Assembly (NCBI GenBank): GCA_017302835.1
Contig: JAFLCC010000003.1
Location: forward strand, 186,001-250,000
From: Deltaproteobacteria bacterium
GTDB lineage: Bacteria; Bdellovibrionota; Bdellovibrionia; Bdellovibrionales; Bdellovibrionaceae
DNA: 64,000 nt
Reading direction: 5' to 3'
A model generated the notes under the pieces. That model saw only the letters and a list, made by a program, of their open reading frames with translations, was not told the origin of the DNA and searched no databases. This document shows positions 1 to 64,000 of the stretch, one piece after another. The position numbers and the translations under genes were made by a program. How positions within the stretch are numbered: position 1 is the first letter of the stretch; each line of letters begins with the position of its first letter.

Positions 1-328
1 GTTCATTCCTACTGTTGGAAAAAGAGGAGCCGCCATTATTGAAGCCAGAGGATTGTCTAGTGCTGCCTCTGCTGCGAATGCAGCCATTGGTCACATGAAA
101 GACTGGTGGTTGGGTTCTGAGGGCAAGTGGGTCACGATGGGCGTGCCTTCTGATGGATCATACGGAATACCAGAGGGGATTATTTACGGTTACCCTTGTG
201 TCTGTGAAAATAAAGAATACAAAATTGTCCAAGGTTTAGAAATTGATTCTTTCTCAAGAGAAAAAATGGATTTTACTTTGAAAGAACTTACTGAAGAAAG
301 AGATGGAGTTAAACATCTTCTTGGTTAA
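1..328 (+). CDS. mdh: malate dehydrogenase, C-terminal part (5' end outside window)
   Basis: This is the last ~108 residues of NAD-dependent malate dehydrogenase, the TCA-cycle enzyme that interconverts malate and oxaloacetate in the cytoplasm. The reading frame is open from base 2 and runs through [20 protein letters not shown] and then [15 protein letters not shown]. Both stretches are typical of the C-terminal catalytic domain of the MDH type found in many proteobacteria. The TTG at 53 is internal to the gene and is not its start. A perfect 12-bp hairpin follows 48 bases after the stop. The N-terminal NAD-binding half and its GxGxxG motif lie outside the window, so identity rests on the C-terminal domain, which is well conserved. 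Confidence 0.92.
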
Positions 329-376
329 ATTAAGTAAGAAATTAGTTATTGGAGATTAAACAAGGCGCTCAGAAAT

Positions 377-406
377 GAGATAGTGAGGCAAAAACCTCAC
401 TATCTC
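377..406. terminator. perfect 12-bp hairpin between convergent genes
   Basis: GAGATAGTGAGG at 377-388 and CCTCACTATCTC at 395-406 are perfect inverted complements around a 6-base loop (CAAAAA). The hairpin lies between the mdh stop and the stop of the convergent lipoprotein gene at 418, the right place for a terminator shared by both strands. Neither side has a long U-tract, so calling it an intrinsic terminator is an inference from stem strength and position. Confidence 0.6.
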
Positions 407-417
407 CAATTGAAAAG

Positions 418-1686
418 TTATTTTTTACAAACTACATTTTGAGTTAAGAGCCATCTATCTGCATCTTTATTGATAAAAGTTCCACCAAATGAAGGATCTT
501 TTAAAGAGATTGCTTGACCACAATTATCATAATCCTTTGGTGTTAAGCTGAGGAGGTTTTCAACAGGATTTTTGGTTAAAGCAAAGTAATCGACTTCATA
601 TTCCTCATTTTTAGAACCAAGATGAATTTTCATTGTTTTCGCTAAGAGTTGCTCAAGAAGAGCCAATGATTTTAGCGATTCTTGGGCATTGGTAACACAA
701 AGGCCTTCGTGAAACAAAGCTCCTTTTCGTTGTTGAGGTTTATTCATTCCTAATGGACAAAGCTGATTTTGGTAGTTGATGGCCCATCTACCTGCATTGA
801 CTAAATCAGAGCCCATAGGAATAATTTCCTTTAATAAATTGTCTTTTCTTAATTTTCCAAATTCTGGCATATTTTCTGAAATAAATCTTTCAACCTCTTT
901 AGGGCTAGTTCCTTCTTTTATAGTCACCGTTTTGAAAAGTTCGGACCCTTCAAAGCTATAAGCTGTGTAGAAATTTAAGTATAAAATATAACCAGCAGTC
1001 ATTTGTCTTAAGGCAATTAAATCAGGTGTAGAAATTATCTTTTTTCCAACGATACTCATGTCGCATTTAAATTTGTAATCTTTTTCATTGGCTCTGATGG
1101 TTTCACATGAATAGGAGTTTGGATCTTTAAGACTTGCCTCTAAGGACTGGGCATTGAGTTCTAAGGTAAATGTTTTGTCCTGATTAACAATCAGAAACTT
1201 TCTGAAATCATTTAATGCCATTTGATATTCAGTAAACCAAGATTGAATGTCTTTTACATTTTGAATATCTTCCTTACCAGCCAATAGAAATTTCTTTACA
1301 TGTAAATTTGGAATATTCTCTAAACTATTTTCATACTCAGTAAAATTTCCATATTTTTTAACTAAGGGTTTAACTCTGGTAAGAATTCCCTTGGTGCTTA
1401 AAAAAGATTTTAAAAAGCTCTTATAAAACTGAGCCTTTGTATTATTAGCATCTTTTTCCAACGCAATATCTAAAATCTTATCGGCATGCATAAATTGAGT
1501 GGGGGTTAATAATTGTTCAGCAGCATCAGTAAGTTCCTCTGATGACATGGTGGCATTGGCTTCTACGATTTTAGATGAGGTATTGACAGCTAATCCATCT
1601 TCACGTTTTGACTGACAGGCCGACAGGCAAGCGAGTTGACTCAGAAGTCCTAGCGTAAGTAGGCCTTTAAAAAATTGTGTTCTCAT
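418..1686 (-). CDS. predicted lipoprotein of unknown function
   Basis: The 422-residue product begins with a short basic N-terminus, a hydrophobic stretch and a lipobox (LSAC, lipid Cys at about residue 24; C20 is an alternative). It is therefore probably anchored in a membrane facing the periplasm. Residues ~50-100 (motifs like ALEKDANNTKAQFYKSF) resemble a single TPR-like helical repeat. The rest is predominantly helical without a recognised domain, with a few Cys near the C-terminus (NVVCKK at the end). It has no operon partner: the convergent neighbour is mdh, and ~340 noncoding bases separate it from htpG, which lies upstream on the same strand. I do not recognise a family. Confidence 0.7.
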   Translation of the reverse strand: MRTQFFKGLLTLGLLSQLACLSACQSKREDGLAVNTSSKIVEANATMSSEELTDAAEQLLTPTQFMHADKILDIALEKDANNTKAQFYKSFLKSFLSTKGILTRVKPLVKKYGNFTEYENSLENIPNLHVKKFLLAGKEDIQNVKDIQSWFTEYQMALNDFRKFLIVNQDKTFTLELNAQSLEASLKDPNSYSCETIRANEKDYKFKCDMSIVGKKIISTPDLIALRQMTAGYILYLNFYTAYSFEGSELFKTVTIKEGTSPKEVERFISENMPEFGKLRKDNLLKEIIPMGSDLVNAGRWAINYQNQLCPLGMNKPQQRKGALFHEGLCVTNAQESLKSLALLEQLLAKTMKIHLGSKNEEYEVDYFALTKNPVENLLSLTPKDYDNCGQAISLKDPSFGGTFINKDADRWLLTQNVVCKK

Positions 1687-2028
1687 GTATTCTCCGTGAG
1701 CCGGGTTAGTCCGGCAGATTGGTTGTTATTGTTTTTTGTTCTTCTGACTTTATTTATATTTGCTGATTTGAAGGCGGTGTAGATTTAGTTTGTAAATAAT
1801 TAACTAGATTAGTTACCTTTTTGTAAACTCTATAAATTTTATAATTCAGAAAGAATCCAATCTGTGGCAGGTAGGAGCTTGATATTTTTGGGTAAACTGG
1901 CCTTTAGGTGCACTCTCATCATTCATCAACTGGATTAGGATCTAAACCTACTTGTTGCTAAATTGGTTTAGATCCTAATCTACATTCTAAGGTACAAAAC
2001 TTTACCTAAGGCTATTTAAGAATTCGGA
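1687..2028. other. intergenic stretch between the lipoprotein gene and htpG
   Basis: About 340 bases with no credible gene. It must hold the promoter of the lipoprotein gene at 418-1686 (minus strand) and the 3' flank of htpG. The only clear structure is the perfect 16-bp inverted repeat at 1933-1980, listed separately. Otherwise the sequence is AT-rich, and no tRNA, small RNA or transposon remnant was recognised. Confidence 0.6.
1933..1980 (-). terminator. perfect 16-bp inverted repeat downstream of htpG
   Basis: GATTAGGATCTAAACC at 1933-1948 and GGTTTAGATCCTAATC at 1965-1980 are perfect inverted complements around a 16-base spacer. The repeat begins 48 bases past the htpG stop, consistent with a transcription end or a 3'-stabilising hairpin. 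There is no U-tract after the stem on the htpG strand, so factor-independent termination is not assured. It could instead be an operator for the lipoprotein gene downstream. Confidence 0.45.
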
Positions 2029-3915
2029 TTACATTCTTGTCATCAAATCAGAGATTTGTTTTGAAAACTTACTGGGGTCTGGTAAGGAGGATCCTTCAGT
2101 CAAAAGGGCTTGATTGTACAAAATTTCTGACCAGGTCTTTTGCTCCTCCTCAGATTTTGTCATCATGACGTCAAACAATGGATGCTTTAAATTTAACTCC
2201 AAAATTCTCTTGTTTTTGGGCATTTGAAAATCAGAACCCATTCGTGACATCAGTCTTTCCATATTGGCCGATGGGTCATTAGCCGCATTGACCAGGCATG
2301 CAGGGGTTGTGCTGAGGCGATCAGAAATCACCACGTCTTTGATGTTTTCTGTTAGGAAGGTTTTCATCTTCTCGATTAAAGGTAGAAATCTTTCTTTGAG
2401 TGATTTATTCTCTTCTTCCTTAGTTTTCTTTTCTTCTGCTGAATCTAGATCCAAATCATTGCGAGTGATAGACTGAAGTTTTTTATCTTTATAAGTTGTT
2501 AAACTTCCCATGACCCATTCGTCAATAGGGTCATTACAAAACAAGACTTCAAAACCTTTTTCGTTCAATTTCTCCATGTAAGGAGTCGATTTAATTTGAG
2601 TCAGGCTCTCTCCTGTAATAAAATAAATATCCTTTTGATGCGGTTTCATTCTGGCAATGTACTCATCCAAAGAAGATAGCTTTTCTTGAGTTGAAGTCGT
2701 AAAAAGCAATAAATCTTGAATTTTATCTTTCGCAGAAGAATCATTGGCAATACCTTCTTTTAAGGTGGAACCAAATTCTTTCCAAAAGTTTTCGTAGAGT
2801 TCCCTTGTCTGAGTCATCATGTCTTTTAAGGAAGAATAAATTTTATTAACGACATTCTTTTTTATCAATTGAACTTGACGATCTTGTTGTAAAATTTCGC
2901 GTGATACATTTAGAGAAAGATCGCTGCTATCGATAAGGCCCTTAACAAATCGTAAGTGAGGAGGAATTAAATCTTTGCAGTCGCTCATAATAAAAACTTT
3001 TTTCACATAAAGACTTAAACCATATTCGGTATCTCGATACTGATAATTCCAAGGTTTTTTCTCAGGAAAAAATAAAAGAGAGGTAAATTCAATATTTCCC
3101 TCGGCCTTATAGTGGATTGTTTTCGCAGGATTCGCCCAGTCATGGGAAATGTGTTTATAAAATTCTTGGTATTCCTCAGCCTTGATTTCACTTGCGGGCC
3201 TTAGCCAAAGCGCCTTCATAGAATTAAGGGTTTGATCCTCTTCTTTTTCCTTGTCGGTTTCATTTTCTTTCACTTTAGTTTTCATAACCACAGGGTAAGA
3301 AATAAAATCGGAATATTTTTTAACTAAAGATTTAAGAGTCCACTCATCACTGAAGTCCGCAACGTGATCTTCTTCCTCAAATTTTTTCAAAGTTAAGGTG
3401 ATCGTCGTTCCTGTTCCTTCGGGTCTTGGAACTTCGTCAACGGAGTAGGAGCCATCACCTAATGATTCCCAAACTACACCCATATTGGTTCCTGCTTTTT
3501 GAGTGTGCAAGGTCACCTTTTCAGAGACCATAAAACTTGAGTAAAATCCCACCCCGAACTGTCCGATAAGTTCAGGCTTGTCTTTCATTTCCTGAGAAAT
3601 GGTGTGATATTTTTGTGTGCCAGACCTAGCGATAGTTCCAATATACTCGATAACTTCTTCTTTATTCATGCCGATACCAGAATCAATGATTTTTAAAGTT
3701 CTGGCTTCTTTATTCGGCTCCAACCTGACTTCATATTTGTGTTCTGCAGGAACAAGCAAATGATTTGTCAAAGCTTCGAACTTCAACTTATCCATAGCGT
3801 CTGAGGCATTGGAGATAAGTTCTCGTAAAAAGATCTCTTTGTTCGAATACAAAGAGTGGATCATAAGATCCAATAATTTCTTGATTTCAGCATTAAATGT
3901 TTGAGTTTGTTTCAT
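2029..3915 (-). CDS. htpG: HtpG, Hsp90-family molecular chaperone
   Basis: HtpG is the bacterial cytoplasmic Hsp90, an ATP-dependent dimeric chaperone that remodels client proteins. The 628-residue length matches the family (~620-630). The N-terminal GHKL ATPase domain shows FLRELISNASDA, then DSGIGM, then GQFGVGFYSSFM (lid). The middle domain carries FVKGLIDSSDLSLNVSRE. The C-terminal dimerisation domain is present up to the end. The ATG is preceded by AAGGAG at good spacing. A sigma-70-like promoter sits just upstream (3939-3966); I saw no clear heat-shock (RpoH-type) promoter. Transcribed alone and divergent from the M3 peptidase gene. Confidence 0.97.
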   Translation of the reverse strand: MKQTQTFNAEIKKLLDLMIHSLYSNKEIFLRELISNASDAMDKLKFEALTNHLLVPAEHKYEVRLEPNKEARTLKIIDSGIGMNKEEVIEYIGTIARSGTQKYHTISQEMKDKPELIGQFGVGFYSSFMVSEKVTLHTQKAGTNMGVVWESLGDGSYSVDEVPRPEGTGTTITLTLKKFEEEDHVADFSDEWTLKSLVKKYSDFISYPVVMKTKVKENETDKEKEEDQTLNSMKALWLRPASEIKAEEYQEFYKHISHDWANPAKTIHYKAEGNIEFTSLLFFPEKKPWNYQYRDTEYGLSLYVKKVFIMSDCKDLIPPHLRFVKGLIDSSDLSLNVSREILQQDRQVQLIKKNVVNKIYSSLKDMMTQTRELYENFWKEFGSTLKEGIANDSSAKDKIQDLLLFTTSTQEKLSSLDEYIARMKPHQKDIYFITGESLTQIKSTPYMEKLNEKGFEVLFCNDPIDEWVMGSLTTYKDKKLQSITRNDLDLDSAEEKKTKEEENKSLKERFLPLIEKMKTFLTENIKDVVISDRLSTTPACLVNAANDPSANMERLMSRMGSDFQMPKNKRILELNLKHPLFDVMMTKSEEEQKTWSEILYNQALLTEGSSLPDPSKFSKQISDLMTRM

Positions 3916-3938
3916 CGGTAATCTCCTTAAGTGAGACC

Positions 3939-3966
3939 AATATGTGAGCTCTTAAGCATTTGTCAA
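3939..3966 (-). promoter_or_regulatory. candidate sigma-70 promoter of htpG
   Basis: On the minus strand a perfect TTGACA (3961-3966) is followed after 16 bases by CATATT (3939-3944), about 25 bases before the htpG start. The -35 matches fully and the -10 matches 4 of 6. Confidence 0.5.
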
Positions 3967-4036
3967 TTGCAAAAAAAATGTAGAACATTGCCAAGTTCTG
4001 TGAAATATTCCAAAGTCTGAAAAAGAGGAGGGCAAA

Positions 4037-6241
4037 GTGAATCGCTTTATAAGGTTATACGTTCATAGAGGCTTAGGTAGAAGCTTAGATAAAGGCTTAG
4101 ATAAAGGCTTAGGGGGTATGAATTTGATCTCTGTGGGTTTGATAAGCCTTGTTTTATTATCATGTTCCTCTATTCAAAAGGAACAAGCTCAAAAGGATCA
4201 AGCTCCAAAAGAACAACTAATCAAAAACTCTGGCACTCAAATTTTATTGCCGGCACTCATACGCTCTGATTACTCTCCCAAAGAATTGACAGAACTTTGT
4301 CAAAAGGAAATTAAAATTTTCCAGGAAAGAATAGATAAGTTGGCAACCTTTAAATTTGATACAAAACAGAAGCGATTAGACCGTCAAATGGGTTTGGAGC
4401 TCTTCAATCATACTTTTGGTGAACTGGAGTCAGCTTCAGCGGTTTTTTTTGAAAAAACCGCTCCGTTAAATTTCATGTATTCAGTTTCAACACGCGAAGA
4501 ATTGCGAACGCCTTCACAGGATTGTGAGACTCAAGCTGAACAGCAATCAATTGAAGTGAGTTCAAGAAAAGATTTATTTCAGGTTATGAAGCTGGCGGAA
4601 GGTTTGCTTTCAAAAATCAAATTAAACCCAGAGGAAAAGCGAATTGTTTCTGAAACCATGAAGAATTTTAGACTTAATGGATTAGAGCTGCCCGACGAGA
4701 AACTCAATGAAGTTAAGAAATTAAAGAAAGAGCTTGCAGATTTGTCCACTCAGTTCGGCGCCAATTTAAATAATAACAATGATTTTGCAGAAATGACGAT
4801 CGAGGAAATGCAAGGGATACCTGAATCAGTACTCTCTAGGTTCACAAAATTACCAAATGGAAACTATAAAATTCCGGCCAAGAGCACATATAATTTAGCA
4901 TTTATGGAAAATGCAAGCCGGCCAGACGCACGTCGAAAAATGTTGTCTGTCATGGACAATAGAGAAGCTCAAAAAAATACTGAAATTTTAAAAAGAGCTG
5001 TCAGTATTCGCCGTCAATTAGCAAAGCTATTAGGATATAAAGATTGGGCTGATTACAAAACAGCCAATAAAATGGCCAAAACTGGAAAAATAGCCAGAGA
5101 TTTTTTAGAAGGCCTAAGAAAGAAATTAAAAATACAATATAGAAAAGATTATGCTGAGCTAGTTAATTTTAAAAAACAATTTGATCCGAAGACAACAACC
5201 TTGGATCCTTGGGATGGTATTTATTTGGATTACCAGCTTCGAAAGAAAAAATTTAAATTAGATGCTGAATTGCTAAGAGAGTACTTTCCCACTCAATTAG
5301 TATTAGAAAAATTATTTCAAATTTACTCTAAGTTGTTGAGAGTTCATTTTATCCAAGTATCTAATGCAACAACTTGGCATTCTAGCGTCCAATTATTTGA
5401 AGTTCATGATGAAAAAACGGGTGAGTTACTTTCCTATTTCTATACGGATTTATATCCACGCGAAGGAAAGTACAATCATGCGGCGGCATTTCCATTACGT
5501 CCTGGATATTTCACTCAAGGAAAATATGTATTACCTATCGCTGCTATTGTCGCAAATTTAACTCCACCAAGTGCAGATAAACCTTCCTTACTGAGTCATG
5601 ATGAAGTGGAAACATTATTTCATGAGTTTGGTCACATTATGCATATGGTGTTAACGAAAGCCAATTATGCAAGCCTTTCTGGTGCAAATGTGGCTTGGGA
5701 CTTTGTTGAAGCCCCTTCTCAAATGCTCGAAAACTGGGTTTGGGAACCAGAAATATTACGACAAATAACCGGGCATTATCGTAATACCAAAGTGCCAATG
5801 CCTGAAGAGCTTATTAATAAATTAGTTGCTTCTAGAAAGTTTGATCAATCTTACTTTTCAACTAGACAATTAATGTTGGGACTTTTTGACATGAATTTAC
5901 ATCAAAGTTTAAAGGATCTTGAACCCATAGAAACTTATAAAAAAATATATAAAGAAACAACAGATATGGAACCCTTGCCTGAAACTCATTTTCCAGCAAC
6001 TTTTGGTCATCTCATGGGAGGATATGATGCCGGATATTATGGATATCTTTGGTCACAGGTTTATGCCCACGATATGTTTACTAAGTTTGCGGGAAAAAAT
6101 CTTTTATCCTCTGATGTAGGGTACAAGTACCGAACTCAAGTACTTGAAAAAGGAAACACTTATCCAGCGGATGAATTGGTCAAGAAGTTTTTAGGCCGTC
6201 AACCCAATAACAAAGCCTTTTTTAGATATTTAGGATTATAA
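4037..6241 (+). CDS. M3-family zinc oligopeptidase, exported lipoprotein
   Basis: This is a thimet-oligopeptidase-like metallopeptidase (family M3) that would cut short peptides. The zinc site HEFGH is at ~residues 531-535 (HEFGHIMH), and the family's C-terminal GYDAGYYGYLWSQVYA block is present. Unlike the cytoplasmic enzymes OpdA and PepF, it has a hydrophobic segment ending in LLSCSS, a lipobox, so it probably acts on the periplasmic side. The chosen GTG start has a strong AGGAGGG site. The ATG at 4118 would give a more normal signal peptide, but its SD lies too close. Between the two starts lies a short degenerate repeat (GRSLDKGLDKGLGG) made by a tandem DNA repeat of about a dozen bases. 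Length 734 is slightly above the family norm because of this N-terminus. Confidence 0.88.
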   Translation: MNRFIRLYVHRGLGRSLDKGLDKGLGGMNLISVGLISLVLLSCSSIQKEQAQKDQAPKEQLIKNSGTQILLPALIRSDYSPKELTELCQKEIKIFQERIDKLATFKFDTKQKRLDRQMGLELFNHTFGELESASAVFFEKTAPLNFMYSVSTREELRTPSQDCETQAEQQSIEVSSRKDLFQVMKLAEGLLSKIKLNPEEKRIVSETMKNFRLNGLELPDEKLNEVKKLKKELADLSTQFGANLNNNNDFAEMTIEEMQGIPESVLSRFTKLPNGNYKIPAKSTYNLAFMENASRPDARRKMLSVMDNREAQKNTEILKRAVSIRRQLAKLLGYKDWADYKTANKMAKTGKIARDFLEGLRKKLKIQYRKDYAELVNFKKQFDPKTTTLDPWDGIYLDYQLRKKKFKLDAELLREYFPTQLVLEKLFQIYSKLLRVHFIQVSNATTWHSSVQLFEVHDEKTGELLSYFYTDLYPREGKYNHAAAFPLRPGYFTQGKYVLPIAAIVANLTPPSADKPSLLSHDEVETLFHEFGHIMHMVLTKANYASLSGANVAWDFVEAPSQMLENWVWEPEILRQITGHYRNTKVPMPEELINKLVASRKFDQSYFSTRQLMLGLFDMNLHQSLKDLEPIETYKKIYKETTDMEPLPETHFPATFGHLMGGYDAGYYGYLWSQVYAHDMFTKFAGKNLLSSDVGYKYRTQVLEKGNTYPADELVKKFLGRQPNNKAFFRYLGL

Positions 6242-6326
6242 TTTGTCAGTCCAGGAAAAGAATCAAATTAAATTAAATTAGTCTCTTTCATCGACACTCA
6301 AATTTTACCTTGCTACTCTAACATTT

Positions 6327-7571
6327 ATGGAAAACACAGCGCATTCAATACATACCCCTGGCTTTACGGGGTATCAAAAATTTGTCGTAGCCATTTTAGC
6401 CTTTTTGCAATTTACGATTATTTTAGATTTTATGATTATTTCGCCTTTGGGGGCGGTATTAATGCCGGCATTAAAAATTACGCCATCACAATTTGGTGCG
6501 ATTGTTTCGGCCTATGCCTTTAGTGCTGGGTTATCTGGGCTTTTGGCTGCTGGATTTGCTGATCGTTATGATCGTAAGAAACTCCTTTTGTTTTTTTATG
6601 CAGGATTTGTACTGGGGACATTTTTATGTGGTATATCAAAGACCTATGAATTTTTGTTGATGGCTCGGATTATCACAGGGCTTTTTGGCGGAGTTATCGG
6701 CTCGATCATTATGGCGATTTCCACAGATATTTTTTCTTTTCAGCAAAGAGGAACAGTGATGGGTTTTATTCAAACAGCCTTTGCAGCTAGTCAAATTTTA
6801 GGTATTCCTGCAGGATTGTTTTTTTCTAATTTATGGGGTTGGCAATGGCCTTTTATTTTGATTGTGCTGGTGAGTCTGATTGTTGGGGGAGTCATTATTA
6901 TATATCTCAAGCCTTTAGAAACTCATTTAAATAAAAAAGTGGATCCTAATCCTTTTCATCACCTGTGGACGACGGTTAAAATCCCAAGCTATTTGTTAGC
7001 ATTTTTTACCACGGGACTTTTAAGTCTTGGTGGTTATATGCTAATGCCATTTGGAAGTGCGTTCTCTGTGCATAATTTAGGAATTCAAATCGATAAATTG
7101 CCTTTGATTTATTTGTTAACGGGAGTAGCTTCCATTTTTATTGGCCCTCTGGTTGGAAAGTCTAGCGATGTTTTTGGAAAATTTAATGTATTTCTTTTTG
7201 GTGCTGTCCTTAGCATTGTCATGGTTCTTATTTACACGAACTTAGGTATGACGCCTTTATTTTGGGTGATCGTAGTAAACACAGTGATGTTTATAGGAAT
7301 TTTCTCTCGGATGATACCTTCACAAGCGCTGATGTCTGTTATTCCATCTACGGATCGGCGTGGAGCTTTTATGGCTATTGGTTCTTCATTACAGCAATTT
7401 GCTGGTGGTTTTGCTTCGCTTGCGGCGGGTCTTATTGTTGTTGAAGGAGTTGATGGTAAATTAGAGCACTTCGATACATTAGGTTATATTCTGGTACTTA
7501 CAGCTTTGGTGTCTACTTACACTATGTTTCTAATTCACAGATCGATACCAGAGCCTGCGGCGAAGGATTAA
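6327..7571 (+). CDS. MFS transporter (DHA1-like efflux family)
   Basis: The 414-residue protein has about 12 hydrophobic membrane segments. The major-facilitator signature lies in the loop between helices 2 and 3 (DRYDRKK, residues ~82-88), and the motif-C-like region GIPAGLFFSNLWGW follows in helix 5. It resembles arabinose-efflux/drug-H+ antiporters of the inner membrane. The substrate cannot be read from sequence. It follows the M3 peptidase by 85 bases and may be transcribed separately. The stop codon lies inside a perfect palindrome (7565-7588). Confidence 0.85.
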   Translation: MENTAHSIHTPGFTGYQKFVVAILAFLQFTIILDFMIISPLGAVLMPALKITPSQFGAIVSAYAFSAGLSGLLAAGFADRYDRKKLLLFFYAGFVLGTFLCGISKTYEFLLMARIITGLFGGVIGSIIMAISTDIFSFQQRGTVMGFIQTAFAASQILGIPAGLFFSNLWGWQWPFILIVLVSLIVGGVIIIYLKPLETHLNKKVDPNPFHHLWTTVKIPSYLLAFFTTGLLSLGGYMLMPFGSAFSVHNLGIQIDKLPLIYLLTGVASIFIGPLVGKSSDVFGKFNVFLFGAVLSIVMVLIYTNLGMTPLFWVIVVNTVMFIGIFSRMIPSQALMSVIPSTDRRGAFMAIGSSLQQFAGGFASLAAGLIVVEGVDGKLEHFDTLGYILVLTALVSTYTMFLIHRSIPEPAAKD

Positions 7572-7588
7572 ATGAATTCATTTAATCC
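7565..7588. terminator. perfect 24-bp palindrome over the MFS stop codon
   Basis: GGATTAAATGAA followed by TTCATTTAATCC is a perfect palindrome. It includes the last codon and TAA of the MFS gene and lies between convergent genes. It probably acts as a bidirectional terminator or 3'-end hairpin. There is no strong U-tract. Confidence 0.5.
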
Positions 7589-7617
7589 TCCGTTTAGTTA
7601 TCAAAGATTTCTTCTAA

Positions 7618-8775
7618 TTAGCGATAACTTCGATTTATTTTATAAATATCACTTTTTAATAAATTTTTTCTAGCAGAAAGATCATTTGCAACAGTCAACG
7701 ATTCTTCGCGAATTCGAGCGAGTGCTTCCCTTTCATAGAATTCAATAGAATTAAGCTGATATTTTTGACCTTGACGATTTTCTTCAAGTCTTATTTTGCG
7801 ACCTTCGTTTATTAAATTACCGCGTGAAGACATTGATCTAAAAAAATCCGCAGATTGCTGGTGAATCAATTTCATAGAGCGATTAGTTTGGGCAATTTGT
7901 TGACGTCGATGGAGCCTTTTTGTTTTTTCCGAAGCCAATAACATGACCCTTTCATCACGTATTCGATCAGCCATACTATTGTAATACAAAGGTAATGACC
8001 TCAAATTAAGTAAATCCTCTGTTTTTAAAGGAGTGTTGCTACCCCAAACAGTATTACGCCCAAAAATAGTTTTCATAAAAAGGTCCAAACTTATTAAATA
8101 GCTATTTGAATGAACCATAATTTCTATAGTTTCATTATCGAAAAGGCGCAAGATTTTCCAGCCAGTTTCCATGGCTTCAAATTGCTTATATTTTTCGTTA
8201 CCAAAACAAAATTCTTTGAGACACATTACAGATTTAGAAACCTTTTCCGTATTAATTGTTAAATTTGATACGTTTTCATGATGATTCTGATCTTCAAATA
8301 TTTTAATCGTTTTAGTGTTAAGTTGGCTATTTTCAATGCCTTTAATTTTTGAAAGTATATAGAAGTCAGAATTGGAATCATTATTGAAACCTTTTATTAG
8401 GACTTCGTCGTTAATACAAATTTCCTTACTTCCGCAAAGGTCTCCACCTGGAATTTTTTCTTTAATACTTCCATCAGGCAACGCAATTTTAAATAGTTCT
8501 TGATCACTATCAAAATTATTTTGGATGTCTAAAATTCTAGCAGGTAAATTTGCAAGTTCCTCTTCTTGAATTAGCAAACTTACATTTTCTCCGATACAAT
8601 ACCCGAACTTTTTAGAACATAGTTTTTGTAAGTTTTCAGGTTTTTCAAATTGAGGTATAGAATAGTCAGGTATTTCTTGTGTTGAGATGGCCCTATAGAT
8701 ATCAGTTGCGGAACTATTGTACGTAATTATTAAAGTAAGTGATAAACAAGCAAAAAGTTCTTTTGATTTCTTCAT
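7618..8775 (-). CDS. secreted Cys-module protein, last gene of a three-paralogue operon
   Basis: The start at 8775 is chosen because GAGG precedes it and the product then begins with a clean signal peptide (MKKSKELFACLSLTLIITYN). An upstream extension to 8868 would overlap the previous gene. The ~385-residue protein has three copies of a pattern with two Cys followed by an acidic-x-V strand: C...YCIGENV, C...ICINDEV and C...FCFGNE. Each is followed by a beta-rich segment with a charged turn, which suggests small SH3-like barrels, each with a disulfide. The C-terminal ~130 residues are Arg- and Gln-rich and helical. The same three-module pattern occurs in the two upstream genes. I do not recognise a named family; an envelope location is inferred from the signal peptide. 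Confidence 0.72.
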   Translation of the reverse strand: MKKSKELFACLSLTLIITYNSSATDIYRAISTQEIPDYSIPQFEKPENLQKLCSKKFGYCIGENVSLLIQEEELANLPARILDIQNNFDSDQELFKIALPDGSIKEKIPGGDLCGSKEICINDEVLIKGFNNDSNSDFYILSKIKGIENSQLNTKTIKIFEDQNHHENVSNLTINTEKVSKSVMCLKEFCFGNEKYKQFEAMETGWKILRLFDNETIEIMVHSNSYLISLDLFMKTIFGRNTVWGSNTPLKTEDLLNLRSLPLYYNSMADRIRDERVMLLASEKTKRLHRRQQIAQTNRSMKLIHQQSADFFRSMSSRGNLINEGRKIRLEENRQGQKYQLNSIEFYEREALARIREESLTVANDLSARKNLLKSDIYKINRSYR

Positions 8776-8803
8776 AAATTCCTCGATTATATTCTCTAAA
8801 TAG

Positions 8804-9901
8804 TTAAAGTTGACGGCGTTTTTCAGCTTCTTCCAATGCATTTTGCTTGCGATTTTCCAATCGTTCAAGTTGTCGCTTTGCTTTTATTTTTTGTTCTTCA
8901 AGGCGATTTTGCGCCCACTCAATTTCACGATCTTTCTGCTCAGACCGATTCACTATAGCTGCGGATCTTTTCGAAATTGTACGAGCTTCAGCACTATCGG
9001 CCTTTTCCTGTGTTAATAACGAGTTAGCATAGTAAGCTGTCTGTAAATCTAATAAACGATTTGCTTCACGAAGCAAATTGAAATAGTCAGCACGTTCTTT
9101 TTCTGTCTGTGTTTTTAAGTTAGCTAGTCTTGATTGAATATCGGGTACAACAAAAGCATCTTTTAATAGTCCGATATCTTTAGTGTAAACAAATTGCCAG
9201 CTTTTTTCACTGTTCGGTTGTTGAATGATTGAAAATCCATTTTCGTAAACTCGAGTAATAACAGCGGGATTACCTCCATATTGATAATTTTCGTTTGAAC
9301 TAAATGCGCACTTATTTCCTTCTCCACAAAGTACAGCTTTATAGATATCACTTGCCAGCAATGCTACAGAATCGTTTTCTTGAATATTCGACTGACTAAG
9401 AACATTTCTTTGAATTAAAATCTTAAATACGCCATTACTTTGAATTGAAGTTACCACACCAGTGACCCAACGAATAGGGTTGGGTGGATCATAGATTTGA
9501 ATTTTTCTAACTAAACCAATAACTTCATCATTAACGCATATTCGATTTTGAGGGCACAAATCTTCTCGGGTAGCTTGCGAAAATTTAGCGCTTGTATCTA
9601 GAATCGTAAACTTTTCATTTGGAAAATCTCCATCGATTTTAATTAGTTTGACGGGTCTATTAGCGCCAGTGTTTGGTGGATGTATCAGATAAGTTACATT
9701 ATCACCTAAGCAAAATAGTTTATCGTTTTTTGTACATTGCTGACCAAGATTTTGATCTACCTTTGTTGAAGAGGCATTAAATGATTTTGCCTTTAAGTAA
9801 AGGGGTTGTGACAATTCTGCCCATGTTTGTAAAGATATGAATAATAGAGCGGCTGCAGCTATCGATTCTTTTAAACTCATAATTTTGTGTTTTATTTTCA
9901 T
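8804..9901 (-). CDS. secreted Cys-module protein with C-terminal coiled coil, second paralogue
   Basis: The 365-residue product has a signal peptide (AAAALLFISLQTWA, cut near residue 28). Three Cys-paired modules follow: C...LFCLGDNV, C...RICVNDEV and C...NKCAFSSNE. The last ~100 residues (QKDREIEWAQNRLEEQKIKA and onward) are highly charged heptads that should form a long coiled coil ending RRQL, which suggests oligomerisation or a spacer. It lies 38 bases after the 9940-11316 gene and 28 bases before the 8775 start, so the three genes are almost certainly one transcript. The start could be 7 codons later (MSLKES). Function unknown. Confidence 0.72.
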   Translation of the reverse strand: MKIKHKIMSLKESIAAAALLFISLQTWAELSQPLYLKAKSFNASSTKVDQNLGQQCTKNDKLFCLGDNVTYLIHPPNTGANRPVKLIKIDGDFPNEKFTILDTSAKFSQATREDLCPQNRICVNDEVIGLVRKIQIYDPPNPIRWVTGVVTSIQSNGVFKILIQRNVLSQSNIQENDSVALLASDIYKAVLCGEGNKCAFSSNENYQYGGNPAVITRVYENGFSIIQQPNSEKSWQFVYTKDIGLLKDAFVVPDIQSRLANLKTQTEKERADYFNLLREANRLLDLQTAYYANSLLTQEKADSAEARTISKRSAAIVNRSEQKDREIEWAQNRLEEQKIKAKRQLERLENRKQNALEEAEKRRQL

Positions 9902-9939
9902 ATTTTTCTCTTTTATTATTATTTAAATTATAAACTAAA

Positions 9940-11316
9940 TTAGTCCTCTTGACTTTCGGGAACAACAGCTGTTCCTTTATCGCTTTTTGTTAAACAGTCA
10001 TTGTAAGCATCTAATAAATTTGGTTTTTTATTGTTTCGAACATGCCAATCCCGAATTAAATTCATGCATTTAACTTGTTCTAAAGATTTGAATTTTGATA
10101 AAATCTCTAACCCCTCTGACGTAGTATATCTCTGATATTTTCCATTTTCTATCCATGGTTCCACGGCAATTTTAAAAGCTTGAAGAGCAAATGAATTGTT
10201 AAATTTTCCACAGCTCTTCAAGTGAAACTCAGTTTCTTCTCTCGGTACATCGTTGAGCTGTTTCAATTCATCCTTAAAGCACTCAAATGCAAATGAATTG
10301 GTTATAGCTGTACACGAATTTTTGATTTTTTCAATAAAAGCATATTTGAATAAAAAAGTTTGATAATTTTCATTTTGCTGTAGATCTGTTACATGCGATT
10401 TACATTTTGAGACATAAAATTGTGGACTAAGTTGTGCATAACGATTCTGTTTGACCAATGCAGACATCGATTGTTTCATTTCATTTTTTGGATTACCAGA
10501 CCAGGATTCGCTTAGGATTTCGATATTAGTTACTTGGGTAAACATTATTTTTCCTCCGACATATGGAGCTATTGTCACGTCGCCATTGCTAAATACCTCG
10601 AGAATCGAAATTTCTTTTTGCTGGTTGTCCATTACTGATAAGAATCTATTTTCATTTACAAGTTTACCAATACAGAATCTAAGCATGAAGCACGGTACAG
10701 ATCGGTGCAAGTTACTTTTGACTTCATTAGCAGTTAAACTGACATTATCATCTGTAGGAATTTTTTCAGTAGGATCTCTTCTATTATACAGCCTTTGAAC
10801 AGAAACATTTCCTGTGACTGTTGTGTAGAGCACAACGCTTTTGTAAATATTTAGTGTCTTGGTTTCGGGATTCATTTTATCAACTAACACAATGTCCCCG
10901 CTGCATAAATGACCAGTTGGGCAAATATATTGCCGTTTAACAGGTATGGTTTTAACTTGAGGGTAAGGATCTAAAACACGTATGTAGAAAGTCTCAGATC
11001 CAGGTAGCCCATCGATTTTCGTTACTATTCCTGGCATATTTGGATAGGCACTTAATTCTTTAATCGGGCGGGATGACAAAACTGATATTTGATCATTTAT
11101 ACAGATTTTCGGAACTCCCAGCCTTTGACTTTCGGAATCTGTCTGGGGTGAGCATGATGTTTGAGTTGGAACATTGGCAACGATATCATTACCGGCAGCA
11201 AGTGCTGGTAATTTATTAATAAAAGAAATAAAAAAGAAAACAAATAGTTTAGCTATTCGCCTTAATGAAGGGCCATTTTCCAATTTTTTTGTTGTTCCTT
11301 TTTGATCTTGAAACAT
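9940..11316 (-). CDS. secreted Cys-module protein, first paralogue of the operon
   Basis: The 458-residue product starts after AAGGAG. Its N-terminal signal segment has a basic RRIAK followed by LFVFFFISFINKLPALAA. Residues ~55-290 carry the same Cys-paired beta modules as its two downstream paralogues: KICINDQI, C...HLCSGDIV and C...RFCIGKLV. The C-terminal ~170 residues differ from the paralogues. They are helical with several Cys (SKCKSHV, NSCTAITNSFAFEC, KSCGKFNNSFA), which looks like a degenerate internal repeat built on a C-x-x-I/F-x-NSFA pattern. No known domain was recognised. As the promoter-proximal gene it probably drives the operon; the upstream 256 bases are noncoding. Confidence 0.7.
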   Translation of the reverse strand: MFQDQKGTTKKLENGPSLRRIAKLFVFFFISFINKLPALAAGNDIVANVPTQTSCSPQTDSESQRLGVPKICINDQISVLSSRPIKELSAYPNMPGIVTKIDGLPGSETFYIRVLDPYPQVKTIPVKRQYICPTGHLCSGDIVLVDKMNPETKTLNIYKSVVLYTTVTGNVSVQRLYNRRDPTEKIPTDDNVSLTANEVKSNLHRSVPCFMLRFCIGKLVNENRFLSVMDNQQKEISILEVFSNGDVTIAPYVGGKIMFTQVTNIEILSESWSGNPKNEMKQSMSALVKQNRYAQLSPQFYVSKCKSHVTDLQQNENYQTFLFKYAFIEKIKNSCTAITNSFAFECFKDELKQLNDVPREETEFHLKSCGKFNNSFALQAFKIAVEPWIENGKYQRYTTSEGLEILSKFKSLEQVKCMNLIRDWHVRNNKKPNLLDAYNDCLTKSDKGTAVVPESQED

Positions 11317-11572
11317 TTTCTTTCTCCTTAATTGACTTCACAACGATGTATTCTATGAAAAATCAATATATGGTAAAACTTTAAATATTTCACCTGTAGA
11401 GAATTAGACATTTAAGCAATAAACGTTACTGACCGAAATAGCTTTTGTTATCAGCTCTTTAAGTTCGAATTAACTATAAAATTTGCTTAAGGCTCTTTCC
11501 ATTTTCCTCATTTGTGATGAGGATGGCTAAAAGGACTTATGGAGATATTTATTATTCAATGTTTCTATACTT

Positions 11573-12976
11573 CTAAACTTCCATTTGGGGACCAGGGCCG
11601 TAGGGTTTTAGTCCCTTTTTCTTAATTTTTTCTACCAAAGTGGTTCTGTTTAGTCGCAATAAAGCCGCCGCCTGGTTGCGGTTCCATCCTGTTTTTTCGA
11701 GAGCCTTTAAAATTAAAGAATTTTCATAGGCATCCACAGCAGAATTAAAATCTAAACCATTTTCTGGGATTTCTTCATAAGTCATTTCTTCTTTTTTTTC
11801 AATTTTAGTTTGGTACTTAATGGGTAGGTCTTGAAGCTCAATGATTCCCTCTCCTTTAAGGATACAGATTCTTTCCACAAGGTTTTCAAGTTCGCGGATA
11901 TTTCCTGGCCAAGGATAAAGCGTTAGGCTCGCCAATGCTTTTTCACTAAACCCAAGCAGTTTTTTAGATTTGTTATATTGGAGTAAAAAATGACTTAACA
12001 ACAAGGGAATATCTGTTTTTCTTTCATTCAAAGAGGGAATGGAAATAGGAATCACATTTAGACGATAAAATAAATCTTCTCTAAAGCGGCCTTCATTAAC
12101 GGCTTTTTCTAAATTTAAATTAGTGGCAGCGATCACTCGCACATTTACGTTGATAGTTTTCATGCCTCCGACGGGTTCAAAAGATTTTTCTTGAAGAGCC
12201 CGAAGAATTTTGACTTGCAGGCTAGGTATCAGATCTCCTATTTCATCTAAAAACAAAGTACCACCATCAGCTAACTCAAAACGCCCCATCCGGTTAGTGA
12301 TGGCACCGGTAAAGGCGCCTTTGACATGGCCAAACAATTCACTTTCAAGAAGCTCAGAAGGGATAGCGCCGCAGTTTATGGGGATAAAAGGGCCTGACGC
12401 GCGCGAGGAATTATAATGAATGGCCTTGGCGATGAGTTCTTTTCCCGTGCCACTATTGCCTGTAATAAGAACGGTGGCTTCCGAGTCCGCCACTCTCTCA
12501 ACAAGATCCAGAACGTGATGAATTCCCTCACTTTGTCCTACGATTTGGTCAAACTTATATTTCTTATCTATAAATGATTTTAACTGTTTATTTTCTTGCT
12601 GAAGGTTTTTATGTTCTAAGGCCTTGTCAATAAGACTCAGAAGTTCTTCAAAATTAAAGGGCTTCGTTATAAAATGAAAGGCTCCTTTCTGAGTGGCTTT
12701 GATGGCGTGTTCAATTGACCCATAGCCTGTGAGAATAATCACTTGTATTTGTGGGTAAATAAGTTTTAGGTGTTCCATAAACTCTAGCCCATTTCCATCA
12801 GGAAGATTCATATCTACAATAGCCAAATCTAAAGCTTGATCCCCTTGGATAAGCAACTTAGCTTCCTCGATATTTGCAGAGGTGATGACATTCAAATTCT
12901 TTTTTGAAAGAACTCTAAATAAAGCCGTTCTGAGACTGGAGTCATCATCTAAAATAAGAACTTTCTGATTCTTCAT
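11573..12976 (-). CDS. NtrC-family sigma-54-dependent response regulator
   Basis: This is a ~467-residue two-component transcription activator. The order is a receiver domain (acidic LDDDSS, phospho-acceptor D in [19 protein letters not shown]), an AAA+ domain with Walker A (GNSGTGKE), the sigma-54-contact loop GAFTGA and Walker B ([11 protein letters not shown]), and a Fis-type HTH at the C-terminus ([16 protein letters not shown]). All catalytic motifs are intact. The start at 12976 has an AGGAAGG site. A longer form from 13006 would start at about the predicted transcription start, so it is rejected. The kinase gene upstream on the same strand (13075-14823) is the likely partner. Target genes would need -24/-12 promoters; I found no convincing one in the window. 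Confidence 0.93.
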
Positions 12977-13012
12977 GAACCTTCCTTCCTGGTCGGTATG
13001 TGACATAACTTT

Positions 13013-13041
13013 ATATTATTGAAGTTTGACGGGCCTGTCAA
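13013..13041 (-). promoter_or_regulatory. candidate sigma-70 promoter of the sigma-54 regulator, inside a hairpin
   Basis: On the minus strand TTGACA (13036-13041) is followed after exactly 17 bases by TAATAT (13013-13018). The -35 overlaps a small hairpin, TTTGAC/GTCAAA at 13025-13042, which may end the kinase transcript or serve as an operator. The regulator could thus be made independently of the kinase. Confidence 0.5.
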
Positions 13042-13074
13042 AAATTCTACCTCAAAACTTGACGTGAGTTCGGT

Positions 13075-14823
13075 CTAGATTGTCGTAAAATTAACGCTTT
13101 TAAGCGAGAAAAGGATCTTAAGCTCATGGGCTTTGGTTAAGGAGCCTTGAAGATGGTACTTTTCTATAATATTCAGGGCTTCCGTGGGGGTCTGCTTTGT
13201 GGTCAACAAGATCTTTAGAGTTGCAAAATTTTGGTCTGATTTACCTGAAATTGAAATTTTATCATCTATAAAATTTTTGACGGATAAAAATAGTTCTAGG
13301 AAAAATTGAATCATTAAAATTGAAGATCCCAGAACCTGTAGATCTTTTTGGAGGTGATAACTGAGGGTGAAATTTTTATTTTGTCGTTGCAGATGGAATA
13401 ATTGAAAGGCTTTTTCAATCATATCATATAAATTAATTCTTTTGACCAACTCAGTATCATTGATTCTTGAAAAGACCAAAAGATTGTCAACGATATCTCT
13501 GCATCTTTTGGCTGCCTGTTCAATTTCTTTGAGGTCATGATAAATGGGATCTTCTGATGTTAAATCCATTAAAATAAGTTGCGTAAAAGATAACAAGCCA
13601 GCGAGGGGGTTATTCATTTCATGTGCTAAACTGCTACTGATAATCCCAAGTTCGGCATCTGGTGCCATTAAAAGGATTTTTGATTCCAGTTTTAATTTTT
13701 CGTTGATATTGTTGTACGAGTTTATAAAATATTCTTGTTTCTCGATAAGGATATTCTGGCTCAATACTTCAAAATGATCGTTGTTGTTGTCTAGTTTGAA
13801 ATTGGAACCTTTTTCGCAATCTTTGCAAGGGTGATCTAAATTAAAAATTAATTTATAACATTTGTTTTTATTTAAATCGCTAGGAAGATTGCTTTGAATG
13901 ACTTCGAAGTTGTTATTTATTAACACAACAGGCTCTTTGATGGCTTTGAAAGTGGCTTCCCAATGATTTTTAATAATTTCCATTTTATAGTTTTTTTCAA
14001 TGCGTTCCAAAGAAAGGCTGACGGCTTCAGTGATTCGACTTAAGAACTCAGTTTCTTCTTTTTTAAATGGTTTTATTTTTGCTCTCATAAAAAAAACAGA
14101 ACCAACTTCAACATTCTGCCAAAAAATAGGAAGTTTTAAAAAGTCATAATCCATCTTGGATTTAAGTTCTTCTGAAAAATATTTATCATCGGGTTCTTCA
14201 TAGATTTTGACCCATTGAATTTCAAAGGTTTGTAACAGTTCTTGATTTAATTTTACCTCTAGTTCGTTAATATTGTTTGATTTAAAAATAGCAGTAATAG
14301 TTTTTCTGAAAGCTTCGATTCTGTAATTCGTAAGAAATAATTTTTTTCTGGATTCAATTAAATACTTTGTTCTTTTTTCAATTTTTTCTTCCAAATCCGA
14401 TTTTAGCTTTTCTAAAGATTTGTTTTGTTCATCAAGTAAGGATTTGTAACTTTCAATTTGCTTATCGAAATACACTTTTTCCAATGTTAAGTTAAGGTCA
14501 TTCTCAATTTCGGGATCATTGTAGGAATAAAAGATTTTAAAAAAAGAAAATTTATTATGCAGATTTATAAAAATATTTTTTGAAAAATCTTTTGGTATGA
14601 CGGCAACTAGTTTTAAGTAAGGATTTATGGACTTCCATTCTGTATAGTAGTCCACAAATTTTTTTTCTAATAACGAGGTTAGATTTATTCCAATAACATC
14701 ATAGTTCGATCTAGTGAAATGATAATTGGCTTCATAAAGGTCTTTCGCTAAGATCGAACCCATTTCCTGCAGTTTTGGATTCCACGGACCAATTAATAAA
14801 AACTTATTAATTATAGCTGGCAT
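13075..14823 (-). CDS. histidine-kinase-like sensor with degenerate ATPase domain
   Basis: The 582-residue protein lacks obvious membrane segments. It has an N-terminal receiver-like region, a coiled coil (residues ~135-185), a GAF-like segment and a PAS-like segment with a Cys cluster (CYKLIFNLDHPCKDCEKG). Next comes a clear HisKA dimerisation helix with the phospho-acceptor in SSLAHEMNNPLAG (about residue 400). The ~100 residues after that occupy the HATPase position but lack the N-box Asn (ELFLSVKNFID stands there), the DxGxG G1 box and the GxGxG G2 box, and the protein ends early. ATP binding is therefore doubtful. It overlaps the HAD gene upstream by 13 bases and precedes the sigma-54 regulator, so it probably modulates that regulator. 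Confidence 0.82.
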   Translation of the reverse strand: MPAIINKFLLIGPWNPKLQEMGSILAKDLYEANYHFTRSNYDVIGINLTSLLEKKFVDYYTEWKSINPYLKLVAVIPKDFSKNIFINLHNKFSFFKIFYSYNDPEIENDLNLTLEKVYFDKQIESYKSLLDEQNKSLEKLKSDLEEKIEKRTKYLIESRKKLFLTNYRIEAFRKTITAIFKSNNINELEVKLNQELLQTFEIQWVKIYEEPDDKYFSEELKSKMDYDFLKLPIFWQNVEVGSVFFMRAKIKPFKKEETEFLSRITEAVSLSLERIEKNYKMEIIKNHWEATFKAIKEPVVLINNNFEVIQSNLPSDLNKNKCYKLIFNLDHPCKDCEKGSNFKLDNNNDHFEVLSQNILIEKQEYFINSYNNINEKLKLESKILLMAPDAELGIISSSLAHEMNNPLAGLLSFTQLILMDLTSEDPIYHDLKEIEQAAKRCRDIVDNLLVFSRINDTELVKRINLYDMIEKAFQLFHLQRQNKNFTLSYHLQKDLQVLGSSILMIQFFLELFLSVKNFIDDKISISGKSDQNFATLKILLTTKQTPTEALNIIEKYHLQGSLTKAHELKILFSLKSVNFTTI

Positions 14824-15509
14824 GTGGGAATAAAATCCTTATGGTGAGTGATGGTATAGTCAGCTTGTTCAAAATGATCTTTGGGAATGTCATTAGCATG
14901 TTCGCCAAACTTAAAATAGCAGGTTTTGGCTCCTAATTCTTTTGCCATTCGAATCTCTTGAGAAAGCCTGTTGCCGACAGAAAGAAGTTCAGAAGGGAGA
15001 AGATTTTCTTTTTTTAAAATCATTTGGAAGGCTTGTTTTTTAGTCTTATATTTATTTCCATCAATAATCAGATGATTTTCTTTAGGAATCCATTGAATTA
15101 ATTTAAGAGCCTCGATTTTTTGAACTTGAGTTTTTTCAACTCCAGAAGTGACGACATAAATTTTATATTTTGATTTGAGTCTATTCAAATTTTCGGATGA
15201 TCCTTCGATGAGATTGGCATTCAGTGGGATTTCCGGCTCATAAAAATGCTGAATTAAGGTCGCGGCGAGGTCATTTCTAGATACAGTGATTTCAGAAGTA
15301 AAGGGATAGCCATCGATAAAGTGTTTGAAAAATTCTCGATGGGAGGACTGGGCTACAAAGGATAATCGTTGCCTATTAAACTCTTCAAATGTGACTTTTA
15401 AACCATTCGCAAGAAGAACCTGATAAATTTTTTGGATAGCAAAGGGAATAAGTATTTCTGAAGTGTTGAGCAAGGTATCATCGACATCAAATGCGATAGC
15501 TTTAATCAT
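14811..15509 (-). CDS. HAD-superfamily hydrolase
   Basis: The 232-residue cytoplasmic HAD phosphatase has motif I FDVDDTLLNT (nucleophile D8, acid D10), a helical cap, motif II VVTSG and a motif III Lys around KTKKQAF. Motif IV reads VGNRLSQEI, the Asn/Glu-containing variant seen in some HAD subfamilies rather than a plain DD. It resembles phosphoglycolate phosphatase/pyrophosphatase-like members; the substrate is not predictable. Its end overlaps the start of the kinase-like gene by 13 bases, indicating translational coupling. It is divergent from glmU. Confidence 0.85.
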   Translation of the reverse strand: MIKAIAFDVDDTLLNTSEILIPFAIQKIYQVLLANGLKVTFEEFNRQRLSFVAQSSHREFFKHFIDGYPFTSEITVSRNDLAATLIQHFYEPEIPLNANLIEGSSENLNRLKSKYKIYVVTSGVEKTQVQKIEALKLIQWIPKENHLIIDGNKYKTKKQAFQMILKKENLLPSELLSVGNRLSQEIRMAKELGAKTCYFKFGEHANDIPKDHFEQADYTITHHKDFIPTCQL

Positions 15510-15597
15510 TAAGTAAACCTATCGCTTCTTTGAGGTTGAGGCAAGCTCAGGTTTACGTGGTTCTCTTGCATTGTGACTAGTGGTGGATCAAATCCAA

Positions 15598-15606
15598 TGC
15601 TATAGT
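15598..15606 (+). promoter_or_regulatory. candidate extended -10 promoter for glmU-glmS
   Basis: TGC followed by TATAGT forms a TGn-extended -10 element about 75 bases before the glmU start, in the divergent gap to the HAD gene. No good -35 is present at 16-18 bases, which extended -10 promoters can tolerate. Confidence 0.35.
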
Positions 15607-15680
15607 CCGTGACGAAATAGATTTATGGCCGTGCGGGTTCTTAGCCAGAACATTTAACCTTTATCAATAGGGTCTTAATT

Positions 15681-17063
15681 ATGGATACATCAAATAATAG
15701 TATTAAGCGTAATATGACTGCAATAATCTTAGCGGCGGGAAAAGGGACTAGGATGAAATCAGCACTTCCCAAGGTTTTACATCCTGTGGCGGGGCGACCC
15801 ATGATTTCTCGGGTTATTCAATCTTGTCAAAAGGCAGATGTTAAAGACATTCGAGTTGTCATTGGTCATGGTTCTGGACTTGTAAGAACCGTTTTAGAAA
15901 AAGAACCTGTGTTTTTTTATGAGCAAAAAGAACAATTAGGAACGGCTGATGCGGTAAAGGCGGCTCAAGTCGAAACGATCGAGGATGATGTTCTTATTCT
16001 TAATGGCGATCATCCTTTGATCGAGGCAGAAGACTTAAATGACTTCATTAAAGAATATCGCGACGAGAAATTAGATATTGCTTTAATCACAACCAATTTA
16101 AAAAAACCTGCTGAATTTGGCCGTATTGTCCGCAATGGAGGAGAACTTTATTCCATTGTTGAGGCCAAAGATGCCACCGCAGAGACTCTCAAAATAACCG
16201 AAGTGAATACCGGAATTTATATTATAAAAGCCAAGGTTTTGAAGGAATTATTACCAGAAATTAAAAATAACAATCTTAAAAAAGAATTTTATTTCACAGA
16301 TATTATTTCGTTGGCTATTTCTGAAAGAAAAAAGGTGAAAACTATTTCTGGGAATGCCAGGGTGGCATCAGGTGTGAATAGTCAAATGGAATTAGCAAAA
16401 GCCACAAAGTTGTTATTTAAAAACAAAGCCCAAAAACTTATGGAGGAGGGTGTCCTGATCATCGACCCGAAGGCCACCTATATCGAAGAGACCGTTCAAA
16501 TTGGATCTGGTTCGGTGATTTATCCTGGGGCTTATTTAAAAGGAAAAACACAACTGGGAAATTTTTGTTTGGTGGAACCACATTGCTTTATTCAATCTTG
16601 TCAAATAGGAGATAGTGTGCAAATCAAGGCGGGAAGTTATTTAGAATCCTCAGTGATTCATAGTAAATGTTCTTTAGGTCCCTATGCTCGCCTTCGCCCT
16701 GAAACAGAGCTTCTTGAAGAGGTGCATCTAGGCAATTTCGTAGAAGTTAAAAAATCAAAGATTGGGAAGAAAACCAAAGCGGCACACTTGGCCTATATTG
16801 GCGATGCGGAAGTCGGGGAAGAGTGTAATATTGGCTGCGGGACCATCTTTGTGAATTACCTGCCAAACAAATCTAAACATAAAACAAAAGTAGGTGATCA
16901 TACCTTTATTGGAAGTGATGTTCAGTTAATAGCTCCTTTGGAGGTGGGCCATCATGCTACGATTGGAGCGGGCTCTGTCATTACGAAAAATGTTCCCGAT
17001 GGCTCTTTGGCCGTGACCAGAGCACATCAGATGATTAAAGAAAATTACCAACCTAAAAAATAA
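15681..17063 (+). CDS. glmU: GlmU, bifunctional GlcNAc-1-P uridyltransferase / GlcN-1-P acetyltransferase
   Basis: GlmU makes UDP-GlcNAc, the precursor of peptidoglycan and LPS, from GlcN-1-P, acetyl-CoA and UTP. The N-terminal Rossmann-like uridyltransferase has the signature LAAGKGTRMKS (residues ~18-28). From about residue 255 to the end a left-handed beta-helix of hexapeptide repeats carries the acetyltransferase, with the conserved KTKAAHLAYIGDAEVG and NIGCGTI stretch. Length 460 matches E. coli (456). The first ~11 residues before MTAIIL are extra; an internal ATG at 15714 would match the usual family start, but the upstream ATG has a modest AGGG site. glmS follows after 11 bases, so the two successive steps of the pathway are co-transcribed. 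Confidence 0.96.
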   Translation: MDTSNNSIKRNMTAIILAAGKGTRMKSALPKVLHPVAGRPMISRVIQSCQKADVKDIRVVIGHGSGLVRTVLEKEPVFFYEQKEQLGTADAVKAAQVETIEDDVLILNGDHPLIEAEDLNDFIKEYRDEKLDIALITTNLKKPAEFGRIVRNGGELYSIVEAKDATAETLKITEVNTGIYIIKAKVLKELLPEIKNNNLKKEFYFTDIISLAISERKKVKTISGNARVASGVNSQMELAKATKLLFKNKAQKLMEEGVLIIDPKATYIEETVQIGSGSVIYPGAYLKGKTQLGNFCLVEPHCFIQSCQIGDSVQIKAGSYLESSVIHSKCSLGPYARLRPETELLEEVHLGNFVEVKKSKIGKKTKAAHLAYIGDAEVGEECNIGCGTIFVNYLPNKSKHKTKVGDHTFIGSDVQLIAPLEVGHHATIGAGSVITKNVPDGSLAVTRAHQMIKENYQPKK

Positions 17064-17074
17064 GGAAGATACTT

Positions 17075-18955
17075 ATGTGTGGAATCGTCGGCTATCTAGG
17101 TCCTTTAAATCCCAAAGAGATCATCATTAATGGATTAAAAAAATTAGAATATCGGGGGTACGATAGTGCAGGGCTTGCGATTATTCACAATGGAGAAACA
17201 AAATTAATACGTGCTTTAGGAAAATTAAAATCCCTAGAAGACAAAGTATTTCAAGAAAACTTTAATGGCCATCTCGGTATTGGTCATACTCGCTGGGCCA
17301 CCCACGGAGTTCCTTCAGAAAGAAATGCCCATCCCCATAAAGTTCGTGGGATCAGCCTGGTACATAATGGTATAATTGAAAATTACTTAGAAATTAAAGA
17401 AGAATTATTAAAACAAGGTGCAAAGATCGAGTCAGATACTGATTCCGAACTGGTGGCCCATCTGATCGCTAATGAAATAGATGAAACCAAGAACTTGAAA
17501 AAAGCCGTCGAAAATATTTTGGAAAAGCTAAAAGGTGCTTTTTCCATCGTGGTGATGTGGGAAAAAAATCCTGAGGAACTTGTGGCTTTTAAAGACGGAC
17601 CTCCTTTGGTTGTTGGACTTGGCAAAGATCAAAATTTTGTTGCGAGTGATGTTCAAGCTTTGATTGCCTATACGAATCAATTTATTTATTTAAATGACAG
17701 AGAAATTGTTCATCTAACCACGCAAAAAGTGCAGCTGTATTCAGCCCAAGGGGTAGCGATAGAAAGGAAACCTATTGTATTAAATTGGAGCCCAGAGTTA
17801 GTTGAAAAACAGGGCTTTTCTCATTATATGCTCAAGGAAATATACGAGCAACCCAGAGCCGTAGCCATGGCCCTGGAGCCTCATTTATTTGAACACAAGG
17901 TGCGGTTAAAAAATGTTGGTTTTTATGAAACTGATCTTCATCATTTGGATCAACTTAATGCGGAAGCTGATTGGAAGAAAACTTGGAAGCACTTAGGCCA
18001 AATTGAAAGAATATTTATTATTGCCTGCGGAACCAGTTTTTATGCGGGTCAAATAGGAAAATATTTAATAGAAAACCTAGCTAAAATTCCTGTTGAAACC
18101 GATATCGCTAGCGAGTTTAGATATCGAAATCCTCTTCTGCCAAAAAACTCCTTAGTCCTAACTATTTCTCAAAGTGGAGAGACAGCAGATACCTTAGCCG
18201 CTATCAGATTAGCAAAGGAAAAGGGAGCTCTGACTTTGTCGTTGTGTAATGTTAAAAATTCTACCATCGATCGGGAAGCCCATGGGCATTTGTACATGAA
18301 TGCAGGACCAGAGATTGGCGTGGCCAGCACCAAAGCCTTCACGACGACCTTGGCCATATTAAATATTTTTTCAATTGCCATGGCAAAAATTCACAACCAA
18401 CTCTCTGAGGTTGAAGAAAAAGAACTAGTACAAAACCTTTTGGCCATTCCTAGTAAGATGGAAGTGGTCTTGTCTTATGATAAATATTTCCAAACCGCTG
18501 CCGAGAATCTAAAAAAGTTTAAAGGTTTCCTATTTATGGGTCGTGGGGTGAGTTTTCCCATTGCCATGGAGGGGGCTCTGAAACTCAAAGAATTAGCCTA
18601 TCTTCATGCTGAAGGCTATGCCGCTGGTGAAATGAAGCATGGTCCTCTGGCCTTGATAGACGAGCGGATGGCAATTGTCATGCTTGTTCCCGACGACAAT
18701 CACTATGAAAAAACAGTGAGTAATTTGGAAGAGGCCAAGGCTCGTGGCGGGCAAATTATTTCTCTTGGCTCCGGTGATAATGAGAGATTGAAAAAAATCA
18801 GCCTCACGTATTTGCCAGTTCCTAAAGCAGATTGGAATTTAAATCCCATTCTCTTCGTGGTTCCGATGCAATTAATGGCTTTTCACTTAGCTTGTATTTT
18901 GGGATATGATGTGGACCAGCCAAGAAACCTTGCGAAATCAGTCACGGTAGAGTAA
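17075..18955 (+). CDS. glmS: GlmS, glutamine-fructose-6-phosphate aminotransferase
   Basis: GlmS makes glucosamine-6-phosphate from fructose-6-phosphate and glutamine, the first committed step towards UDP-GlcNAc. It starts MCGIVGYLG, so Cys2 becomes the N-terminal glutaminase nucleophile. GHTRWATHG and the HNGIIEN loop mark the class II amidotransferase domain. Two SIS sugar-isomerase domains follow (ISQSGETADTLAA at ~residues 365-378; GRGVSFPIAMEGALKLKE), ending with the family's NLAKSVTVE. At 626 residues it is slightly longer than E. coli GlmS (609). The 11-base spacing after glmU leaves no room for a glmS ribozyme. Confidence 0.97.
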   Translation: MCGIVGYLGPLNPKEIIINGLKKLEYRGYDSAGLAIIHNGETKLIRALGKLKSLEDKVFQENFNGHLGIGHTRWATHGVPSERNAHPHKVRGISLVHNGIIENYLEIKEELLKQGAKIESDTDSELVAHLIANEIDETKNLKKAVENILEKLKGAFSIVVMWEKNPEELVAFKDGPPLVVGLGKDQNFVASDVQALIAYTNQFIYLNDREIVHLTTQKVQLYSAQGVAIERKPIVLNWSPELVEKQGFSHYMLKEIYEQPRAVAMALEPHLFEHKVRLKNVGFYETDLHHLDQLNAEADWKKTWKHLGQIERIFIIACGTSFYAGQIGKYLIENLAKIPVETDIASEFRYRNPLLPKNSLVLTISQSGETADTLAAIRLAKEKGALTLSLCNVKNSTIDREAHGHLYMNAGPEIGVASTKAFTTTLAILNIFSIAMAKIHNQLSEVEEKELVQNLLAIPSKMEVVLSYDKYFQTAAENLKKFKGFLFMGRGVSFPIAMEGALKLKELAYLHAEGYAAGEMKHGPLALIDERMAIVMLVPDDNHYEKTVSNLEEAKARGGQIISLGSGDNERLKKISLTYLPVPKADWNLNPILFVVPMQLMAFHLACILGYDVDQPRNLAKSVTVE

Positions 18956-18967
18956 GTCCTTGGGGAT

Positions 18968-20569
18968 ATGATAAGTACTTCTAATTTAAGTTTAAGGTTT
19001 GGTAGCAAAAAATTATTCGAAGAGGTGAGTGTCAAGTTCACTCCTGGAAATTGTTATGGATTAATTGGCGCCAATGGTGCTGGAAAATCGACATTTCTAA
19101 AGATTCTTTCAAAAGAGATTGAACCAAATACCGGGGAGGTCATCATTCCCGGGAATCTTCGGTTGTCTGTTTTAAAACAAGATCAATATGCCTTTGACGA
19201 TATTCCTGTTTTAAAAACAGTGATGATGGGCAATTCCCGACTGTATGAAATTATTGAAGAAAAAGATAAGTTGTATGCTAAGGAAGATTTTTCAGATGCC
19301 GACGGCATCAGAGCTTCCGAGTTAGAATCAGAATTTTCTGAGCTCCATGGTTGGGAAGCCGAATCCGAAGCCGGAGTCATGCTCGCAGGTCTTGGAATTC
19401 CCGACGAGCTTCATGGAAAACAGATGAAAGAATTAGAATCAGGAGATAAAGTGAAAGTCCTCTTGGCTCAAGCTCTTTTTGGGCAACCTGATATTCTGCT
19501 TTTGGATGAGCCAACAAATCACCTTGATATTTATGCTATTAATTGGCTTGAGGAATTTTTATATAATTTTAATAATATTGTCATTGTCGTTTCCCATGAT
19601 CGACATTTCTTAAACAAAGTTTGTACCCACACTGTGGACGTAGATTACGGAAAAGTGGTTATTTATTCCGGTAACTACGATTTTTGGAAACAGGCCGTAG
19701 AACTTAATCTTCGATTGAAATCTGATCAAAACAAGAAAAATGCAGATAAGGCTGAAGAACTAAAAAGTTTTATCCAAAGATTCAGTGCCAACGCTTCAAA
19801 ATCAAGACAAGCTTCTTCTAGGCAAAAACAATTGGAAAAATTAGATTTATCAGACCTCCCCGTTTCTTCAAGAAAAGTCCCCTTTGTGGGGTTCGAACCC
19901 AAAAGAGAAGCTGGGAATGACATTTTAACAGTCAAAGGTGTAACTAAATCTATTAATGGAGAAGTGATTTTAAAAGACATCAGCTTTACCATAAATAAGA
20001 ATGACAAGGTCGCCTTGGTGGGCCGGAATGATGTAGCCAAGACCTTATTGATGGATATCCTTGCTGGCGACGTGACACCCGATTCTGGAAGTATTTCATG
20101 GGGAATTACGACCTCAAGAAGTTATTTTCCCTCTGATAATGCAAAATATTTTGATGTTGAAATGAATAATCTTATCGATTGGCTTCGTGAGTATTCAGAA
20201 GATAAAGATGAATCCTTCCTGCGTGGTTTTTTGGGAAAGATGTTATTCAGCGGCGACGAAGCCATGAAAAAACCAAAAGTCTTATCTGGAGGAGAAAAAG
20301 TTCGCTGTATGTTTGCTAAAATGATGCTCTCGGGGGCTAATGTTTTACTACTTAATGGTCCCACCGCCCATTTGGATTTGGAAAGCATCACCGCCGTCAA
20401 TGAAGGGGTCAAACGTTTCAAAGGAGTCGTTCTCTTTACTTCCCATGACCATGAATTTGTCCAAACGGTAGCCAGTCGAATCATTGAAATTGATTCGACT
20501 GTTATTGAAGATGTGGCTATTTCCTTTGATGAGTATTTAGAACGAAAACTATTGAAGCTGAATCATTAG
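18968..20569 (+). CDS. ABC-F ATPase (YbiT/YkpA-like) with degenerate second ATPase site
   Basis: This soluble 533-residue protein has two ABC domains and no membrane segments, as in ABC-F factors that act on ribosomes. NBD1 has an intact Walker A (GANGAGKST, ~residues 37-45) and Walker B (LLLDEPTNHLD), but its signature reads LESGDKVK, a change common in YbiT-type members. NBD2 has a normal signature (LSGGEKVR), but its Walker A is GRNDVAKT and its Walker B is LLLNGPTAHLD, losing the Mg-binding Asp and the catalytic Glu. Only the composite site made of NBD1 Walker motifs and NBD2 signature therefore looks competent. It lies 12 bases after glmS, so probably the third gene of that transcript. 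A translation-related role is inferred from the family. Confidence 0.9.
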   Translation: MISTSNLSLRFGSKKLFEEVSVKFTPGNCYGLIGANGAGKSTFLKILSKEIEPNTGEVIIPGNLRLSVLKQDQYAFDDIPVLKTVMMGNSRLYEIIEEKDKLYAKEDFSDADGIRASELESEFSELHGWEAESEAGVMLAGLGIPDELHGKQMKELESGDKVKVLLAQALFGQPDILLLDEPTNHLDIYAINWLEEFLYNFNNIVIVVSHDRHFLNKVCTHTVDVDYGKVVIYSGNYDFWKQAVELNLRLKSDQNKKNADKAEELKSFIQRFSANASKSRQASSRQKQLEKLDLSDLPVSSRKVPFVGFEPKREAGNDILTVKGVTKSINGEVILKDISFTINKNDKVALVGRNDVAKTLLMDILAGDVTPDSGSISWGITTSRSYFPSDNAKYFDVEMNNLIDWLREYSEDKDESFLRGFLGKMLFSGDEAMKKPKVLSGGEKVRCMFAKMMLSGANVLLLNGPTAHLDLESITAVNEGVKRFKGVVLFTSHDHEFVQTVASRIIEIDSTVIEDVAISFDEYLERKLLKLNH

Positions 20570-20595
20570 TCATGACCCTACCAGTTATATTCAGG

Positions 20596-21387
20596 TTAAC
20601 GATTCTTTTGAATTAAACAATTGTAAAAGGCTTTTGTTCTTTCGACGAAGGCCACGGTTTCATTTCCTCTGGCGCTGCCAAACTGAGTTTGTCGATAAAA
20701 CGTTTCATCGCTTAGCTTTGGGAGTATTTTCTTGAGGTGATTCCAATCGTAGGGGTTTTTTCCAAGACTAGTGGCAATCTTAAAGGCATCAAACAAATGA
20801 CCAATTCCAAGGTTGTAAGCCGCTAAGGCCAAAATAATTCTGTCGGTATCACTTAAATGGTCAGGCATTAAGGAAATTAACTGTTTCAAGTACTTGGCGC
20901 CACCAAAGATATTTTCTTCAGCATTGTGGATATCCTCGATACCCAGATCTTTGGCAGTGGATTTGGTAATTTGCATCAAACCTTGTACGCCCGTGAAGCT
21001 TTTGGCTTGAGGGTCCCATTGGGATTCTTGATAGGAAATGGCAGCTACTAATTCCCAGGGAAGGTTGTATTGAGATCCAGCTTTAATAAAATGAGGTTTG
21101 TAATCAGCAAGCCTTGAGTGAAACCGTTTTTGAAATAAAAAGATATCTTTGTCGCTCAAAACCTGACTCGTTCCCTCTTTAGAGGCCGCGATTACTGATC
21201 CATTATTAGATGGAACAAAGTGATTTTTTTTGGAGAGAGGGTTTTGTCCTTGCGCTGAATTATATTGGGATCCTTCGCAATGTACTAAAGAAATAGTCAA
21301 TGGAATAAAAAGACCCAGAGTCAAGGCTCTATGGCCTCTACTTTTTTTAAGTTTTATATAAAACTGCCTCATTTTTGACATCATCAA
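20596..21387 (-). CDS. lytic transglycosylase (MltF/SLT type), lipoprotein
   Basis: A murein hydrolase that cleaves glycan strands to 1,6-anhydro ends. The SLT fold has the catalytic Glu in AISYQESQWDPQA, then GVQGLMQITKSTAKDLG and ALAAYNLGIGH, all typical of the MltF/SLT family. The N-terminal ~30 residues are a signal peptide with the lipobox-like LVHC, so it probably sits in the outer membrane facing the periplasm. At 263 residues it has only the catalytic domain and lacks MltF's solute-binding module. Several Met codons at the start (MMMSKM) leave the exact start open by up to five codons. It is convergent with the ABC-F gene. Confidence 0.9.
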   Translation of the reverse strand: MMMSKMRQFYIKLKKSRGHRALTLGLFIPLTISLVHCEGSQYNSAQGQNPLSKKNHFVPSNNGSVIAASKEGTSQVLSDKDIFLFQKRFHSRLADYKPHFIKAGSQYNLPWELVAAISYQESQWDPQAKSFTGVQGLMQITKSTAKDLGIEDIHNAEENIFGGAKYLKQLISLMPDHLSDTDRIILALAAYNLGIGHLFDAFKIATSLGKNPYDWNHLKKILPKLSDETFYRQTQFGSARGNETVAFVERTKAFYNCLIQKNR

Positions 21388-21575
21388 ATCGCTTGATAGA
21401 CTAGCTCTAGAATGGGATCAAGTCCTTGCACGGCAAAAGTGGCTCTAATCAAAATTAAGGATAGCTTAATGTTTGCGTCAAAAAAAATCATATGAAAGTC
21501 TCTAAGATTTAGTAAATAATCCTCTCCTATTTGTTTTCAAATTATTAAGTTGTTACGTTTTTACGTGGGGTCATC

Positions 21576-22169
21576 ATGTCAGAGTTTTCATATTTTCAAA
21601 CCAGAGGTTGGATCGAAGTGGTTGTGGGTTCGATGTTTAGTGGAAAAACTGAAGAGCTTATTCGTCGAGTTCGTAGGGCTGAATTTGCAAAATTAAAAGT
21701 TCAAGTTTTTAAACCAGTAATTGATAATAGATACAAAGAAAAAGAAGTGACATCCCATAATTTAAATTCGATGGAAGCCATTCCACTAAATAGTATTGAT
21801 GAAATTTGGGATCATTTAAGTTCTAAAACCAGAGTGGTTGGAATTGATGAAGGTCAATTTTTTGATGAACGTATTATTCAAGTGGTGCAGGACCTGGCAG
21901 ATCGAGGTTTAAGAGTTATCATCGCAGGGCTTGATACAGATTGGAAGGGAAATCCCTTTGAGCCCATGCCTACCTTGATGGCAATCGCTGAAAACGTTAC
22001 CAAACAACACGCCGTCTGCATGGTCTGTGGAGCCCCTGCCAGTCGAACCCAAAAAACCTCAGGTGGGGAATCAAAAATTGAAGTTGGAGCTGCAGAATCC
22101 TATGAGGCTCGGTGCCGAGAGCATTTTATTCCTCGAGTTGAACACCAACTGAAAACCCTTGCACCATAA
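21576..22169 (+). CDS. tdk: thymidine kinase
   Basis: Type II thymidine kinase, the salvage enzyme that makes dTMP from thymidine and ATP. The 197-residue protein has a P-loop [11 protein letters not shown] (residues ~18-28), the DEGQFFD block that carries the catalytic Glu, and the zinc-binding lasso region (CMVCGAP, later ARCREH). These match the E. coli-type Tdk. A GGGG site precedes the ATG. Monocistronic. A salvage kinase is useful to any cell feeding on prey or environmental nucleosides, but the gene is widespread and does not by itself indicate lifestyle. Confidence 0.96.
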
Positions 22170-22219
22170 GTCAACCTACTAATTATAATAATAATTGTTT
22201 ATTCTATCTGAAAAAAGTA

Positions 22220-22242
22220 CTGACTATTTAAGCTTCAGTCAG
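22220..22242 (+). terminator. weak hairpin downstream of tdk
   Basis: CTGACT at 22220-22225 and AGTCAG at 22237-22242 pair around an 11-base loop and are followed by a T-rich run. It may end the tdk transcript. Confidence 0.35.
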
Positions 22243-22311
22243 AAGATTTTATTTTTTCTATGGCACTCTAGAATGATTTGGGATATGAATTCTCGGTAAC
22301 GGGGTGAATCT

Positions 22312-23607
22312 ATGAAAGTAGATAGGGTTATTTCAAGAAAAATAAGAATAATAAGTAATAAATTAATAAATAAAAAATTAAGTTGTTTCTTCTTAAATGG
22401 TATCTTGTTAAAAGAAAAAATAAATAAAAGTCTAAGCAAAATAATTTTAAGCATTTTTGTGTCTCTTTCCGTAAGCGCTCAAAATTCAACATCAACTTTA
22501 ACTCCATCTTCAGGAGCGGGTTCAAGCGCTACTTCGACCTCCTCGGTTTTAAGTGATACAACCGTAAAAAATACGGGTGCCGTTACAATAACAACCTTAG
22601 GAAGAAATGTTCAAGATCAGAGTTTGAACTCCGTGGTCGGTTGGTCATTTGCTGAATTTGGTATTAAGTCAAAATTTAATGAATGGTTTACTTTTGATTT
22701 CAATTTAGTTGGAATTTTTGGGGAAGGTGCTGGTCAAAATTATCTTTCAGATGAAGGTGCTAGTGCCAATACAATTATTATCGATTCCATTGGTGTGGCG
22801 CTAAAACCGATAAAACAATTAGAACTGAAAGCTGGAGTTATAAGATATAAAATCAATCCTCTCTTGTCGACGATGTCAGCAAATACAAGTCTTGGATCAG
22901 AGCAAACCCTTGAGTTTTCAAATGATAGTGAGACCATGAAATTGAGTTTTATTGGTAATGAAGCAATGCCTTCTACGGGTATTACTAAAACTTCAGTTGA
23001 TAAGGAAAACACTCCCTTTTTCTTGGCAGGGACAGTTAAGGGAGAACTCAATTCTAAAATAATTAATACCAAATTAAAGGGAGCAGTGACGCAATTTAAA
23101 ATGGGGAATTTGCCAAGAAGTCAAGCCAAAGGGGCATTAACCGGTGGAAACTCAAGATCTTCCGTAACAGGGCTTGGTGACCAAATGGAGTACGTCATAG
23201 GTTTTGCTGGGTATGAAACTGCGGGAGTGATTGAAACAGATTGGACTCCAAATTTAACAACCTCAATTAAGGGAGTTAAAATCATTAATAACAGTGCCTT
23301 TGAAGAAAGCAATGAAGGGACTCGAGGTATTTTTGAAATAAAATGGAAAAGAGGAAATGTGACATTAACCCCGTCTTGGAGTGTTTTCAATATCCAGGCG
23401 GATACGACGCCTGCACCTTACAGTATTTTGCCAAATAGGCTAAACAATAGGGAAGGGCAAAAGATCAGTTTGAGTGTTGATTTTGAAAAACAAAAATTAG
23501 GATTTTTTGGAGATTACACGAAAGCTGATGTAATTGTTGGAAGTCCATATTTAACGGATCGAGAAATTTTTAATTTAGGGGTGGAGGTAAAGTATGACTT
23601 ATTCTAA
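22312..23607 (+). CDS. predicted outer-membrane beta-barrel protein
   Basis: The 431-residue product has a very basic N-terminal tail, a hydrophobic segment (IILSIFVSLSVSAQ) that fits a signal peptide cut near residue 56, and a Ser/Thr-rich linker. The remainder is alternating polar/aromatic beta strands (FNEWFTFDFNLVGIFGEG, LELKAGVIRYKINPLL) ending NLGVEVKYDLF. A terminal Phe after a beta strand is the classic BAM recognition signal. It therefore looks like a medium-size barrel, perhaps a porin-like channel; substrate unknown. Its last 14 bases overlap the start of the lipoprotein gene that follows, so the two are translationally coupled. The start with GGGG 7 bases upstream gives an unusually long n-region; a later start is possible. 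Confidence 0.72.
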   Translation: MKVDRVISRKIRIISNKLINKKLSCFFLNGILLKEKINKSLSKIILSIFVSLSVSAQNSTSTLTPSSGAGSSATSTSSVLSDTTVKNTGAVTITTLGRNVQDQSLNSVVGWSFAEFGIKSKFNEWFTFDFNLVGIFGEGAGQNYLSDEGASANTIIIDSIGVALKPIKQLELKAGVIRYKINPLLSTMSANTSLGSEQTLEFSNDSETMKLSFIGNEAMPSTGITKTSVDKENTPFFLAGTVKGELNSKIINTKLKGAVTQFKMGNLPRSQAKGALTGGNSRSSVTGLGDQMEYVIGFAGYETAGVIETDWTPNLTTSIKGVKIINNSAFEESNEGTRGIFEIKWKRGNVTLTPSWSVFNIQADTTPAPYSILPNRLNNREGQKISLSVDFEKQKLGFFGDYTKADVIVGSPYLTDREIFNLGVEVKYDLF

Positions 23608-26266
23608 TAAGTCCATGTTTTTAAAAACTGTTAGCGGAATGATTCTTTCTGGGGCAATTATTTTTGGAGGACTCATTTCATGTTCTGAAAAAAATAAGCC
23701 TCAACCCAGTGGTGCCAACAATTCTACTTTTTTTGTAGATGATGTGAAAAAACTTGGTGATGGTTTTACAGTTGTGGGTCAAACCAATGCAAACGGACAA
23801 TTTGATAAGAAACTTATCGCTTTAGAGGCTTGCCTTAAAGACAACGCAGAAAGCAAATCTGTAAGTAATATTAATTTCAAGATCACTGCTGGAGAGGCAA
23901 CTACCACAAAAGTTTCTGACCCTAAGGGCTGTGTTCAATGGGTTGAAGTCATAGAGTTCAATCCTAATGATCCAGCAAAAAGTATTTCAATGGTTCGAAT
24001 GATCGAGGCTCTGGAAAAACATAGTGGTTCTGAAAAGTTCACTTTAAGTGTCAATCCTTGGGATAATACATTTTCTTTTATCAAACAATCTCCAGGAGCA
24101 ACAAACAATGTAAATGAGAGTTTTATTAAATATAAAACCAAAGATTTGACCACGGCCTCCGTTGGTTTGCCAAGTAATTATGATTTCTATGTCAAGATCA
24201 ACGATGAGGAATTAGCTGGAACACTTGCAGACTCTGGAAACTCTGGTGCTAGTTTCTATATTGATGAGGTGAAATTCGTATCATCACGCTTAATCGGTGA
24301 GCCAAATGCTTTGGGACAATATAGTAAGTTACTTTTGGGGTTTGAAGCTTGCGTGCTTGATGCTGCAAAAAAAGCTCCGGTGACAAATGTTAAATTTAAA
24401 CTCTCTGCTGGTGATTTGTCTGTTGAAAAAACAAGTTCGAATAAAGGATGCATTTTTTGGCAAGAAGTTATTGATTATATACCAACAGGTGCAGAGAATT
24501 TTTTCCCGTTCCTTCGTGTAATTCAGGCACTTCAAAGTCAAAAGGGCAGTATAAAATTTGTATATTCTTATAATCCATGGAGTGATAAGTTTATTTATGA
24601 CAAAAGGGCTTCTGTTTCTACCGAAGAATTATATACATATATGGATAAAAGTTCATCACCTTTAAATAAGGTAAATCATGAGTTCTATGTGAAAATCGCA
24701 AATCTTGATGAAACTTACAGCTCGATCAAAAGACAAACAGAAATCGATACTCTAAGACTTAAATATAAAGGTATAGACTATCAAAATGTTTCTATAGATG
24801 AAAAATTAAATTTAACAGTTCCCTATACCTATGTGACTGATTTAAGTATTTTGTTTTTAAAGCAAAGTCTAGGTAGACTAGTCCAAGAAAAAATTAAAAT
24901 GGGAAAATTCATGTTCCATCTTGTTTTTTTGAAGGAACATCAGGTAGTAAAGAATCCACAACCAGAGGAAGTTGTTGCAGGAGTTTCTTTTAAGGGATCT
25001 CCGCTGGGAGATGCTGGTTTAATATCTGTGCCAATAACTATCAATTTTAAAAACTTAACAGCCCTATCTAGTCGAATGAGCGTGCTACTTACAGTGACTT
25101 CTTTAGATGAGCCGGCCCTATTTCCAGAACAAACTTATGAAGGTATGGTAAATGGCATTTCGGCAAATGAGCAACTGGAAATTAGTTTAATTCCAAATGA
25201 TTCAAATGCACATGAACTTTTGGCAAAGTATAATCAGAAAGTAGAAACGAATTTAACATCTAGAACTGGGTTTACTGTCGACAGTCTTTTGAGTTCTGAA
25301 GGCTTTAAGTTAATTGAAAATGCTAATGTTTCCTATACTAAAACAGGAATACTTTCAGTAGAAAAAGAAACTGTTGATCTTGCAAAATCAATTCAAAATC
25401 TTCAGGATCAACATGAATTTTCAACTATTGAAAAGAGAGCTCTTTGCTCAGCTTTTTTTCAGGGATTACCAGATTTAGGAGGGGCTTGGGTTAAGTCGTG
25501 TCTTTCAAGTCCAGAAAAACTTTTATCGGCTGAAATTACTGAGTTCGTTAACAGCACTGCTCCTAAGATCGTAGGAACGCCAAGTTTTGGAACTTTAGAA
25601 ACTCTTGTTTTGACCTCAGTGTTTCAAGAATCTGAAGACACTAGTTTTTCTAAAGGTTATGATCTTCAGGGTAATATTGGAGCTAATCTAGATGCTGGTT
25701 TTAATGTTGGTTATAAACCTATAGCCAACACAGAAGCAGGTATCGGCTTTAAATTTGGGTTAGGGGGTAAAGTTTATTCAAGTAAATCTTATACTCTTGC
25801 CAATAAAGACGTTAAGGGTATTTCTTTAACTTCTACGGAAGCACTTACTGCGCAGCAATTTAGCATTACGATGTCGGCTGAGGTAAAAAAATGCTTGCTC
25901 ATTTCAGCTAAACCAGTTCTTCAGACTAAATTGACAACCGCAAAGCTGCCTACATCAAGGTATTTATGCGCAGAAAGTACCAAAGAAAATAGAAGAGAAA
26001 ATTATTATCTGTTGGATCAAGCTAAAGTGCCAAAATCAAATTCCATTGCAGATACTAATTCTCAAGTTGTTAATCCGTTAAGAATGTTAGTTCGTGGGAC
26101 AAGTTCTTATTCCTTTTTAAAATCAATTATAACCAACAAATATGGCTATAAGATTGGATTGGGAAAAATGACTTCAGACCAAATTTTAAATGATCCTTCT
26201 AATTTTATGACTCAAGAAGCTCCATTGATGCTATCTTCAACTCGTAAGGTAGTCTTAGCAAAATAG
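23594..26266 (+). CDS. large lipoprotein with an internal tandem duplication
   Basis: The 890-residue protein begins with a signal peptide and lipobox LISC (lipid Cys30). Residues ~45-163 and ~220-335 are two copies of one module. Each runs FxxDxVK, then a Cys in (L/F)EAC, then KGCxxW, then NPWxxxF. The two Cys of each copy are exactly 33 residues apart (80/113 and 253/286), suggesting a disulfide in each. The remaining ~550 residues have no recognised domain; one stretch (GNIGANLDAGFNVGYKPIAN) is Gly-rich and beta-like. The start has an ideal GGAGG site and lies inside the upstream barrel gene. A classic terminator follows. The pair may form one outer-membrane complex; function unknown. Confidence 0.75.
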   Translation: MTYSNKSMFLKTVSGMILSGAIIFGGLISCSEKNKPQPSGANNSTFFVDDVKKLGDGFTVVGQTNANGQFDKKLIALEACLKDNAESKSVSNINFKITAGEATTTKVSDPKGCVQWVEVIEFNPNDPAKSISMVRMIEALEKHSGSEKFTLSVNPWDNTFSFIKQSPGATNNVNESFIKYKTKDLTTASVGLPSNYDFYVKINDEELAGTLADSGNSGASFYIDEVKFVSSRLIGEPNALGQYSKLLLGFEACVLDAAKKAPVTNVKFKLSAGDLSVEKTSSNKGCIFWQEVIDYIPTGAENFFPFLRVIQALQSQKGSIKFVYSYNPWSDKFIYDKRASVSTEELYTYMDKSSSPLNKVNHEFYVKIANLDETYSSIKRQTEIDTLRLKYKGIDYQNVSIDEKLNLTVPYTYVTDLSILFLKQSLGRLVQEKIKMGKFMFHLVFLKEHQVVKNPQPEEVVAGVSFKGSPLGDAGLISVPITINFKNLTALSSRMSVLLTVTSLDEPALFPEQTYEGMVNGISANEQLEISLIPNDSNAHELLAKYNQKVETNLTSRTGFTVDSLLSSEGFKLIENANVSYTKTGILSVEKETVDLAKSIQNLQDQHEFSTIEKRALCSAFFQGLPDLGGAWVKSCLSSPEKLLSAEITEFVNSTAPKIVGTPSFGTLETLVLTSVFQESEDTSFSKGYDLQGNIGANLDAGFNVGYKPIANTEAGIGFKFGLGGKVYSSKSYTLANKDVKGISLTSTEALTAQQFSITMSAEVKKCLLISAKPVLQTKLTTAKLPTSRYLCAESTKENRRENYYLLDQAKVPKSNSIADTNSQVVNPLRMLVRGTSSYSFLKSIITNKYGYKIGLGKMTSDQILNDPSNFMTQEAPLMLSSTRKVVLAK

Positions 26267-26292
26267 AGTAATTTATAAACTATAATATTTAG

Positions 26293-26325
26293 AAAAGGGG
26301 ACTGGATGAGTCCCCCTTTTTTTTT
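26293..26325 (+). terminator. strong rho-independent terminator
   Basis: GGGGACT and AGTCCCC pair around a 5-base loop (GGATG) and are followed by a run of nine to ten T. It ends the barrel/lipoprotein transcript. Confidence 0.93.
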
Positions 26326-26352
26326 CTGATCTGAATAGAAATAATAAATAGG

Positions 26353-27888
26353 TTACAAGGCGATGGATTTTTTTTCTTGTGGGATGGCTCCGAAGATTTC
26401 CATTGGAAGATCGATTCCTCGAATTTTTTGCCTTCCTAGGCTGATAAATTTTAGTTTCATATTATTTGAAATACGTGAAATGAAGTGAGAGCTGGCGATG
26501 ATGCCGACCTGCTGCTCTTTACAAAAGCCTTCAAGACGGGAGGCTACATTTACGGGATCTCCGATGATGGTGTATTGTAATTTATTTTTGGAACCTATGG
26601 AACCAAGGATAACAGACCCCACATGAAGGGAGACGCCTAGTTGAATTTTTGGGAGTTTCTTATTTTTTAATTTTTGATTGGTCTGATTGATTTTAAAATG
26701 CATTTCAAACGCCGCTTTGGTTATATTTTCTAGATTGATGAGTAAATTATCTTCATCTATGGGGATGTAAGCTAAAATACCATCTCCAATAAACTTATCT
26801 AGGGTGACTCCATATTCGATAAAGATTTCTAGCATGTCTGTGAAATAAATATTTAGCAGGTCAACAACTTCCTGAGGTTTGAGCCGTGAAGAAAGCTGGG
26901 TAAAATCCCTGATGTCAGCGACTAAGATGGCCACTTGTTTTTGTGTTCCTATTTGAGAGTGAACTTCATTATCCAGTAACTCGTTCGCGACCGATTCAGA
27001 AACAAATGTTGAAAATCCTTTTAAAAGTCTCGTCTTCTTTTGCATGGTGGTTGATAATTGATTTAGCAGGTTAAAGATAAAGCCATAAAATCCGCTTAAA
27101 GAAAGGTTGGAGTGGTATTTCCAATTTTGATTATTAAAATTCTTTAAATGATGTTCAACTTGATTGATAAAATAGATATTTTTATAAAATTCAAAAAAGA
27201 AAAGAATTGATTGCCACAGAAGTATGATTCCTGCCAGATAAATATAACTACTTTGCTGATTTTTAAGTGCCTCCGCTAGGTCTTCATTTGAATTATTGGC
27301 TTCAAGAAAAAGTAAAAAGTAACAAGAGAAAAAAGAGACAACCCCGAAGAGGGGAATAAAGCGGTTTTTTTGCTCTGTAATCCAAAGACGGATGAGGTTA
27401 TCTTTAGCTTGAGAGCTTGCGGTCTGAGGATGTAAATTCAGTCGCCTTAGGTGGAACAGAGTTTCCACTTCTAACCATTGCCAAGTTAAAACAACAATGA
27501 GAGACATGCAGACATATAAAAAAAGTTGAACTTCTTTAGAGTGAGGGGTGTGCTCGCTTAACTTTGTTTGATAAATTTGGCTAAAATAATAAAAATTGAG
27601 GATATGTATAAATAAGCTAAAAAGAGGAAATAATTTTAAGATCGGTGGAGGTAAGTTTAGTTTTTTAGAAAATTTCAAAAACACCCAACCGCTTGTCAAT
27701 ATAAACACCATTTGAGCTGCAAGGACGGAGGCAACTAAACTTGCAGAATACTGGCATCCAAATAGAAAACCTTGTTCAAGTAATAGAGGGCAGGCATTTA
27801 ATCCAAAAGCGGAAAGAATCGGAATTAAAACAAAATGGGAAAGAACGATCAAAGTTATGCTGATAAATGAAAATCCCCAATGTTTCAT
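26353..27888 (-). CDS. class III adenylate/guanylate cyclase, membrane-bound
   Basis: The ~511-residue protein has six to seven hydrophobic segments in its first ~270 residues, in two groups separated by a charged stretch, and then a class III nucleotidyl cyclase domain. The two metal-binding Asp are visible in VADIRDFTQLSSRL and FIGDGILAYI. VSLHVGSVILGSIGS, IIGDPVNVASRLEG and the C-terminal RGIDLPMEIFGA complete the domain. The Asn and Arg of DPVNVASRLE are the usual catalytic pair. It should make cAMP (or cGMP) from ATP/GTP at the inner membrane in response to a membrane or lipid signal. ATG at 27888 is preferred to the TTG two codons upstream. Transcribed alone, downstream of trmFO. Confidence 0.88.
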   Translation of the reverse strand: MKHWGFSFISITLIVLSHFVLIPILSAFGLNACPLLLEQGFLFGCQYSASLVASVLAAQMVFILTSGWVFLKFSKKLNLPPPILKLFPLFSLFIHILNFYYFSQIYQTKLSEHTPHSKEVQLFLYVCMSLIVVLTWQWLEVETLFHLRRLNLHPQTASSQAKDNLIRLWITEQKNRFIPLFGVVSFFSCYFLLFLEANNSNEDLAEALKNQQSSYIYLAGIILLWQSILFFFEFYKNIYFINQVEHHLKNFNNQNWKYHSNLSLSGFYGFIFNLLNQLSTTMQKKTRLLKGFSTFVSESVANELLDNEVHSQIGTQKQVAILVADIRDFTQLSSRLKPQEVVDLLNIYFTDMLEIFIEYGVTLDKFIGDGILAYIPIDEDNLLINLENITKAAFEMHFKINQTNQKLKNKKLPKIQLGVSLHVGSVILGSIGSKNKLQYTIIGDPVNVASRLEGFCKEQQVGIIASSHFISRISNNMKLKFISLGRQKIRGIDLPMEIFGAIPQEKKSIAL

Positions 27889-27949
27889 AATCAAGCTATC
27901 GGAAGGTCCTGAGAGAACTAAAAAGAAAACTCAAAAAATATCTTTTTTT

Positions 27950-29299
27950 TTAGAAATTTTTAATTCTCGTTTTGAGCCATAGGGCAAAATCATTTTGAGC
28001 TCTTAGAATTTGCTGCTCTTTTTTTACTTTTTTATCTTTGTATCCTTCAATTTGGGGGAATAAACCAAAATTGATATTTGTAGGTTGGAAATGTTTTATT
28101 TTTGTTTCATCCGTAATGGACTCTAATAAAGAGCCAATGGCAGAGGCTCGGGGGGGCGGTGTAAATGATTTATCCAATATTTTGTCATTTATAAATTCTG
28201 AAATAATCAAGCCAATGACTGTCGATTCAAAATAACCTTCTACTCCGGTGATTTGTCCTGCAAAAAATAACCAAGGATCTTTTTTACTTGATAAATCTTT
28301 GTTGAGAAGTTTGGGGGTGTTTAAAAATAAATTTCGATGAATGCTTCCTAATTTTAAAAATTCAGCATTTTCCAAACCAGGTATCATTCTGAAGACTCTG
28401 ACCTGCTCTGAGTAACTCATCCGGGTTTGAAAACCTACCATATTGTAAGCGGTGCCTTCTTTATTGTCTTGTCTGAGTTGAACGATAGCATATTCTTCTT
28501 TTTTGGGGCCAGTATTTCTGGGGTTGGGAAGACCAACAGGTTTCATGGGGCCGAAACGCAAGGTATGTGGCCCTCTCTCAACCATAACTTCAATAGGCAT
28601 GCACCCCTCAAAAAAGGGAGTTTTTTCAAAATCCTTTGGTTCAATTTTTTTGGCGGAGTTAACTTCTTTAATTAAGTTAAAATATTGTTCTTTGTTAAGG
28701 GGGCAATTGATATAGTCGTCAGACCCTTTACCATAGCGATCCGCTTTCCAACAGATATCCATATTAATGGAATCAGTATCGATAATCGGTGCGATGGCAT
28801 CAAAAAAATACAAGAACTGACCATCAAAATGTTCCTGAATAGATTTAGCAAGGATCTCGTCGGTTAAGGGTCCGGTGGCGACAACGAGGGGTCTTGGTAA
28901 GTCATTCAAGGAGTTCACTTTTTCTTGATGAATCATAATTCGTGGATGGCTTTTGATTTTCTCATCAATGTTTTTAGCAAAGAGCTCGCGGTCGACACTC
29001 AGAGCTTGGCCAGCGGGGACGGCGTTTTTTTCTGCTGTAGATAGAACGAGGGAATGGAGTTGAGAGGCCTCCCACTTCAATTGATGAGGGGCGCTTCCTG
29101 GGCTTTGGGAGCCAAAGGAATTGGAACAGACGATTTCAGCGAAATGGGCTGTCTTATGAGCCGGAGTCATTTGCTGAGGACGCATTTCATAAAGATGAAC
29201 CTGATATCCTTTTTCAGCCAGTTGATAGCTGCACTCACTACCGGCAAGTCCTGCACCGATGACATGAATTTCTTTGAAGTTAATTTTGTTGTCTTTCAA
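27950..29299 (-). CDS. trmFO: TrmFO, folate/FAD-dependent tRNA m5U54 methyltransferase
   Basis: TrmFO methylates U54 in the T-loop of tRNA using methylene-tetrahydrofolate and FADH2. The N-terminal dinucleotide-binding motif VIGAGLAGSECSYQLAEKG, then YEMRPQQMTPAH and CSNSFGS, are signatures of the family, as are the middle EVMVERGPHTLRFGPMKPVG block and the later FFAGQITGVEGYFES. At 449 residues it matches the ~440-residue norm. The start codon is TTG with AAAGGA upstream. The first base of the divergent DUF721 gene lies only ~31 bases away. Confidence 0.95.
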   Translation of the reverse strand: MKDNKINFKEIHVIGAGLAGSECSYQLAEKGYQVHLYEMRPQQMTPAHKTAHFAEIVCSNSFGSQSPGSAPHQLKWEASQLHSLVLSTAEKNAVPAGQALSVDRELFAKNIDEKIKSHPRIMIHQEKVNSLNDLPRPLVVATGPLTDEILAKSIQEHFDGQFLYFFDAIAPIIDTDSINMDICWKADRYGKGSDDYINCPLNKEQYFNLIKEVNSAKKIEPKDFEKTPFFEGCMPIEVMVERGPHTLRFGPMKPVGLPNPRNTGPKKEEYAIVQLRQDNKEGTAYNMVGFQTRMSYSEQVRVFRMIPGLENAEFLKLGSIHRNLFLNTPKLLNKDLSSKKDPWLFFAGQITGVEGYFESTVIGLIISEFINDKILDKSFTPPPRASAIGSLLESITDETKIKHFQPTNINFGLFPQIEGYKDKKVKKEQQILRAQNDFALWLKTRIKNF

Positions 29300-29330
29300 G
29301 CTCTATATCCTTTAAATTAGTGAGCGTAAT

Positions 29331-29729
29331 ATGGATGATATCGATTTAAAAAGCAAATTCAAAGTCAGTGGACAAGTTCTTCAGAGCTTATTTGAAAACG
29401 GCAAGTCACCATTATCTGAACATTTTTTACGATGGAAATTGTGGTCAAAATGGAAAGACTTGATGGGAGACTCGATCAGTGAGTCCTGTGAACCAGTGGG
29501 TTATTCAAATAAGAAATTGTATATTTTCGTGAGAAATTCAACATTGCTTCATCATATGTATTTTCTTAAAGGAAATATGATTCGAAAAATAAAAAAAGAT
29601 TTTCACAAGGATTTCGTAAACGAAATTATTTTCACCCTTGATCGTAAAAAAATCCCCTCCGACGAATTAGAAAAAGAAAAGTTAAAAAACAGCTTGGCAC
29701 AATTGATAAAGAACGATGAAGACGAGTAG
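29331..29729 (+). CDS. DUF721/DciA-like protein
   Basis: The 132-residue cytoplasmic protein has the DUF721 pattern: a W-x-K/W-x-x-hydrophobic-GD stretch (KWKDLMGDSISESCEP) and a beta segment KLYIFVRNSTLLHHMYFLKG. Homologues (DciA) help load the replicative helicase DnaB in many bacteria lacking DnaC. Assignment is by pattern only; DciA is often poorly conserved, so this could be another DUF721 member. The first ORF of a rightward transcript, it ends in a hairpin. It is divergent from trmFO. Confidence 0.72.
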   Translation: MDDIDLKSKFKVSGQVLQSLFENGKSPLSEHFLRWKLWSKWKDLMGDSISESCEPVGYSNKKLYIFVRNSTLLHHMYFLKGNMIRKIKKDFHKDFVNEIIFTLDRKKIPSDELEKEKLKNSLAQLIKNDEDE

Positions 29730-29769
29730 GCCCCGTGCAATAACCTAGTCTATTATTTCACAGGGCCTA
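29727..29769. terminator. hairpin between convergent DUF721 and sigma-factor genes
   Basis: TAGGCCCCGTG (29727-29737) pairs with CACAGGGCCTA (29759-29769), with one mismatch. It overlaps the DUF721 stop codon and lies just outside the 3' end of the convergent sigma gene at 29781. No U-tract; probably a bidirectional terminator. Confidence 0.45.
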
Positions 29770-29780
29770 GGCTGTAAAGT

Positions 29781-30947
29781 TTAGGTTAAGTTTTCCATTT
29801 TATCTTTTATTTTTTTTAGCAAGCGGACTTCCATTTGTCTGACGGCTTCCCTGGTGATGCCGTACTTTTCTCCAATTTCTTGCAGGGTCAGGGGTTCCTC
29901 GTTGAGAATGCGTTCGCGAAGAATAATTTTTTCTCTTTCAGAAAGCAAAGGTTCCAGTTCAATCACTTTGGCTTTTAAAATTCCAATTAATTCTTCTCTC
30001 GCCAAAGTGTCATCTATATTTTCTTCGGTTGTGGCTTTTTGAAAATCGTTCAAACTTGTAGGACTATCTTCATCAAGTGGGCGATCCAGACTGATATCCC
30101 TTCCTGACATTCGTTGCGCCATGATTTTAACTTCATCTTCTGGTATATCTAATTTTTTTGCAATAGAGGCCAGATTTTGTTCATTTCCCAGGGAATCTAA
30201 AGTCGCCTTTTCTTTTTGTAATTGATAATATAATTTTCTTTGGTTTTGAGTCGTCCCAATGCGTACCATGGAATATTGTCGCATCAGGTATTCTTGAATA
30301 TAACCGCGGATCCACCAAACGGCGTAGGTGATGAGCCTTGCGCCTTTATAGGGATTGTACTCTCGCACCGCGTGCATTAGGCCTACATTTCCTTCCTGGA
30401 TCAGATCGATGAGCTTGGCCCCAAATTTAGAATACTCGGCGGCAATTTTAACAACAAATCGTAAATTACTTCGAACTAATAATTGTGCCGACTCGGGATC
30501 TTTTTTTTCAAAATACTTTTCGGAGATTTCTTTTTCTTGTTCTCTGGTAAGCAAAGGGTAACGTCGTATTTCATTGAGATAGAGCAAAAGGGGGTCCGAG
30601 GTAGAAACAGACGTGGATTCTTTGATAGCCAGAGACTTTTCAACTTCGACTCCCGCAGCCATTTCGGGAACCACCTCTTCAGGAAAATTATCTTCTCCAT
30701 TTTCATAGGCAGTTTCAGCTTGCTTTGCTGCTATTTCAAGGGGGGAGAGTTCTTCGGTTTCATCCACGAAAACTGTAGAATCTTTGGAGGAATGAATTTT
30801 ATTTTTTTGAGAGCTGACATCTTTGAAGTTGGATTTAGTGCCTTCAAAAATCTCAGCAATGACAGGTTTAGATTTATTTAATTTGGATATAGTTTTAACT
30901 TTTAATTTTTCTCCAGGTATTTTTTTAGATGATTTTTTAGATTTCAT
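29781..30947 (-). CDS. RpoH-like sigma-70-family sigma factor with an N-terminal extension
   Basis: The 388-residue protein has sigma regions 1.2-4: DPLLLYLNEIRRYPLLTREQE (1.2), LRFVVKIAAEYSKFGAKLIDLIQEGNVGLMHA (2.1-2.2), the -10-contact WWIRGYIQEYL, and a C-terminal HTH (LQEIGEKYGITREAVRQME, region 4.2). The RpoH-box-like QNQRKLYYQLQKEK is close to QRKLFFNLRK and marks it as a sigma-32 relative. The first ~110 residues (Lys-, Ser- and then Glu-rich, no fold recognised) are additional to a normal ~285-residue RpoH and may be a regulatory or degradation segment. The start lies 4 bases after the stop of the PHA-type gene upstream, so they are co-transcribed. Heat-shock control is inferred, not shown. 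Confidence 0.85.
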   Translation of the reverse strand: MKSKKSSKKIPGEKLKVKTISKLNKSKPVIAEIFEGTKSNFKDVSSQKNKIHSSKDSTVFVDETEELSPLEIAAKQAETAYENGEDNFPEEVVPEMAAGVEVEKSLAIKESTSVSTSDPLLLYLNEIRRYPLLTREQEKEISEKYFEKKDPESAQLLVRSNLRFVVKIAAEYSKFGAKLIDLIQEGNVGLMHAVREYNPYKGARLITYAVWWIRGYIQEYLMRQYSMVRIGTTQNQRKLYYQLQKEKATLDSLGNEQNLASIAKKLDIPEDEVKIMAQRMSGRDISLDRPLDEDSPTSLNDFQKATTEENIDDTLAREELIGILKAKVIELEPLLSEREKIILRERILNEEPLTLQEIGEKYGITREAVRQMEVRLLKKIKDKMENLT

Positions 30948-30951
30948 GGAG

Positions 30952-31257
30952 TTAACCCAAATGTTTTTTTAACATTTTTTGCAATCCTTCGCTCACTTTT
31001 CCTTTAAAAGGCGAAAGTAAAAGTGGCAAATCGATAGTGATGCTGACCTTGCTTCCACCCGTTGTGGGAACAATAGTTACTTCGGCTTTAAATTGGGATC
31101 CCTTTAAGGAGCAGGTTTGTTTTTGTTCATTGAAGGAACACTCTACTTTGGGGTCAATTTTTTTGATTTCTGTTCCAGTGGTAAAAAATTCTTTAAGTTT
31201 AATAAAAGTTTCTTGAGCGTCACTGGAAGTTGGATGTTCAACTGTAAACTTTGGCAT
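30952..31257 (-). CDS. polyhydroxyalkanoic-acid-system-like small protein
   Basis: The 101-residue protein ends in LPLLLSPFKGKVSEGLQKML, the conserved C-terminal block of the PHA-granule-associated family (LLSPFKGKI-type helix). The middle is beta-rich with two Cys (VECSF, QTCSL). Homologues are often found beside PHA genes, but I see no PHA synthase here. The 4-base spacing to the sigma-factor start suggests co-expression. A role in stress or envelope physiology would be inference only. Confidence 0.6.
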   Translation of the reverse strand: MPKFTVEHPTSSDAQETFIKLKEFFTTGTEIKKIDPKVECSFNEQKQTCSLKGSQFKAEVTIVPTTGGSKVSITIDLPLLLSPFKGKVSEGLQKMLKKHLG

Positions 31258-31417
31258 TGCGGCTCCGTTGAAAAAGGCATTGGAATAGACTCAGTTTAAG
31301 TGAAATCGAAAAAAAAAGAACTAATTTTTGACCCAAGCACTGAGATGTGTCACCATCAAGCTCGTGTTCTATTGAAATGATGATGGACATTTAGAGGCTA
31401 GTTAGAGGGTAAACAGT

Positions 31418-33268
31418 ATGGAATCAAGGGATAGGGAATTTAAAAAAAATAAATTTGTTTTAAACATCAAAAGAACGCATTATTGCGGTCACTTAAATCA
31501 ATCACATGCAAATCAAAAAGTTGTATTAATGGGTTGGGTGGACACGCGAAGAGATCATGGGAGTCTGGTGTTTATCGACTTAAGAGACAGAGAAGGACTC
31601 GTTCAGGTTGTTTTGGATCCAAAGAAATCAGAAACAGCCTTAGCTAAGGACCTTCGTGGAGGCTATGTTCTAGCTCTAGAAGGCTTGGTAAAATCTCGAC
31701 CTGAGGGAATGAAAAATTCTAAACTCAAAACGGGTGAAATCGAGGTTGAAGCCTTGACTTGTGAAATATTAAATGAATCCGCAACTCCGCCCTTTCAGAT
31801 AAATGATGAAAATGTGAATGAGATGCTCAGACTAAAGTACAGGTACTTGGATTTAAGATCACCTCGATTGCAGAATCACTTAATTGTCAGGCACAGGGTT
31901 GCTCAATCAGTGAGAAGATTTTTATCCGATGAAGGTTTTTTAGAAGTGGAAACTCCGATTCTCTATAAATCTACTCCCGAAGGTGCCAGGGATTATCTGG
32001 TCCCTTCGCGAGTGAATCTCGGTCATTTCTATGCATTGCCTCAGTCGCCACAAACTTTAAAACAATTATTAATGATTTCTGGGTATGATAGGTATTTCCA
32101 AATAGCCCGCTGTTTTAGGGATGAAGATTTAAGAGCCGATCGGCAACCCGAGTTTTCACAAATAGATATCGAAATGTCCTTTATTGATGTTGAAGATATT
32201 ATCCAAGTGAACGAAAAAATGCTTAAACAATTGTGGAAAGAAATCAAAGGCGTTGATGTCGCCAAGATCCCTCGGATGACCTTTCAGGAAGCCATGGATC
32301 GCTTTGGTTCTGATAAACCTGACTTGCGATTTGGAATGGAAATAAAAGATCTATCAAAAATTTTAGGAACGCAAACAGGCTTTAAGGTTTTTGATGATGT
32401 CTTGGCGCGAGGTGGAATTGTTCGAGGCATACCTGTTCCTAAAGGAGGCACTTATTCTCGAGGCCAATTTGATAAGCTCATGGAGATGGCAAAAAAATCA
32501 GGAGCCAAAGGTTTGGTGTGGATCAAATCAGAGGCGGATGGGTCCTACTCTTCGGCTGCTTCAAAATTTTTCACTCAAGAAAGATTGAAAGAAATTTTTA
32601 TCGCAACAGGTGCTGGTATGGGTGATTGTTGCTTAATCATCGCTGATGATTATGATGTGGCTTGCAGTGCTTTAAACTCTCTTAGATTGCATTTAGGGAG
32701 AGAGTTGAATTTGATAGATCATTCGAAAGATTACTTCCTCTGGGTGGTAGATTTCCCCTTATTAGAATATTCTCCTGATGAAAAAAGATGGGTGGCTCGG
32801 CATCATCCATTCACCTCTCCAAAAGATGAATCTTTTGATGATCTGATTAATAATAACGATAAGGCCTATGGAAAAATTTTAGCCAAGGCCTATGATCTTG
32901 TTTGTAATGGCTATGAGTTAGGTGGCGGAAGTATTCGAATCTATAGAAATGAAATTCAGCAAGCCATGTTTCGTTTGTTAGGACTCTCTGAAGAGGATAC
33001 TAAAATTAAATTTGGTTATTTCCTAGAAGCCTTAAAATACGGAACACCTCCCCATGGAGGGATTGCTTGGGGAATGGATCGATTGATCATGCTCTTGTGC
33101 GGAACCGATGCCATCCGCGATGTGATTGCTTTCCCCAAAACAGCAAAGGCCACGGATTTGATGAGCGAAGCTCCCACCGCTGTGAATCGAGATCAATTGG
33201 TGGAGGTTGGAATCAGACTGACTCCACAGGCTGAAAAATTTATCGAAGAAGGAAAAAAACAGAATTAA
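31418..33268 (+). CDS. aspS: aspartyl-tRNA synthetase
   Basis: A class II aminoacyl-tRNA synthetase that charges tRNA-Asp (or tRNA-Asx if non-discriminating). The 616-residue length fits the bacterial type with its GAD insertion. The N-terminal OB-fold anticodon domain has VLMGWVDTRRDHGSLVFIDL. Motif 2 is in QIARCFRDEDLRADRQPEFSQID, motif 3 is GIAWGMDRLIMLLCG, and the C-terminus LTSxx-like AFPKTAKATDLMSEAP is typical. The start has a GAGGG site; the first ~15 residues are extra relative to E. coli, which begins around the RTHYCGHLN stretch. Monocistronic, convergent with the Hip-like locus. Confidence 0.96.
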   Translation: MESRDREFKKNKFVLNIKRTHYCGHLNQSHANQKVVLMGWVDTRRDHGSLVFIDLRDREGLVQVVLDPKKSETALAKDLRGGYVLALEGLVKSRPEGMKNSKLKTGEIEVEALTCEILNESATPPFQINDENVNEMLRLKYRYLDLRSPRLQNHLIVRHRVAQSVRRFLSDEGFLEVETPILYKSTPEGARDYLVPSRVNLGHFYALPQSPQTLKQLLMISGYDRYFQIARCFRDEDLRADRQPEFSQIDIEMSFIDVEDIIQVNEKMLKQLWKEIKGVDVAKIPRMTFQEAMDRFGSDKPDLRFGMEIKDLSKILGTQTGFKVFDDVLARGGIVRGIPVPKGGTYSRGQFDKLMEMAKKSGAKGLVWIKSEADGSYSSAASKFFTQERLKEIFIATGAGMGDCCLIIADDYDVACSALNSLRLHLGRELNLIDHSKDYFLWVVDFPLLEYSPDEKRWVARHHPFTSPKDESFDDLINNNDKAYGKILAKAYDLVCNGYELGGGSIRIYRNEIQQAMFRLLGLSEEDTKIKFGYFLEALKYGTPPHGGIAWGMDRLIMLLCGTDAIRDVIAFPKTAKATDLMSEAPTAVNRDQLVEVGIRLTPQAEKFIEEGKKQN

Positions 33269-33335
33269 AAGCTCGTCTAGAAATAAATGCCCGTTCTTTG
33301 CTTGGTCGTTTGATTCATGTCTTCCCTGTTTCTTT

Positions 33336-33995
33336 TCAATTTAGCGGTGCCAAGTTGTTTTCAAAAAAAGACCAGAGCTTTTGAAAGGTAGAGGCATTTA
33401 TTTTTCCAGCATTCATTTCAAGCTGCCACAGTGCCACTTTTGGAAATTCTAAATAGATTTGAATTCTTCTTAGGGTGCCAAGATCAGCTTTTCTTCCTGA
33501 TTCAACCCGCTGAAGTGTTGGCGGATTAAAATCAAAAGCAGCTGCAAAATCATGAATGGATACACCCAAAGCCGCTCTAACGTTTCTAATTTTTTCATAA
33601 GTGAATGAATTAGCGATGACTGGTTCAAATATAAATGTAGAAGGTCCCCTTCTGCCAATGGATACTAGTAAAATTATGGGATTAGATTCATCAACTGAAA
33701 TCCCTTGGGAAAAACAATAGTCTTTATATGCTGGATTATCTGGTGAAGGAATTCTATCTGCGAATGAAGGAAATAGTTTTTTTTTCGATAGGTGAATTTT
33801 TTTAAAAAGATCTAACTCTTTACCAATCGGAATTGCCATTTTTGACATGGAATATTTTTGATCGTACCTGAATTCGAATTGATTTTTGAAGCTATCCCAA
33901 TTTAAGGTGCCAACAAAAAAACGTCGTTTACGGCTCTCTGAAAAAACATGAAGTTGATTTTTATCTATTTTTGAAAAATCTATCTTATAAGTCAT
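33336..33995 (-). CDS. HipS-like (HipA N-subdomain) fused to a C-terminal HipB-like HTH
   Basis: The 219-residue protein joins two parts. Residues ~1-125 look like the N-terminal subdomain of HipA/HipS: VGTLNWDSFKNQFEFRYD, the positional equivalent of FFDNLLPE in IPSPDNPAYKDYCFSQGIS, and LVSIGRRGPSTFIFEP near IL..IGxD.xGAL. Residues ~130-195 form a Xre-type HTH (IRNVRAALGVSIHDFAAAF, PPTLQRVESGRKADLGTL). In HipBST systems HipS and HipB are separate proteins; their fusion here is unusual. ATG at 33995 has an AGGAG site and overlaps the preceding stop by 11 bases; an upstream ATG at 34019 is less favoured. It probably binds the palindrome upstream, but no intact toxin is present. Confidence 0.7.
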   Translation of the reverse strand: MTYKIDFSKIDKNQLHVFSESRKRRFFVGTLNWDSFKNQFEFRYDQKYSMSKMAIPIGKELDLFKKIHLSKKKLFPSFADRIPSPDNPAYKDYCFSQGISVDESNPIILLVSIGRRGPSTFIFEPVIANSFTYEKIRNVRAALGVSIHDFAAAFDFNPPTLQRVESGRKADLGTLRRIQIYLEFPKVALWQLEMNAGKINASTFQKLWSFFENNLAPLN

Positions 33996-34452
33996 TGACC
34001 ATCTCCTGATATGCTTCATCTGGACGAAATTTATATATATGTTCTAGGTTTGAAGTTCCGCTGCTTTTTTTTATAAAGACCTTTGTAACAAAAAGTTTTT
34101 CTGATAAAAAATCAATATAATAAAATTCAGGTACTGGTAAGCTCAAGGTCCTAGCAATTTGGTTACAAAGATATTCTATTTCGGGAAGTTCAGGAGCCTC
34201 TGTGCTTTCCCTCATTTTAAAAATATAATTTTCACCTCCCAGATCAGCCGAATATTTTTTAAATTTTCAATGGTAGAAACTAGTACTGCTGTAGGATTCA
34301 TTTATTTTTGAATCTGTACTTTGCGCTGATCTTTGTTTAAGACTGATGAACTCATTTTTAGAATCAGTTTTGAACCAATTAACAAAACATCTTTCATATA
34401 GTCCATACTTCGTGGTGCCGCTGATTATTTTATTGCATTTTAAGCACTTCAT
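33985..34452 (-). pseudogene. HipT/HipA-like kinase remnant with an in-frame TGA
   Basis: Two reading-frame pieces lie in the same frame, separated by one TGA at 34267-34269. The 5' piece starts at ATG 34452 with KCLKCNKIISG, a Cys-motif N-terminus as in HipT, and ends STSFYH. The 3' piece continues KFKKYSADLGGENYIFK and then PELPEIEYLCNQIARTLSLP, the HipA N-lobe pattern (LPENE-like, then ...VPE). The TGA sits where a Gly (GGA) would be expected, so a single substitution may have broken the gene. The kinase C-lobe (catalytic Asp and Asn/Asp metal sites) is absent: the frame stops at 33985. It is too short (~155 codons) to be an active kinase even if the TGA were suppressed. Confidence 0.62.
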
Positions 34453-34487
34453 GTCGTTACCATCATCAAATGATATCATATGATGTC

Positions 34488-34552
34488 AACAATTTATTGA
34501 TACTATATGATATCATAATAATGATATTATCATATAGTATCAATAAATTGTT
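34488..34552. promoter_or_regulatory. 25-bp perfect inverted repeat, candidate hip operator
   Basis: A 25-base arm beginning AACAATTTATTGATACTA (34488-34512) pairs perfectly with 34528-34552 around a 15-base spacer. The arms contain overlapping TGATA/TATCA half-sites, and further copies (TGATATCATATGATGTCA) occur at 34471-34488. Position directly upstream of the HipT-like remnant start and the similarity to tandem palindromic operators of TA loci suggest an autoregulatory site for the Hip HTH protein. It also lies downstream of the ychJ-like gene and could serve as its terminator; there is no U-tract. Confidence 0.55.
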
Positions 34553-34592
34553 CAGTATTTTTATGTAGTTAAGTTGAAAATACGAAAATTAA

Positions 34593-35114
34593 CTAGACCT
34601 GATTTCCACAGCATTTTTTGTATTTTTTCCCGCTTCCACATGGGCAGGCATCATTACGGCCAATTTTTGAGGATTCTCTGATTTGGGTTTGAATTTTAGG
34701 AGTTGGATTTTCCTTACTTCTGTCGGTTGTCGAAGTGCCAGAGACAAATCGCCAGTGGCCATTTTCATTTTTTCTGAACTGGGAGGTCTCATGATGATCA
34801 TAGTGAGTGGCCCCTTCTTTGTAACTCGCAATAAACTCTACAGTGCCTTTTTTATCAGTTTTTGAGCCGGTGGCGTTTAAAATTTTTAATCCTAACCATT
34901 CAGATTCTAGTGCCCATTTCTTAGCTTTGGTGGGATGGAAATCCTTTTGCGATTCGGGAGCTAGAGTCTCTTTGATATAGTCAATCAAGCCTTTCGTATA
35001 AGCTGTATATCGGGATCTCATCAGCTGTTCCGCCGTTTCAGGATAATTGGTGCCTTTGATAAAAGGTTTGCAACAAGATTCGTAACTTTGAATGGATCCA
35101 CAGGGGCAGTTCAT
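34593..35114 (-). CDS. YchJ-family SEC-C motif protein
   Basis: The 173-residue cytoplasmic protein begins [18 protein letters not shown] and ends with a second SEC-C zinc motif ([17 protein letters not shown]). The middle carries a YchJ-like NTF2 fold: [26 protein letters not shown], then EFIASYKE and FVSGTST. Homologues (UPF0225, E. coli YchJ) have no well-established function; the C-terminal motif is shared with SecA, where it binds zinc and SecB/ribosomes. Two intact CxC-CC sites are visible. No operon partners are apparent. Confidence 0.88.
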
Positions 35115-35342
35115 ATTTACCGTTTCTTTTGGGGTTTAGAAAAATAATCAGACTTAGATTTAAGTCTAACTTTTAATAAAATCAAATAGTATCCAATATA
35201 AATACTACTTCAATAGTAGAGAAGCGAGTCTAGGATTTTTGAGTTTTAAATTATTCGATTTAGAAGAATTCAAAAAACAAATATCATTAAAATGTTGTCA
35301 ACTTTAATTCCACTGAGACTTGTTAAATTTTATGGAGGTTCT

Positions 35343-38090
35343 GTGAAGAGCAATTTAATTAGAGGTATTCATTTATTTTCAGTATTTTCAATGTTGGTAT
35401 GTTGTACCAATACGACGATTAAATCATCTGATACCATGAGTGCCAAAAATGAAACCATATCAAGAACTATTGCCGCTGAAGAGTACCCTATCGAGATGAG
35501 AAATCCAGAATCCAAATTGACTTATTGGGGAGAATATCAAGCTGTCACAAAAGATCTTAAATCCAAAAAGAAATATGCCTTAGACCGAACGGATTCGGGT
35601 CTAATCAATCTAATTATTCCTGGCCAAGGAAAGGCTGCTGAAATTGTTAAAAATGAAAAGCTTTTTGCTTTGTCAAATCCAGAGTTATATCATTTTTTAG
35701 TATGGATGAGGGCCAATCCTATTTCGACGTTTCAAGATATTAGAAATAACCAACAAAGTGCGGATAGTCCTAAGGGAATCATGCGGTTTAAACCCTTGCC
35801 AAAGAAAAAATTTGCTTACCAACCGGTTGCGGATACCATTGTGGTTACTAAAATGGATGATGTTCTTGAACTGATGGATCAGCCAAAAATATTTTCAGTA
35901 AGAAATTATACAAAAAAAATGGAGGAGTCAGTTGGTCCTTTTATGTTGGCCTACGATGAATCAAGATACAATCTCAAAGAAAAACCATGGATGCGAAAAA
36001 TGCTGCCTGCCAGTGATTTACCACGAGTCAGAAAGCTGGTTAAAGATATTTCTTTAGGAGTTCTGGCAGAGCAGAGATATGTGGGAAGTGATATTAGAGG
36101 AAAAGAGTTTGGTCGGATCGAAGTTATCAATCAATATGCTCGTCGTTCTCCCATCTTGTTCACTCAACAGTATTTTGGGCTAAAAGGTGTTCACATAGAA
36201 AAACTGTTTGATTGGTCAAGAGCGACTCAAGATGATTTTTTCCACAATTTAGTTAGTGATTCTAGCGTGAAAAAAAATGCAGAAATCGCGGGGAAAGAGC
36301 TACATGAATATTTAAAAGAGTATATTCCTCGAAGAGAGAAAGAAATTCAAAAGGAAATGGCACAAAGAAGCATTAGCAGGGATGAAAATAGTCCATCCTA
36401 TAAGTCTTATTATGAAGAGCTTGATATTCTGAGCCGACTGATATTAGATAATAATCCGGATGTTGTTATTTCAGAACATGATGACAAGGCTGCTCGAATA
36501 AGAAGTAACATTATTGGAACCTTGGTGGGTGGGATCGAAACAACTCAGGCCGCGATAGCTCAAGCTTTTAATGAAATTCAAAAAAGACCAACATGGTTAA
36601 AATATGCACAAGATGTTGCAAGTAAAGCAGAAATCGCCGAAGTGAATCATGATGAAAAAAGCCTTAGCTTTTATACCTCAGAAATGGAAAAGTTAGTTTG
36701 GGAAGCTCTAAGATTTCATCCTGTAAATCCAATAGTCGTTCGATACGCAGAAGAGGATTACAAAATGAAAAATGGGTTTAAAATTCCCAAAGGAGCCCAT
36801 GTTTTAATCGCGACTCAGTCTGCGATGTTTGATGAACAATATTTTAACAATCCCAATTCTTTTGAGCCCAATAGGATAAATTCTGAAAAATTTATCGCTC
36901 TTGCAAAGTCGGATAGTTTTGTAAAGAAAAGTAGCTATCCAGATGTTCAAAATTTCGAGAATTCTGAGAATCATATAAGGTCAACAAAGTGGACGAAATT
37001 TCAAAAATCTTATTTTCATTTAGGCTACGGTCATCATCGTTGTCTAGGTGATTATATTGGGGAAATTCATGTACCTGAAATGGCCATGCAATTATTCAAG
37101 CTACCAAATGTGAAAGTAGTTGACGGGCAAGCAGGAAATTTAGATTTCAGATATTTACGAGTTACCAACTTTCTAGGAGATAAGTTTTATTATTCGTTTC
37201 CAGAATCCTATTCGATTGAGTTCGAAACGAATTCACAACTTCCTAGAATTAAAAAATTACTGGAAAAAAAACCAATTGAAATTGCCAATAGAAATTATGC
37301 TTATGACTTTTTTTTGCAAGACTTTGACAGAAATGTTTACAGAAGGTGTTTGGCAGGGTGGGATATTGATAAGGAAGCGTCTCAATTAAAAAAAGATGAT
37401 TTCTTTAAGGGAATGGGCAATGCTTCACTCACACATGATTTAAATGGTGATGGATCAAGTAAAGATTTGTTATTTTGTCGTTTGAATAGAGAATTTCAAA
37501 AATGTATGACTGATAAAGAAAAAGAATTAAAATTTCATCATTTAGGTGGCGAAGAGAGAACGACGGGGCCAAAGTCCCAACTCAATGATTTTGACAAACA
37601 TCAAGCTGCCTATGAGGGGTGTTCTAAGAATCTTAACTTAACAGAGCAGGCTTTTTATGAAAATTTATTTTTTGGTAAATCCATTGATCTTAGTTCCTTA
37701 GACTTATCAAAAAGTATTAGAAATAATGATGCCTTTAAATTCGAAGATGACTTGAAATTTTACAATCGGTTTAATTCCAGAGAATCAATGTTAAATCCCT
37801 TAGGTTGGAAAAAAATTCCAGAATCAGAGAAAGCTCTGATGTATACTCGTTTTGACCTTGATTTTAGATTATGTTTTGGGAAAAAGGTGAACCTCGAAAA
37901 AATTCAGCCATTGAAGGCATACAATCAATGCAAAGATGGGGTTTATATGCCAAAACAATTTATCAAAGTAGGGTCTCTGTCACAAGTTGAAAGATTTTAT
38001 ATGTTAAGGGATTATCTCAAAGTGCCGGGCGTAAATTCAGTCGATTCTGTGAAAGGTGTCGAAACAAGTCTCGAGAAAGAGAATCCCTAA
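35343..38090 (+). CDS. exported cytochrome P450 lipoprotein with a long C-terminal extension
   Basis: GTG at 35343 is chosen over the ATG at 35292 because GGAGG precedes it and because it leaves a normal signal peptide with lipobox MLVCC (Cys20/21). The 915-residue product has P450 signatures: I-helix GGIETT (~396-401, instead of AGxDT), EALR (the ExxR, ~454-457), and the heme loop FHLGYGHHRCLG with thiolate Cys ~567. About 280 further residues follow, with several Cys (YRRCLAGWD, LLFCRLNREFQKC, FRLCFGKK) and no known domain. Bacterial P450s are normally cytoplasmic, so an envelope-anchored one is unusual. Redox partner and substrate are unknown; none is encoded next to it. The small gene at 38196 may be in the same transcript. 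Confidence 0.82.
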   Translation: MKSNLIRGIHLFSVFSMLVCCTNTTIKSSDTMSAKNETISRTIAAEEYPIEMRNPESKLTYWGEYQAVTKDLKSKKKYALDRTDSGLINLIIPGQGKAAEIVKNEKLFALSNPELYHFLVWMRANPISTFQDIRNNQQSADSPKGIMRFKPLPKKKFAYQPVADTIVVTKMDDVLELMDQPKIFSVRNYTKKMEESVGPFMLAYDESRYNLKEKPWMRKMLPASDLPRVRKLVKDISLGVLAEQRYVGSDIRGKEFGRIEVINQYARRSPILFTQQYFGLKGVHIEKLFDWSRATQDDFFHNLVSDSSVKKNAEIAGKELHEYLKEYIPRREKEIQKEMAQRSISRDENSPSYKSYYEELDILSRLILDNNPDVVISEHDDKAARIRSNIIGTLVGGIETTQAAIAQAFNEIQKRPTWLKYAQDVASKAEIAEVNHDEKSLSFYTSEMEKLVWEALRFHPVNPIVVRYAEEDYKMKNGFKIPKGAHVLIATQSAMFDEQYFNNPNSFEPNRINSEKFIALAKSDSFVKKSSYPDVQNFENSENHIRSTKWTKFQKSYFHLGYGHHRCLGDYIGEIHVPEMAMQLFKLPNVKVVDGQAGNLDFRYLRVTNFLGDKFYYSFPESYSIEFETNSQLPRIKKLLEKKPIEIANRNYAYDFFLQDFDRNVYRRCLAGWDIDKEASQLKKDDFFKGMGNASLTHDLNGDGSSKDLLFCRLNREFQKCMTDKEKELKFHHLGGEERTTGPKSQLNDFDKHQAAYEGCSKNLNLTEQAFYENLFFGKSIDLSSLDLSKSIRNNDAFKFEDDLKFYNRFNSRESMLNPLGWKKIPESEKALMYTRFDLDFRLCFGKKVNLEKIQPLKAYNQCKDGVYMPKQFIKVGSLSQVERFYMLRDYLKVPGVNSVDSVKGVETSLEKENP

Positions 38091-38195
38091 AAAGTCTAGT
38101 TGTTGCGAATAGGACTTTAGAATTTTCGTCTTATTCCGAGACAGTGGTAAGGGCTTTGAACAGGATGTTTAAAGAAAAGATCACAGGAGGTGATT

Positions 38196-38588
38196 ATGGA
38201 AAAAATAAGTGGAATTATTCCCAGAAACTCACGAAATTCAAGCGCAGATGTATCCAGATCACAGCCTGCAAGGCCTGGTGCGCCAAGCTTTGGAAGGCCG
38301 GCTGGTAAGTCTACACCGAGAACTTTTTCAGAGTTAACCGAAACGTCTGAAATAGAAAAAAACATTCCAGATTTAGAAGGTGAGAGTCGTTCAAAAACAG
38401 TAAATGATAAGGTCAATTTTAGCCCTAATTTAAAAGAGCTTCAAAAGTTTAAAGAAGAAGCGATTGAAAATAAAGAAGACAATCAAGATGGTTCAAAAAT
38501 GAAAAGTCCCTATAATAAGAAGGGCGAAGTCGAAAAAAACGCAATCGTCGATGGAATAGCTAGAAAATTTAATTCTATCGAGGCATAG
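38196..38588 (+). CDS. small hydrophilic protein of unknown function
   Basis: The ATG at 38196 has a perfect GGAGGTGATT site. The 130-residue product lacks a signal peptide and membrane segments. Residues ~5-40 are Arg-, Ser- and Pro-rich (IIPRNSRNSSADVS, RPGAPSFGRPAG), and the rest is charged and Glu/Lys-rich, suggesting a disordered or coiled protein. It lies between the P450 gene and the convergent CpaF-like ATPase gene. Family not recognised. Confidence 0.6.
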   Translation: MEKISGIIPRNSRNSSADVSRSQPARPGAPSFGRPAGKSTPRTFSELTETSEIEKNIPDLEGESRSKTVNDKVNFSPNLKELQKFKEEAIENKEDNQDGSKMKSPYNKKGEVEKNAIVDGIARKFNSIEA

Positions 38589-38635
38589 GCTATCTGGAAC
38601 CCATGGATTTAGGGCCCATCGTGATCTCTATCTAA

Positions 38636-39739
38636 CTAAAATTTCTTTTCGAGAAGAAAGCCATTTTCTTCTAGAGAGCAAAGTTGATAGGCGCCCTTAA
38701 AACATCTTTCGTTGGAAGCATTTTTACCTACGACTAAAACCATATCGAGGCTTAAAAAAATAAGTCTTCTAATGGCGCTGAGGCTCCAATTGGGAGCACC
38801 CATTTGAATCAGCATTTCAAGTCTTATGAGTGCTTGGTGTGGGTCATGAGCATGCAAAGTGCCGAAACTTCCTAGATGCCCTGTGGATAAGGCCATCAGG
38901 AAATCTTTTGCTTCAGATCCTCTAATTTCCCCCATCACAATTCTGTCTGGTCTTAAGCGGAGGGACCTCTTTACTAAATCTGTTTGGTTAATTTCAGTCT
39001 TGATGTTGTTTGGATTTGATTGGGTCAATAATTTCATACTGGCTTTGTTTGGAAGAGATATTTCGGAAGTGTCTTCAATGATGATAGATCTTTCTGTTGG
39101 TTGGGTTAGATTTAAAAGGGAATTAAGCACAGAGGTTTTCCCTGAACCTGTTGAGCCTATAACTAAAAAGTTTTTTCTTTCAGAAATAATTTTTTGAAAC
39201 TCGTTAATGAGTACCTCGGAGCACCATTTTTTTTCGATTAGTCTTTTAAAGGTCCAGCTGGTTAAGGGATGTCTTCGGAAATTCACTGAGGAAAAATGAT
39301 GGGTGATTGATTTATCTATGATTGAAATTCTAAAATTTTCAAAGGAACCGTCGGCAAAAGGACTTTCAAGGTTCAAGATGCAACTTGTCTGATCGCAAAG
39401 TCTTTGAATAAATTTTTCGTAAGTATACTCAGATAGAAAATAATCGGTGTGTTTGATGAGAGTCCCATTCTTTTCAAAAAAAATTGAAACTGGATCATTG
39501 ATAATAATTTCAGATGTCTCCTCATCTTTAAGCAGCTCCTCTAAGGGGCCATAGGAGAAAAATTCATTTTGGATTCTTTTTTTGTAAGCACAACTAAGAT
39601 GTTCCGTTAAATTTTCTATGAGTGACTGCATTTTGTTCTTACTTGCTTCCTGATGAGATTGATCTCCTAAAGCAAATTCTTCATAGGTAAGTTGATTTAA
39701 TTTTGTTATTATTTGATGGGTTAAATTTGCCAATTCCAT
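38636..39739 (-). CDS. CpaF/TadA-like secretion ATPase
   Basis: A ~367-residue cytoplasmic ATPase of the type II/IV secretion family that powers Tad-type pilus assembly. Visible motifs are Walker A (VIGSTGSGKTSVLNSL), the Asp box IIEDTSEI, Walker B and Glu in DRIVMGEIRGSEA, and the His box LSTGHLGSFGTLHAHDP. An N-terminal domain with EIIINDP matches CpaF (INDP). The start at 39739, 1 base after the secretin stop and with a GGAAG site, is preferred over one 18 codons upstream. It forms an operon with the CpaC-like secretin, but no tadB/C, pilin or prepilin peptidase gene is nearby. Confidence 0.9.
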   Translation of the reverse strand: MELANLTHQIITKLNQLTYEEFALGDQSHQEASKNKMQSLIENLTEHLSCAYKKRIQNEFFSYGPLEELLKDEETSEIIINDPVSIFFEKNGTLIKHTDYFLSEYTYEKFIQRLCDQTSCILNLESPFADGSFENFRISIIDKSITHHFSSVNFRRHPLTSWTFKRLIEKKWCSEVLINEFQKIISERKNFLVIGSTGSGKTSVLNSLLNLTQPTERSIIIEDTSEISLPNKASMKLLTQSNPNNIKTEINQTDLVKRSLRLRPDRIVMGEIRGSEAKDFLMALSTGHLGSFGTLHAHDPHQALIRLEMLIQMGAPNWSLSAIRRLIFLSLDMVLVVGKNASNERCFKGAYQLCSLEENGFLLEKKF

Positions 39740-39740
39740 A

Positions 39741-41021
39741 CTAGATATCTTCCAGATGATTGATTTTATTATTATGTTTTTCATAATCTTCATCCATTTT
39801 CATGATCGAAGGTTTTACAAAAATCATCAGTTCTGTTCGCTTAGTCAAAAAATCTTTACTTGAGAATAAAGTGCCAATGATTGGCAGCCTTGAGATGAAA
39901 GGAACACCACTGTAGTTATCTCCATTGATATCTGTAAGAAGCCCAGAGAGGGCAATCATTTTTGAGCTGGTTAAATCAAAGAAACTGGATACTTTATTAG
40001 TGGTGATCGCAGGTATCCCATCAACACTTAGACTCTTGTCAATTGAAGAGACTTCGCTTTGTATTCCAATATTCATTCTCCCCAGGGAGTCCGCTTTAGG
40101 ATTGACTTTGAGTAGAATTCCATATTTTTTCCAGACCACGTCACCACCAAATTTACTTCTGGTTTTGATTGGAAATTCTCCACCCGCTAGGAATTCTGCT
40201 TCCTTACCGCTCCGACAAAGAATATTTGGGCTGGCCAATAATTTTCCATTTCCTGAGCTTTCAAGTAAGTGTAGTTTGGCTTCAAAATCTTGAATTTTAG
40301 TTGTTGGCAATATTTCAGCCTTGTAGGAGTCGGATAATTCAACACCATAATTTTGTGCAAAACCGCGGTTGATTTCGGCCACAGTTATTTGAACTTTAAT
40401 TACGGGAGCTAGGGTTAGAGAGGTGGGGTCCTTAATCACTTTGATACCAAAGGGTGTCAGAATTTTTTCATAATCTTTAAAATGAGGATCTTTGGGATGC
40501 AGTCTTAAAATAGGGCGAGAATTAAATTGAACTTTTTGTTCTGGAATTCCAAAATTTCCAAATAATTGATTAAAGTAAGCACCCATTTCCTCTTGAAGAG
40601 ATTCTTCGATATGAGCTGTGAACTCTATGGATTCATCGCCAGATACTTGTTTAGAAATTTCTATCCAGTCATTTAATCTATAAAGAGTCCCGGAAAGTAT
40701 AATTTGTGAATTTATCGTTTGAATTTTTAACCCCAATTTGTTCTCAAGAAGAGAATGTAGTTTTTTGAATAAGGATAGATTTTGTGGTTTTACAACTTGC
40801 ACTTTATGAAGCTCATCTTTAAACTTGAGGTAGCTCGTGCCAACCGATTTACCAGTAATGATGAGATTGTTCTGTCTTACTTGGCCGGTGATAACTCCTT
40901 TTTTTTCGATCCAAATCGTATTTCCTTTGAATGGAATTTTTAAGTTTTCACCTGTTGAAATTATAAATTCCATCCCTAAAGAATTGAGGTAAATTAATAA
41001 ATAAAAGATTATTCTTTTCAT
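39741..41021 (-). CDS. CpaC/RcpA-like outer-membrane secretin
   Basis: The start at 41021 gives a clear signal peptide (MKRIIFYLLIYLNSLG); an upstream extension to 41153 adds ~44 residues with no support, though neither start has a good SD. The product is ~426 residues. The N-terminal pilus-associated domain (IISTGENLKIPFKGNTIWIE) is followed by a BON-like segment and the secretin domain (VQFNSRPILR, LLASPNILCRSGKEAEFLAGGEFPI, then IALSGLLTD and FISRLPIIGTLFSS). These match the Tad secretin, which forms the outer-membrane gate for the pilus. It is co-transcribed with the ATPase downstream. Confidence 0.88.
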   Translation of the reverse strand: MKRIIFYLLIYLNSLGMEFIISTGENLKIPFKGNTIWIEKKGVITGQVRQNNLIITGKSVGTSYLKFKDELHKVQVVKPQNLSLFKKLHSLLENKLGLKIQTINSQIILSGTLYRLNDWIEISKQVSGDESIEFTAHIEESLQEEMGAYFNQLFGNFGIPEQKVQFNSRPILRLHPKDPHFKDYEKILTPFGIKVIKDPTSLTLAPVIKVQITVAEINRGFAQNYGVELSDSYKAEILPTTKIQDFEAKLHLLESSGNGKLLASPNILCRSGKEAEFLAGGEFPIKTRSKFGGDVVWKKYGILLKVNPKADSLGRMNIGIQSEVSSIDKSLSVDGIPAITTNKVSSFFDLTSSKMIALSGLLTDINGDNYSGVPFISRLPIIGTLFSSKDFLTKRTELMIFVKPSIMKMDEDYEKHNNKINHLEDI

Positions 41022-41182
41022 AATTGATTGGGATGCAATTATGGAAGTTGTTATGAGGGTGAATAGATTTGCTTCGAGATTCAAGTTTCGGAAAAAAGTT
41101 TTGTCTCCCAACTTTAGGACTTGTCTATAAGTAATTATACAAAGAATGAGCATTTATTTCTAGACGGGACCTTAGTAGCGTT

Positions 41183-41208
41183 TAAACCTATTTGTTATAT
41201 GCCGATAG
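41183..41208 (+). promoter_or_regulatory. candidate sigma-28 (FliA-type) promoter
   Basis: TAAA (41183-41186), 14 bases, then GCCGATAG (41201-41208). The sigma-28 consensus is TAAA-N15-GCCGATAA, so the -10 matches 7 of 8 and spacing is one base short. It lies ~58 bases before the transglutaminase-like gene at 41266. Confidence 0.45.
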
Positions 41209-41216
41209 GTCGTAAG

Positions 41217-41245
41217 AGAGTGTTTTAATAAAAAAAACGCACTCT
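41217..41245 (+). other. leader hairpin upstream of the transglutaminase-like gene
   Basis: AGAGTG (41217-41222) pairs with CACTCT (41240-41245), with T-runs and A-runs inside the loop that can pair further. It lies between the sigma-28-like promoter and the RBS (AAGGAG) of the next gene. Confidence 0.35.
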
Positions 41246-41265
41246 TCAAGAAATAAGGAGTCGCT

Positions 41266-43137
41266 GTGAAATACATCATGACCATTTCAGTTGGTTTATT
41301 TTTTAGTATTATTTCCTCAGCGCGGTATCAGAGACAAGATGAAGCCAGTCATAAATATAATTTCATAAATCAGTATTATAAAGTTAAAAAAGATGGAAGC
41401 TTTAAGCTTATTGAAGAAAGAGAAATCGAAGTATTAAATGAAACTGGAAGAAAGGATTTTGGTTTTCAAAAGCTCAATTACGCGCCTAATACGGATTCGC
41501 TAAGTTTGTTAGAAGCTTATACGGTAACAAATGGGAAAAAAATCAAAGTGTCTAGCGAATTGATTGAAGATAAGCCAATCGCTTCCCAGATTACGGGTTT
41601 TGATTTGACAAATCAAATGGCAATTACATTTCCAGATGTGAAGGTGGGGTCGAAAATTTATTTAAAATATTCTTTCGAGAAAAAAATACCCACTTTAAAA
41701 AACGTTTTTAGTAATAGTGAGTTTTTTGGTTGGAAGGAAAATATACAGAAACAAAATCTTTATTTTGAATCAGAAATGGAACTATTTTATTATCTGAACG
41801 ATCCGGATCAACATCTACAACTAGAAGCAAAAAAAGAAAATAATTTATATTATCTTAATTTGGCATTAGTAAAACCATCTTTTTTTAATCCTATCGAAGA
41901 AAAAGATCCCTACATGCAAAGGACGACGACACCGTACATTGAGGTTTCATCCGAAAAAAAATGGAGCTATTCGATGCTTGAACCAGTCATTATTCAAAAT
42001 GAGTTAATTTTAGTTGAAGAACTTCCCGAAAAAATGAATAAAATAGTGATTGAAGCCAAAAAGCTTAATGGATTCTTTAATAGGGTGAATTACTTGATTA
42101 AAGAAATTCAAGAAAGCATTAGGTATTTTGGCGATTGGCGTCCTATTAAAGGAGCTCTGGTTCCAAGAAATCTACAGTTGATTATGGAAACGGGATTTGG
42201 AGACTGTAAGGACTATTCAGCCTTATTGACAGTGATGCTCAGAAAATTAGGGTATGATTCTCATATAGCATGGGTTTACAGGGCTTATCCCTATATTCCC
42301 TATGACATTCATATGCCTTCTTTGAGTTCTTATAATCATGCAATCACTTTTGTAAGCTTTGAAAATAAAGAGTATTGGTTCGATCCTACAAATAATATGG
42401 TTTTTACCCAGGAGCCATTGAGTGACATCTCAAATAGAAACGCTGTCATTCTTGCTAAAGATGAAAGTATTTTTAAGTTTATTCCCAAAAATGATCCAAA
42501 TAAAAACTCAGATAAAACCAGCATTACGTATAGCCAGTGGAAAAAAGACGAAGTTTCTGTAAATGTGACCATCGAAGTGAAGGGGATTCCCGCAGCCCAT
42601 TGGGCCGGAAGCGAATTGGGAAGTTCTAAATCGGCCATTGAGAATGATTTACTAGAATGGGTAACGAACTCTGTTAGAAATACCAGCGAAAGACATTTTG
42701 AGCCTTTTGACTTATCTTCCAGGATTACTGGAGATTACAAGTTTCAATTTTCTTTTAAAGAAAAGAATTCATTTTTAAAATCTAACTATGGAAAAGCTTT
42801 TACCTTATGGCAAAACCAAGGTCTTAAATTAATCGGAGAAGAAACCGAAAATAGAGAAACGGATTTATTTTTAAGATCACCCAGAGTGACTATCTATAAG
42901 TTTAAATTTGATAAAGCATTTGCAAAAAACTTTAAATCCTTAGATTGCAAGATAAATTCGAATTGGATTGACATTTCAAGAGAGGCAAAAAATCCAAAAT
43001 CAGGACTAGAAATTGAGGATATGATTACATTAAAAAAAAGCTACATTTATAGAAATGAATTTGAAAGTGCCGAGTTTAAAAAAGTAAAATCAAAAATACG
43101 AGAATGTCTATTAGGAAAAGTAGTGGTTTTACAATAG
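41266..43137 (+). CDS. exported DUF3857/transglutaminase-like protein
   Basis: The 623-residue protein has a signal peptide (VGLFFSIISSA), a beta-rich DUF3857-like region (residues ~30-240) and then a transglutaminase-like domain. The catalytic triad is visible as Cys in TGFGDCKDYSALLTVMLRKL, His in SSYNHAITFV and Asp in YWFDPT. These match papain-like folds of the DUF3857/DUF3858 family of secreted proteins in Bacteroidetes, Bdellovibrio and others. It could be an isopeptidase, a crosslinker or a protease; the reaction cannot be told from sequence. The start has an AAGGAG site. A sigma-28-like promoter precedes it, which hints at co-expression with motility. Confidence 0.85.
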   Translation: MKYIMTISVGLFFSIISSARYQRQDEASHKYNFINQYYKVKKDGSFKLIEEREIEVLNETGRKDFGFQKLNYAPNTDSLSLLEAYTVTNGKKIKVSSELIEDKPIASQITGFDLTNQMAITFPDVKVGSKIYLKYSFEKKIPTLKNVFSNSEFFGWKENIQKQNLYFESEMELFYYLNDPDQHLQLEAKKENNLYYLNLALVKPSFFNPIEEKDPYMQRTTTPYIEVSSEKKWSYSMLEPVIIQNELILVEELPEKMNKIVIEAKKLNGFFNRVNYLIKEIQESIRYFGDWRPIKGALVPRNLQLIMETGFGDCKDYSALLTVMLRKLGYDSHIAWVYRAYPYIPYDIHMPSLSSYNHAITFVSFENKEYWFDPTNNMVFTQEPLSDISNRNAVILAKDESIFKFIPKNDPNKNSDKTSITYSQWKKDEVSVNVTIEVKGIPAAHWAGSELGSSKSAIENDLLEWVTNSVRNTSERHFEPFDLSSRITGDYKFQFSFKEKNSFLKSNYGKAFTLWQNQGLKLIGEETENRETDLFLRSPRVTIYKFKFDKAFAKNFKSLDCKINSNWIDISREAKNPKSGLEIEDMITLKKSYIYRNEFESAEFKKVKSKIRECLLGKVVVLQ

Positions 43138-43143
43138 AATTCA

Positions 43144-43178
43144 GTGGCCTCGATTTGAGACCTATGCATAACCTCTGG
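43144..43178. repeat. partial copy of the dispersed repeat also found at 59231-59347
   Basis: GGCCTCGATTTGAG-A-CCTATGC plus the following ~12 bases match the right arm of the repeat at 59317-59351 with a few substitutions. It lies between two convergent genes. No partner left arm is present here, so this is a half copy. Confidence 0.6.
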
Positions 43179-43198
43179 ATAAATTTGTTATATCGTTT

Positions 43199-44692
43199 CT
43201 ATTTGTTTTCTCGAAAATAAGAATGAAAGGTATTCTTCTGATTATTTTCAAAGGCTGCTAAATCATCCATACGGATTTTTTCGATCACTAAATCCATTTG
43301 GTGTTTTGTCATTGGGAAACCTATTTCATTCATCTGAGATGAGTTCAAGGGAGATAGCTTTGAATAAATATTTTCACTGATATCAGATATTTGATACAAG
43401 AGCCTCACAAAACCTTTGGGAGCCTCTTTAGGAATAGTTATATTTAAAAATCCCTTAACCATTGGCCATATCGGAGTTCTTGATATAGGATGAATTAAAT
43501 AAGATAAAATAAATGATTTTATAGATTGATGAAGTTTATAGTTTTTATTGTTTATCCATGAAAAGATGTTTCGAAGAATGGCATCTCTCATTCGGGTATC
43601 TTGAACCAATCGATAATCCTTAAACTCTGCAAGGGTTTCAAAACGGGAGTCCACTTCCATATCCTGGGGAGATAACATGGGCACTCTCGGAATCTTAGCC
43701 ATGTCTAGGATGGGTCCCAAGCTTTCAGGTAATGCGGATTTGCTTTCAGGTATTCGAATAGTTCCATTGGATGCCTTTAAATACGACCAGTAAGCAATTT
43801 CTGAACAGGTCATTTTATCTTCGGTAGTTAAATCCAGATTATAATCATATTTAGTTCTTGGCTTTAATTTTTTTTCTTCAGCTAAAATTTGCTGATAAAA
43901 ATATTCTGCACCCTTTTTCGCCACAGGTTTAAATTTTGGTCTTAGAAGTAAGATTCTTGCATTCTCATTTTTTAGAGCAAATTCCAGATCGTATCTAGCA
44001 ATCCCACCAGTTTGGGCATAAGATTCTAAAGTCTCGACTTTTTGATTTTGATCATTTTTATGGACTAAAACAAAATGACTGAAATCACCTGGATTTTCAG
44101 TGATCGAAGAAAGCGTGGCACTAAAAAAACTAGTTCCTCTGGTAACCAATAAATCACCGGATTCAAGTTCCACAGGTTGATTAAGCATACTACCATTTTT
44201 TGTAAAATAACCATAGAAAGATTTATTTTCTAACATGGGAATGGGTTGCTTTTGAAAATCTATTTGTGCTCCCGTTAAGGAGGGACTCTGAGACTTAATA
44301 AACCCGGCTAGATCTTCTATCCCACGAGCGAGAGTAATTAGTTGGCGGACTGATTTTTCACAATTTTTCAAATAAGACAAATTTTGATTAATTTCTAAAC
44401 GTAAATTCCATGTTTCATGCATGACAAGGTTTAAATACAAAGCTTTTTCTTCATTTAAACTCCCTTGAAGATCACTTATGAAGTGATCTTCCGATAGTTG
44501 AAAAAGTGTATCTTCAATTCGAGAGCATATTAGATCATTTCTTATTAAGGATATCTCTGAAATAGTATTGGCATAAGAGAAGTTAGAGAAAGAGTTTATT
44601 AAAAAAGCGAGAAGGAATTGTGTTTTCAGACTTTTAAAATTTTTAGATCTACTAGAATTTTTAGAACTATTAAAATTTATAGATATGTTCAC
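43199..44692 (-). CDS. secreted YiiX-like permuted papain/NlpC-fold protein
   Basis: The 497-residue product starts at GTG after AGGAGG. It has a long basic N-terminus, then a signal segment (FLLAFLINSFSNFSYA). Its middle shows the YiiX/YebB permuted NlpC/P60 layout: LESGDLLVTRG, then DFSHFVLVH (His), a second strand VETLESYAQTGG, and later MTCSEIAYWSYL (Cys). The His precedes the Cys, as in circularly permuted papain folds such as LRAT-like enzymes. Such proteins cleave amides or lipids in the envelope; the substrate is unknown. The C-terminal ~170 residues are helical without a known domain. It is divergent from the small secreted gene at 44931. Confidence 0.78.
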   Translation of the reverse strand: MNISINFNSSKNSSRSKNFKSLKTQFLLAFLINSFSNFSYANTISEISLIRNDLICSRIEDTLFQLSEDHFISDLQGSLNEEKALYLNLVMHETWNLRLEINQNLSYLKNCEKSVRQLITLARGIEDLAGFIKSQSPSLTGAQIDFQKQPIPMLENKSFYGYFTKNGSMLNQPVELESGDLLVTRGTSFFSATLSSITENPGDFSHFVLVHKNDQNQKVETLESYAQTGGIARYDLEFALKNENARILLLRPKFKPVAKKGAEYFYQQILAEEKKLKPRTKYDYNLDLTTEDKMTCSEIAYWSYLKASNGTIRIPESKSALPESLGPILDMAKIPRVPMLSPQDMEVDSRFETLAEFKDYRLVQDTRMRDAILRNIFSWINNKNYKLHQSIKSFILSYLIHPISRTPIWPMVKGFLNITIPKEAPKGFVRLLYQISDISENIYSKLSPLNSSQMNEIGFPMTKHQMDLVIEKIRMDDLAAFENNQKNTFHSYFRENK

Positions 44693-44790
44693 TAAACCTC
44701 CTTGGCTTAACTAAATTTTATATTGCCACAAATATACACTATCTAGATGGTTTTCTTAAGCTTTTATTAAAGGTAAACACAAATGTAGCG

Positions 44791-44818
44791 ACAGTGCTGA
44801 AATTGATTTCAGCACTGT
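44791..44818. promoter_or_regulatory. perfect inverted repeat between divergent genes
   Basis: ACAGTGCTGAAAT (44791-44803) and ATTTCAGCACTGT (44806-44818) are exact complements separated by two bases. Placed between a divergent pair of envelope genes, it could be an operator or a hairpin. Confidence 0.4.
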
Positions 44819-44893
44819 AGTAAGTTTTTACAAGAAAAACACAGTGAATTTTATATATGTCAAAAGTTACTGCACTATGAAAGTTTTAAATAT

Positions 44894-44902
44894 TGGTATA
44901 CT
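44894..44902 (+). promoter_or_regulatory. extended -10 promoter for the small secreted protein
   Basis: TGG followed by TATACT gives a TGn-extended -10 element, 29 bases before the ATG at 44931. No good -35 is seen. Confidence 0.5.
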
Positions 44903-44930
44903 ATCTTGAATTATTTAAAGGAGAATTTTT

Positions 44931-45230
44931 ATGAAAATTGTTATATCTATTGTGTTTTTCTTAGCTTCTATGAATGTTTATGCAATTGGTGATTGCGCTG
45001 CCAAAGTTAAGCTTTGGGCTGAAGTACAAGTTCTGAGTGGAAAAGGTCCTGCAAATGAGCATTTTATACCTGATGGGCGTTTAACTACCATATCAAGAAC
45101 AGCGAACCCAGATGTCGTGAGCGTAGTTGTTCAAAGTAAATATGGCGGTCGGCAGACGGCGATCCTTTATGTTCTTATGGCCAAAAATAATTATTGTGAA
45201 ATACTTGGTTTAATTACCCCTAAATTTTAA
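44931..45230 (+). CDS. small secreted protein of unknown function
   Basis: The 99-residue product has a clean signal peptide (MKIVISIVFFLASMNVYA) cut before IGDCAAK. The mature ~80 residues contain two Cys (DCAAK, NYCEI) that could form a disulfide. They are predicted beta-rich (VVSVVVQSKYGG, TAILYVLMAK). A GGAG site precedes the ATG and an extended -10 precedes that. No family recognised. Confidence 0.75.
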   Translation: MKIVISIVFFLASMNVYAIGDCAAKVKLWAEVQVLSGKGPANEHFIPDGRLTTISRTANPDVVSVVVQSKYGGRQTAILYVLMAKNNYCEILGLITPKF

Positions 45231-45258
45231 AACCTTGATTTAAGTTTTTAGAAAGTCA

Positions 45259-45669
45259 TTATTTCTTTTGAATACTAAAGGCGACTTTCTTTATCCCCTG
45301 GGATTTAACAGTATCGATAATTTCGGTAACCATGGCCAAAGTGACCTCTTTATCGGCGACAAGAAGGGCATTTATTTCTGGATTTTCTTTAATTCGCAAT
45401 AACGATTCAGCTTTTAGTTGTTCCAAGCTCAGAGTTTTGCTGTCAATAAAGAGTTCACCCTTTTTTCCAAGTACTATTTTCATCGGTTTTTTACTCTTAT
45501 CGAAATCCGTTGATGAAGATTTAGGAAGAGAAATATCGATTTTTGGTTGCATCACTAAAGGCGCTGCTACCATAAAGATAATCAAAACCACAAGTATTAT
45601 ATCCACCAAAGGGACCACGTTGATTTCATTGATGGTGGCGCCATCATCGTTGCCAGTTCTAGCTGCCAT
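45259..45669 (-). CDS. exbD: ExbD, TonB-system proton-channel subunit
   Basis: The 136-residue product has a short cytoplasmic head, one membrane helix (VVPLVDIILVVLIIFMVAAPLV) and a periplasmic domain. The helix carries the conserved Asp (PLVDIILVVLIIF) that couples proton flow in ExbD/TolR. The start at 45669, with an AAAGGA site, is chosen over one 18 codons upstream, and it overlaps exbB by 11 bases. With ExbB and TonB it energises outer-membrane transport, here very likely the TonB-dependent receptor at 47182-49671. Confidence 0.9.
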   Translation of the reverse strand: MAARTGNDDGATINEINVVPLVDIILVVLIIFMVAAPLVMQPKIDISLPKSSSTDFDKSKKPMKIVLGKKGELFIDSKTLSLEQLKAESLLRIKENPEINALLVADKEVTLAMVTEIIDTVKSQGIKKVAFSIQKK

Positions 45670-46297
45670 GGTTGAATCCTTTTTTTGCTTTTGCAAACAT
45701 GAGACATAGATCCTTAGAAGCATCGATATTTGCCAAGATTAATGATACTTTTTTCTGAAAGAGATTAAAGGAAATGACTGCTGGGATTGCGAGCCCTAAA
45801 CCAATTGCTGTTGAAACGAGGGCATGAGCAATGCCAGCCATGACCACCTCATTCCCTTGACCTGGAGCATTTCCAAGATCATTGAAAGCTTTCATAATTC
45901 CCATTACCGTGCCTAAAAGACCAATGTAAGGAGCGTTGGAGGCAATGGTTCCAAGAATATAGAGATTCCCTTCAAGTTTGGGTTTTTCCATGGTTTTAAA
46001 GGAACTAAATAATTCATCTAAGCCTTCGGCACTATTTTTAGTTATATGATTGATTCCGTATTTAAGAGCCTTTCCTTCAAGGGCCTGATCATAATGAGCT
46101 AACTCAGGAACTCTTTGGGTATCTTGCGTTTCGATGACTTCTTTGAATTTTAGTCCAATTTGTAAACTGTTTTTTGAAAGCTTATTGAGGGAAAAAAATC
46201 TTTCAATGATAATGGCTAGGCTGAGAACGCTCAAAAATCCCATAAAGATCAGGATAAAATTCGCGCTGGCTTCTGCTATTTTAAATAATGATTCCAT
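45659..46297 (-). CDS. exbB: ExbB/TolQ-family inner-membrane subunit
   Basis: A 212-residue protein with three membrane helices. The family signature is visible in the GLLGTVMGIMKAFND block, followed by HALVSTAIGLGLAIPAVISFN. It forms the pentameric stator with ExbD and overlaps its start by 11 bases. At this length ExbB and TolQ are hard to separate; the tonB gene 62 bases upstream on the same strand supports ExbB. Confidence 0.9.
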   Translation of the reverse strand: MESLFKIAEASANFILIFMGFLSVLSLAIIIERFFSLNKLSKNSLQIGLKFKEVIETQDTQRVPELAHYDQALEGKALKYGINHITKNSAEGLDELFSSFKTMEKPKLEGNLYILGTIASNAPYIGLLGTVMGIMKAFNDLGNAPGQGNEVVMAGIAHALVSTAIGLGLAIPAVISFNLFQKKVSLILANIDASKDLCLMFAKAKKGFNHGS

Positions 46298-46359
46298 TTG
46301 TTAGGGCTCCTTTAGTTTAGGTGTCTGTTAGTTTATGCGGTAGTGTTTTAAATGATAAA

Positions 46360-47040
46360 TTAGTTTTGTGCCTGGTCATCAATGAGTTTAAAGTCAACGC
46401 GAACAAGGTGCTGAGTTTTTCTGATTGGATTTCCTAATCCATCAAGAAAGGGTTTGTATTTCCATTTGACCACGGCACGGCGTGCTTCGTTTTCAAAAAG
46501 GTTTATTTTTTCTCCTCCAGTGAGTTTTAAATTTTCAACGGAGCCATCTTCTTTAATATCTATCTCGAGCAGAATAAAACCTTCAATTCCTGAAAGCAAA
46601 GCCTCCTTGGGGTATTTGGGCTTAACTTTGTAATAGGGAATATCTGTTGTATTTGCATTTTTTGGGCTTGCAATTGGCTGAGGAACTTTTACTTGTTCCT
46701 TTTGCAAACTAGGAATATCTGAACTCTGATCGTTTAATTCATGACTTGAAGAGGAGAGGTCTTCTGACTTTTCAGGAATAGCTTCGGGAATATCTTTCAC
46801 TTCAGAAGTTTTTGTTTCCACAATTTGTGGAGGTTCTTCATATTCCTGATATCCTAGATCCACATAGGATTCTTGAGAGGTTTTTACTATGGGAATCGAT
46901 TTAAGATTTAAACTTTTAATCGTTATAACCACAAGGAAATGAGTCATAATTGATAGCCCAAGGGAAACAAATAATTTTTTTGTAGGAGAAACCTCCTCTG
47001 AAAAATTAAAAATATTTCTTTCTGCAATTGCTGCTGTCAT
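46360..47040 (-). CDS. tonB: TonB-like energy transducer
   Basis: The 226-residue protein has one membrane anchor (LFVSLGLSIMTHFLVVITI), a Pro/Glu/Ser-rich periplasmic linker, and a C-terminal TonB domain: YYKVKPKYPKEALLSGIEGF, ILLEIDIKEDGSVENLKLTGG, then AVVKWKYKPF. It spans the periplasm and contacts the TonB box of outer-membrane receptors. It lies upstream of exbB and exbD and divergent from the receptor gene, so the four genes probably form one uptake system. Confidence 0.92.
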   Translation of the reverse strand: MTAAIAERNIFNFSEEVSPTKKLFVSLGLSIMTHFLVVITIKSLNLKSIPIVKTSQESYVDLGYQEYEEPPQIVETKTSEVKDIPEAIPEKSEDLSSSSHELNDQSSDIPSLQKEQVKVPQPIASPKNANTTDIPYYKVKPKYPKEALLSGIEGFILLEIDIKEDGSVENLKLTGGEKINLFENEARRAVVKWKYKPFLDGLGNPIRKTQHLVRVDFKLIDDQAQN

Positions 47041-47181
47041 TAAACACTCCTCATCAAATTAACTATTCAATCATCCATTCAATTTTTGTTCCATATCTTT
47101 TGGTGCCAAAATGTATCTAGACCAAGAGAAATTTAAGTGGTCTTCCCTTTGCAATTGTCGCGAGGTGGGGGGAACATCATC

Positions 47182-49671
47182 ATGTTAAATTATTTTCTGT
47201 TAATCGGGTTAGGGGCGTTTTCATTTTTAAATTTAGCAACAGCACAAATGGAAGTCGAGAAGATAGAACGAATCGAGGTTATTGGTTCTAGGATTAAAAG
47301 AATTTCTTCAGAAGGATCTTCGGCGGTAAAAAGTATTAACAAGGAAAATATGGAAAGCTCTGCCAATGTTTCTGTTTCAGATTCCATGAGAGATTCCAAT
47401 ATGGCAACTTTTGGTGTGACTCGTGAAGCCGCTGGAAACAGTGCTGCGGCAACCACTAATATTGGATTGCGTGGTCTAGGGGCAACTCGCACCCTTGTCT
47501 TATTAAATGGACATCGATTGCCCAAAGACCCTTCGACAGAAGCTGTGGATTTAAATCTTATTCCGGAAAGTGCCATCGAAAGAATTGAAGTTTTAAAGGA
47601 TGGAGCCGCGGCCTTGTACGGATCAGATGCTTTGGGTGGAGTTATAAACATTGTAACGAAGAAAGGTTATATCGGAAATGAAATTCTGACCAAATTTTCA
47701 AGTCCCGAGTTAAGAGGTGGAAGTTCTGTATCAACCTCTTTATTGTCAGGAACTTCAAATGAAAAATCAGATTTGCTTTGGGTTTTAAATTTTTCAAGAA
47801 ATGAAAAGATTATGGGTAAGGATAGAGAGATCACCAAGAATGGTCTATCTCCTAATGGTAGTACCGCAGCTTACAAAGATGCTTCTGGAAGTTGGTTTGT
47901 TGACCCCATTGGGAATTGCCCTGCTGATTTAATTAAACCAGATGCTAGTGGAAAAGGAAATCGTTGTTACTTTCGCTACAATGAATTTGCAACCTATCGA
48001 CCTTTGGTAGATACCATTAATTTATTAACAGATTACACCTATAGATTGGAGTCAGGAGCTAAATTTTATAACAGAAATTTAGTCGTTTTTAAAGATATTG
48101 AATGGAATTACGCCCCAACGCCAGCAGGATTTTCGACAGCTACAGGAACATCGACAATTCCTGCAGCGCGTACGGTTTCCTATCGATTTATGGAGGCTGG
48201 AAATAGGGATAGCAAAGACACAGAGAAAAACTATTCAACGCTCTTTGGTTTGAAAGGCAATATTTCAGATACTTGGACCTATGATGGATCCGTGGGGTTT
48301 AGCCGCGTGTTCAGAGAAAATCTGGGTTATAGTGGCTATCTGGATGGAAATGTTTTAGATGACTTAGTGAAAAGTGGCAAATTTGATCCTTTTAAGCCCG
48401 CTGGAAGTCGTGGGGATATTTCTCCAGCCCTGGCGCAAGTCTTTCAACAATCTGAATCCAGCTTGTTTACAACCGAAGTGGTTTTTTCCGGAGATATTGG
48501 TGAATTAGAACATGGATCCATGGGAACAGCGGTGGGAGTGAGTGCATGGAATGAAAAATTAGATCAGAAAACAGACAACAAGTCAGCGGCAGGAATCATA
48601 CTTGGATCCGCTGGTTCCAATGATAAGGGATCAAGGGATGTGACTTCCGTTTTCAGCGAAGTCACTATTCCAGCAAGGCAAAATTTGGAGTTTAATTTGG
48701 CAGCTCGATTAGATCATTACTCTGATTTTGGAACCGCAGTGAATCCAAAAATAGGGGCAAAGTTACAGTTAAATCCAAATGCTTTGTTAAGAGCTTCTGT
48801 TGGGACGGGATTTAAAGCGCCCACTTTATCAGCGCTCTATAAAGCGACATCGGAAGGTTACGAAAGTTTTATCGATAGAAAGGTTTGTGCTAAAAATCCT
48901 GAAGCCTGTGCTTCGAATCAATATTTGGTAGTGAGTGGTGGAAATAAGGATCTCAATGAAGAAAAAGCGATTACGGCAGGAATAGGTGGTGTGTATGAAC
49001 CCTCCGCTGATTTTTCAACGTCTTTAGATGTTTGGTATACGAAAATTTCAAATGTGGTTGGAATCGATTTAGAGGAAATGACCAAAGCTGAAAGTAACAA
49101 TGTGGATACCACCCAATACGGCGTCACGGTTCAGCGTGATCAGAATGGAATTATCGAAAAAATCACGGCGCCTAATTTAAATTTACAGCAGGAGGAAATT
49201 TCTGGAGCAGACTTAAATTTTGAGGCCGGATTGGGCCATGGCGTTTGGGGTCACCGATTGAGTTTGCAAAATGATTTTTCCTACGTGATTTTTTACAATA
49301 AAGAAGGTTTTCCTGGAGCGGGGAAAAGAAATGTCATGGGAGAGTGGGGTTATCCTGAATGGAGAAATAATTTAAGTTTCAATTTGAAAAACGATAAGAC
49401 TATTTACAAGCTCACTTTAAGAAGTATTCCAGGGCAAAATGTGATAAATAGAGAAAAATCTGAAAAGATCAATGATTTAAATGAATTTGATTTTTCTGTT
49501 TCTTATAAAATATCAAAAACATCCCAGCTGACGGGAGGAATTAAAAACTTGCTAAATTCAGATCCTCCGGCAGATAAGAACGGGGGAAGTGGCGGTGCTG
49601 CTGAAGTGAATGATTCCCTTTATGATGTGAATGGACGAAAAGCTTTCGTTGGTTATTCTCAGAAGTTTTAA
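47182..49671 (+). CDS. TonB-dependent outer-membrane receptor
   Basis: The ATG at 47182 follows a strong GGTGGGGGGAA site; the upstream ATG at 47137 adds residues before the signal peptide and is rejected. The 829-residue protein has a signal peptide, a TonB-box-like ERIEVIGSR, a plug domain (LRGLGATRTLVLLNGHRLP, then IERIEVLKDGAAALYGSDAL and VINIVTKKG) and a ~22-strand barrel ending FVGYSQKF, which is typical. The ligand cannot be predicted; nothing in the neighbourhood makes a siderophore or takes up vitamin B12. Confidence 0.92.
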   Translation: MLNYFLLIGLGAFSFLNLATAQMEVEKIERIEVIGSRIKRISSEGSSAVKSINKENMESSANVSVSDSMRDSNMATFGVTREAAGNSAAATTNIGLRGLGATRTLVLLNGHRLPKDPSTEAVDLNLIPESAIERIEVLKDGAAALYGSDALGGVINIVTKKGYIGNEILTKFSSPELRGGSSVSTSLLSGTSNEKSDLLWVLNFSRNEKIMGKDREITKNGLSPNGSTAAYKDASGSWFVDPIGNCPADLIKPDASGKGNRCYFRYNEFATYRPLVDTINLLTDYTYRLESGAKFYNRNLVVFKDIEWNYAPTPAGFSTATGTSTIPAARTVSYRFMEAGNRDSKDTEKNYSTLFGLKGNISDTWTYDGSVGFSRVFRENLGYSGYLDGNVLDDLVKSGKFDPFKPAGSRGDISPALAQVFQQSESSLFTTEVVFSGDIGELEHGSMGTAVGVSAWNEKLDQKTDNKSAAGIILGSAGSNDKGSRDVTSVFSEVTIPARQNLEFNLAARLDHYSDFGTAVNPKIGAKLQLNPNALLRASVGTGFKAPTLSALYKATSEGYESFIDRKVCAKNPEACASNQYLVVSGGNKDLNEEKAITAGIGGVYEPSADFSTSLDVWYTKISNVVGIDLEEMTKAESNNVDTTQYGVTVQRDQNGIIEKITAPNLNLQQEEISGADLNFEAGLGHGVWGHRLSLQNDFSYVIFYNKEGFPGAGKRNVMGEWGYPEWRNNLSFNLKNDKTIYKLTLRSIPGQNVINREKSEKINDLNEFDFSVSYKISKTSQLTGGIKNLLNSDPPADKNGGSGGAAEVNDSLYDVNGRKAFVGYSQKF

Positions 49672-49724
49672 ACTTTATTTCAAGATTTTGCTGAGTCAAG
49701 TTGGGAGAATTACGTTTGGATGAG

Positions 49725-50837
49725 TCAGGTTTGGACGAGGGGAAAATAAAAGGAAACTTGAACTCCCTCGTCGGTATTTCGCAGATTCAATGAGCTTCCA
49801 TGTAGCTTCAATAATTTATCACAAATATTGAGCCCTAATCCGAGGCCAATGGAATGGTTCATGATGTTTTCTTCTAAATAAAAAGGTTGAAAGATTCTTT
49901 TCAGGGACTCTTCAGGGATTTTGGGGCCTTGATTGCTAATTCTAAATTCATAAAAAGATCCCACTTTAGACCCTTTGATATCGATTTGAGTTTTTTCACC
50001 GGCAAATTTAAAGGCGTTATGGATGATTCGATTTAAAATTTGGAGGAATAACCTTTTATCGGCTTTAAATTCCAAAGATTCAAAATTTTCTGATAAAATT
50101 AATTTTTTATTTACTAATAGTTTTTTATTTTCCTCAGTTAAGTACAATTCAACTCCAGTTAGCAGGAGAGATTGCGGGTCTAGTTGGAGCTGATTCATTT
50201 CTGACTTCATAATGAACATGACATCTTCAATGATTTGCTTTAATTTGTCGGCACTTTTCTGCATTCGATCCACATAAAGAACTTGATCTTCGTCGAGCTT
50301 GGATTCTTTTAAAAGAGACAAAAAATTTAGAATCGAAGTTAAAGGCGTTTTTAATTCATGATTTATCAAGATCATAAATTTAGATTTCGCTTCGTCCAGT
50401 GTTTTCAGTTCTTTATAGGCCTTTTCTAGTTCCGAAGTTTTGGCTCGAAGTTCTTGATTCAAATGGAATCTTTCAATGGCTCGATCTACAGTGTTCGTTA
50501 AATCCGTTGAGTCCCAGGGTTTAGTAATGTAGCGATAAATTTGGCCCTTGTTTACCGCCTGAATTACAGATTCCAATTCTGTAAAGCCGGTAATTAAAAT
50601 ACGAATCATTTCGGGCTGCATTTGGATGGCCTTTTCTAATAGTTCCACTCCAGACATTTTGGGCATACGTTGGTCTGTTAATATCAAGGAAATATTTTGC
50701 CCTTGTTGACGAATCATTTCCAAAGCCTTATCACCTGAGTCGGCTTTGAGAACCTGATACTTTTTTCTAAATAATCTTTCGAGAGCATCCAGATTATCGA
50801 TTTCGTCATCTACACATAAAATTATCGATTTATTCAT
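49725..50837 (-). CDS. response regulator fused to a histidine kinase
   Basis: The 370-residue soluble protein has an N-terminal receiver domain (VDDEIDN, phospho-acceptor in LILTDQRMPKMSG, ILITGFTELES, ITKPW), a short coiled coil, HisKA with the phospho-acceptor His in FMILINHELKTPLTSILNFL, and a HATPase domain with N-box NRIIHNAFKF, G1-like ISNQGPKIPEE and G2 GLGLGLNICDKLL. All are usable motifs except that G1 lacks the leading Asp-x-Gly form. RR-HK hybrids of this order act as intermediates in phosphorelays. No cognate regulator is adjacent; the divergent gene encodes the Gly-rich secreted protein. Confidence 0.87.
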   Translation of the reverse strand: MNKSIILCVDDEIDNLDALERLFRKKYQVLKADSGDKALEMIRQQGQNISLILTDQRMPKMSGVELLEKAIQMQPEMIRILITGFTELESVIQAVNKGQIYRYITKPWDSTDLTNTVDRAIERFHLNQELRAKTSELEKAYKELKTLDEAKSKFMILINHELKTPLTSILNFLSLLKESKLDEDQVLYVDRMQKSADKLKQIIEDVMFIMKSEMNQLQLDPQSLLLTGVELYLTEENKKLLVNKKLILSENFESLEFKADKRLFLQILNRIIHNAFKFAGEKTQIDIKGSKVGSFYEFRISNQGPKIPEESLKRIFQPFYLEENIMNHSIGLGLGLNICDKLLKLHGSSLNLRNTDEGVQVSFYFPLVQT

Positions 50838-50998
50838 AATCCATATATTAGATGCAATTCAGGTACTAATGAAGCTGATTTCGGCTAGTCTATGGTCTAA
50901 ATTTTAAGATATTTCGTCCAGTGACTTATTTTGAATCAAGTTTTTCAGCACAACAGACGATAGCATTAAGGAATAAGTACTTGATTCAAGGAGAAATT

Positions 50999-53263
50999 AT
51001 GAAGTTCTCATATATTTTGATGTTATTGATGATGCCGCTACTGCTGAAGGCTCAAGGTTATTATGGATATGGCTTGCAAGGGGGACTTCAAGGCTGTGGT
51101 TATAACGTCTCGATGGGATCAGAAGCGCAAAGTTATTTAGACGATATTGATGCTATAAAAAAACAAATTTCCGCTGATCAAAGAGAAAAGTCAAAAAAGC
51201 AAGAACAATTAAGAAAAGTACAAGCTGACCTACGTAAATACGATACCAAGTTAAGAAATTCATTTAGCTCTGAATCCTATTCATTTATTAAAAACCATAT
51301 GGATAATTATTATCGATGTCAGGACTACAAAGGTTTTTATAGCCCCCCTGCAGATGAGGAAACAGCGACAACGCCAGCGACTTCAGCGAGAGTTGAAACC
51401 AAACCGGATGGTGTGGATGCGGTGACGGCGGATGCAATCGCAAAAGCGGCAACTAAAGCCCCACCAGAAGAGCTTGAGCAGGAGCCTGCACCTCAGAAAC
51501 AGCAAGCAAGGCCAGCTCAGCCAAGGGGAAATCCCACACCTCCACCTCCAGCAACCACTCCAAGGGTCAGAAATCCTAGAGGTGGTGAAAAAGGTTCCTT
51601 TGATGTTTTTACTAAGGATGTTTCGCGACTTCCGGCGTCTGCAGAAAGTGATACCAGCAAACCCCTCAATTTAAAAATAGATAGTAAAAAACTAAAAAAA
51701 GAATGGAGTGAGGTCTGTGATCTTGAGAATAACCCCAAAGCGCAGTTAAGAGCTGAAATATGTTCAAAAACCTATCTGTGGATTTCAGAGAATGCTCGGG
51801 TTAACAAGAATGACTGTCAAGGCGCTATTCTTGGTTATCCAAAGGCAAAGGCTTTGGAAGAAACTTTGAAAAATGAAATCGAAGCTCTAAAAGATGCCAT
51901 CAGCTTAGCCAATGACAGCATCAAGGAAAACAAAGAAGCCATGACCGAAGCCACCAAAGAGGCTAATAGACAGAAATTGGAAGAGATGCGCGAAGGTGGA
52001 ATTTGTATTTCCTGTTTAACGGGTGGATCGAGTGCTTCATTTCAAAGTCGAGAACCTAATTGGGGAGGCCTGATCGGAAACTCACTGATGGCGTTGTTAA
52101 CTTACAAAGGTACACAAAACACGAATAACTACGCTATTAACACTATTTCAGATAAAAATGCCCAATTAGGATTTCCGACAAATCTATCACCGATGATCTC
52201 TCCCATGTCGGCAGCGGCACCCTATGCATTAGGGGCTATTGGCGCGGGGCTAGGGCAGGGTGGTTTTGGCTGCGCTGGTATGGCCGGAGGAATTGGGGGA
52301 ATGGGTGGGGCCTATGGTCCTTACGCAGCTTTGGGAGGAATGGGACAAGTCGGTGGAGCCTTCGGGACTCCTCAGTGGGCTATGGGCGGTGCCATGGGTG
52401 GAGGAGCTTACCTTCCGGGAATGGCGCCATGGGGAATGAATGGGCCTTGGGGCTTGAACTCCACGGGAATGGGAATGTACCCACAAATGATGGCTGGTGG
52501 GCAATTGGGATTATCTTTACCAGGCCTAGCAGGAATGAACGGAATCGGTGGGCTTAATGGAATGGATCCCTACTCTTTAGCCGCCCTCAGTGGAATGGGG
52601 GGGCTCGGCGGAATGGGTGGAATGGCTGGCTTAGGAGGCATGGGAGCTTTAGGAGGTATTGGGGGTGGATTAATGAATCCCTATGCCGCTTTGGGGGGAT
52701 CACCCTATGGAGCCATTGGTGGAGCGGGCTTGGGTGGCTTGGGAGGACTTAGTGGCCTTGGAGGTCTCGGTGGACTCGGTGGTCTTGGCGGCATGCCTGG
52801 AATCATGGGATTGGGCGGTCTGGGCGGTGGCCTGGGCGGACTCGGTGGACTTGGTGGGATGGCAGGGCTTGGCGGCTTAGGCGGTGGACTTGGTGGTCTC
52901 GGTGGCCTGGGCGGAATCGGCGGACTTGGTGGAATGGGAACTGGAAACGTACAGATGATGCAGATGCAGCTGCAACAACAGCAGGCGTTGATGCAGCAAC
53001 AAATGCGTTACTATGAAAATGAAGCGCAAAAACAACGAGCCATGTCTGGATTGCAAACAGAATTAGCTGGGCTATTGCAGCGATATCAGCAAGTTCAGTA
53101 CGGTGGTGGAATGGCTGGAAGCACGGGCTATTTGGGAACTCCTTATTCGACTCCTGGTTTTGGTGGAGTGAGTGGGGGATTTAGTTCGATTCCTGGGGTT
53201 TCTACGTTGCCAGGATCAAGTATTGGAGGCAGTGCGAGCCCTCCCAATTTAAATGGTAGATAA
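50999..53263 (+). CDS. large Gly-rich secreted protein
   Basis: The start at 50999 (AAGGAG site) gives a clean signal peptide cut after LLKA. The 754-residue mature protein has a helical coiled coil (residues ~45-85, IDAIKKQISADQREKSKKQE), a Pro/Thr-rich linker, a second helical block with Cys (EVCDLENNPKAQ...NDCQGAI), CISCLTGG, and then ~240 residues of low-complexity Gly-rich repeats (GGLGGLGGMAGLGGL type, DNA ~52220-52960). A Gln-rich helix (MQMQLQQQQALMQQQM) and a Ser/Gly tail end it. The repeat region is markedly more GC-rich than the rest of the window. It looks like a surface or extracellular fibrous protein; function unknown. The amidohydrolase gene starts 3 bases after its stop. Confidence 0.78.
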   Translation: MKFSYILMLLMMPLLLKAQGYYGYGLQGGLQGCGYNVSMGSEAQSYLDDIDAIKKQISADQREKSKKQEQLRKVQADLRKYDTKLRNSFSSESYSFIKNHMDNYYRCQDYKGFYSPPADEETATTPATSARVETKPDGVDAVTADAIAKAATKAPPEELEQEPAPQKQQARPAQPRGNPTPPPPATTPRVRNPRGGEKGSFDVFTKDVSRLPASAESDTSKPLNLKIDSKKLKKEWSEVCDLENNPKAQLRAEICSKTYLWISENARVNKNDCQGAILGYPKAKALEETLKNEIEALKDAISLANDSIKENKEAMTEATKEANRQKLEEMREGGICISCLTGGSSASFQSREPNWGGLIGNSLMALLTYKGTQNTNNYAINTISDKNAQLGFPTNLSPMISPMSAAAPYALGAIGAGLGQGGFGCAGMAGGIGGMGGAYGPYAALGGMGQVGGAFGTPQWAMGGAMGGGAYLPGMAPWGMNGPWGLNSTGMGMYPQMMAGGQLGLSLPGLAGMNGIGGLNGMDPYSLAALSGMGGLGGMGGMAGLGGMGALGGIGGGLMNPYAALGGSPYGAIGGAGLGGLGGLSGLGGLGGLGGLGGMPGIMGLGGLGGGLGGLGGLGGMAGLGGLGGGLGGLGGLGGIGGLGGMGTGNVQMMQMQLQQQQALMQQQMRYYENEAQKQRAMSGLQTELAGLLQRYQQVQYGGGMAGSTGYLGTPYSTPGFGGVSGGFSSIPGVSTLPGSSIGGSASPPNLNGR

Positions 53264-53265
53264 AA

Positions 53266-54609
53266 ATGGATTCGGATCTAGAGATCATTAGCTGTTATGA
53301 TAGTCATGTCCATTGGCTGATGACAGGAGAAAAAAAATCATTTTTAGATCTAGAAAAATTTCCATCCTTCGAGTTATCGTCCTTAGAATCATTAAACTTT
53401 GCAGAAATTGAAAAAAAAGCGTTTAAAGGTTCTTGGCTAATGGGTTTTGGCTGGCGAGAGGATCAATTCCTTACTCCTCCACATTTCTCGGTTTTGGATA
53501 AGTTATCACTTAAAGTGCCTATTTGTTTTATTAAAAAGGATGCCCACAGTTGTTTGTTAAATTCTGTGGGTATCGAGATCTTTAAAGAAAAATTTAAAGA
53601 AGATAAAGATTTAGGAAAATTTTTAGAAAGAGATGAAGCGAATCAACCAACGGGAATTCTCAAAGAAAGTGGTTTCTATGCATTGCTTCGAAGCCTGCCA
53701 GCATTAACGTCAATAGAAATAAAAAACTATTTATTGGAAGGGCAGAATTATTTTTTGAAAAATGGGTACACTCATATCAGAGATATGACCTGTTCCTTAG
53801 AGCAATGGAAGGTGTTGGTTGAGTTAGAAAACACAAAACAACTTAAAATACAAGCCGAGATTAACTTTCATTTTGAAAGTTTACAGGAATTAGAAAATGT
53901 AATTTTACCGCTTATTAATAAGGAAAAAGAAACGAAACTCTCGCATCTCCAAATTCAGGGAGTTAAATTATTTTATGATGGCTCTTTAAGTTCAGAGACG
54001 GCCTTGCTTTCCGAGCCCTATCTAGGGACTTCCGGATCTGTTGCGGGGGCTTATGGCCTCAGACTTTGGCGAAGCGAAGAGGTGAAGGCAGCGATGAGGT
54101 TAGCCTGGGGCAGCGGACTACAAATCAGTGTTCATACTCTTGGGGATCAAGCTGTCAGCGAGGTCGTTCAATGTGCCAAAGAATTGCAAAAAGAAAAGAT
54201 CACAGGAATATTAAATTTAGAGCATGTAGAGTTAGTTTCGTCAAAAACAGTGAGTGAAATGAAGTCCTTGCATGTTAAATGTCATATGCAACCCAGTCAT
54301 TGGTTGTCAGATAAAAAATGGATTAAAGCAAAAATCAATTCAACCTTGATGAAAAATCTTTTCCAGTGGGAATTGTTAAGAAAGGCCAAGGTTCCCCTTT
54401 TCTTTGGTTCCGATTCTCCTATAGAAGAGGCAAATGTGACACTTTTGCTAGAAGCCTTAAGAGACAGTGAGCAGAACGGAATTTTAAAGCTCAATGACGA
54501 ACCTGAAAGGTTTTTATCTCACCCCACGCTGAAAAATGGATTAAGTAAATTTAAAAATAAAGTTCTGCAAGAAGTGTACTTAAATAATGAACGTGTCTTT
54601 AAAAAATGA
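53266..54609 (+). CDS. YtcJ-like amidohydrolase
   Basis: A 447-residue TIM-barrel amidohydrolase of the Amidohydro_3/YtcJ group. The metal-binding HxH is DSHVHW, the later strand GVKLFYDGSLSSETA may supply the carboxylated Lys, ISVHTLGDQA and NLEHVELV supply the other His ligands, and FGSDSPIEEAN supplies the final Asp. Such enzymes hydrolyse C-N bonds in small metabolites; the substrate is unknown. There is no signal peptide, so it is cytoplasmic. It begins 3 bases after the Gly-rich gene, so the two share a transcript. Confidence 0.85.
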   Translation: MDSDLEIISCYDSHVHWLMTGEKKSFLDLEKFPSFELSSLESLNFAEIEKKAFKGSWLMGFGWREDQFLTPPHFSVLDKLSLKVPICFIKKDAHSCLLNSVGIEIFKEKFKEDKDLGKFLERDEANQPTGILKESGFYALLRSLPALTSIEIKNYLLEGQNYFLKNGYTHIRDMTCSLEQWKVLVELENTKQLKIQAEINFHFESLQELENVILPLINKEKETKLSHLQIQGVKLFYDGSLSSETALLSEPYLGTSGSVAGAYGLRLWRSEEVKAAMRLAWGSGLQISVHTLGDQAVSEVVQCAKELQKEKITGILNLEHVELVSSKTVSEMKSLHVKCHMQPSHWLSDKKWIKAKINSTLMKNLFQWELLRKAKVPLFFGSDSPIEEANVTLLLEALRDSEQNGILKLNDEPERFLSHPTLKNGLSKFKNKVLQEVYLNNERVFKK

Positions 54610-54688
54610 ATTTGTCTTTAAAAAACAATAATTAAGAAAATAAATTTTTTAGGCGAGGTGTCTGTAATTTTTAACTGTTAAAATGATG

Positions 54689-54707
54689 ACACTGGCGTGT
54701 GCAGTGT
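54689..54707 (+). other. short hairpin downstream of the amidohydrolase gene
   Basis: ACACTG and CAGTGT pair around a 7-base loop, 80 bases past the amidohydrolase stop. It may end that transcript; no U-tract. Confidence 0.3.
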
Positions 54708-54781
54708 GTTGCATGCTAGACCTCATATAAATTCGTATTCGATTTAAAAATCATTTTCACTTTATTGAGGAGATTTAATTT

Positions 54782-55150
54782 ATGAAAAAACTTGCTGTGA
54801 CTTTTGTATTGTTGCTGGCTTCGATCACCCATGCAGATATTATTAAGTGCGCCTTTACAGAGCCATTCGTGACATCGACTTATAGCATGAACCAATCAAC
54901 TTTGACTTATCAAGATTCTGAGAACAAAAAAAAGGTTTTAAAGAATGTTTCTTTTCAAATTAAAGCTGCTGGTGTTTTTGAATTAGTTAAAAATGGAAAA
55001 GTTTTGCAAACATTACTTCTTAATGATCAAGGATCTGACGGGATGAGTGACATGGTTTATCCCTATGATGTGGAAGATTTCAGCCAAGAAAAACTTCCAA
55101 ACAAATCAAGGGGCGGCTGCAGTTCCAATTTTCTAAAATCTAAAGATTAG
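54782..55150 (+). CDS. small secreted protein of unknown function
   Basis: A 122-residue product with a signal peptide (KLAVTFVLLLASITHA, cut near residue 18). The mature protein is beta-rich with two Cys (IIKCAFTEPF and GGCSSNF) that could form one disulfide. A GAGGAG site precedes the ATG. It resembles other ~100-residue exported proteins of this kind of genome, but I recognise no family. Confidence 0.72.
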   Translation: MKKLAVTFVLLLASITHADIIKCAFTEPFVTSTYSMNQSTLTYQDSENKKKVLKNVSFQIKAAGVFELVKNGKVLQTLLLNDQGSDGMSDMVYPYDVEDFSQEKLPNKSRGGCSSNFLKSKD

Positions 55151-55260
55151 AAAGACTCATGCTGCAAGCATAAACAAATCGAGAGAAGTTGCCAGACAAG
55201 TATTGAAACAACTATAAAGTAAGCCTCCACGAATTTTTTGACGGAATCACGCCTTGTATC

Positions 55261-55282
55261 TGACCTTTTGGGGACAGGCTCC
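55261..55282. repeat. possible REP-like motif
   Basis: The bases TTTTGGGGACAGGCTCC lie in a noncoding gap between convergent genes. A very similar string is familiar from REP-type intergenic repeats in other bacteria; only one copy is seen in this window, so this is weak. Confidence 0.25.
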
Positions 55283-55323
55283 TAACAGCTCTTGGTTTCT
55301 TAGAAGAAATAAATTTTGTTTTA

Positions 55324-56130
55324 TCACTCCATTGGTTGAAATAAATCACAACAAAAACAATAGACTTCCTCTACTCCTGAATTATGGATTTGGTCGCGTT
55401 GTTTTTCTATGAAGCTCAGCAGTTGCCTACGTAAGATGTCCCAATCGTCCTTACTTAGTGAAAATAAAGTCGTGTAGTGCACCGAACTCTTAGAGTTGAG
55501 GTCATCTAAAGACTTAAGTCTCCAGTTCATATGGTTGAGCGTTGTGTGGGGGGACCCTGCTGGTGTGTGAATATTAGTACCAGAGTGAATCCACCTATTT
55601 CCTTTTTGATGAACAAGTCCCATTTCTCTCAACTCTTTTAAGATAGTCAACGTTGTCGATTCTGAGAGACTAATCTTTTTAGCGATCGCAGAATTGGATT
55701 GAAACGAAGGAATACTGGAAAGGGTGTGAATGGCTGTATACTTCCAATTGGAGTAATATTTTGTTTTCATAAATTCTGAAATCTCAAAACTGTCTTTCTT
55801 TTGATAAATTTTTTTGCTTAATTCCAAATTTTCTTGAGCTATGCTTTCGATTTTAATTTTTAATTTTTCTTGTATCTTTCTATTTGCTGATCTCTCATAA
55901 TGAAGGAGCAGAATAAGAAAGTCCTGTTCTTCGCTTGTGAAACCAACATAATCTGCAATACCATAAATGTGGTCAGCCGTTAGTTGAACTTTTGAATTCA
56001 AAACTTGTGATAAATAAGTCCGGTTGCATCCTGCTGCTTTTGCAAGATGACTTACGGCTCCTCGCCCCTGGCTCAAAATTAAGTCGTGAAGGAACTTCTT
56101 ATAGGAATTGTATTCAAAAATATTTTTCAT
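55324..56130 (-). CDS. TIGR02147/DUF4423-family regulator-like protein
   Basis: The ~268-residue cytoplasmic protein starts at ATG 56130 (MKNIFEYNSYKKFLHDLI), the characteristic N-terminus of the TIGR02147 family, which is common in Fibrobacter and Bdellovibrio relatives. An Xre-like HTH follows (VSHLAKAAGCNRTYLSQVLN), and the middle contains SESTTLTILKELREMGLV, which fits the second winged-helix portion of the family. It should be a DNA-binding regulator. It is divergent from the secreted protein at 56229, and such regulators in this lineage are often next to a short secreted protein, so a regulator-target pair is likely. Its first-codon region has no strong SD. Confidence 0.82.
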   Translation of the reverse strand: MKNIFEYNSYKKFLHDLILSQGRGAVSHLAKAAGCNRTYLSQVLNSKVQLTADHIYGIADYVGFTSEEQDFLILLLHYERSANRKIQEKLKIKIESIAQENLELSKKIYQKKDSFEISEFMKTKYYSNWKYTAIHTLSSIPSFQSNSAIAKKISLSESTTLTILKELREMGLVHQKGNRWIHSGTNIHTPAGSPHTTLNHMNWRLKSLDDLNSKSSVHYTTLFSLSKDDWDILRRQLLSFIEKQRDQIHNSGVEEVYCFCCDLFQPME

Positions 56131-56228
56131 AGTAATAATATATAACAAAACTATGTATTGTTTTATAATAAATTATTTGTATGCTTCTCATAACCAAAAT
56201 ATTCTTGTAATAAGAAATGGGGGTTTTT

Positions 56229-57203
56229 ATGAAACGTATTGTATATTTAAATTTATTCATTGTGTTTGGATTAATGATTTCGATGGAGGTAAAGGCATCG
56301 GGACCATCTACAAGTGGGGGCGGGTTTGCCGTTGTTTGTCGAAGTGGCACAGATCAAATTGTTTCTGCCGAACTTCTGGACCTTTATGAAGCTCGCACAG
56401 TTTATGGTTTTGAGCTAATGAAAAGCTCAGGTAATGTGATGCGCGATTATGTACGGGCTGTAAAAAATGGTTACCGACTTCAAGGAAGTCATCCTGACAT
56501 CACGGAACAAGAAATGATTGAAAACGTTGAAAAGTTCCAGAAGATTTCTATTTGGCTTTCTGAAGATGAGAAGCTGCCGAATCTTGATGATCTAGGTTTA
56601 AAAATCAGTGTTCCTTTAGGATGCAAAATAGAACCTCTGGCTATTTTTTATGATCTAGAGAATATTGTAGTTATTGATAGAGAAATTTGGAATGCCATGG
56701 ATTCCCTAAGTAAAAGTGCTTTAGTCATTCACGAGATTTATTATCGCTATTATCGCCATTTGACGATTGATCCGGATATTAATTCACTTGAGGCAAGGCT
56801 CATAACGGCATCTGATTTTTCAACAAATTTAGTTCCCGTTCGAAGCGGAATTCCACTTAAAAGTAGCAATGGAGAGATATTGGACGCCTGTCATTTTAAC
56901 GAAGGTAATGAAACCTCTTGTTCTGAATTAACAACCTATCATATTTTTTCTATAGCCAATGCCTCCCATGAGAGGCAAAATCTAAGGGTTCAGTTCACAG
57001 CATTAGCAGGGCGCCCTCTGATTTCCCAAACGACTGTTGATCTGCCTCAACGAGTGAATTTTGGTGATGTCTTTCCAATAAAAAGCCGGCAGTTAATTGG
57101 GTGGACGGCTGAAGTGACACAAGACAAAACGAGATTTGATGGCACGGCAATCAAGTTGCTTATTAGGCGAGGAAAAACCACGATGACAGAAATTCCTTTA
57201 TAA
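56229..57203 (+). CDS. secreted protein with a HE-x-x-x motif, partner of the TIGR02147 gene
   Basis: The ATG at 56229 has GGGGG 6 bases upstream. The ~324-residue product has a signal peptide (FIVFGLMISMEVKA) and then STSGGGFAVVCRSG, a start seen in families of exported proteins of Bdellovibrio-like bacteria. A HEIYYRYYR stretch follows SALVIHE (helix with His-Glu), reminiscent of a metallopeptidase-like helix with the third ligand missing or remote. The second half is beta-rich with two Cys (DACHFNEGNETSC). It is divergent from the regulator gene, and I infer they are linked. No known family was confirmed. Confidence 0.68.
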   Translation: MKRIVYLNLFIVFGLMISMEVKASGPSTSGGGFAVVCRSGTDQIVSAELLDLYEARTVYGFELMKSSGNVMRDYVRAVKNGYRLQGSHPDITEQEMIENVEKFQKISIWLSEDEKLPNLDDLGLKISVPLGCKIEPLAIFYDLENIVVIDREIWNAMDSLSKSALVIHEIYYRYYRHLTIDPDINSLEARLITASDFSTNLVPVRSGIPLKSSNGEILDACHFNEGNETSCSELTTYHIFSIANASHERQNLRVQFTALAGRPLISQTTVDLPQRVNFGDVFPIKSRQLIGWTAEVTQDKTRFDGTAIKLLIRRGKTTMTEIPL

Positions 57204-57222
57204 ATGATCAATTGTGGCATTC

Positions 57223-57363
57223 ATTATAATAACCCTTAAATCGACAATAACTTCGTTGGATTTTTATAAAAAATATGGTTTTATTCAAACAGGTGAGTTA
57301 ACAGGTCCAATTATTCAAGGGGTGATGATCCGTGGGTATCCAATGGAAAGAAGTTTGATATAG
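57223..57363 (+). pseudogene. remnant of a GNAT-type acetyltransferase gene
   Basis: Reading from ~57223, one frame gives a short peptide that includes TSLDFYKKYGFIQTGE and later IQGVMIRGYPMERS before TAG at 57361. This is the C-terminal pattern of a GNAT N-acetyltransferase (FYxKxGF). There is no start codon, RBS or N-terminal acetyl-CoA-binding domain, so it is a decayed fragment just before the SPFH pair. Confidence 0.6.
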
Positions 57364-57385
57364 AAGCTAAGGCAAAGGAAATAAA

Positions 57386-58348
57386 ATGTTATTTATAATG
57401 GGTGTTTTGATTTATTTTTTTCTGAGGTGTATCTTGTTTGGTTTTTTTACCATCGATCAAAATGAACGAGGGGTTAAAACCGTTTTTGGCAGAGCCCAGA
57501 GATTGGGTGAGCATATGTCAGCCTCTACACCTCCAGCCGAGTCGTTAACCGCTGAAGAAAAAAAACGCTATAATTTCCCGTTAATCGAGTCCATAGGTCC
57601 GGGCTTGCATTTTAAATTTCCATGGGAGAGTGTGATCAAAGTTTCAGTGGCAACAGAAACAATGAACATGGCACAAGATTTGGAAAGTATGAGTGCCAAT
57701 AATAATGGAACTTTGCTTGAAGCCGTAACCAAAGATCAACTCAATATCGGACTCAAAGGGCAAATCAGGTATAAGATCTCTGAACAAAATCTTTATGCCT
57801 ATGTTTTTGGTATTAAGAATCCCATTGTCCATGTTATGGGATATTTTGTGGCCATCCTACGGCAACGGATTGCTAATTTTGGTTCCGAAAGCAAAGAAGT
57901 TCAAATATCGGGTGAAGTCAATATTACAGAGAATGTTTCGATTAATGATCTCAGGAAAAATTTAAAAGATATTAACGATATCATGGTCAGCGAATGTCAA
58001 AGCTCAAATGCGCGCTATGGGATCATTCTGGAGGCGTCTTTGATTACAGGTATTGAACCGCCTCATGAAGTAGAATCTGCACTGGCGGCTATTAATACGG
58101 CACATAACAATGTTTCTTCAGAAATCAGTTTAGCAAAGTCACTTGCCGATCAAACCATTGTTCAATCTCGAAGAGCAGTGGAAATCGAAACTTTAAAGGC
58201 ACAGGCTGAGGTTCAACCTTTGATTGCTCTTTCGTTTCAGCTTAAACAACTCAAAGCCAGTGGTGCGGATGTTTTGAAAAATTTTGTTAGAAACGCACGT
58301 CTGAATGTTCTTAAAAAAGCTGATAAAATCATCTACCCGACGGAGTAA
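57386..58348 (+). CDS. SPFH/band-7 membrane protein, first of a pair
   Basis: The 320-residue protein has one N-terminal membrane helix (FFLRCILFGFFTI) followed by a SPFH domain (NERGVKTVFGRAQRLG, GLHFKFPWESVIKVS, then the helical ERDAL-like end and a coiled-coil tail). It resembles the HflK/stomatin type. The next gene starts 4 bases after its stop and encodes a second SPFH protein, as in hflK-hflC. No FtsH gene is adjacent. Such pairs form membrane cages that organise lipid domains or proteases. An unusually large insertion of polar residues (MSASTPPAESLTAEEKKRY) sits in the first strand. Confidence 0.85.
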   Translation: MLFIMGVLIYFFLRCILFGFFTIDQNERGVKTVFGRAQRLGEHMSASTPPAESLTAEEKKRYNFPLIESIGPGLHFKFPWESVIKVSVATETMNMAQDLESMSANNNGTLLEAVTKDQLNIGLKGQIRYKISEQNLYAYVFGIKNPIVHVMGYFVAILRQRIANFGSESKEVQISGEVNITENVSINDLRKNLKDINDIMVSECQSSNARYGIILEASLITGIEPPHEVESALAAINTAHNNVSSEISLAKSLADQTIVQSRRAVEIETLKAQAEVQPLIALSFQLKQLKASGADVLKNFVRNARLNVLKKADKIIYPTE

Positions 58349-58351
58349 AAT

Positions 58352-59224
58352 ATGGAAATCATTTTTGGTTTTTTTGCCGCAGTTTTATTTGAAATCTTAA
58401 CTTTAAAAATCCTTAGGTTCTTTTTGTTTTATACCACAGTTTATGAGGCCACTTGCCAGGTGTACACTCTTTTCGGCAAGGTGGTAGCCATCGTGGATAA
58501 ACCGGGGCTTCATTTTTTGTGGCCTCGATTGACATGGAAAGCATTGATTATTAATTTTTTAGGTAAGGTCTATGTTTTAGACTTAAGAATGGATCAGGTC
58601 TATCTTCGAAGTCAGCCGGTAAATTCAGAAGAAGGTGCCCCCATGGGCGTAGGGATTTGGTATGAAATGTACATCAGCAATCCCTTGGATTATTTATTTA
58701 AAAATACGGATCCGAAGGGTTCTTTATCGGCCAATGTAAGCAATGCCACCGTCAGAACTTTGAGTAATTTACCTTTAGTGAAGCTGCTTTCAGATCGTCA
58801 TCAACTGAGTCAACAGGTTCGTGAAGAAGTCACACAAAAATCTCAAGAGTGGGGGTATAAATTAGGATCTGTTTATATTCGCAAGGTCCACTTCCGAGAT
58901 CATAACATGATTAAAGAAATTGAAAGCAAAGTGGTGAATCGATTACGTCAGGTGACAGGTGCTATTAAGCAAGATGGAGAGAACCAAGTGAATATCATTA
59001 CGAGCTCGGCGCAACGAACGGCTTCTGTTGAATTTGCGAAGGCTTCAGCTATTCGCCCTGAGATACTGGGACAAGTTCTGCAAGAAATAGCTAAAGATAA
59101 AGACGTCGCAGACGCTTTGTTTGCCACTCTCGAGTTTGAAAAAATGACAGAAAATAAGGGCGAGCTGATACTGTTACCAAAGTCATCAGGAATACTTCCT
59201 GAATTGATAAGTGCACAAAAATAA
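58352..59224 (+). CDS. SPFH/band-7 membrane protein, second of a pair
   Basis: The 290-residue partner has an N-terminal membrane helix (FGFFAAVLFEILTLKIL), a SPFH domain (VVAIVDKPGLHFLWPR, VYLRSQPVNSEEGAPMGVG) and a long C-terminal helix (VTGAIKQDGENQVNIITSSA). It lies 4 bases after the first SPFH gene, so they are co-translated and probably hetero-oligomerise as HflK and HflC do. The repeat element starts 7 bases past its stop. Confidence 0.85.
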   Translation: MEIIFGFFAAVLFEILTLKILRFFLFYTTVYEATCQVYTLFGKVVAIVDKPGLHFLWPRLTWKALIINFLGKVYVLDLRMDQVYLRSQPVNSEEGAPMGVGIWYEMYISNPLDYLFKNTDPKGSLSANVSNATVRTLSNLPLVKLLSDRHQLSQQVREEVTQKSQEWGYKLGSVYIRKVHFRDHNMIKEIESKVVNRLRQVTGAIKQDGENQVNIITSSAQRTASVEFAKASAIRPEILGQVLQEIAKDKDVADALFATLEFEKMTENKGELILLPKSSGILPELISAQK

Positions 59225-59230
59225 CCCTGA

Positions 59231-59347
59231 GGGGTTGGCATAGACCTCAACTCTTCGTTCTCGTCGGCCGGACTCCCTGCGACTTGGTCTTGCCAAGCCT
59301 CAGTCGTCTCCCTCCTGCGGCCTCGATTTGAGGCCTATGCCAACCCC
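59231..59347. repeat. 117-bp intergenic repeat element with 20-bp terminal inverted repeats
   Basis: GGGGTTGGCATAGACCTCAA (59231-59250) and TTGAGGCCTATGCCAACCCC (59328-59347) are inverted complements except one base. The ~77 bases between them are GC-rich with further small palindromes (CTTGG-TCTTG-CCAAG, CGGCCGG). It sits between the SPFH gene and the MBL gene. A partial copy occurs at 43144-43178, so this is a dispersed repeat family, probably a REP-like or miniature non-autonomous element; it has no coding capacity. Confidence 0.7.
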
Positions 59348-59369
59348 TGAAAATATCCCAGAATGAATT

Positions 59370-60380
59370 ATGGCGATTTTAGAAACTTTTTACAAAATGT
59401 TTTTCAAAAAGCATGGTGAAAAATCCGATCATTTCGATGGATCTGCATTTTTTAATTATGATAAGAAGCTCTCGCAAAAGAGTTTTTTAGATGTTTTGAA
59501 ATGGCGGTTTCAATCAAAGAAAAAACCGTGGCCAAAGGAAAAAGTGCGAGATAATCTTTATCCTGATCTAGAATCTTTGGTACCTGAAAATGGATATCGG
59601 GTCACTTTTGTAAATCATGCTACGGTTTTAGTTCAGTTTGCTGGAGTATCAATTTTAACAGATCCTGTATTATTAGAGACAATCGCTCCGTTTGGAATCG
59701 TACGTCGATACCGTGATCCTGGAATTAAGATTCAAGATTTGCCGCCTATTGATTTTGTTCTGATCAGTCATAATCATTATGATCATCTCGATTTGCCTAC
59801 AGTTAAAGAACTTGGGAGGAATCGCCATACGACATTCCTCCTTCCCTTGGGAGTGAAGCGCTATTTTCCAAGAGAGATTCTGAAGACAAATCAATTTGTC
59901 GAGATGGATTGGTGGCAGGAGTATAAAAAAAATGATTTAAGGATTACTTTTGTCCCGGCTCAACATTGGTCAAAAAGAGGAATTTTTGACACGAACAAAT
60001 CTTTATGGGGAGGATTTATCATTAAGCATCGTGAGCAGACTATATTTTTTGCGGGAGACACGGGTTTTGGCTCGCACTTCAATTTAATTTCTCAAAAATT
60101 TCCTAACATCGATTTAGCGATGCTACCGATTGGAGCCTATGAACCTAGATGGTTTATGAAAGAAGCCCATATGAACCCAGAAGATGCCGTAGAGGCGGCC
60201 TTAATACTTAAGGCAACTACGGCAATGGGAATTCATTTTGGAACCTTTAATTTCAGCGACGAAGGGATTAATGATCCAGAAAAAGACCTTGCATTGGTTC
60301 TGCAAAACAAAAAGCTAGATCCCAGTTTTTTTTGGGTACCTAAAAATGGTGAAAGTCACTCGATAGAATTATTTAGCTAA
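59370..60380 (+). CDS. metallo-beta-lactamase-fold hydrolase (NAPE-PLD/UlaG-like)
   Basis: The 336-residue protein has the MBL metal site SHNHYDHLD (HxHxDH), preceded by VTFVNHATVLVQFAGVSILTDPV. Later come AQHWSKRG (His), FFAGDTGFG (Asp) and GIHFGTFNFSDEG (His), the full dinuclear site. The order is closest to N-acyl-phosphatidylethanolamine phospholipase D-like and UlaG-like hydrolases. No signal peptide, so cytoplasmic. Substrate unknown; a phospholipid or phosphodiester is plausible. It starts 22 bases after the repeat element and is probably transcribed on its own. Confidence 0.85.
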   Translation: MAILETFYKMFFKKHGEKSDHFDGSAFFNYDKKLSQKSFLDVLKWRFQSKKKPWPKEKVRDNLYPDLESLVPENGYRVTFVNHATVLVQFAGVSILTDPVLLETIAPFGIVRRYRDPGIKIQDLPPIDFVLISHNHYDHLDLPTVKELGRNRHTTFLLPLGVKRYFPREILKTNQFVEMDWWQEYKKNDLRITFVPAQHWSKRGIFDTNKSLWGGFIIKHREQTIFFAGDTGFGSHFNLISQKFPNIDLAMLPIGAYEPRWFMKEAHMNPEDAVEAALILKATTAMGIHFGTFNFSDEGINDPEKDLALVLQNKKLDPSFFWVPKNGESHSIELFS

Positions 60381-60462
60381 ATGCTAAAAATTCGTTGCGA
60401 AAACCGAGCAACTGCTTTCAAATGGGTGAAATTTAAAGATTCAACAACAGAACAGAGTTTCA

Positions 60463-60945
60463 ATGGAACGATCAAAATTATTATCACTTTTATATTTCTT
60501 CTTTTTATCACTATATTTTATACCTTCCTACGGTAAAGAATTCATTCTTAAAAACAAAGGCATACAATCAATTCCAATCCAATCAAATCAATTAAGCTTT
60601 TCGATTATTCCTCATGAACCAGGTCCTACCTGGAATTGCATTCATAGGCCTGTTATTAATCTTCCAAATGATTGGAGAGTCTACTGTCAATCGACGAACT
60701 CCTCTGCTAGGGCTCAGTTTTTAGTTCATTTTTTGGTTCGACAAATTGTTACGACCAATTCCATTTTGGAAATCCTCTATTGGGTTGATGAATACACTTC
60801 CAATAGAGGAAGTTCCGGCATTTTAAGTTATGGCCAATCTTCTTTAATTGAGCTTACCAATGTGAATCCTTTGAACCGAGTGAGTCTGGGACAATTTGTT
60901 CAAAACGGCACTTCTAGTTTGAATTTGATCTACTCATTTAATTAA
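60463..60945 (+). CDS. small secreted protein of unknown function
   Basis: A 160-residue product with a signal peptide (LLYFFFLSLYFIPSYG). The mature part is beta-rich with two Cys (TWNCIHRPV, WRVYCQSTN) near residues ~68 and ~82 and a WNC/CQ pattern typical of exported proteins in this window. The end (FVQNGTSSLNLIYSFN) is a beta strand, possibly amyloid- or barrel-like. No family recognised. The RBS is weak. Confidence 0.6.
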   Translation: MERSKLLSLLYFFFLSLYFIPSYGKEFILKNKGIQSIPIQSNQLSFSIIPHEPGPTWNCIHRPVINLPNDWRVYCQSTNSSARAQFLVHFLVRQIVTTNSILEILYWVDEYTSNRGSSGILSYGQSSLIELTNVNPLNRVSLGQFVQNGTSSLNLIYSFN

Positions 60946-61069
60946 AGAAGACACCAACATTGACATTTTTTGCCTTTGTCTAATTCCTTTACATGAGAAA
61001 CATCGAACTTCTTCATTTTAGAACTTTCTATGAGTTTTACAATTGGAACAATTATTGAACCTCCTTTTA

Positions 61070-61099
61070 AAAGTAATCAAAAAGAGTTCTGATTACTTT
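61070..61099 (+). other. hairpin in the leader of the glycine-zipper gene
   Basis: AAAGTAATCA and TGATTACTTT pair perfectly around a 10-base loop, ~32 bases before the next start. It may end the preceding transcript or regulate the next one. Confidence 0.35.
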
Positions 61100-61130
61100 G
61101 ATCTAAAAATTAAAAATGGGAGTTAAAAAA

Positions 61131-61556
61131 ATGAAGAAAAAATTATATTTTGTAACGATAATGGGTCTTTTTTTATCAGCTTGTTCTTCTTTTCGTCCCA
61201 TTTTAGATGAAAATAAAAAATATAATCAAGTGGGCGAGGCAAGGGCTGAAAAAGACATTGATGAATGTTTAGATAAGGCAGATAGTTATTTAGCAAAACA
61301 TAAAGATGATAAAATGAAAAAACAAATGGGAAGACAGGCCGCTCAGGGGGCTGTTCTTGGTGGTGTTTTAGGTGCCGTCAGTGGAAATGGGATTCAAGGA
61401 GCTGCTGGAGGTGCCGCCATTGGAGCCGGAGTGGGTGTTGCTGGAGCCTATATTGATGAGAAAACAAAAGATAAAATAAAACCGGATGCATTAAAACAAA
61501 GGTATGTACAAAATTGCTTGCAAAGAAAAAACTACGAAGTTATCGGTTGGAAGTAA
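61131..61556 (+). CDS. glycine-zipper lipoprotein
   Basis: The start at 61131 (GGGAG site) gives a 141-residue lipoprotein with lipobox LSAC (lipid Cys ~17). A charged helix follows, then a glycine-zipper segment (AAQGAVLGGVLGAVSGNGIQ, GAAGGAAIGAGVGVAGAYID) that packs as a membrane-associated helical hairpin. A C-terminal charged tail carries one Cys. Such proteins sit in the envelope and may form pores or anchor complexes; precise function unknown. The asparaginase gene starts 21 bases later. Confidence 0.8.
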   Translation: MKKKLYFVTIMGLFLSACSSFRPILDENKKYNQVGEARAEKDIDECLDKADSYLAKHKDDKMKKQMGRQAAQGAVLGGVLGAVSGNGIQGAAGGAAIGAGVGVAGAYIDEKTKDKIKPDALKQRYVQNCLQRKNYEVIGWK

Positions 61557-61577
61557 GTAGTTATAGGGGGAAGTATT

Positions 61578-62090
61578 TTGAACCAGCAGGAAATTTTTAT
61601 TTTTACAACTGGGGGAACTATTGAAAAAACCTATAATGAATTTGATGGTTCCTTAGAAAATCGCGGAACAAGTATCAAAAATAGAATTTCAACCAAACTG
61701 CGTTTGCCAACAACACAAATTCAAGTTTATCCATTAATGAGTAAAGACTCTCTTTATATGACCGATGAAGATCGAAAACTTATTTTAGATCACATAAAAA
61801 AGCAGGCTTATGGAAAAACGCCGATAGTCATATTGCATGGAACAGATACCATGACCGTAACCGCTGAATACTGTTGGAAAAATATTTCCCAGCCGACGGT
61901 TCCAATTATTTTTACGGGCGCCATGATTCCGATGGGTTTTGAAGATTCGGATGCAACTCAAAATGTAACTGAAGCCTTGCTGGCAACAAGAGTTTTAAAT
62001 CCAGGATTTTATATCATTTTTCATAATCAAATTTTCGAGGTTCCAAAGGTAAGAAAAAATAAATCCAAAGGCACCTTCGAGAAAGTTTAA
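61578..62090 (+). CDS. asparaginase-like protein, N-terminal domain only
   Basis: The 170-residue protein contains the catalytic N-terminal domain of L-asparaginase: the first Thr in FTTGGTIEKTYNEFDG and the second active Thr in VILHGTDTMTVTAEY, with the KSKDSLYM/Asp-Glu-region between. It ends before the C-terminal domain (~330 residues in the full enzyme). Such one-domain homologues exist in many genomes and may work as dimers or have lost activity. GGGGG precedes its TTG start, 21 bases after the glycine-zipper gene. Confidence 0.82.
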   Translation: MNQQEIFIFTTGGTIEKTYNEFDGSLENRGTSIKNRISTKLRLPTTQIQVYPLMSKDSLYMTDEDRKLILDHIKKQAYGKTPIVILHGTDTMTVTAEYCWKNISQPTVPIIFTGAMIPMGFEDSDATQNVTEALLATRVLNPGFYIIFHNQIFEVPKVRKNKSKGTFEKV

Positions 62091-62116
62091 TAAACTACAA
62101 GTGAGTTAGAATCTAT

Positions 62117-62572
62117 CTAAGGACTTACGGAAAGAACTTTCCAATCCAACTTTTTAGTCAGTTTCACAGTTAATGTTTTTTCTGAGTAGTCATTAGGATT
62201 GGCCTTGAGCTCTTTATAAACAAGAGCCAGGGCTTCGGGGCCATTAAAGTTTGTTTCACGATTTTCATTTTGTTTAGAAAAAATTATTTTTAAAGTATTT
62301 CTCACCGCTGGCGGAGTTAATTTGACCTTTATCTGAATCGTCGTTTCATCACCTGATTCAAATATATTTTCTATGTCAAACTGAGCTTTTGTTATTAAAG
62401 TGTCCACAAATTTTTTATGAAATAGAGGCTTTTTCTCTAAGGAAGACTTGCCTTCATCCATCAATTCCACTTCGATTTTTTCTTTAACGGCGTTAAGAGC
62501 TAGATCTTTTTTTGTATTCCAGATGCAGGAACCAAATGTCATCATCAAAAATAAAAGAATTAAGTATTTCAT
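62117..62572 (-). CDS. small lipoprotein of unknown function
   Basis: A 151-residue product with a signal peptide and lipobox FGSC (lipid Cys ~16). The mature part has a charged helix (LALNAVKEKIEVELMDEG) followed by alternating beta strands, without a recognised domain. It is convergent with the asparaginase gene and about 60 bases downstream of the HigA-like gene on the same strand, so it may share its transcript. Confidence 0.65.
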   Translation of the reverse strand: MKYLILLFLMMTFGSCIWNTKKDLALNAVKEKIEVELMDEGKSSLEKKPLFHKKFVDTLITKAQFDIENIFESGDETTIQIKVKLTPPAVRNTLKIIFSKQNENRETNFNGPEALALVYKELKANPNDYSEKTLTVKLTKKLDWKVLSVSP

Positions 62573-62630
62573 ATGGAGTTGAGTCTAATGCTATTTGTGA
62601 AGAATAGGCAAGCATAGGATAGGAGTTACA

Positions 62631-62939
62631 TTATGCAGACTTGAGATCGACTGTATATTGCAATTTAGCAGCTCGGAGCATATCTTGGATTGAAAGCTTG
62701 ATGAGGGTGGCCTCTGGAACTTTAAGTAGTTTTGCTATCTTAGCTGCACGCTCAGGGCTTACAAATTTTCGCTCCTTTTCAATATCGCATAAGTTGGCGC
62801 GGGAAAGTTTGAGACGTTTGGCAAAATTAATCTGCGATAGGCCATCGGCCTCGCGAAATGCCTTTAAAAATAATCCAACAGTCATAGGACCAAATTTAGA
62901 TTCAAGAGATTCTATACCTAAAAGATTCTTAGTACTCAT
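62631..62939 (-). CDS. HigA-like antitoxin (Xre HTH)
   Basis: The 102-residue protein has a central Xre-type HTH (GLSQINFAKRLKLSRANLCD, then IEKERKFVSPERAAKIAKLL), as in HigA antitoxins, which bind the toxin and repress the operon. It overlaps the toxin gene upstream by 11 bases, giving the toxin-first order of higBA. A candidate operator, GTACT-N9-AGTAC, lies upstream of the toxin at 63225-63243. Confidence 0.85.
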   Translation of the reverse strand: MSTKNLLGIESLESKFGPMTVGLFLKAFREADGLSQINFAKRLKLSRANLCDIEKERKFVSPERAAKIAKLLKVPEATLIKLSIQDMLRAAKLQYTVDLKSA

Positions 62940-63216
62940 GTTTATTTACCTCAATCACTTCTATAAATTCGATGGTTTCGTCACTTTGTTGGACATAAAT
63001 GGCTCTGTAAGCCTTGTTTAAACGCACAGATCTTTGACCTTGCCTATTACCTTTTTGGGGTTCATCGTGGAATCCTGGCGATTTTCGAGTATCTCGAAGG
63101 CCAGCAAGCTTAACTGACGAAACCCAGGCAAAAAATTTGCGTTCAATATTTTCTGGTAATAGATCGATTTGTTTTGCGACCTTCTTGGACCAGAAAGCTT
63201 TAAAAATATCGGACAT
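62929..63216 (-). CDS. HigB/RelE-type toxin
   Basis: A 95-residue RelE-superfamily protein with the fold's late strands and basic core (GNRQGQRSVRLNKAYRAIYV, VIEVNKHEY). These are mRNA interferases acting on the ribosome in HigB homologues. The gene precedes the HigA-like antitoxin and overlaps it by 11 bases, typical of a higBA pair. The overlap fits translational coupling. Confidence 0.85.
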   Translation of the reverse strand: MSDIFKAFWSKKVAKQIDLLPENIERKFFAWVSSVKLAGLRDTRKSPGFHDEPQKGNRQGQRSVRLNKAYRAIYVQQSDETIEFIEVIEVNKHEY

Positions 63217-63224
63217 AATTGATT

Positions 63225-63243
63225 GTACTCCATATTGAAGTAC
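63225..63243. promoter_or_regulatory. candidate HigA operator
   Basis: GTACT (63225-63229), 9 bases, AGTAC (63239-63243), just upstream of the toxin start at 63216. A short palindrome at the right distance for autoregulation; the binding specificity is not established. Confidence 0.35.
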
Positions 63244-63401
63244 ATTGCAATAGAAAGATATTCAATGCTTTGGTTTGCTGAGTGAGTTGGCCAGCCTATT
63301 TTCAAACAGAATCTTAGAGTTTTTGCTTGAAAATGTAGGATCTTGTGCTTAGGTTAATTAAAGATTTGATCTTAAAATTGAAAGAACTAAAAGGAGAAAG
63401 T

Positions 63402-64000
63402 ATGGCTACTTTAGATGCTAACCCCGTTGGGATTCTAGGTGTGGACTTTGTTGAGTATGCGGGGCCAACAAGTTTTTCATTTGAAAATTTATTTAAACAA
63501 ATGGGTTTTTTAGAAATAGCTAAATCAGATAGCCAGAAATTACATCTGTACAGGCAAGGTCGAATCAGTTTTATTCTTAATCAGGATCCAAATTCATTTG
63601 CAGAAAATTTTGCATTAAGACATGGTCCGTCTATATGTTCGATGGCTTTTAAGGTTCAAGATGCTACGGCGGCATTAAAGTTGGTGCAATCTCGAGGAGC
63701 GCGTGTTTATGAAGGCAAGGAAGGGAAAAAGCTAGTCAATATCCCTGCAATCTATGGGATAGGAGATTCCTTAATTTATTTTTTAGATGAGAAAAATAAA
63801 ACGGAAGTTTATGAAAAAATATTTAAACTCGCTTTTCCTTTAGCTGAACCTAAAGGATTTGGTATGGTCAATGTCGATCATTTTACTAACAATGTTCCTA
63901 AAGGTGAAATGGATAAATGGTGTGATTTTTATTCTCACATTTTTAATTTTAAAAATGTGCGATATTTTGATATCAAGGGGAAACAAACGGGATTACTTTC
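63402..64000 (+). CDS. hpd: 4-hydroxyphenylpyruvate dioxygenase, N-terminal part (3' end outside window)
   Basis: HPPD converts 4-hydroxyphenylpyruvate to homogentisate in tyrosine catabolism. The ATG at 63402 follows AAGGAGAAAGT. The open frame runs to the window edge (~199 codons). NPVGILGVDFVEYAGP and the first lobe (FKVQDATAALKLVQSRGARV, DSLIYFLDE) match the N-terminal half of bacterial HPPD. The first iron ligand is visible in the VDHFTNNV stretch at the start of the catalytic lobe. The two other ligands lie beyond the window. Confidence 0.9.
   Translation, partial: MATLDANPVGILGVDFVEYAGPTSFSFENLFKQMGFLEIAKSDSQKLHLYRQGRISFILNQDPNSFAENFALRHGPSICSMAFKVQDATAALKLVQSRGARVYEGKEGKKLVNIPAIYGIGDSLIYFLDEKNKTEVYEKIFKLAFPLAEPKGFGMVNVDHFTNNVPKGEMDKWCDFYSHIFNFKNVRYFDIKGKQTGLL

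Follow-up and report, generated by a model that had tools for sequence, protein, structure and literature searches.

The window analyzed here is a stretch of 64,000 nucleotides from a relative of Bdellovibrio (Deltaproteobacteria bacterium assembly GCA_017302835.1, contig JAFLCC010000003.1, positions 186,001 to 250,000 of the forward strand). It encodes three adjacent, co-directional genes on the minus strand, to which all coordinates below refer unless indicated otherwise. The first gene, P0003 (9940..11316; 458 aa), is followed after 38 bp by P0002 (8804..9901; 365 aa) and, after another 28 bp, by P0001 (7618..8775; 385 aa). The latter gap is measured from the ATG at 8775, which is preceded by GAGG and which we take as the start of P0001; the open reading frame (ORF) listed by the ORF tool starts at a TTG at 8868, inside P0002. 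Inspection of the first 50 residues reveals a hydrophobic core in all three proteins, consistent with a signal peptide in P0001 and P0002 and with a signal-peptide-like start in P0003. In BLASTP comparisons, P0001 and P0002 are similar at E 2e-9, P0002 and P0003 at E 1e-4, and P0001 and P0003 only marginally, at E 0.013, their modules being strongly diverged. The alignments are colinear over modules 1 and 2, with module 1 opposite module 1, indicating that entire genes, stemming from an ancestor that already contained three modules, were duplicated.

The trio is a real operon-like set of secreted paralogs, presumably read as one transcript. The first-pass annotation, which had described three paralogous signal-peptide proteins encoded with gaps of 38 and 28 bases, is partly confirmed and largely holds: the ORF coordinates, the hydrophobic N-terminal cores and the BLASTP matches bear out its description of the genes, with the correction for the P0001-P0003 pair. 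Its interpretation is partly supported, namely with respect to paralogy, export and the presence of a repeated Cys-paired beta module.

Each protein comprises three modules, every one of which is opened by a pair of cysteines. In P0003, module 1 (residues 55-131; 10924..11154), with the pair C55/C72, is colinear with modules 1 and 2 of P0002, and modules 2 (residues 132-208; 10693..10923) and 3 (residues 209-272; 10501..10692) were delineated with the repeat hidden Markov model (HMM) described below and a motif scan. The same two approaches delineate modules 1 (residues 56-115; 9557..9736) and 3 (residues 192-251; 9149..9328; 10.1 bits) of P0002, between which lies module 2 (residues 116-191; 9329..9556), the one that was modeled. 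In P0001, module 1 (8437..8619) is defined by the BLASTP alignment and the motif scan, and module 2 (8224..8436) and the most degenerate module 3 (8059..8223) by the HMM and the motif scan. The threefold repetition noticed originally thus stands, although not in its strict wording, C-x(4-8)-[ILF]-C-[IVLF]-x-[DENG]-x-V, which fits only 3 of the 9 modules, of which P0002 contributes two, P0001 one and P0003 none, compared with 0.0015 matches on average in shuffled trios and none in the remaining ORFs of the window. A looser form, a Cys pair with 3-17 residues between, followed by x-[GNF]-[DENKS], is found in all 9 modules against 0.4 matches per shuffled trio.

The C-terminal parts differ, as originally described. 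That of P0001 (7621..8001) is helical and very basic, with a charge of about +12 and a pI of 10.5, the N-terminal part of this protein being acidic. The C-terminus of P0002 (8807..9139) is charged, coiled-coil-like and devoid of Gly and Pro; the low-confidence full-length AlphaFold model places helices at residues 267-314 and 322-364. The Cys-containing C-terminal part of P0003 (9943..10494) is probably helical as well, and the search for its relatives yielded only matches at E 0.004 or weaker, which we do not believe.

Fold of the repeated module

The AlphaFold model of module 2 of P0002, obtained with six modules from the window, has a pLDDT of 76.2 and a pTM of 0.67 and consists of five strands, with a short helical turn before the last one, which succeed one another as in SH3-like barrels. 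Modeling was successful for this single module but not for full-length P0002, which reached a pLDDT of only 37.5 with three sequences. The top Foldseek matches of the module model are KapB, the SGF29 tandem Tudor, Agenet and the PHF20 Tudor (TM 0.80 by target), all with a probability of 1.00 but E values of only 0.01-0.1; the Foldseek E values as a whole (0.01-0.4) are not strong. A second route, through the relatives described in the next section, leads in the same direction: their repeat profile weakly matches Tudor and Agenet chains among the PDB sequences, and individual relatives match the Pfam models DUF4537, Tudor_2 and KOW. Because two independent, if weak, routes converge on one fold, a Tudor-like barrel is likely, and the trio module is probably an SH3-fold domain of this kind. 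The Tudor, Agenet, SGF29 and KapB barrels share with the predicted module the five strands, but are cytoplasmic or nuclear, occur as single or double domains, lack Cys linkers and display only marginal sequence similarity. Likewise, DUF4537 (PF15057, Tudor-like) scores above the cut-off on the repeats of one Bdellovibrio relative but does not match the trio.

None of the curated families accommodates these proteins. Pfam and NCBIfam searches yielded no convincing match to a named family, and PHROG matches were at E 0.006 or weaker. Bacterial SH3b and other named SH3 families were rejected, given that no curated SH3 model in Pfam or NCBIfam matches the trio, and a fimbrial, pilin or usher-type family was rejected on the same grounds; the neighboring genes encode an M3 peptidase, an MFS transporter, NtrC and a kinase, with no chaperone or usher among them. 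The original statement that no named family is recognizable is accurate as far as Pfam and NCBIfam are concerned, but the module probably is an SH3-fold (Tudor-like) barrel of a phylum-wide repeat family, so that a match to a known domain such as SH3, named at the outset as an outcome that would speak against the first interpretation, was largely found.

In several relatives, the Cys pair is missing from the first repeat but present in the later ones, indicating that it is part of the linkers that join successive barrels. Each C-x(4-8)-C pair would then connect the end of one barrel with the start of the next, and each exported trio protein would be a string of three such barrels. Given the export of these proteins, we infer that the linker cysteines form disulfides.

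A repeat family of Bdellovibrionota

The relatives were identified with the help of a made-up consensus based on C-x-G-D-x-V...G-x-V-x-x-I-x-x-N-G, the form of a Bdellovibrio repeat; used purely as a search lead, it retrieved actual repeat proteins. Their repeats were excised at the Cys pairs, and HMMs were built from these repeats alone, excluding the window, and enlarged to 103 and then to 174 repeats. With both the first and the enlarged HMMs, the trio occupies the top three ranks among the 100 ORFs of the window: P0002 comes first (25.6 bits, E 6.5e-8), followed by P0003 (10.3 bits, E 0.004) and, marginally, P0001 (6.5 bits, E 0.06). The next ORF of the window scores 3.9 bits and the best of 3000 shuffled sequences 8.2; the score of P0001 exceeds those of all its own shuffles but falls below that of the best P0002 shuffle. 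The profile-profile comparison of the trio with the double repeat of the relatives gives a probability of 95% and an E value of 5e-8. The profile search proposed for the modules fails with curated families and succeeds with the Bdellovibrionota repeat HMM.

Short strings such as C-x-G-D-x-V can turn up in small beta domains of any secreted protein, so the resemblance might be convergent, a possibility suggested by the low scores of P0001 and P0003 and by the large contribution of the Cys-pair and GxVxxIxxNG strings to the score. However, a model blind to the trio ranks these three neighbors first among 100 ORFs, the order of the strings is preserved, and both the profile-profile E value and the independent fold model agree with homology, so that we regard convergence as quite improbable. 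Kinship, in the form of sequence similarity, is well supported, and the trio proteins appear to be very diverged members of the Bdellovibrionota family of Cys-delimited repeats.

This unnamed family, exemplified by the tandem genes at L096:4542-7674, L025:5460-8628 and L023:5045-7456, is represented in 27 of the 66 genomes of the host's taxonomic family and, across the phylum, in 52 of 291 genomes and 28 of 163 genera. It is thus widespread in Bdellovibrionota, yet undescribed, and neither Pfam nor NCBIfam has a dedicated entry for it. The trio shares with these proteins the signal peptide, the C-x(4-8)-C-x-G-D-x-V opener, the G-x-V-x-x-I-x-x-N-G core, the linker Cys pairs and the presence of two or more co-directional paralogs. 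The trio modules differ in being longer, far more diverged and only three in number, and the trio proteins lack PF18820 and possess additional helical C-terminal parts.

PF18820 (BD_b_sandwich, the Bdellovibrio beta-sandwich) is the domain to which the repeat is mostly fused in Bdellovibrio, often in tandem gene pairs; most Bdellovibrio proteins with this repeat contain it, and they are secreted and encoded in clusters. It is missing in the trio, in the host genome and in five congeners, two of which encode other, different repeat proteins. Membership of the trio in PF18820 was considered and rejected: Pfam gives no match, and the modules begin shortly after the signal peptide. In a relative, L085, the layout is that of the trio, with the signal peptide immediately followed by the repeats and then by a C-terminal domain, and the adjoining gene encodes a second secreted protein with the same C-terminal domain. 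Together with the PF18820 fusions, this layout indicates that second domains have been exchanged around a common repeat. What is new at the locus described here is the diverged variant; the kind of repeat itself is already present, uncharacterized, in the relatives.

A lineage-specific slot

The trio itself was not found in related genomes when these were searched, as the first-pass annotation had recommended: single-protein and trio-profile searches detected no orthologs in five congeners, in the 66 genomes of the family or in the 291 genomes of the phylum, and no matches to the trio in GTDB contigs or in phage and plasmid records. The scan of GTDB with a Bdellovibrio member of the repeat family as the query also returned nothing. 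Four congeners show conserved synteny of the htpG, ntrC, kinase and HAD genes; in these, the gap between htpG and ntrC is empty in three genomes and contains an ABC transporter in one; in the window, the same gap is occupied by the M3 peptidase and MFS transporter genes (4037..7571, plus strand) and the trio. The absence of the trio from this gap in the congeners implies that the trio is lineage-specific. Base composition carries no signal of foreign origin: the GC content of the trio genes (0.32-0.37) is within the range of the neighboring genes and lends no support to horizontal transfer.

The 256 bp upstream of the trio (11317..11572), which extend to an ntrC-like gene on the same strand, contain a 7-bp inverted repeat at 11505-11523. 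The proximity of this gene could suggest that the trio is a housekeeping accessory set for envelope stress or secretion controlled by the NtrC-type regulator and the kinase. However, both regulator and kinase persist in congeners that lack the trio, which disfavors such regulation, and no sigma-54 site was found upstream of the trio, making this scenario very improbable. Scans of this region for sigma-70 and sigma-54 promoters and for a terminator, with results near chance level, produced no convincing candidate, and the Rfam scan of the window detected no RNA family.

Possible roles at the predator surface

Bdellovibrionota are a phylum of mostly predatory bacteria, and for many proteins that Bdellovibrio produces at about the time of prey entry no function is known. 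Empty bdelloplasts, that is, prey cells that were killed but not invaded, contain secreted proteins of B. bacteriovorus, and proteomics of empty bdelloplasts has led to a list of entry-specific proteins that includes the beta-sandwich proteins Bd1044 and Bd1045 (PMC12546842, PMC11003981). In genome G060, the sole run of adjacent PF18820 genes consists of four genes at 988.7-994.2 kb, the first two of which carry Cys-delimited repeats. As this run is the only one, Bd1044 and Bd1045 are probably two of its four genes, an assignment to the B. bacteriovorus cluster made by position, and two close relatives may be deposited in killed prey. The link of the beta-sandwich relatives to entry makes a role in prey contact our leading guess for the repeat family; the trio, too, is possibly predation-related. 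The trio lacks the beta-sandwich, the very part that marks the predation-linked relatives.

The explanation that we consider fairly plausible is that the trio consists of lineage-specific, strongly diverged secreted repeat proteins, with Tudor-like binding barrels and helical C-termini for anchoring or oligomerization, that act in the setting of prey contact. The Tudor-like fold is likely and the repeat kinship well supported, and hetero-oligomerization and function are inferred. After Sec export, the oxidizing periplasm would allow the linker Cys pairs to form disulfide staples and thereby make the string of barrels more rigid. The barrels would be the binding part, with a peptide, a glycan or the wall or prey surface as candidate ligands, and the differing C-termini (basic, charged coiled-coil-like and Cys-rich) would be the anchoring or oligomerizing part, letting the co-expressed paralogs differ in their location or in what they interact with. 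Their kinship with the PF18820 proteins of B. bacteriovorus that are tied to prey entry makes the surface of the predator, or its contact with prey, the most likely setting.

The three proteins could also form a single hetero-oligomeric complex, the envelope assembly originally proposed. It might be a fibre, a cap or an envelope patch in which the C-termini provide different interfaces. Such a complex would fit the co-directional paralogs with short gaps, the different C-termini, one of them basic in a protein with an acidic N-terminal part, and the relatives, in which two to four genes of this kind are often neighbors. Tandem pairs of repeat genes were found at 11 of the 31 loci read, many of those in Bdellovibrio (genus g6) being orthologous rather than independent events, and the pairs in this genus sit in a four-gene cluster with helical and glycine-zipper partners, the latter again compatible with an assembly. 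However, tandem duplication within a fast-evolving secreted family explains the gene pairs equally well, and in several relatives there is just one repeat gene, so that we view the complex as a doubtful, tentative proposal. Still less probable, in our estimate, are secreted effectors of predation or competition that act on or in the prey, with barrels binding cell wall, membrane or protein targets. The presence of the beta-sandwich relatives Bd1044 and Bd1045 among the entry-specific proteins in the remains of killed prey (PMC12546842, PMC11003981) and the lineage-specific location of the trio in a variable slot, as is often the case for effectors, are in line with this possibility; the trio, however, contains no enzymatic domain and no beta-sandwich.

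Returning to the preferred reading of diverged, prey-contact repeat proteins, a broader and distinctly speculative extension is that Bdellovibrionota deploy, as modular binders at the predator-prey interface, a large repertoire of exported proteins in which Tudor-like barrels are strung together by disulfide staples and which diversify rapidly; the trio would be an independent version of this repertoire with helical oligomerization domains replacing the beta-sandwich. Short of this generalization, the analysis ties an orphan trio to exported Tudor-like repeats whose family extends across the phylum and provides that family with a likely fold and layout, with Cys staples between barrels and an exchangeable second domain. 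The relatives in a genetically tractable laboratory strain of B. bacteriovorus make the function of the family testable; another of the beta-sandwich proteins, Bd2715, increases during growth in prey according to published work.

The htpG-ntrC interval and the adjoining kinase

The htpG-ntrC interval (window 2029-13006) holds an M3 peptidase, an MFS protein and the trio of secreted paralogues, and the corresponding interval of four congeners holds nothing in three and an ABC transporter in one. This interval is a variable slot within the genus of the window species. The sensor kinase that adjoins the NtrC-type regulator gene (window 13075-14823) matches HisKA in a domain search with a cut-off of 1e-5, in which no ATPase domain was found, and its catalytic part may be degenerate.

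Tudor-like repeat proteins in relatives

In one relative, two secreted genes adjoined by transposase-like ORFs lie side by side (L085:3486-5544) and encode a common C-terminal domain preceded by unlike Cys modules, the Tudor-like repeat in one and a C-x-V-x-RSYSKYYV repeat in the other, an arrangement that points to domain exchange. A Bdellovibrio locus (L096:4542-7674 and the following genes) carries a PF18820 (BD_b_sandwich) cluster of four genes, encoding two Tudor-repeat proteins, one helical protein and one glycine-zipper protein.

Other genes of the window

A secretin gene overlaps one for a type II/IV secretion ATPase (window 38636-41153), with no further Tad/T2SS genes seen in the neighbouring ORFs. 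An exported protein of 780 aa (window 50921-53263) lacks a Pfam match and contains a long Gly/Leu/Met-rich low-complexity region (GGLGGLGG). Another protein, 932 aa long (window 35292-38090), begins like a lipoprotein and carries a cytochrome P450 domain mid-protein; both this position and the protein size are unusual for a P450.

Follow-up and report, generated by a model that had tools for sequence, protein, structure and literature searches.

The gene at 35343..38090 (+ strand) of the window, a stretch of 64,000 nt from contig JAFLCC010000003.1 of a member of the Bdellovibrionaceae, encodes an exported cytochrome P450 of 915 aa plus a stop codon, as judged from its sequence, its match to Pfam PF00067 and a search of the phylum. 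The sequence contains an intact P450 core behind a predicted Sec-type signal, and across genomes the gene co-occurs almost perfectly with that of an exported-looking c-type diheme protein. We consider it about an even chance (probability roughly 0.5) that this exported P450 makes up one half of a lipid-oxidation (oxylipin) module, in which it would consume a hydroperoxide made by the diheme protein without the help of a reductase. The preliminary description of this DNA had read the gene as that of an exported P450 lipoprotein that would need either electrons across the envelope or peroxide-driven use. Its observation is confirmed and its overall reading partly supported: the lipoprotein part is not universal (12/16 genomes), and the peroxide idea gains support in a narrower form, in which the oxidant would be a lipid hydroperoxide from a diheme partner encoded elsewhere.

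Start codon and P450 core

The reading frame is open from an ATG at 35292 through the stop codon ending at 38090 on the + strand. The better translation start is most likely the GTG at 35343, because a Shine-Dalgarno-like GGAGGT lies ahead of it (35334..35339, + strand) and none precedes the ATG. We rejected the idea that the protein is simply cytoplasmic and its start wrongly called, given the GGAGGT ahead of the GTG and the signal segment kept in 17 copies (see below). A whole-genome search detected this product as the sole P450 in the 3.63-Mb source genome.

The P450 domain spans approximately residues 110-627 (35670..37223, + strand), as delimited by Pfam, alignment, an AlphaFold2 model and Foldseek. 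PF00067 matches residues 285-527 with 79.5 bits (cut-off 22.8; E 2.9e-22). No other Pfam domain was detected in the protein, and no fused COX-like dioxygenase domain. Searching NCBIfam yielded only sub-threshold P450 subfamilies, and the PDB sequence relatives are assorted P450s with E 3e-10 or weaker. The signatures that the preliminary description had reported were all located by alignment on the + strand: the I-helix acid-alcohol pair Glu399-Thr400 (36537..36542) within GGIETTQ, the K-helix motif E454xxR457 (36702..36713), and the heme-binding loop LGYGHHRCLG (37020..37049) with the thiolate Cys567 at 37041-37043. The first residue of this loop is Leu, where Phe is usual. The Glu-Thr pair is invariant in the 38 rows of alignment A2, which comprises the window protein and 37 of the best 80 P450 loci. 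An insert of ~45 residues (36876..37010, + strand) precedes the heme loop, in a stretch modeled with low pLDDT; among the 12 rows of alignment A1 the orthologue from the nearest relative (genome G063) is the sole other one with an insert of comparable length, and the insert is shorter in L039.

The AlphaFold2 model built from the 38-row alignment has a mean pLDDT of 75.9 and a pTM of 0.81. Its best Foldseek match to a known structure has E 3.6e-14, and its neighbors are CYP134A1-like proteins, CYP184A1 with oleate, P450BioI and CYP153. These ordinary soluble bacterial P450s are cytoplasmic and reductase-dependent; they share the fold but have neither a signal nor a Cys-repeat extension. In ordinary P450s, the acid-Thr pair relays protons to bound O2. 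The CYP152 fatty-acid peroxygenases have Arg-Pro in the I-helix instead of acid-Thr. Peroxide-driven use is possible for both CYP152 and the window protein, but the I-helix pair and the family score differ, and a CYP152 identity was rejected on the Glu-Thr I-helix (38/38 rows) and on a score of 24.7 bits against the NF053744 cut-off of 600.

Predicted export and lipidation

Bacterial P450s are generally regarded as cytoplasmic and reductase-fed. The N-terminus of the window protein (residues 1-21, MKSNLIRGIHLFSVFSMLVCC) is of a different kind. By sequence and hydropathy, a signal segment covers residues 1-20 (35343..35402, + strand) and ends in a lipobox-like LVC-C, in which the presumed lipid-bearing Cys is residue 21 (35403-35405) and the Cys at -1 is non-canonical. 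Export was predicted from the mean hydropathy of the best 11-residue stretch, with 22 of 80 loci serving as the cytosolic comparison set, and the genomes surveyed are MAG-based. The window protein reaches 2.45 and the cytosolic relatives at most 1.56. Each of the 17 copies from the 16 phylum genomes begins with a hydrophobic segment (values 1.62-3.19), whereas the 22 relatives from other phyla range from -0.14 to 1.56 and lack a signal segment. The earlier claim of export thus stands, as a prediction, for the Bdellovibrionota; homologs in other phyla begin at the P450 domain, so that the signal is kept in one part of the family and absent from the other.

The lipoprotein claim fares less evenly. 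The canonical lipobox is [LVI][ASTVI][GAS]C, with Gly, Ala or Ser usual at -1; since Cys occupies this position in the window protein, its lipidation at LVC-C is graded as likely rather than shown. A Cys at the signal-peptidase-II position was seen by eye in 12/16 genomes, and a scripted pattern matched 9/17 rows. Four genomes of one genus (G060, G061, G062 and G064) lack the lipobox Cys and have a signal segment resembling those of signal-peptidase-I substrates. From these sequences, the lipoprotein state appears to be common in the exported family, not universal.

The cysteines of the P450 region provide independent support for export. The heme Cys is the only one in 9 of the 10 exported rows, and 1-4 additional cysteines occur in 28/28 cytosolic rows (Mann-Whitney p 6e-6, which is overstated because the rows are related by descent). 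Loss of spare cysteines from the exported core fits an oxidizing compartment.

The C-terminal extension

Residues 619-915 form an extension with 6 Cys. As described earlier, it bears cysteines and has no recognized fold: no matches were found for the window member's extension in Pfam or among PDB sequences, and its model (pLDDT 72.6) gave no significant fold match (best Foldseek E 1.2; best VIA-align Z 2.6). It does have internal order. When profiles of its two halves were aligned, they matched with a probability of 97.4 and E 1e-11, compared to at most 2.3 in 20 column-shuffled controls. Judged from sequence, the extension thus consists of a Cys-bearing repeat that occurs twice in tandem, the first copy having a C-x8-C core. 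By Cys positions and profile alignment, the first copy covers approximately residues 646-778 (37278..37676, + strand; Cys 669, 712, 721 and 760), and the second approximately residues 784-893 (37692..38021, + strand; Cys 844 and 863). Length and Cys content suggest one copy in L043, L108 and the first gene of L040, and none in L041. No stand-alone extension domain was found in 368 genomes of the phylum; the domain was detected in 11, each time within a P450 locus. The repeat pair is probably a disulfide-stabilized helical accessory domain.

Distribution of the P450 family

The P450 family was found in 16/368 phylum genomes (E <= 1e-10). In the order (140 genomes), 20 genomes match at E <= 0.001; 13 of these score at least 61.5 bits and the other seven at most 26.2 bits. 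The seven low-scoring ORFs (L044-L050) resemble ordinary P450s, some with reductase-like parts, and have no extension. Scanning named genomes with a profile confirmed 136 loci, and the counts below use the best 80 of these 136. They come from Bdellovibrionota and mostly Nitrosomonas/Nitrosospira, with further hosts in Methylobacter and kin, Nitrospirota, Acidobacteria, Verrucomicrobia, Chromatiales and four cyanobacteria.

A 40-row tree, which took 30 of these loci, separates the family from five ordinary P450s with support 97/99. Ten exported rows form one group (97/90), three others (L043, L108 and the first gene of L040) branch near the base of the tree, and the exported rows need 2 label changes. 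By this tree, export may have arisen once or more than once.

Co-occurrence with a diheme protein

With a presence threshold of E <= 1e-25, the diheme protein is found in 18/368 phylum genomes, namely in 16/16 with the P450 and in 2/352 without it (G110 and G129). Fisher's test gives p 3.9e-26, a significance inflated by shared descent. In the order, where presence was called by the gap between 107 and 72 bits, the diheme protein occurs in all 13 P450 genomes and in 2/127 others (p 1.5e-16, likewise inflated by kinship). The co-carriers are spread over seven families of the phylum (f1, f5, f7, f9, f11, f12 and f29), and in genus g4 the sole carrier, G027, has both proteins. From these sequence searches, the co-occurrence of the P450 with the exported c-type diheme protein is near-perfect.

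The two genes are also frequently linked. By tblastn, a diheme gene lies at 68/80 of the best 80 of 136 P450 loci, a cyclooxygenase-like gene (PF03098) at 3/80, all of them cyanobacterial, and neither at 9/80 (L052, L058, L060, L066, L070, L071, L110, L118 and L128). Among these nine, L058 and L060 end near a contig end, and for L052 (G063), L058 (G060) and L128 (G367) the diheme gene is on another contig of the same genome. In the cyanobacterial locus L063, the P450 gene is followed by DUF1304, a lipoxygenase (PF00305, E 1.9e-9) and a cyclooxygenase-like gene (PF03098, E 2.7e-50). PF03098 was not found in the source genome, nor PF00305 in 11 genomes, in searches whose controls were silent as well.

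G027, G084, G061 and G062 each have the genes for the P450, DUF1304 and the diheme protein in this order on a single strand. DUF1304 as a diagnostic third member was rejected, as it occurs in 81/140 order genomes and is informative by adjacency alone.

The source genome has the same pair of genes, unlinked. Its diheme gene is on a different contig from the P450 gene (C5 and C3, respectively), and the two are likewise split in G063, with the diheme gene at L137. Among the nine scanned ORFs neighboring the window P450, we found no redox partner and no diheme gene, in agreement with the earlier statement that no reductase is adjacent. They encode a sigma factor, a class II D/K/N-type tRNA synthetase, an HTH/HipA-like protein, a YchJ/SEC-C protein, a secretion ATPase, a secretin, a DUF3857/transglutaminase-like protein and two products without matches; by this content, an operon within the window was rejected.

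Features of the diheme partner

The source genome's own diheme protein, of the c-type RoxA/"CytoC_perox" kind, has 785 residues and is encoded at G000:C5:131192-133549 (locus L134), directly behind a gene for a DUF1304 membrane protein (G000:C5:130786-131157). It has a signal-like N-terminus with an LFTSC lipobox-like site, the heme motifs CALCH208 and CMHCH530, and the motif PFLHNGSVP. An alignment of 20 rows (A4) shows no variation at His212, His534, His681, His752 and Trp439. Over residues 243-668 it is 59% identical to the P450-linked diheme protein of G027. It scores 271 bits against NF040606, "di-heme-cytochrome C peroxidase" (cut-off 150), for which one set of five diheme proteins scores 254-625 bits and another of seven 223-475. 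P450-adjacent diheme proteins in general are exported-looking and c-type with two CXXCH, and also match the RoxA-like PF21419. RoxA (4b2n) is the sole close solved structure, and the partner profile matches it with E 5.9e-28, chiefly over the last 110 positions, a distant likeness. The partner stays below the NCBIfam cut-offs for RoxA, RoxB and RoxC (900-1000), with 59-67 bits for the own copy and 56-75 for the own and G063 copies together.

A closer functional model is provided by PA2077 and PA2078 of Pseudomonas aeruginosa, named FadCcp by their authors. They are described as periplasmic proteins with two CXXCH, PYFHNGSVP and a C-terminal axial His, modeled on RoxA; PA2077 forms the 10S-hydroperoxide of oleate, which PA2078 converts to the 7,10-diol (PMC4496055). 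A second source likewise places diol synthesis by P. aeruginosa in the periplasm and reports that the products are released from the cell (PMC5155153). The FadCcp-type features (two CXXCH, P(Y/F)LHNGSVP, a late His, a signal) are all present in the own diheme protein. We therefore liken the partner to the FadCcp kind by the features described for PA2077/PA2078, as a candidate member.

A proposed lipid-oxidation module and its alternatives

We propose that the diheme protein would act as a periplasmic dioxygenase that converts an unsaturated lipid to a hydroperoxide. The P450, in the periplasm or at the outer membrane, would bind this lipid hydroperoxide and either rearrange it to a diol, an epoxy alcohol or a ketone, or cleave it. 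As the oxidant would enter with the substrate, the P450 could do without a reductase, without NAD(P)H and without a route for electrons across the membrane. Lipid hydroperoxides are pointed to by the genomic context, in which unrelated lipid-dioxygenase families (diheme, cyclooxygenase-like and, once, lipoxygenase) stand beside one P450 family; from this we infer that the simplest role of the P450 would be the step after hydroperoxide formation. Fungal and animal P450s acting on hydroperoxides or endoperoxides are self-sufficient (PMC13049297), which would remove the problem of electron supply to an exported P450.

Several observations speak against the module. In Nitrosomonas and kin, the diheme protein has a signal and the P450 has none, so that the two would be in different compartments; the stretch covered around 9/80 loci contains no dioxygenase gene; the likeness of the partner to RoxA is distant; and the searches for PF00305 and PF03098, with their silent controls, found neither a lipoxygenase in 11 genomes nor an animal-type peroxidase in the source genome. 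The invariant Glu399-Thr400 also appears to favor electron-driven O2 chemistry and weakens the hydroperoxide reading. An Asn stands near the iron in plant AOS, in PGIS and in the fungal synthases of diols and epoxy alcohols; some fungal allene oxide synthases carry Thr at this distal site and, so far as is known, are self-sufficient all the same (PMC13049297). Because of these Thr-bearing enzymes, the Glu-Thr pair weakens the hydroperoxide reading and does not exclude it.

The same pair (38/38 rows) is the strongest point for an electron-driven periplasmic monooxygenase, which would activate O2 with electrons from or through the diheme cytochrome or the respiratory chain and act on a shared lipid. 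In its favor, too, the constant partner is a cytochrome of the c type in which one Trp (W439 in A4) is invariant, and a DUF1304 membrane protein is often encoded between the two genes. We regard this explanation as unlikely, but as the most serious competitor. The Nitrosomonas-type P450s have no signal and their diheme proteins do, the cyanobacterial partner is cyclooxygenase-like and no cytochrome c, and DUF1304 is unspecific (81/140 order genomes). A family-wide role of the diheme protein as electron donor was rejected, since the compartments differ outside Bdellovibrionota; cytosolic P450 relatives also accompany the exported diheme protein, which indicates that the general link is metabolic rather than one of electron transfer.

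The substrate could also be an isoprenoid or another hydrophobic compound instead of a fatty acid, cleaved or oxygenated by the diheme protein in a RoxA-like manner and then trimmed by the P450. RoxA as the only close solved structure and weak matches to RoxA, RoxB and RoxC fit this idea, which is improbable given that the own and G063 copies score far under the family cut-offs (56-75 bits against 900-1000) and that cyanobacterial relatives adjoin fatty-acid-type dioxygenase families. A little less probable still is a periplasmic peroxygenase or peroxidase that detoxifies H2O2 independently of any diheme product: it would account for an exported P450 with no adjacent reductase but leaves the diheme partner in 16/16 genomes unexplained, and the CYP152 I-helix is absent (NF053744, 24.7 bits against 600). 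A P450 anchored in the membrane by its N-terminal helix and exposed on the cytoplasmic side is very improbable: localization is by prediction and the window lipobox is non-canonical, but signal features with differing cleavage sites occur in 17/17 copies, the core has lost cysteines, the extension holds 6 Cys, and the partner looks exported.

Comparison with known systems

Our searches of the open-licence literature returned no description of a P450-diheme module and no on-topic publication on exported P450s. The proposed hydroperoxide module shares with PA2077/PA2078 (PMC4496055) an exported c-type protein of the RoxA kind with two CXXCH, a PYxHNGSVP-type motif and a late axial His, and the idea of a two-step periplasmic lipid oxygenation, which here is inferred from genes. 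In Pseudomonas a diheme paralog carries out the second step; in the present family an exported P450 takes the place of this constant companion. A dioxygenase and a P450 are combined as well in the fungal linoleate diol synthases, in which a COX-like dioxygenase is fused to a P450, and in the animal routes from COX to TXS or PGIS (PMC13049297). The likeness to these systems extends to the COX-like gene beside the same P450 family in cyanobacteria and to the HxC heme loop. Unlike in the fungal and animal systems, the genes here are separate, the partner is a c-type diheme protein, the proteins are exported, and the P450 carries extra C-terminal repeats; the Glu-Thr of GGIETTQ also differs from the Asn in SRS4 of the fungal DOX-CYP (PMC13049297).

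Implications

The tie of this P450 family to diheme and cyclooxygenase-like dioxygenases, and at one locus to a lipoxygenase, is a lead toward bacterial counterparts of the fungal and animal P450s that act on lipid hydroperoxides. A wholly extracytoplasmic bacterial oxylipin pathway, made up of a diheme dioxygenase and an exported, partly lipid-anchored, donor-free P450, is a tentative proposal to which we give somewhat less than even odds. If true, it would parallel, by convergence, both the fungal dioxygenase-P450 fusions and the COX-P450 cascade of animals, with a P450 family relocated outside the cytoplasm. Its natural setting may be the uptake of prey lipids by predatory bacteria or their relatives. 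A clade that keeps the signal, sheds cysteines and is accompanied by a diheme protein makes extracytoplasmic P450 function, and the oxidant that it uses, directly testable.

Gene Neighborhoods of the P450 and the Diheme Cytochrome

Immediately downstream of the window P450 gene (35343–38090, plus strand), genes for a secretion ATPase (T2SSE) and a secretin are found on the minus strand (38639–41153). The DUF1304-diheme gene pair, located apart from the P450, is adjoined by a divergent gene for an exported-looking thioredoxin-TPR protein both in the window's own genome (L134:6401–8230) and in its nearest relative, G063 (L137:12398–14248).

In a cyanobacterial locus (L063:7854–13836), the P450 is part of a four-gene cluster, in which it is followed in order by DUF1304, a lipoxygenase whose N-terminal part is transthyretin-like, and a cyclooxygenase-like gene. 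Two tandem diheme genes precede a cytosolic P450 in the Nitrosomonadaceae loci L094, L095, L101, L109 and L124, an arrangement that recalls the PA2077-PA2078 oleate diol synthase pair of P. aeruginosa.

Incomplete and Duplicated P450 Genes

The P450 reading frame of the G367 MAG is broken (L128:7545–10636), and the diheme gene of this genome is on a different contig. In G118, the N-terminal half of a P450 (L051:4645–5946) runs at a contig end into sequence that by eye is PLP-enzyme-like; this join is possibly an assembly chimera.

A second P450 with predicted export was detected in G038 (L040:6013–8112), which retains the Glu-Thr and ExxR signatures and has lost the heme-Cys loop. An intact copy adjoins it, with the diheme gene between the two, so the loop-less P450 could be either a gene in decay or a partner that has no catalytic role.
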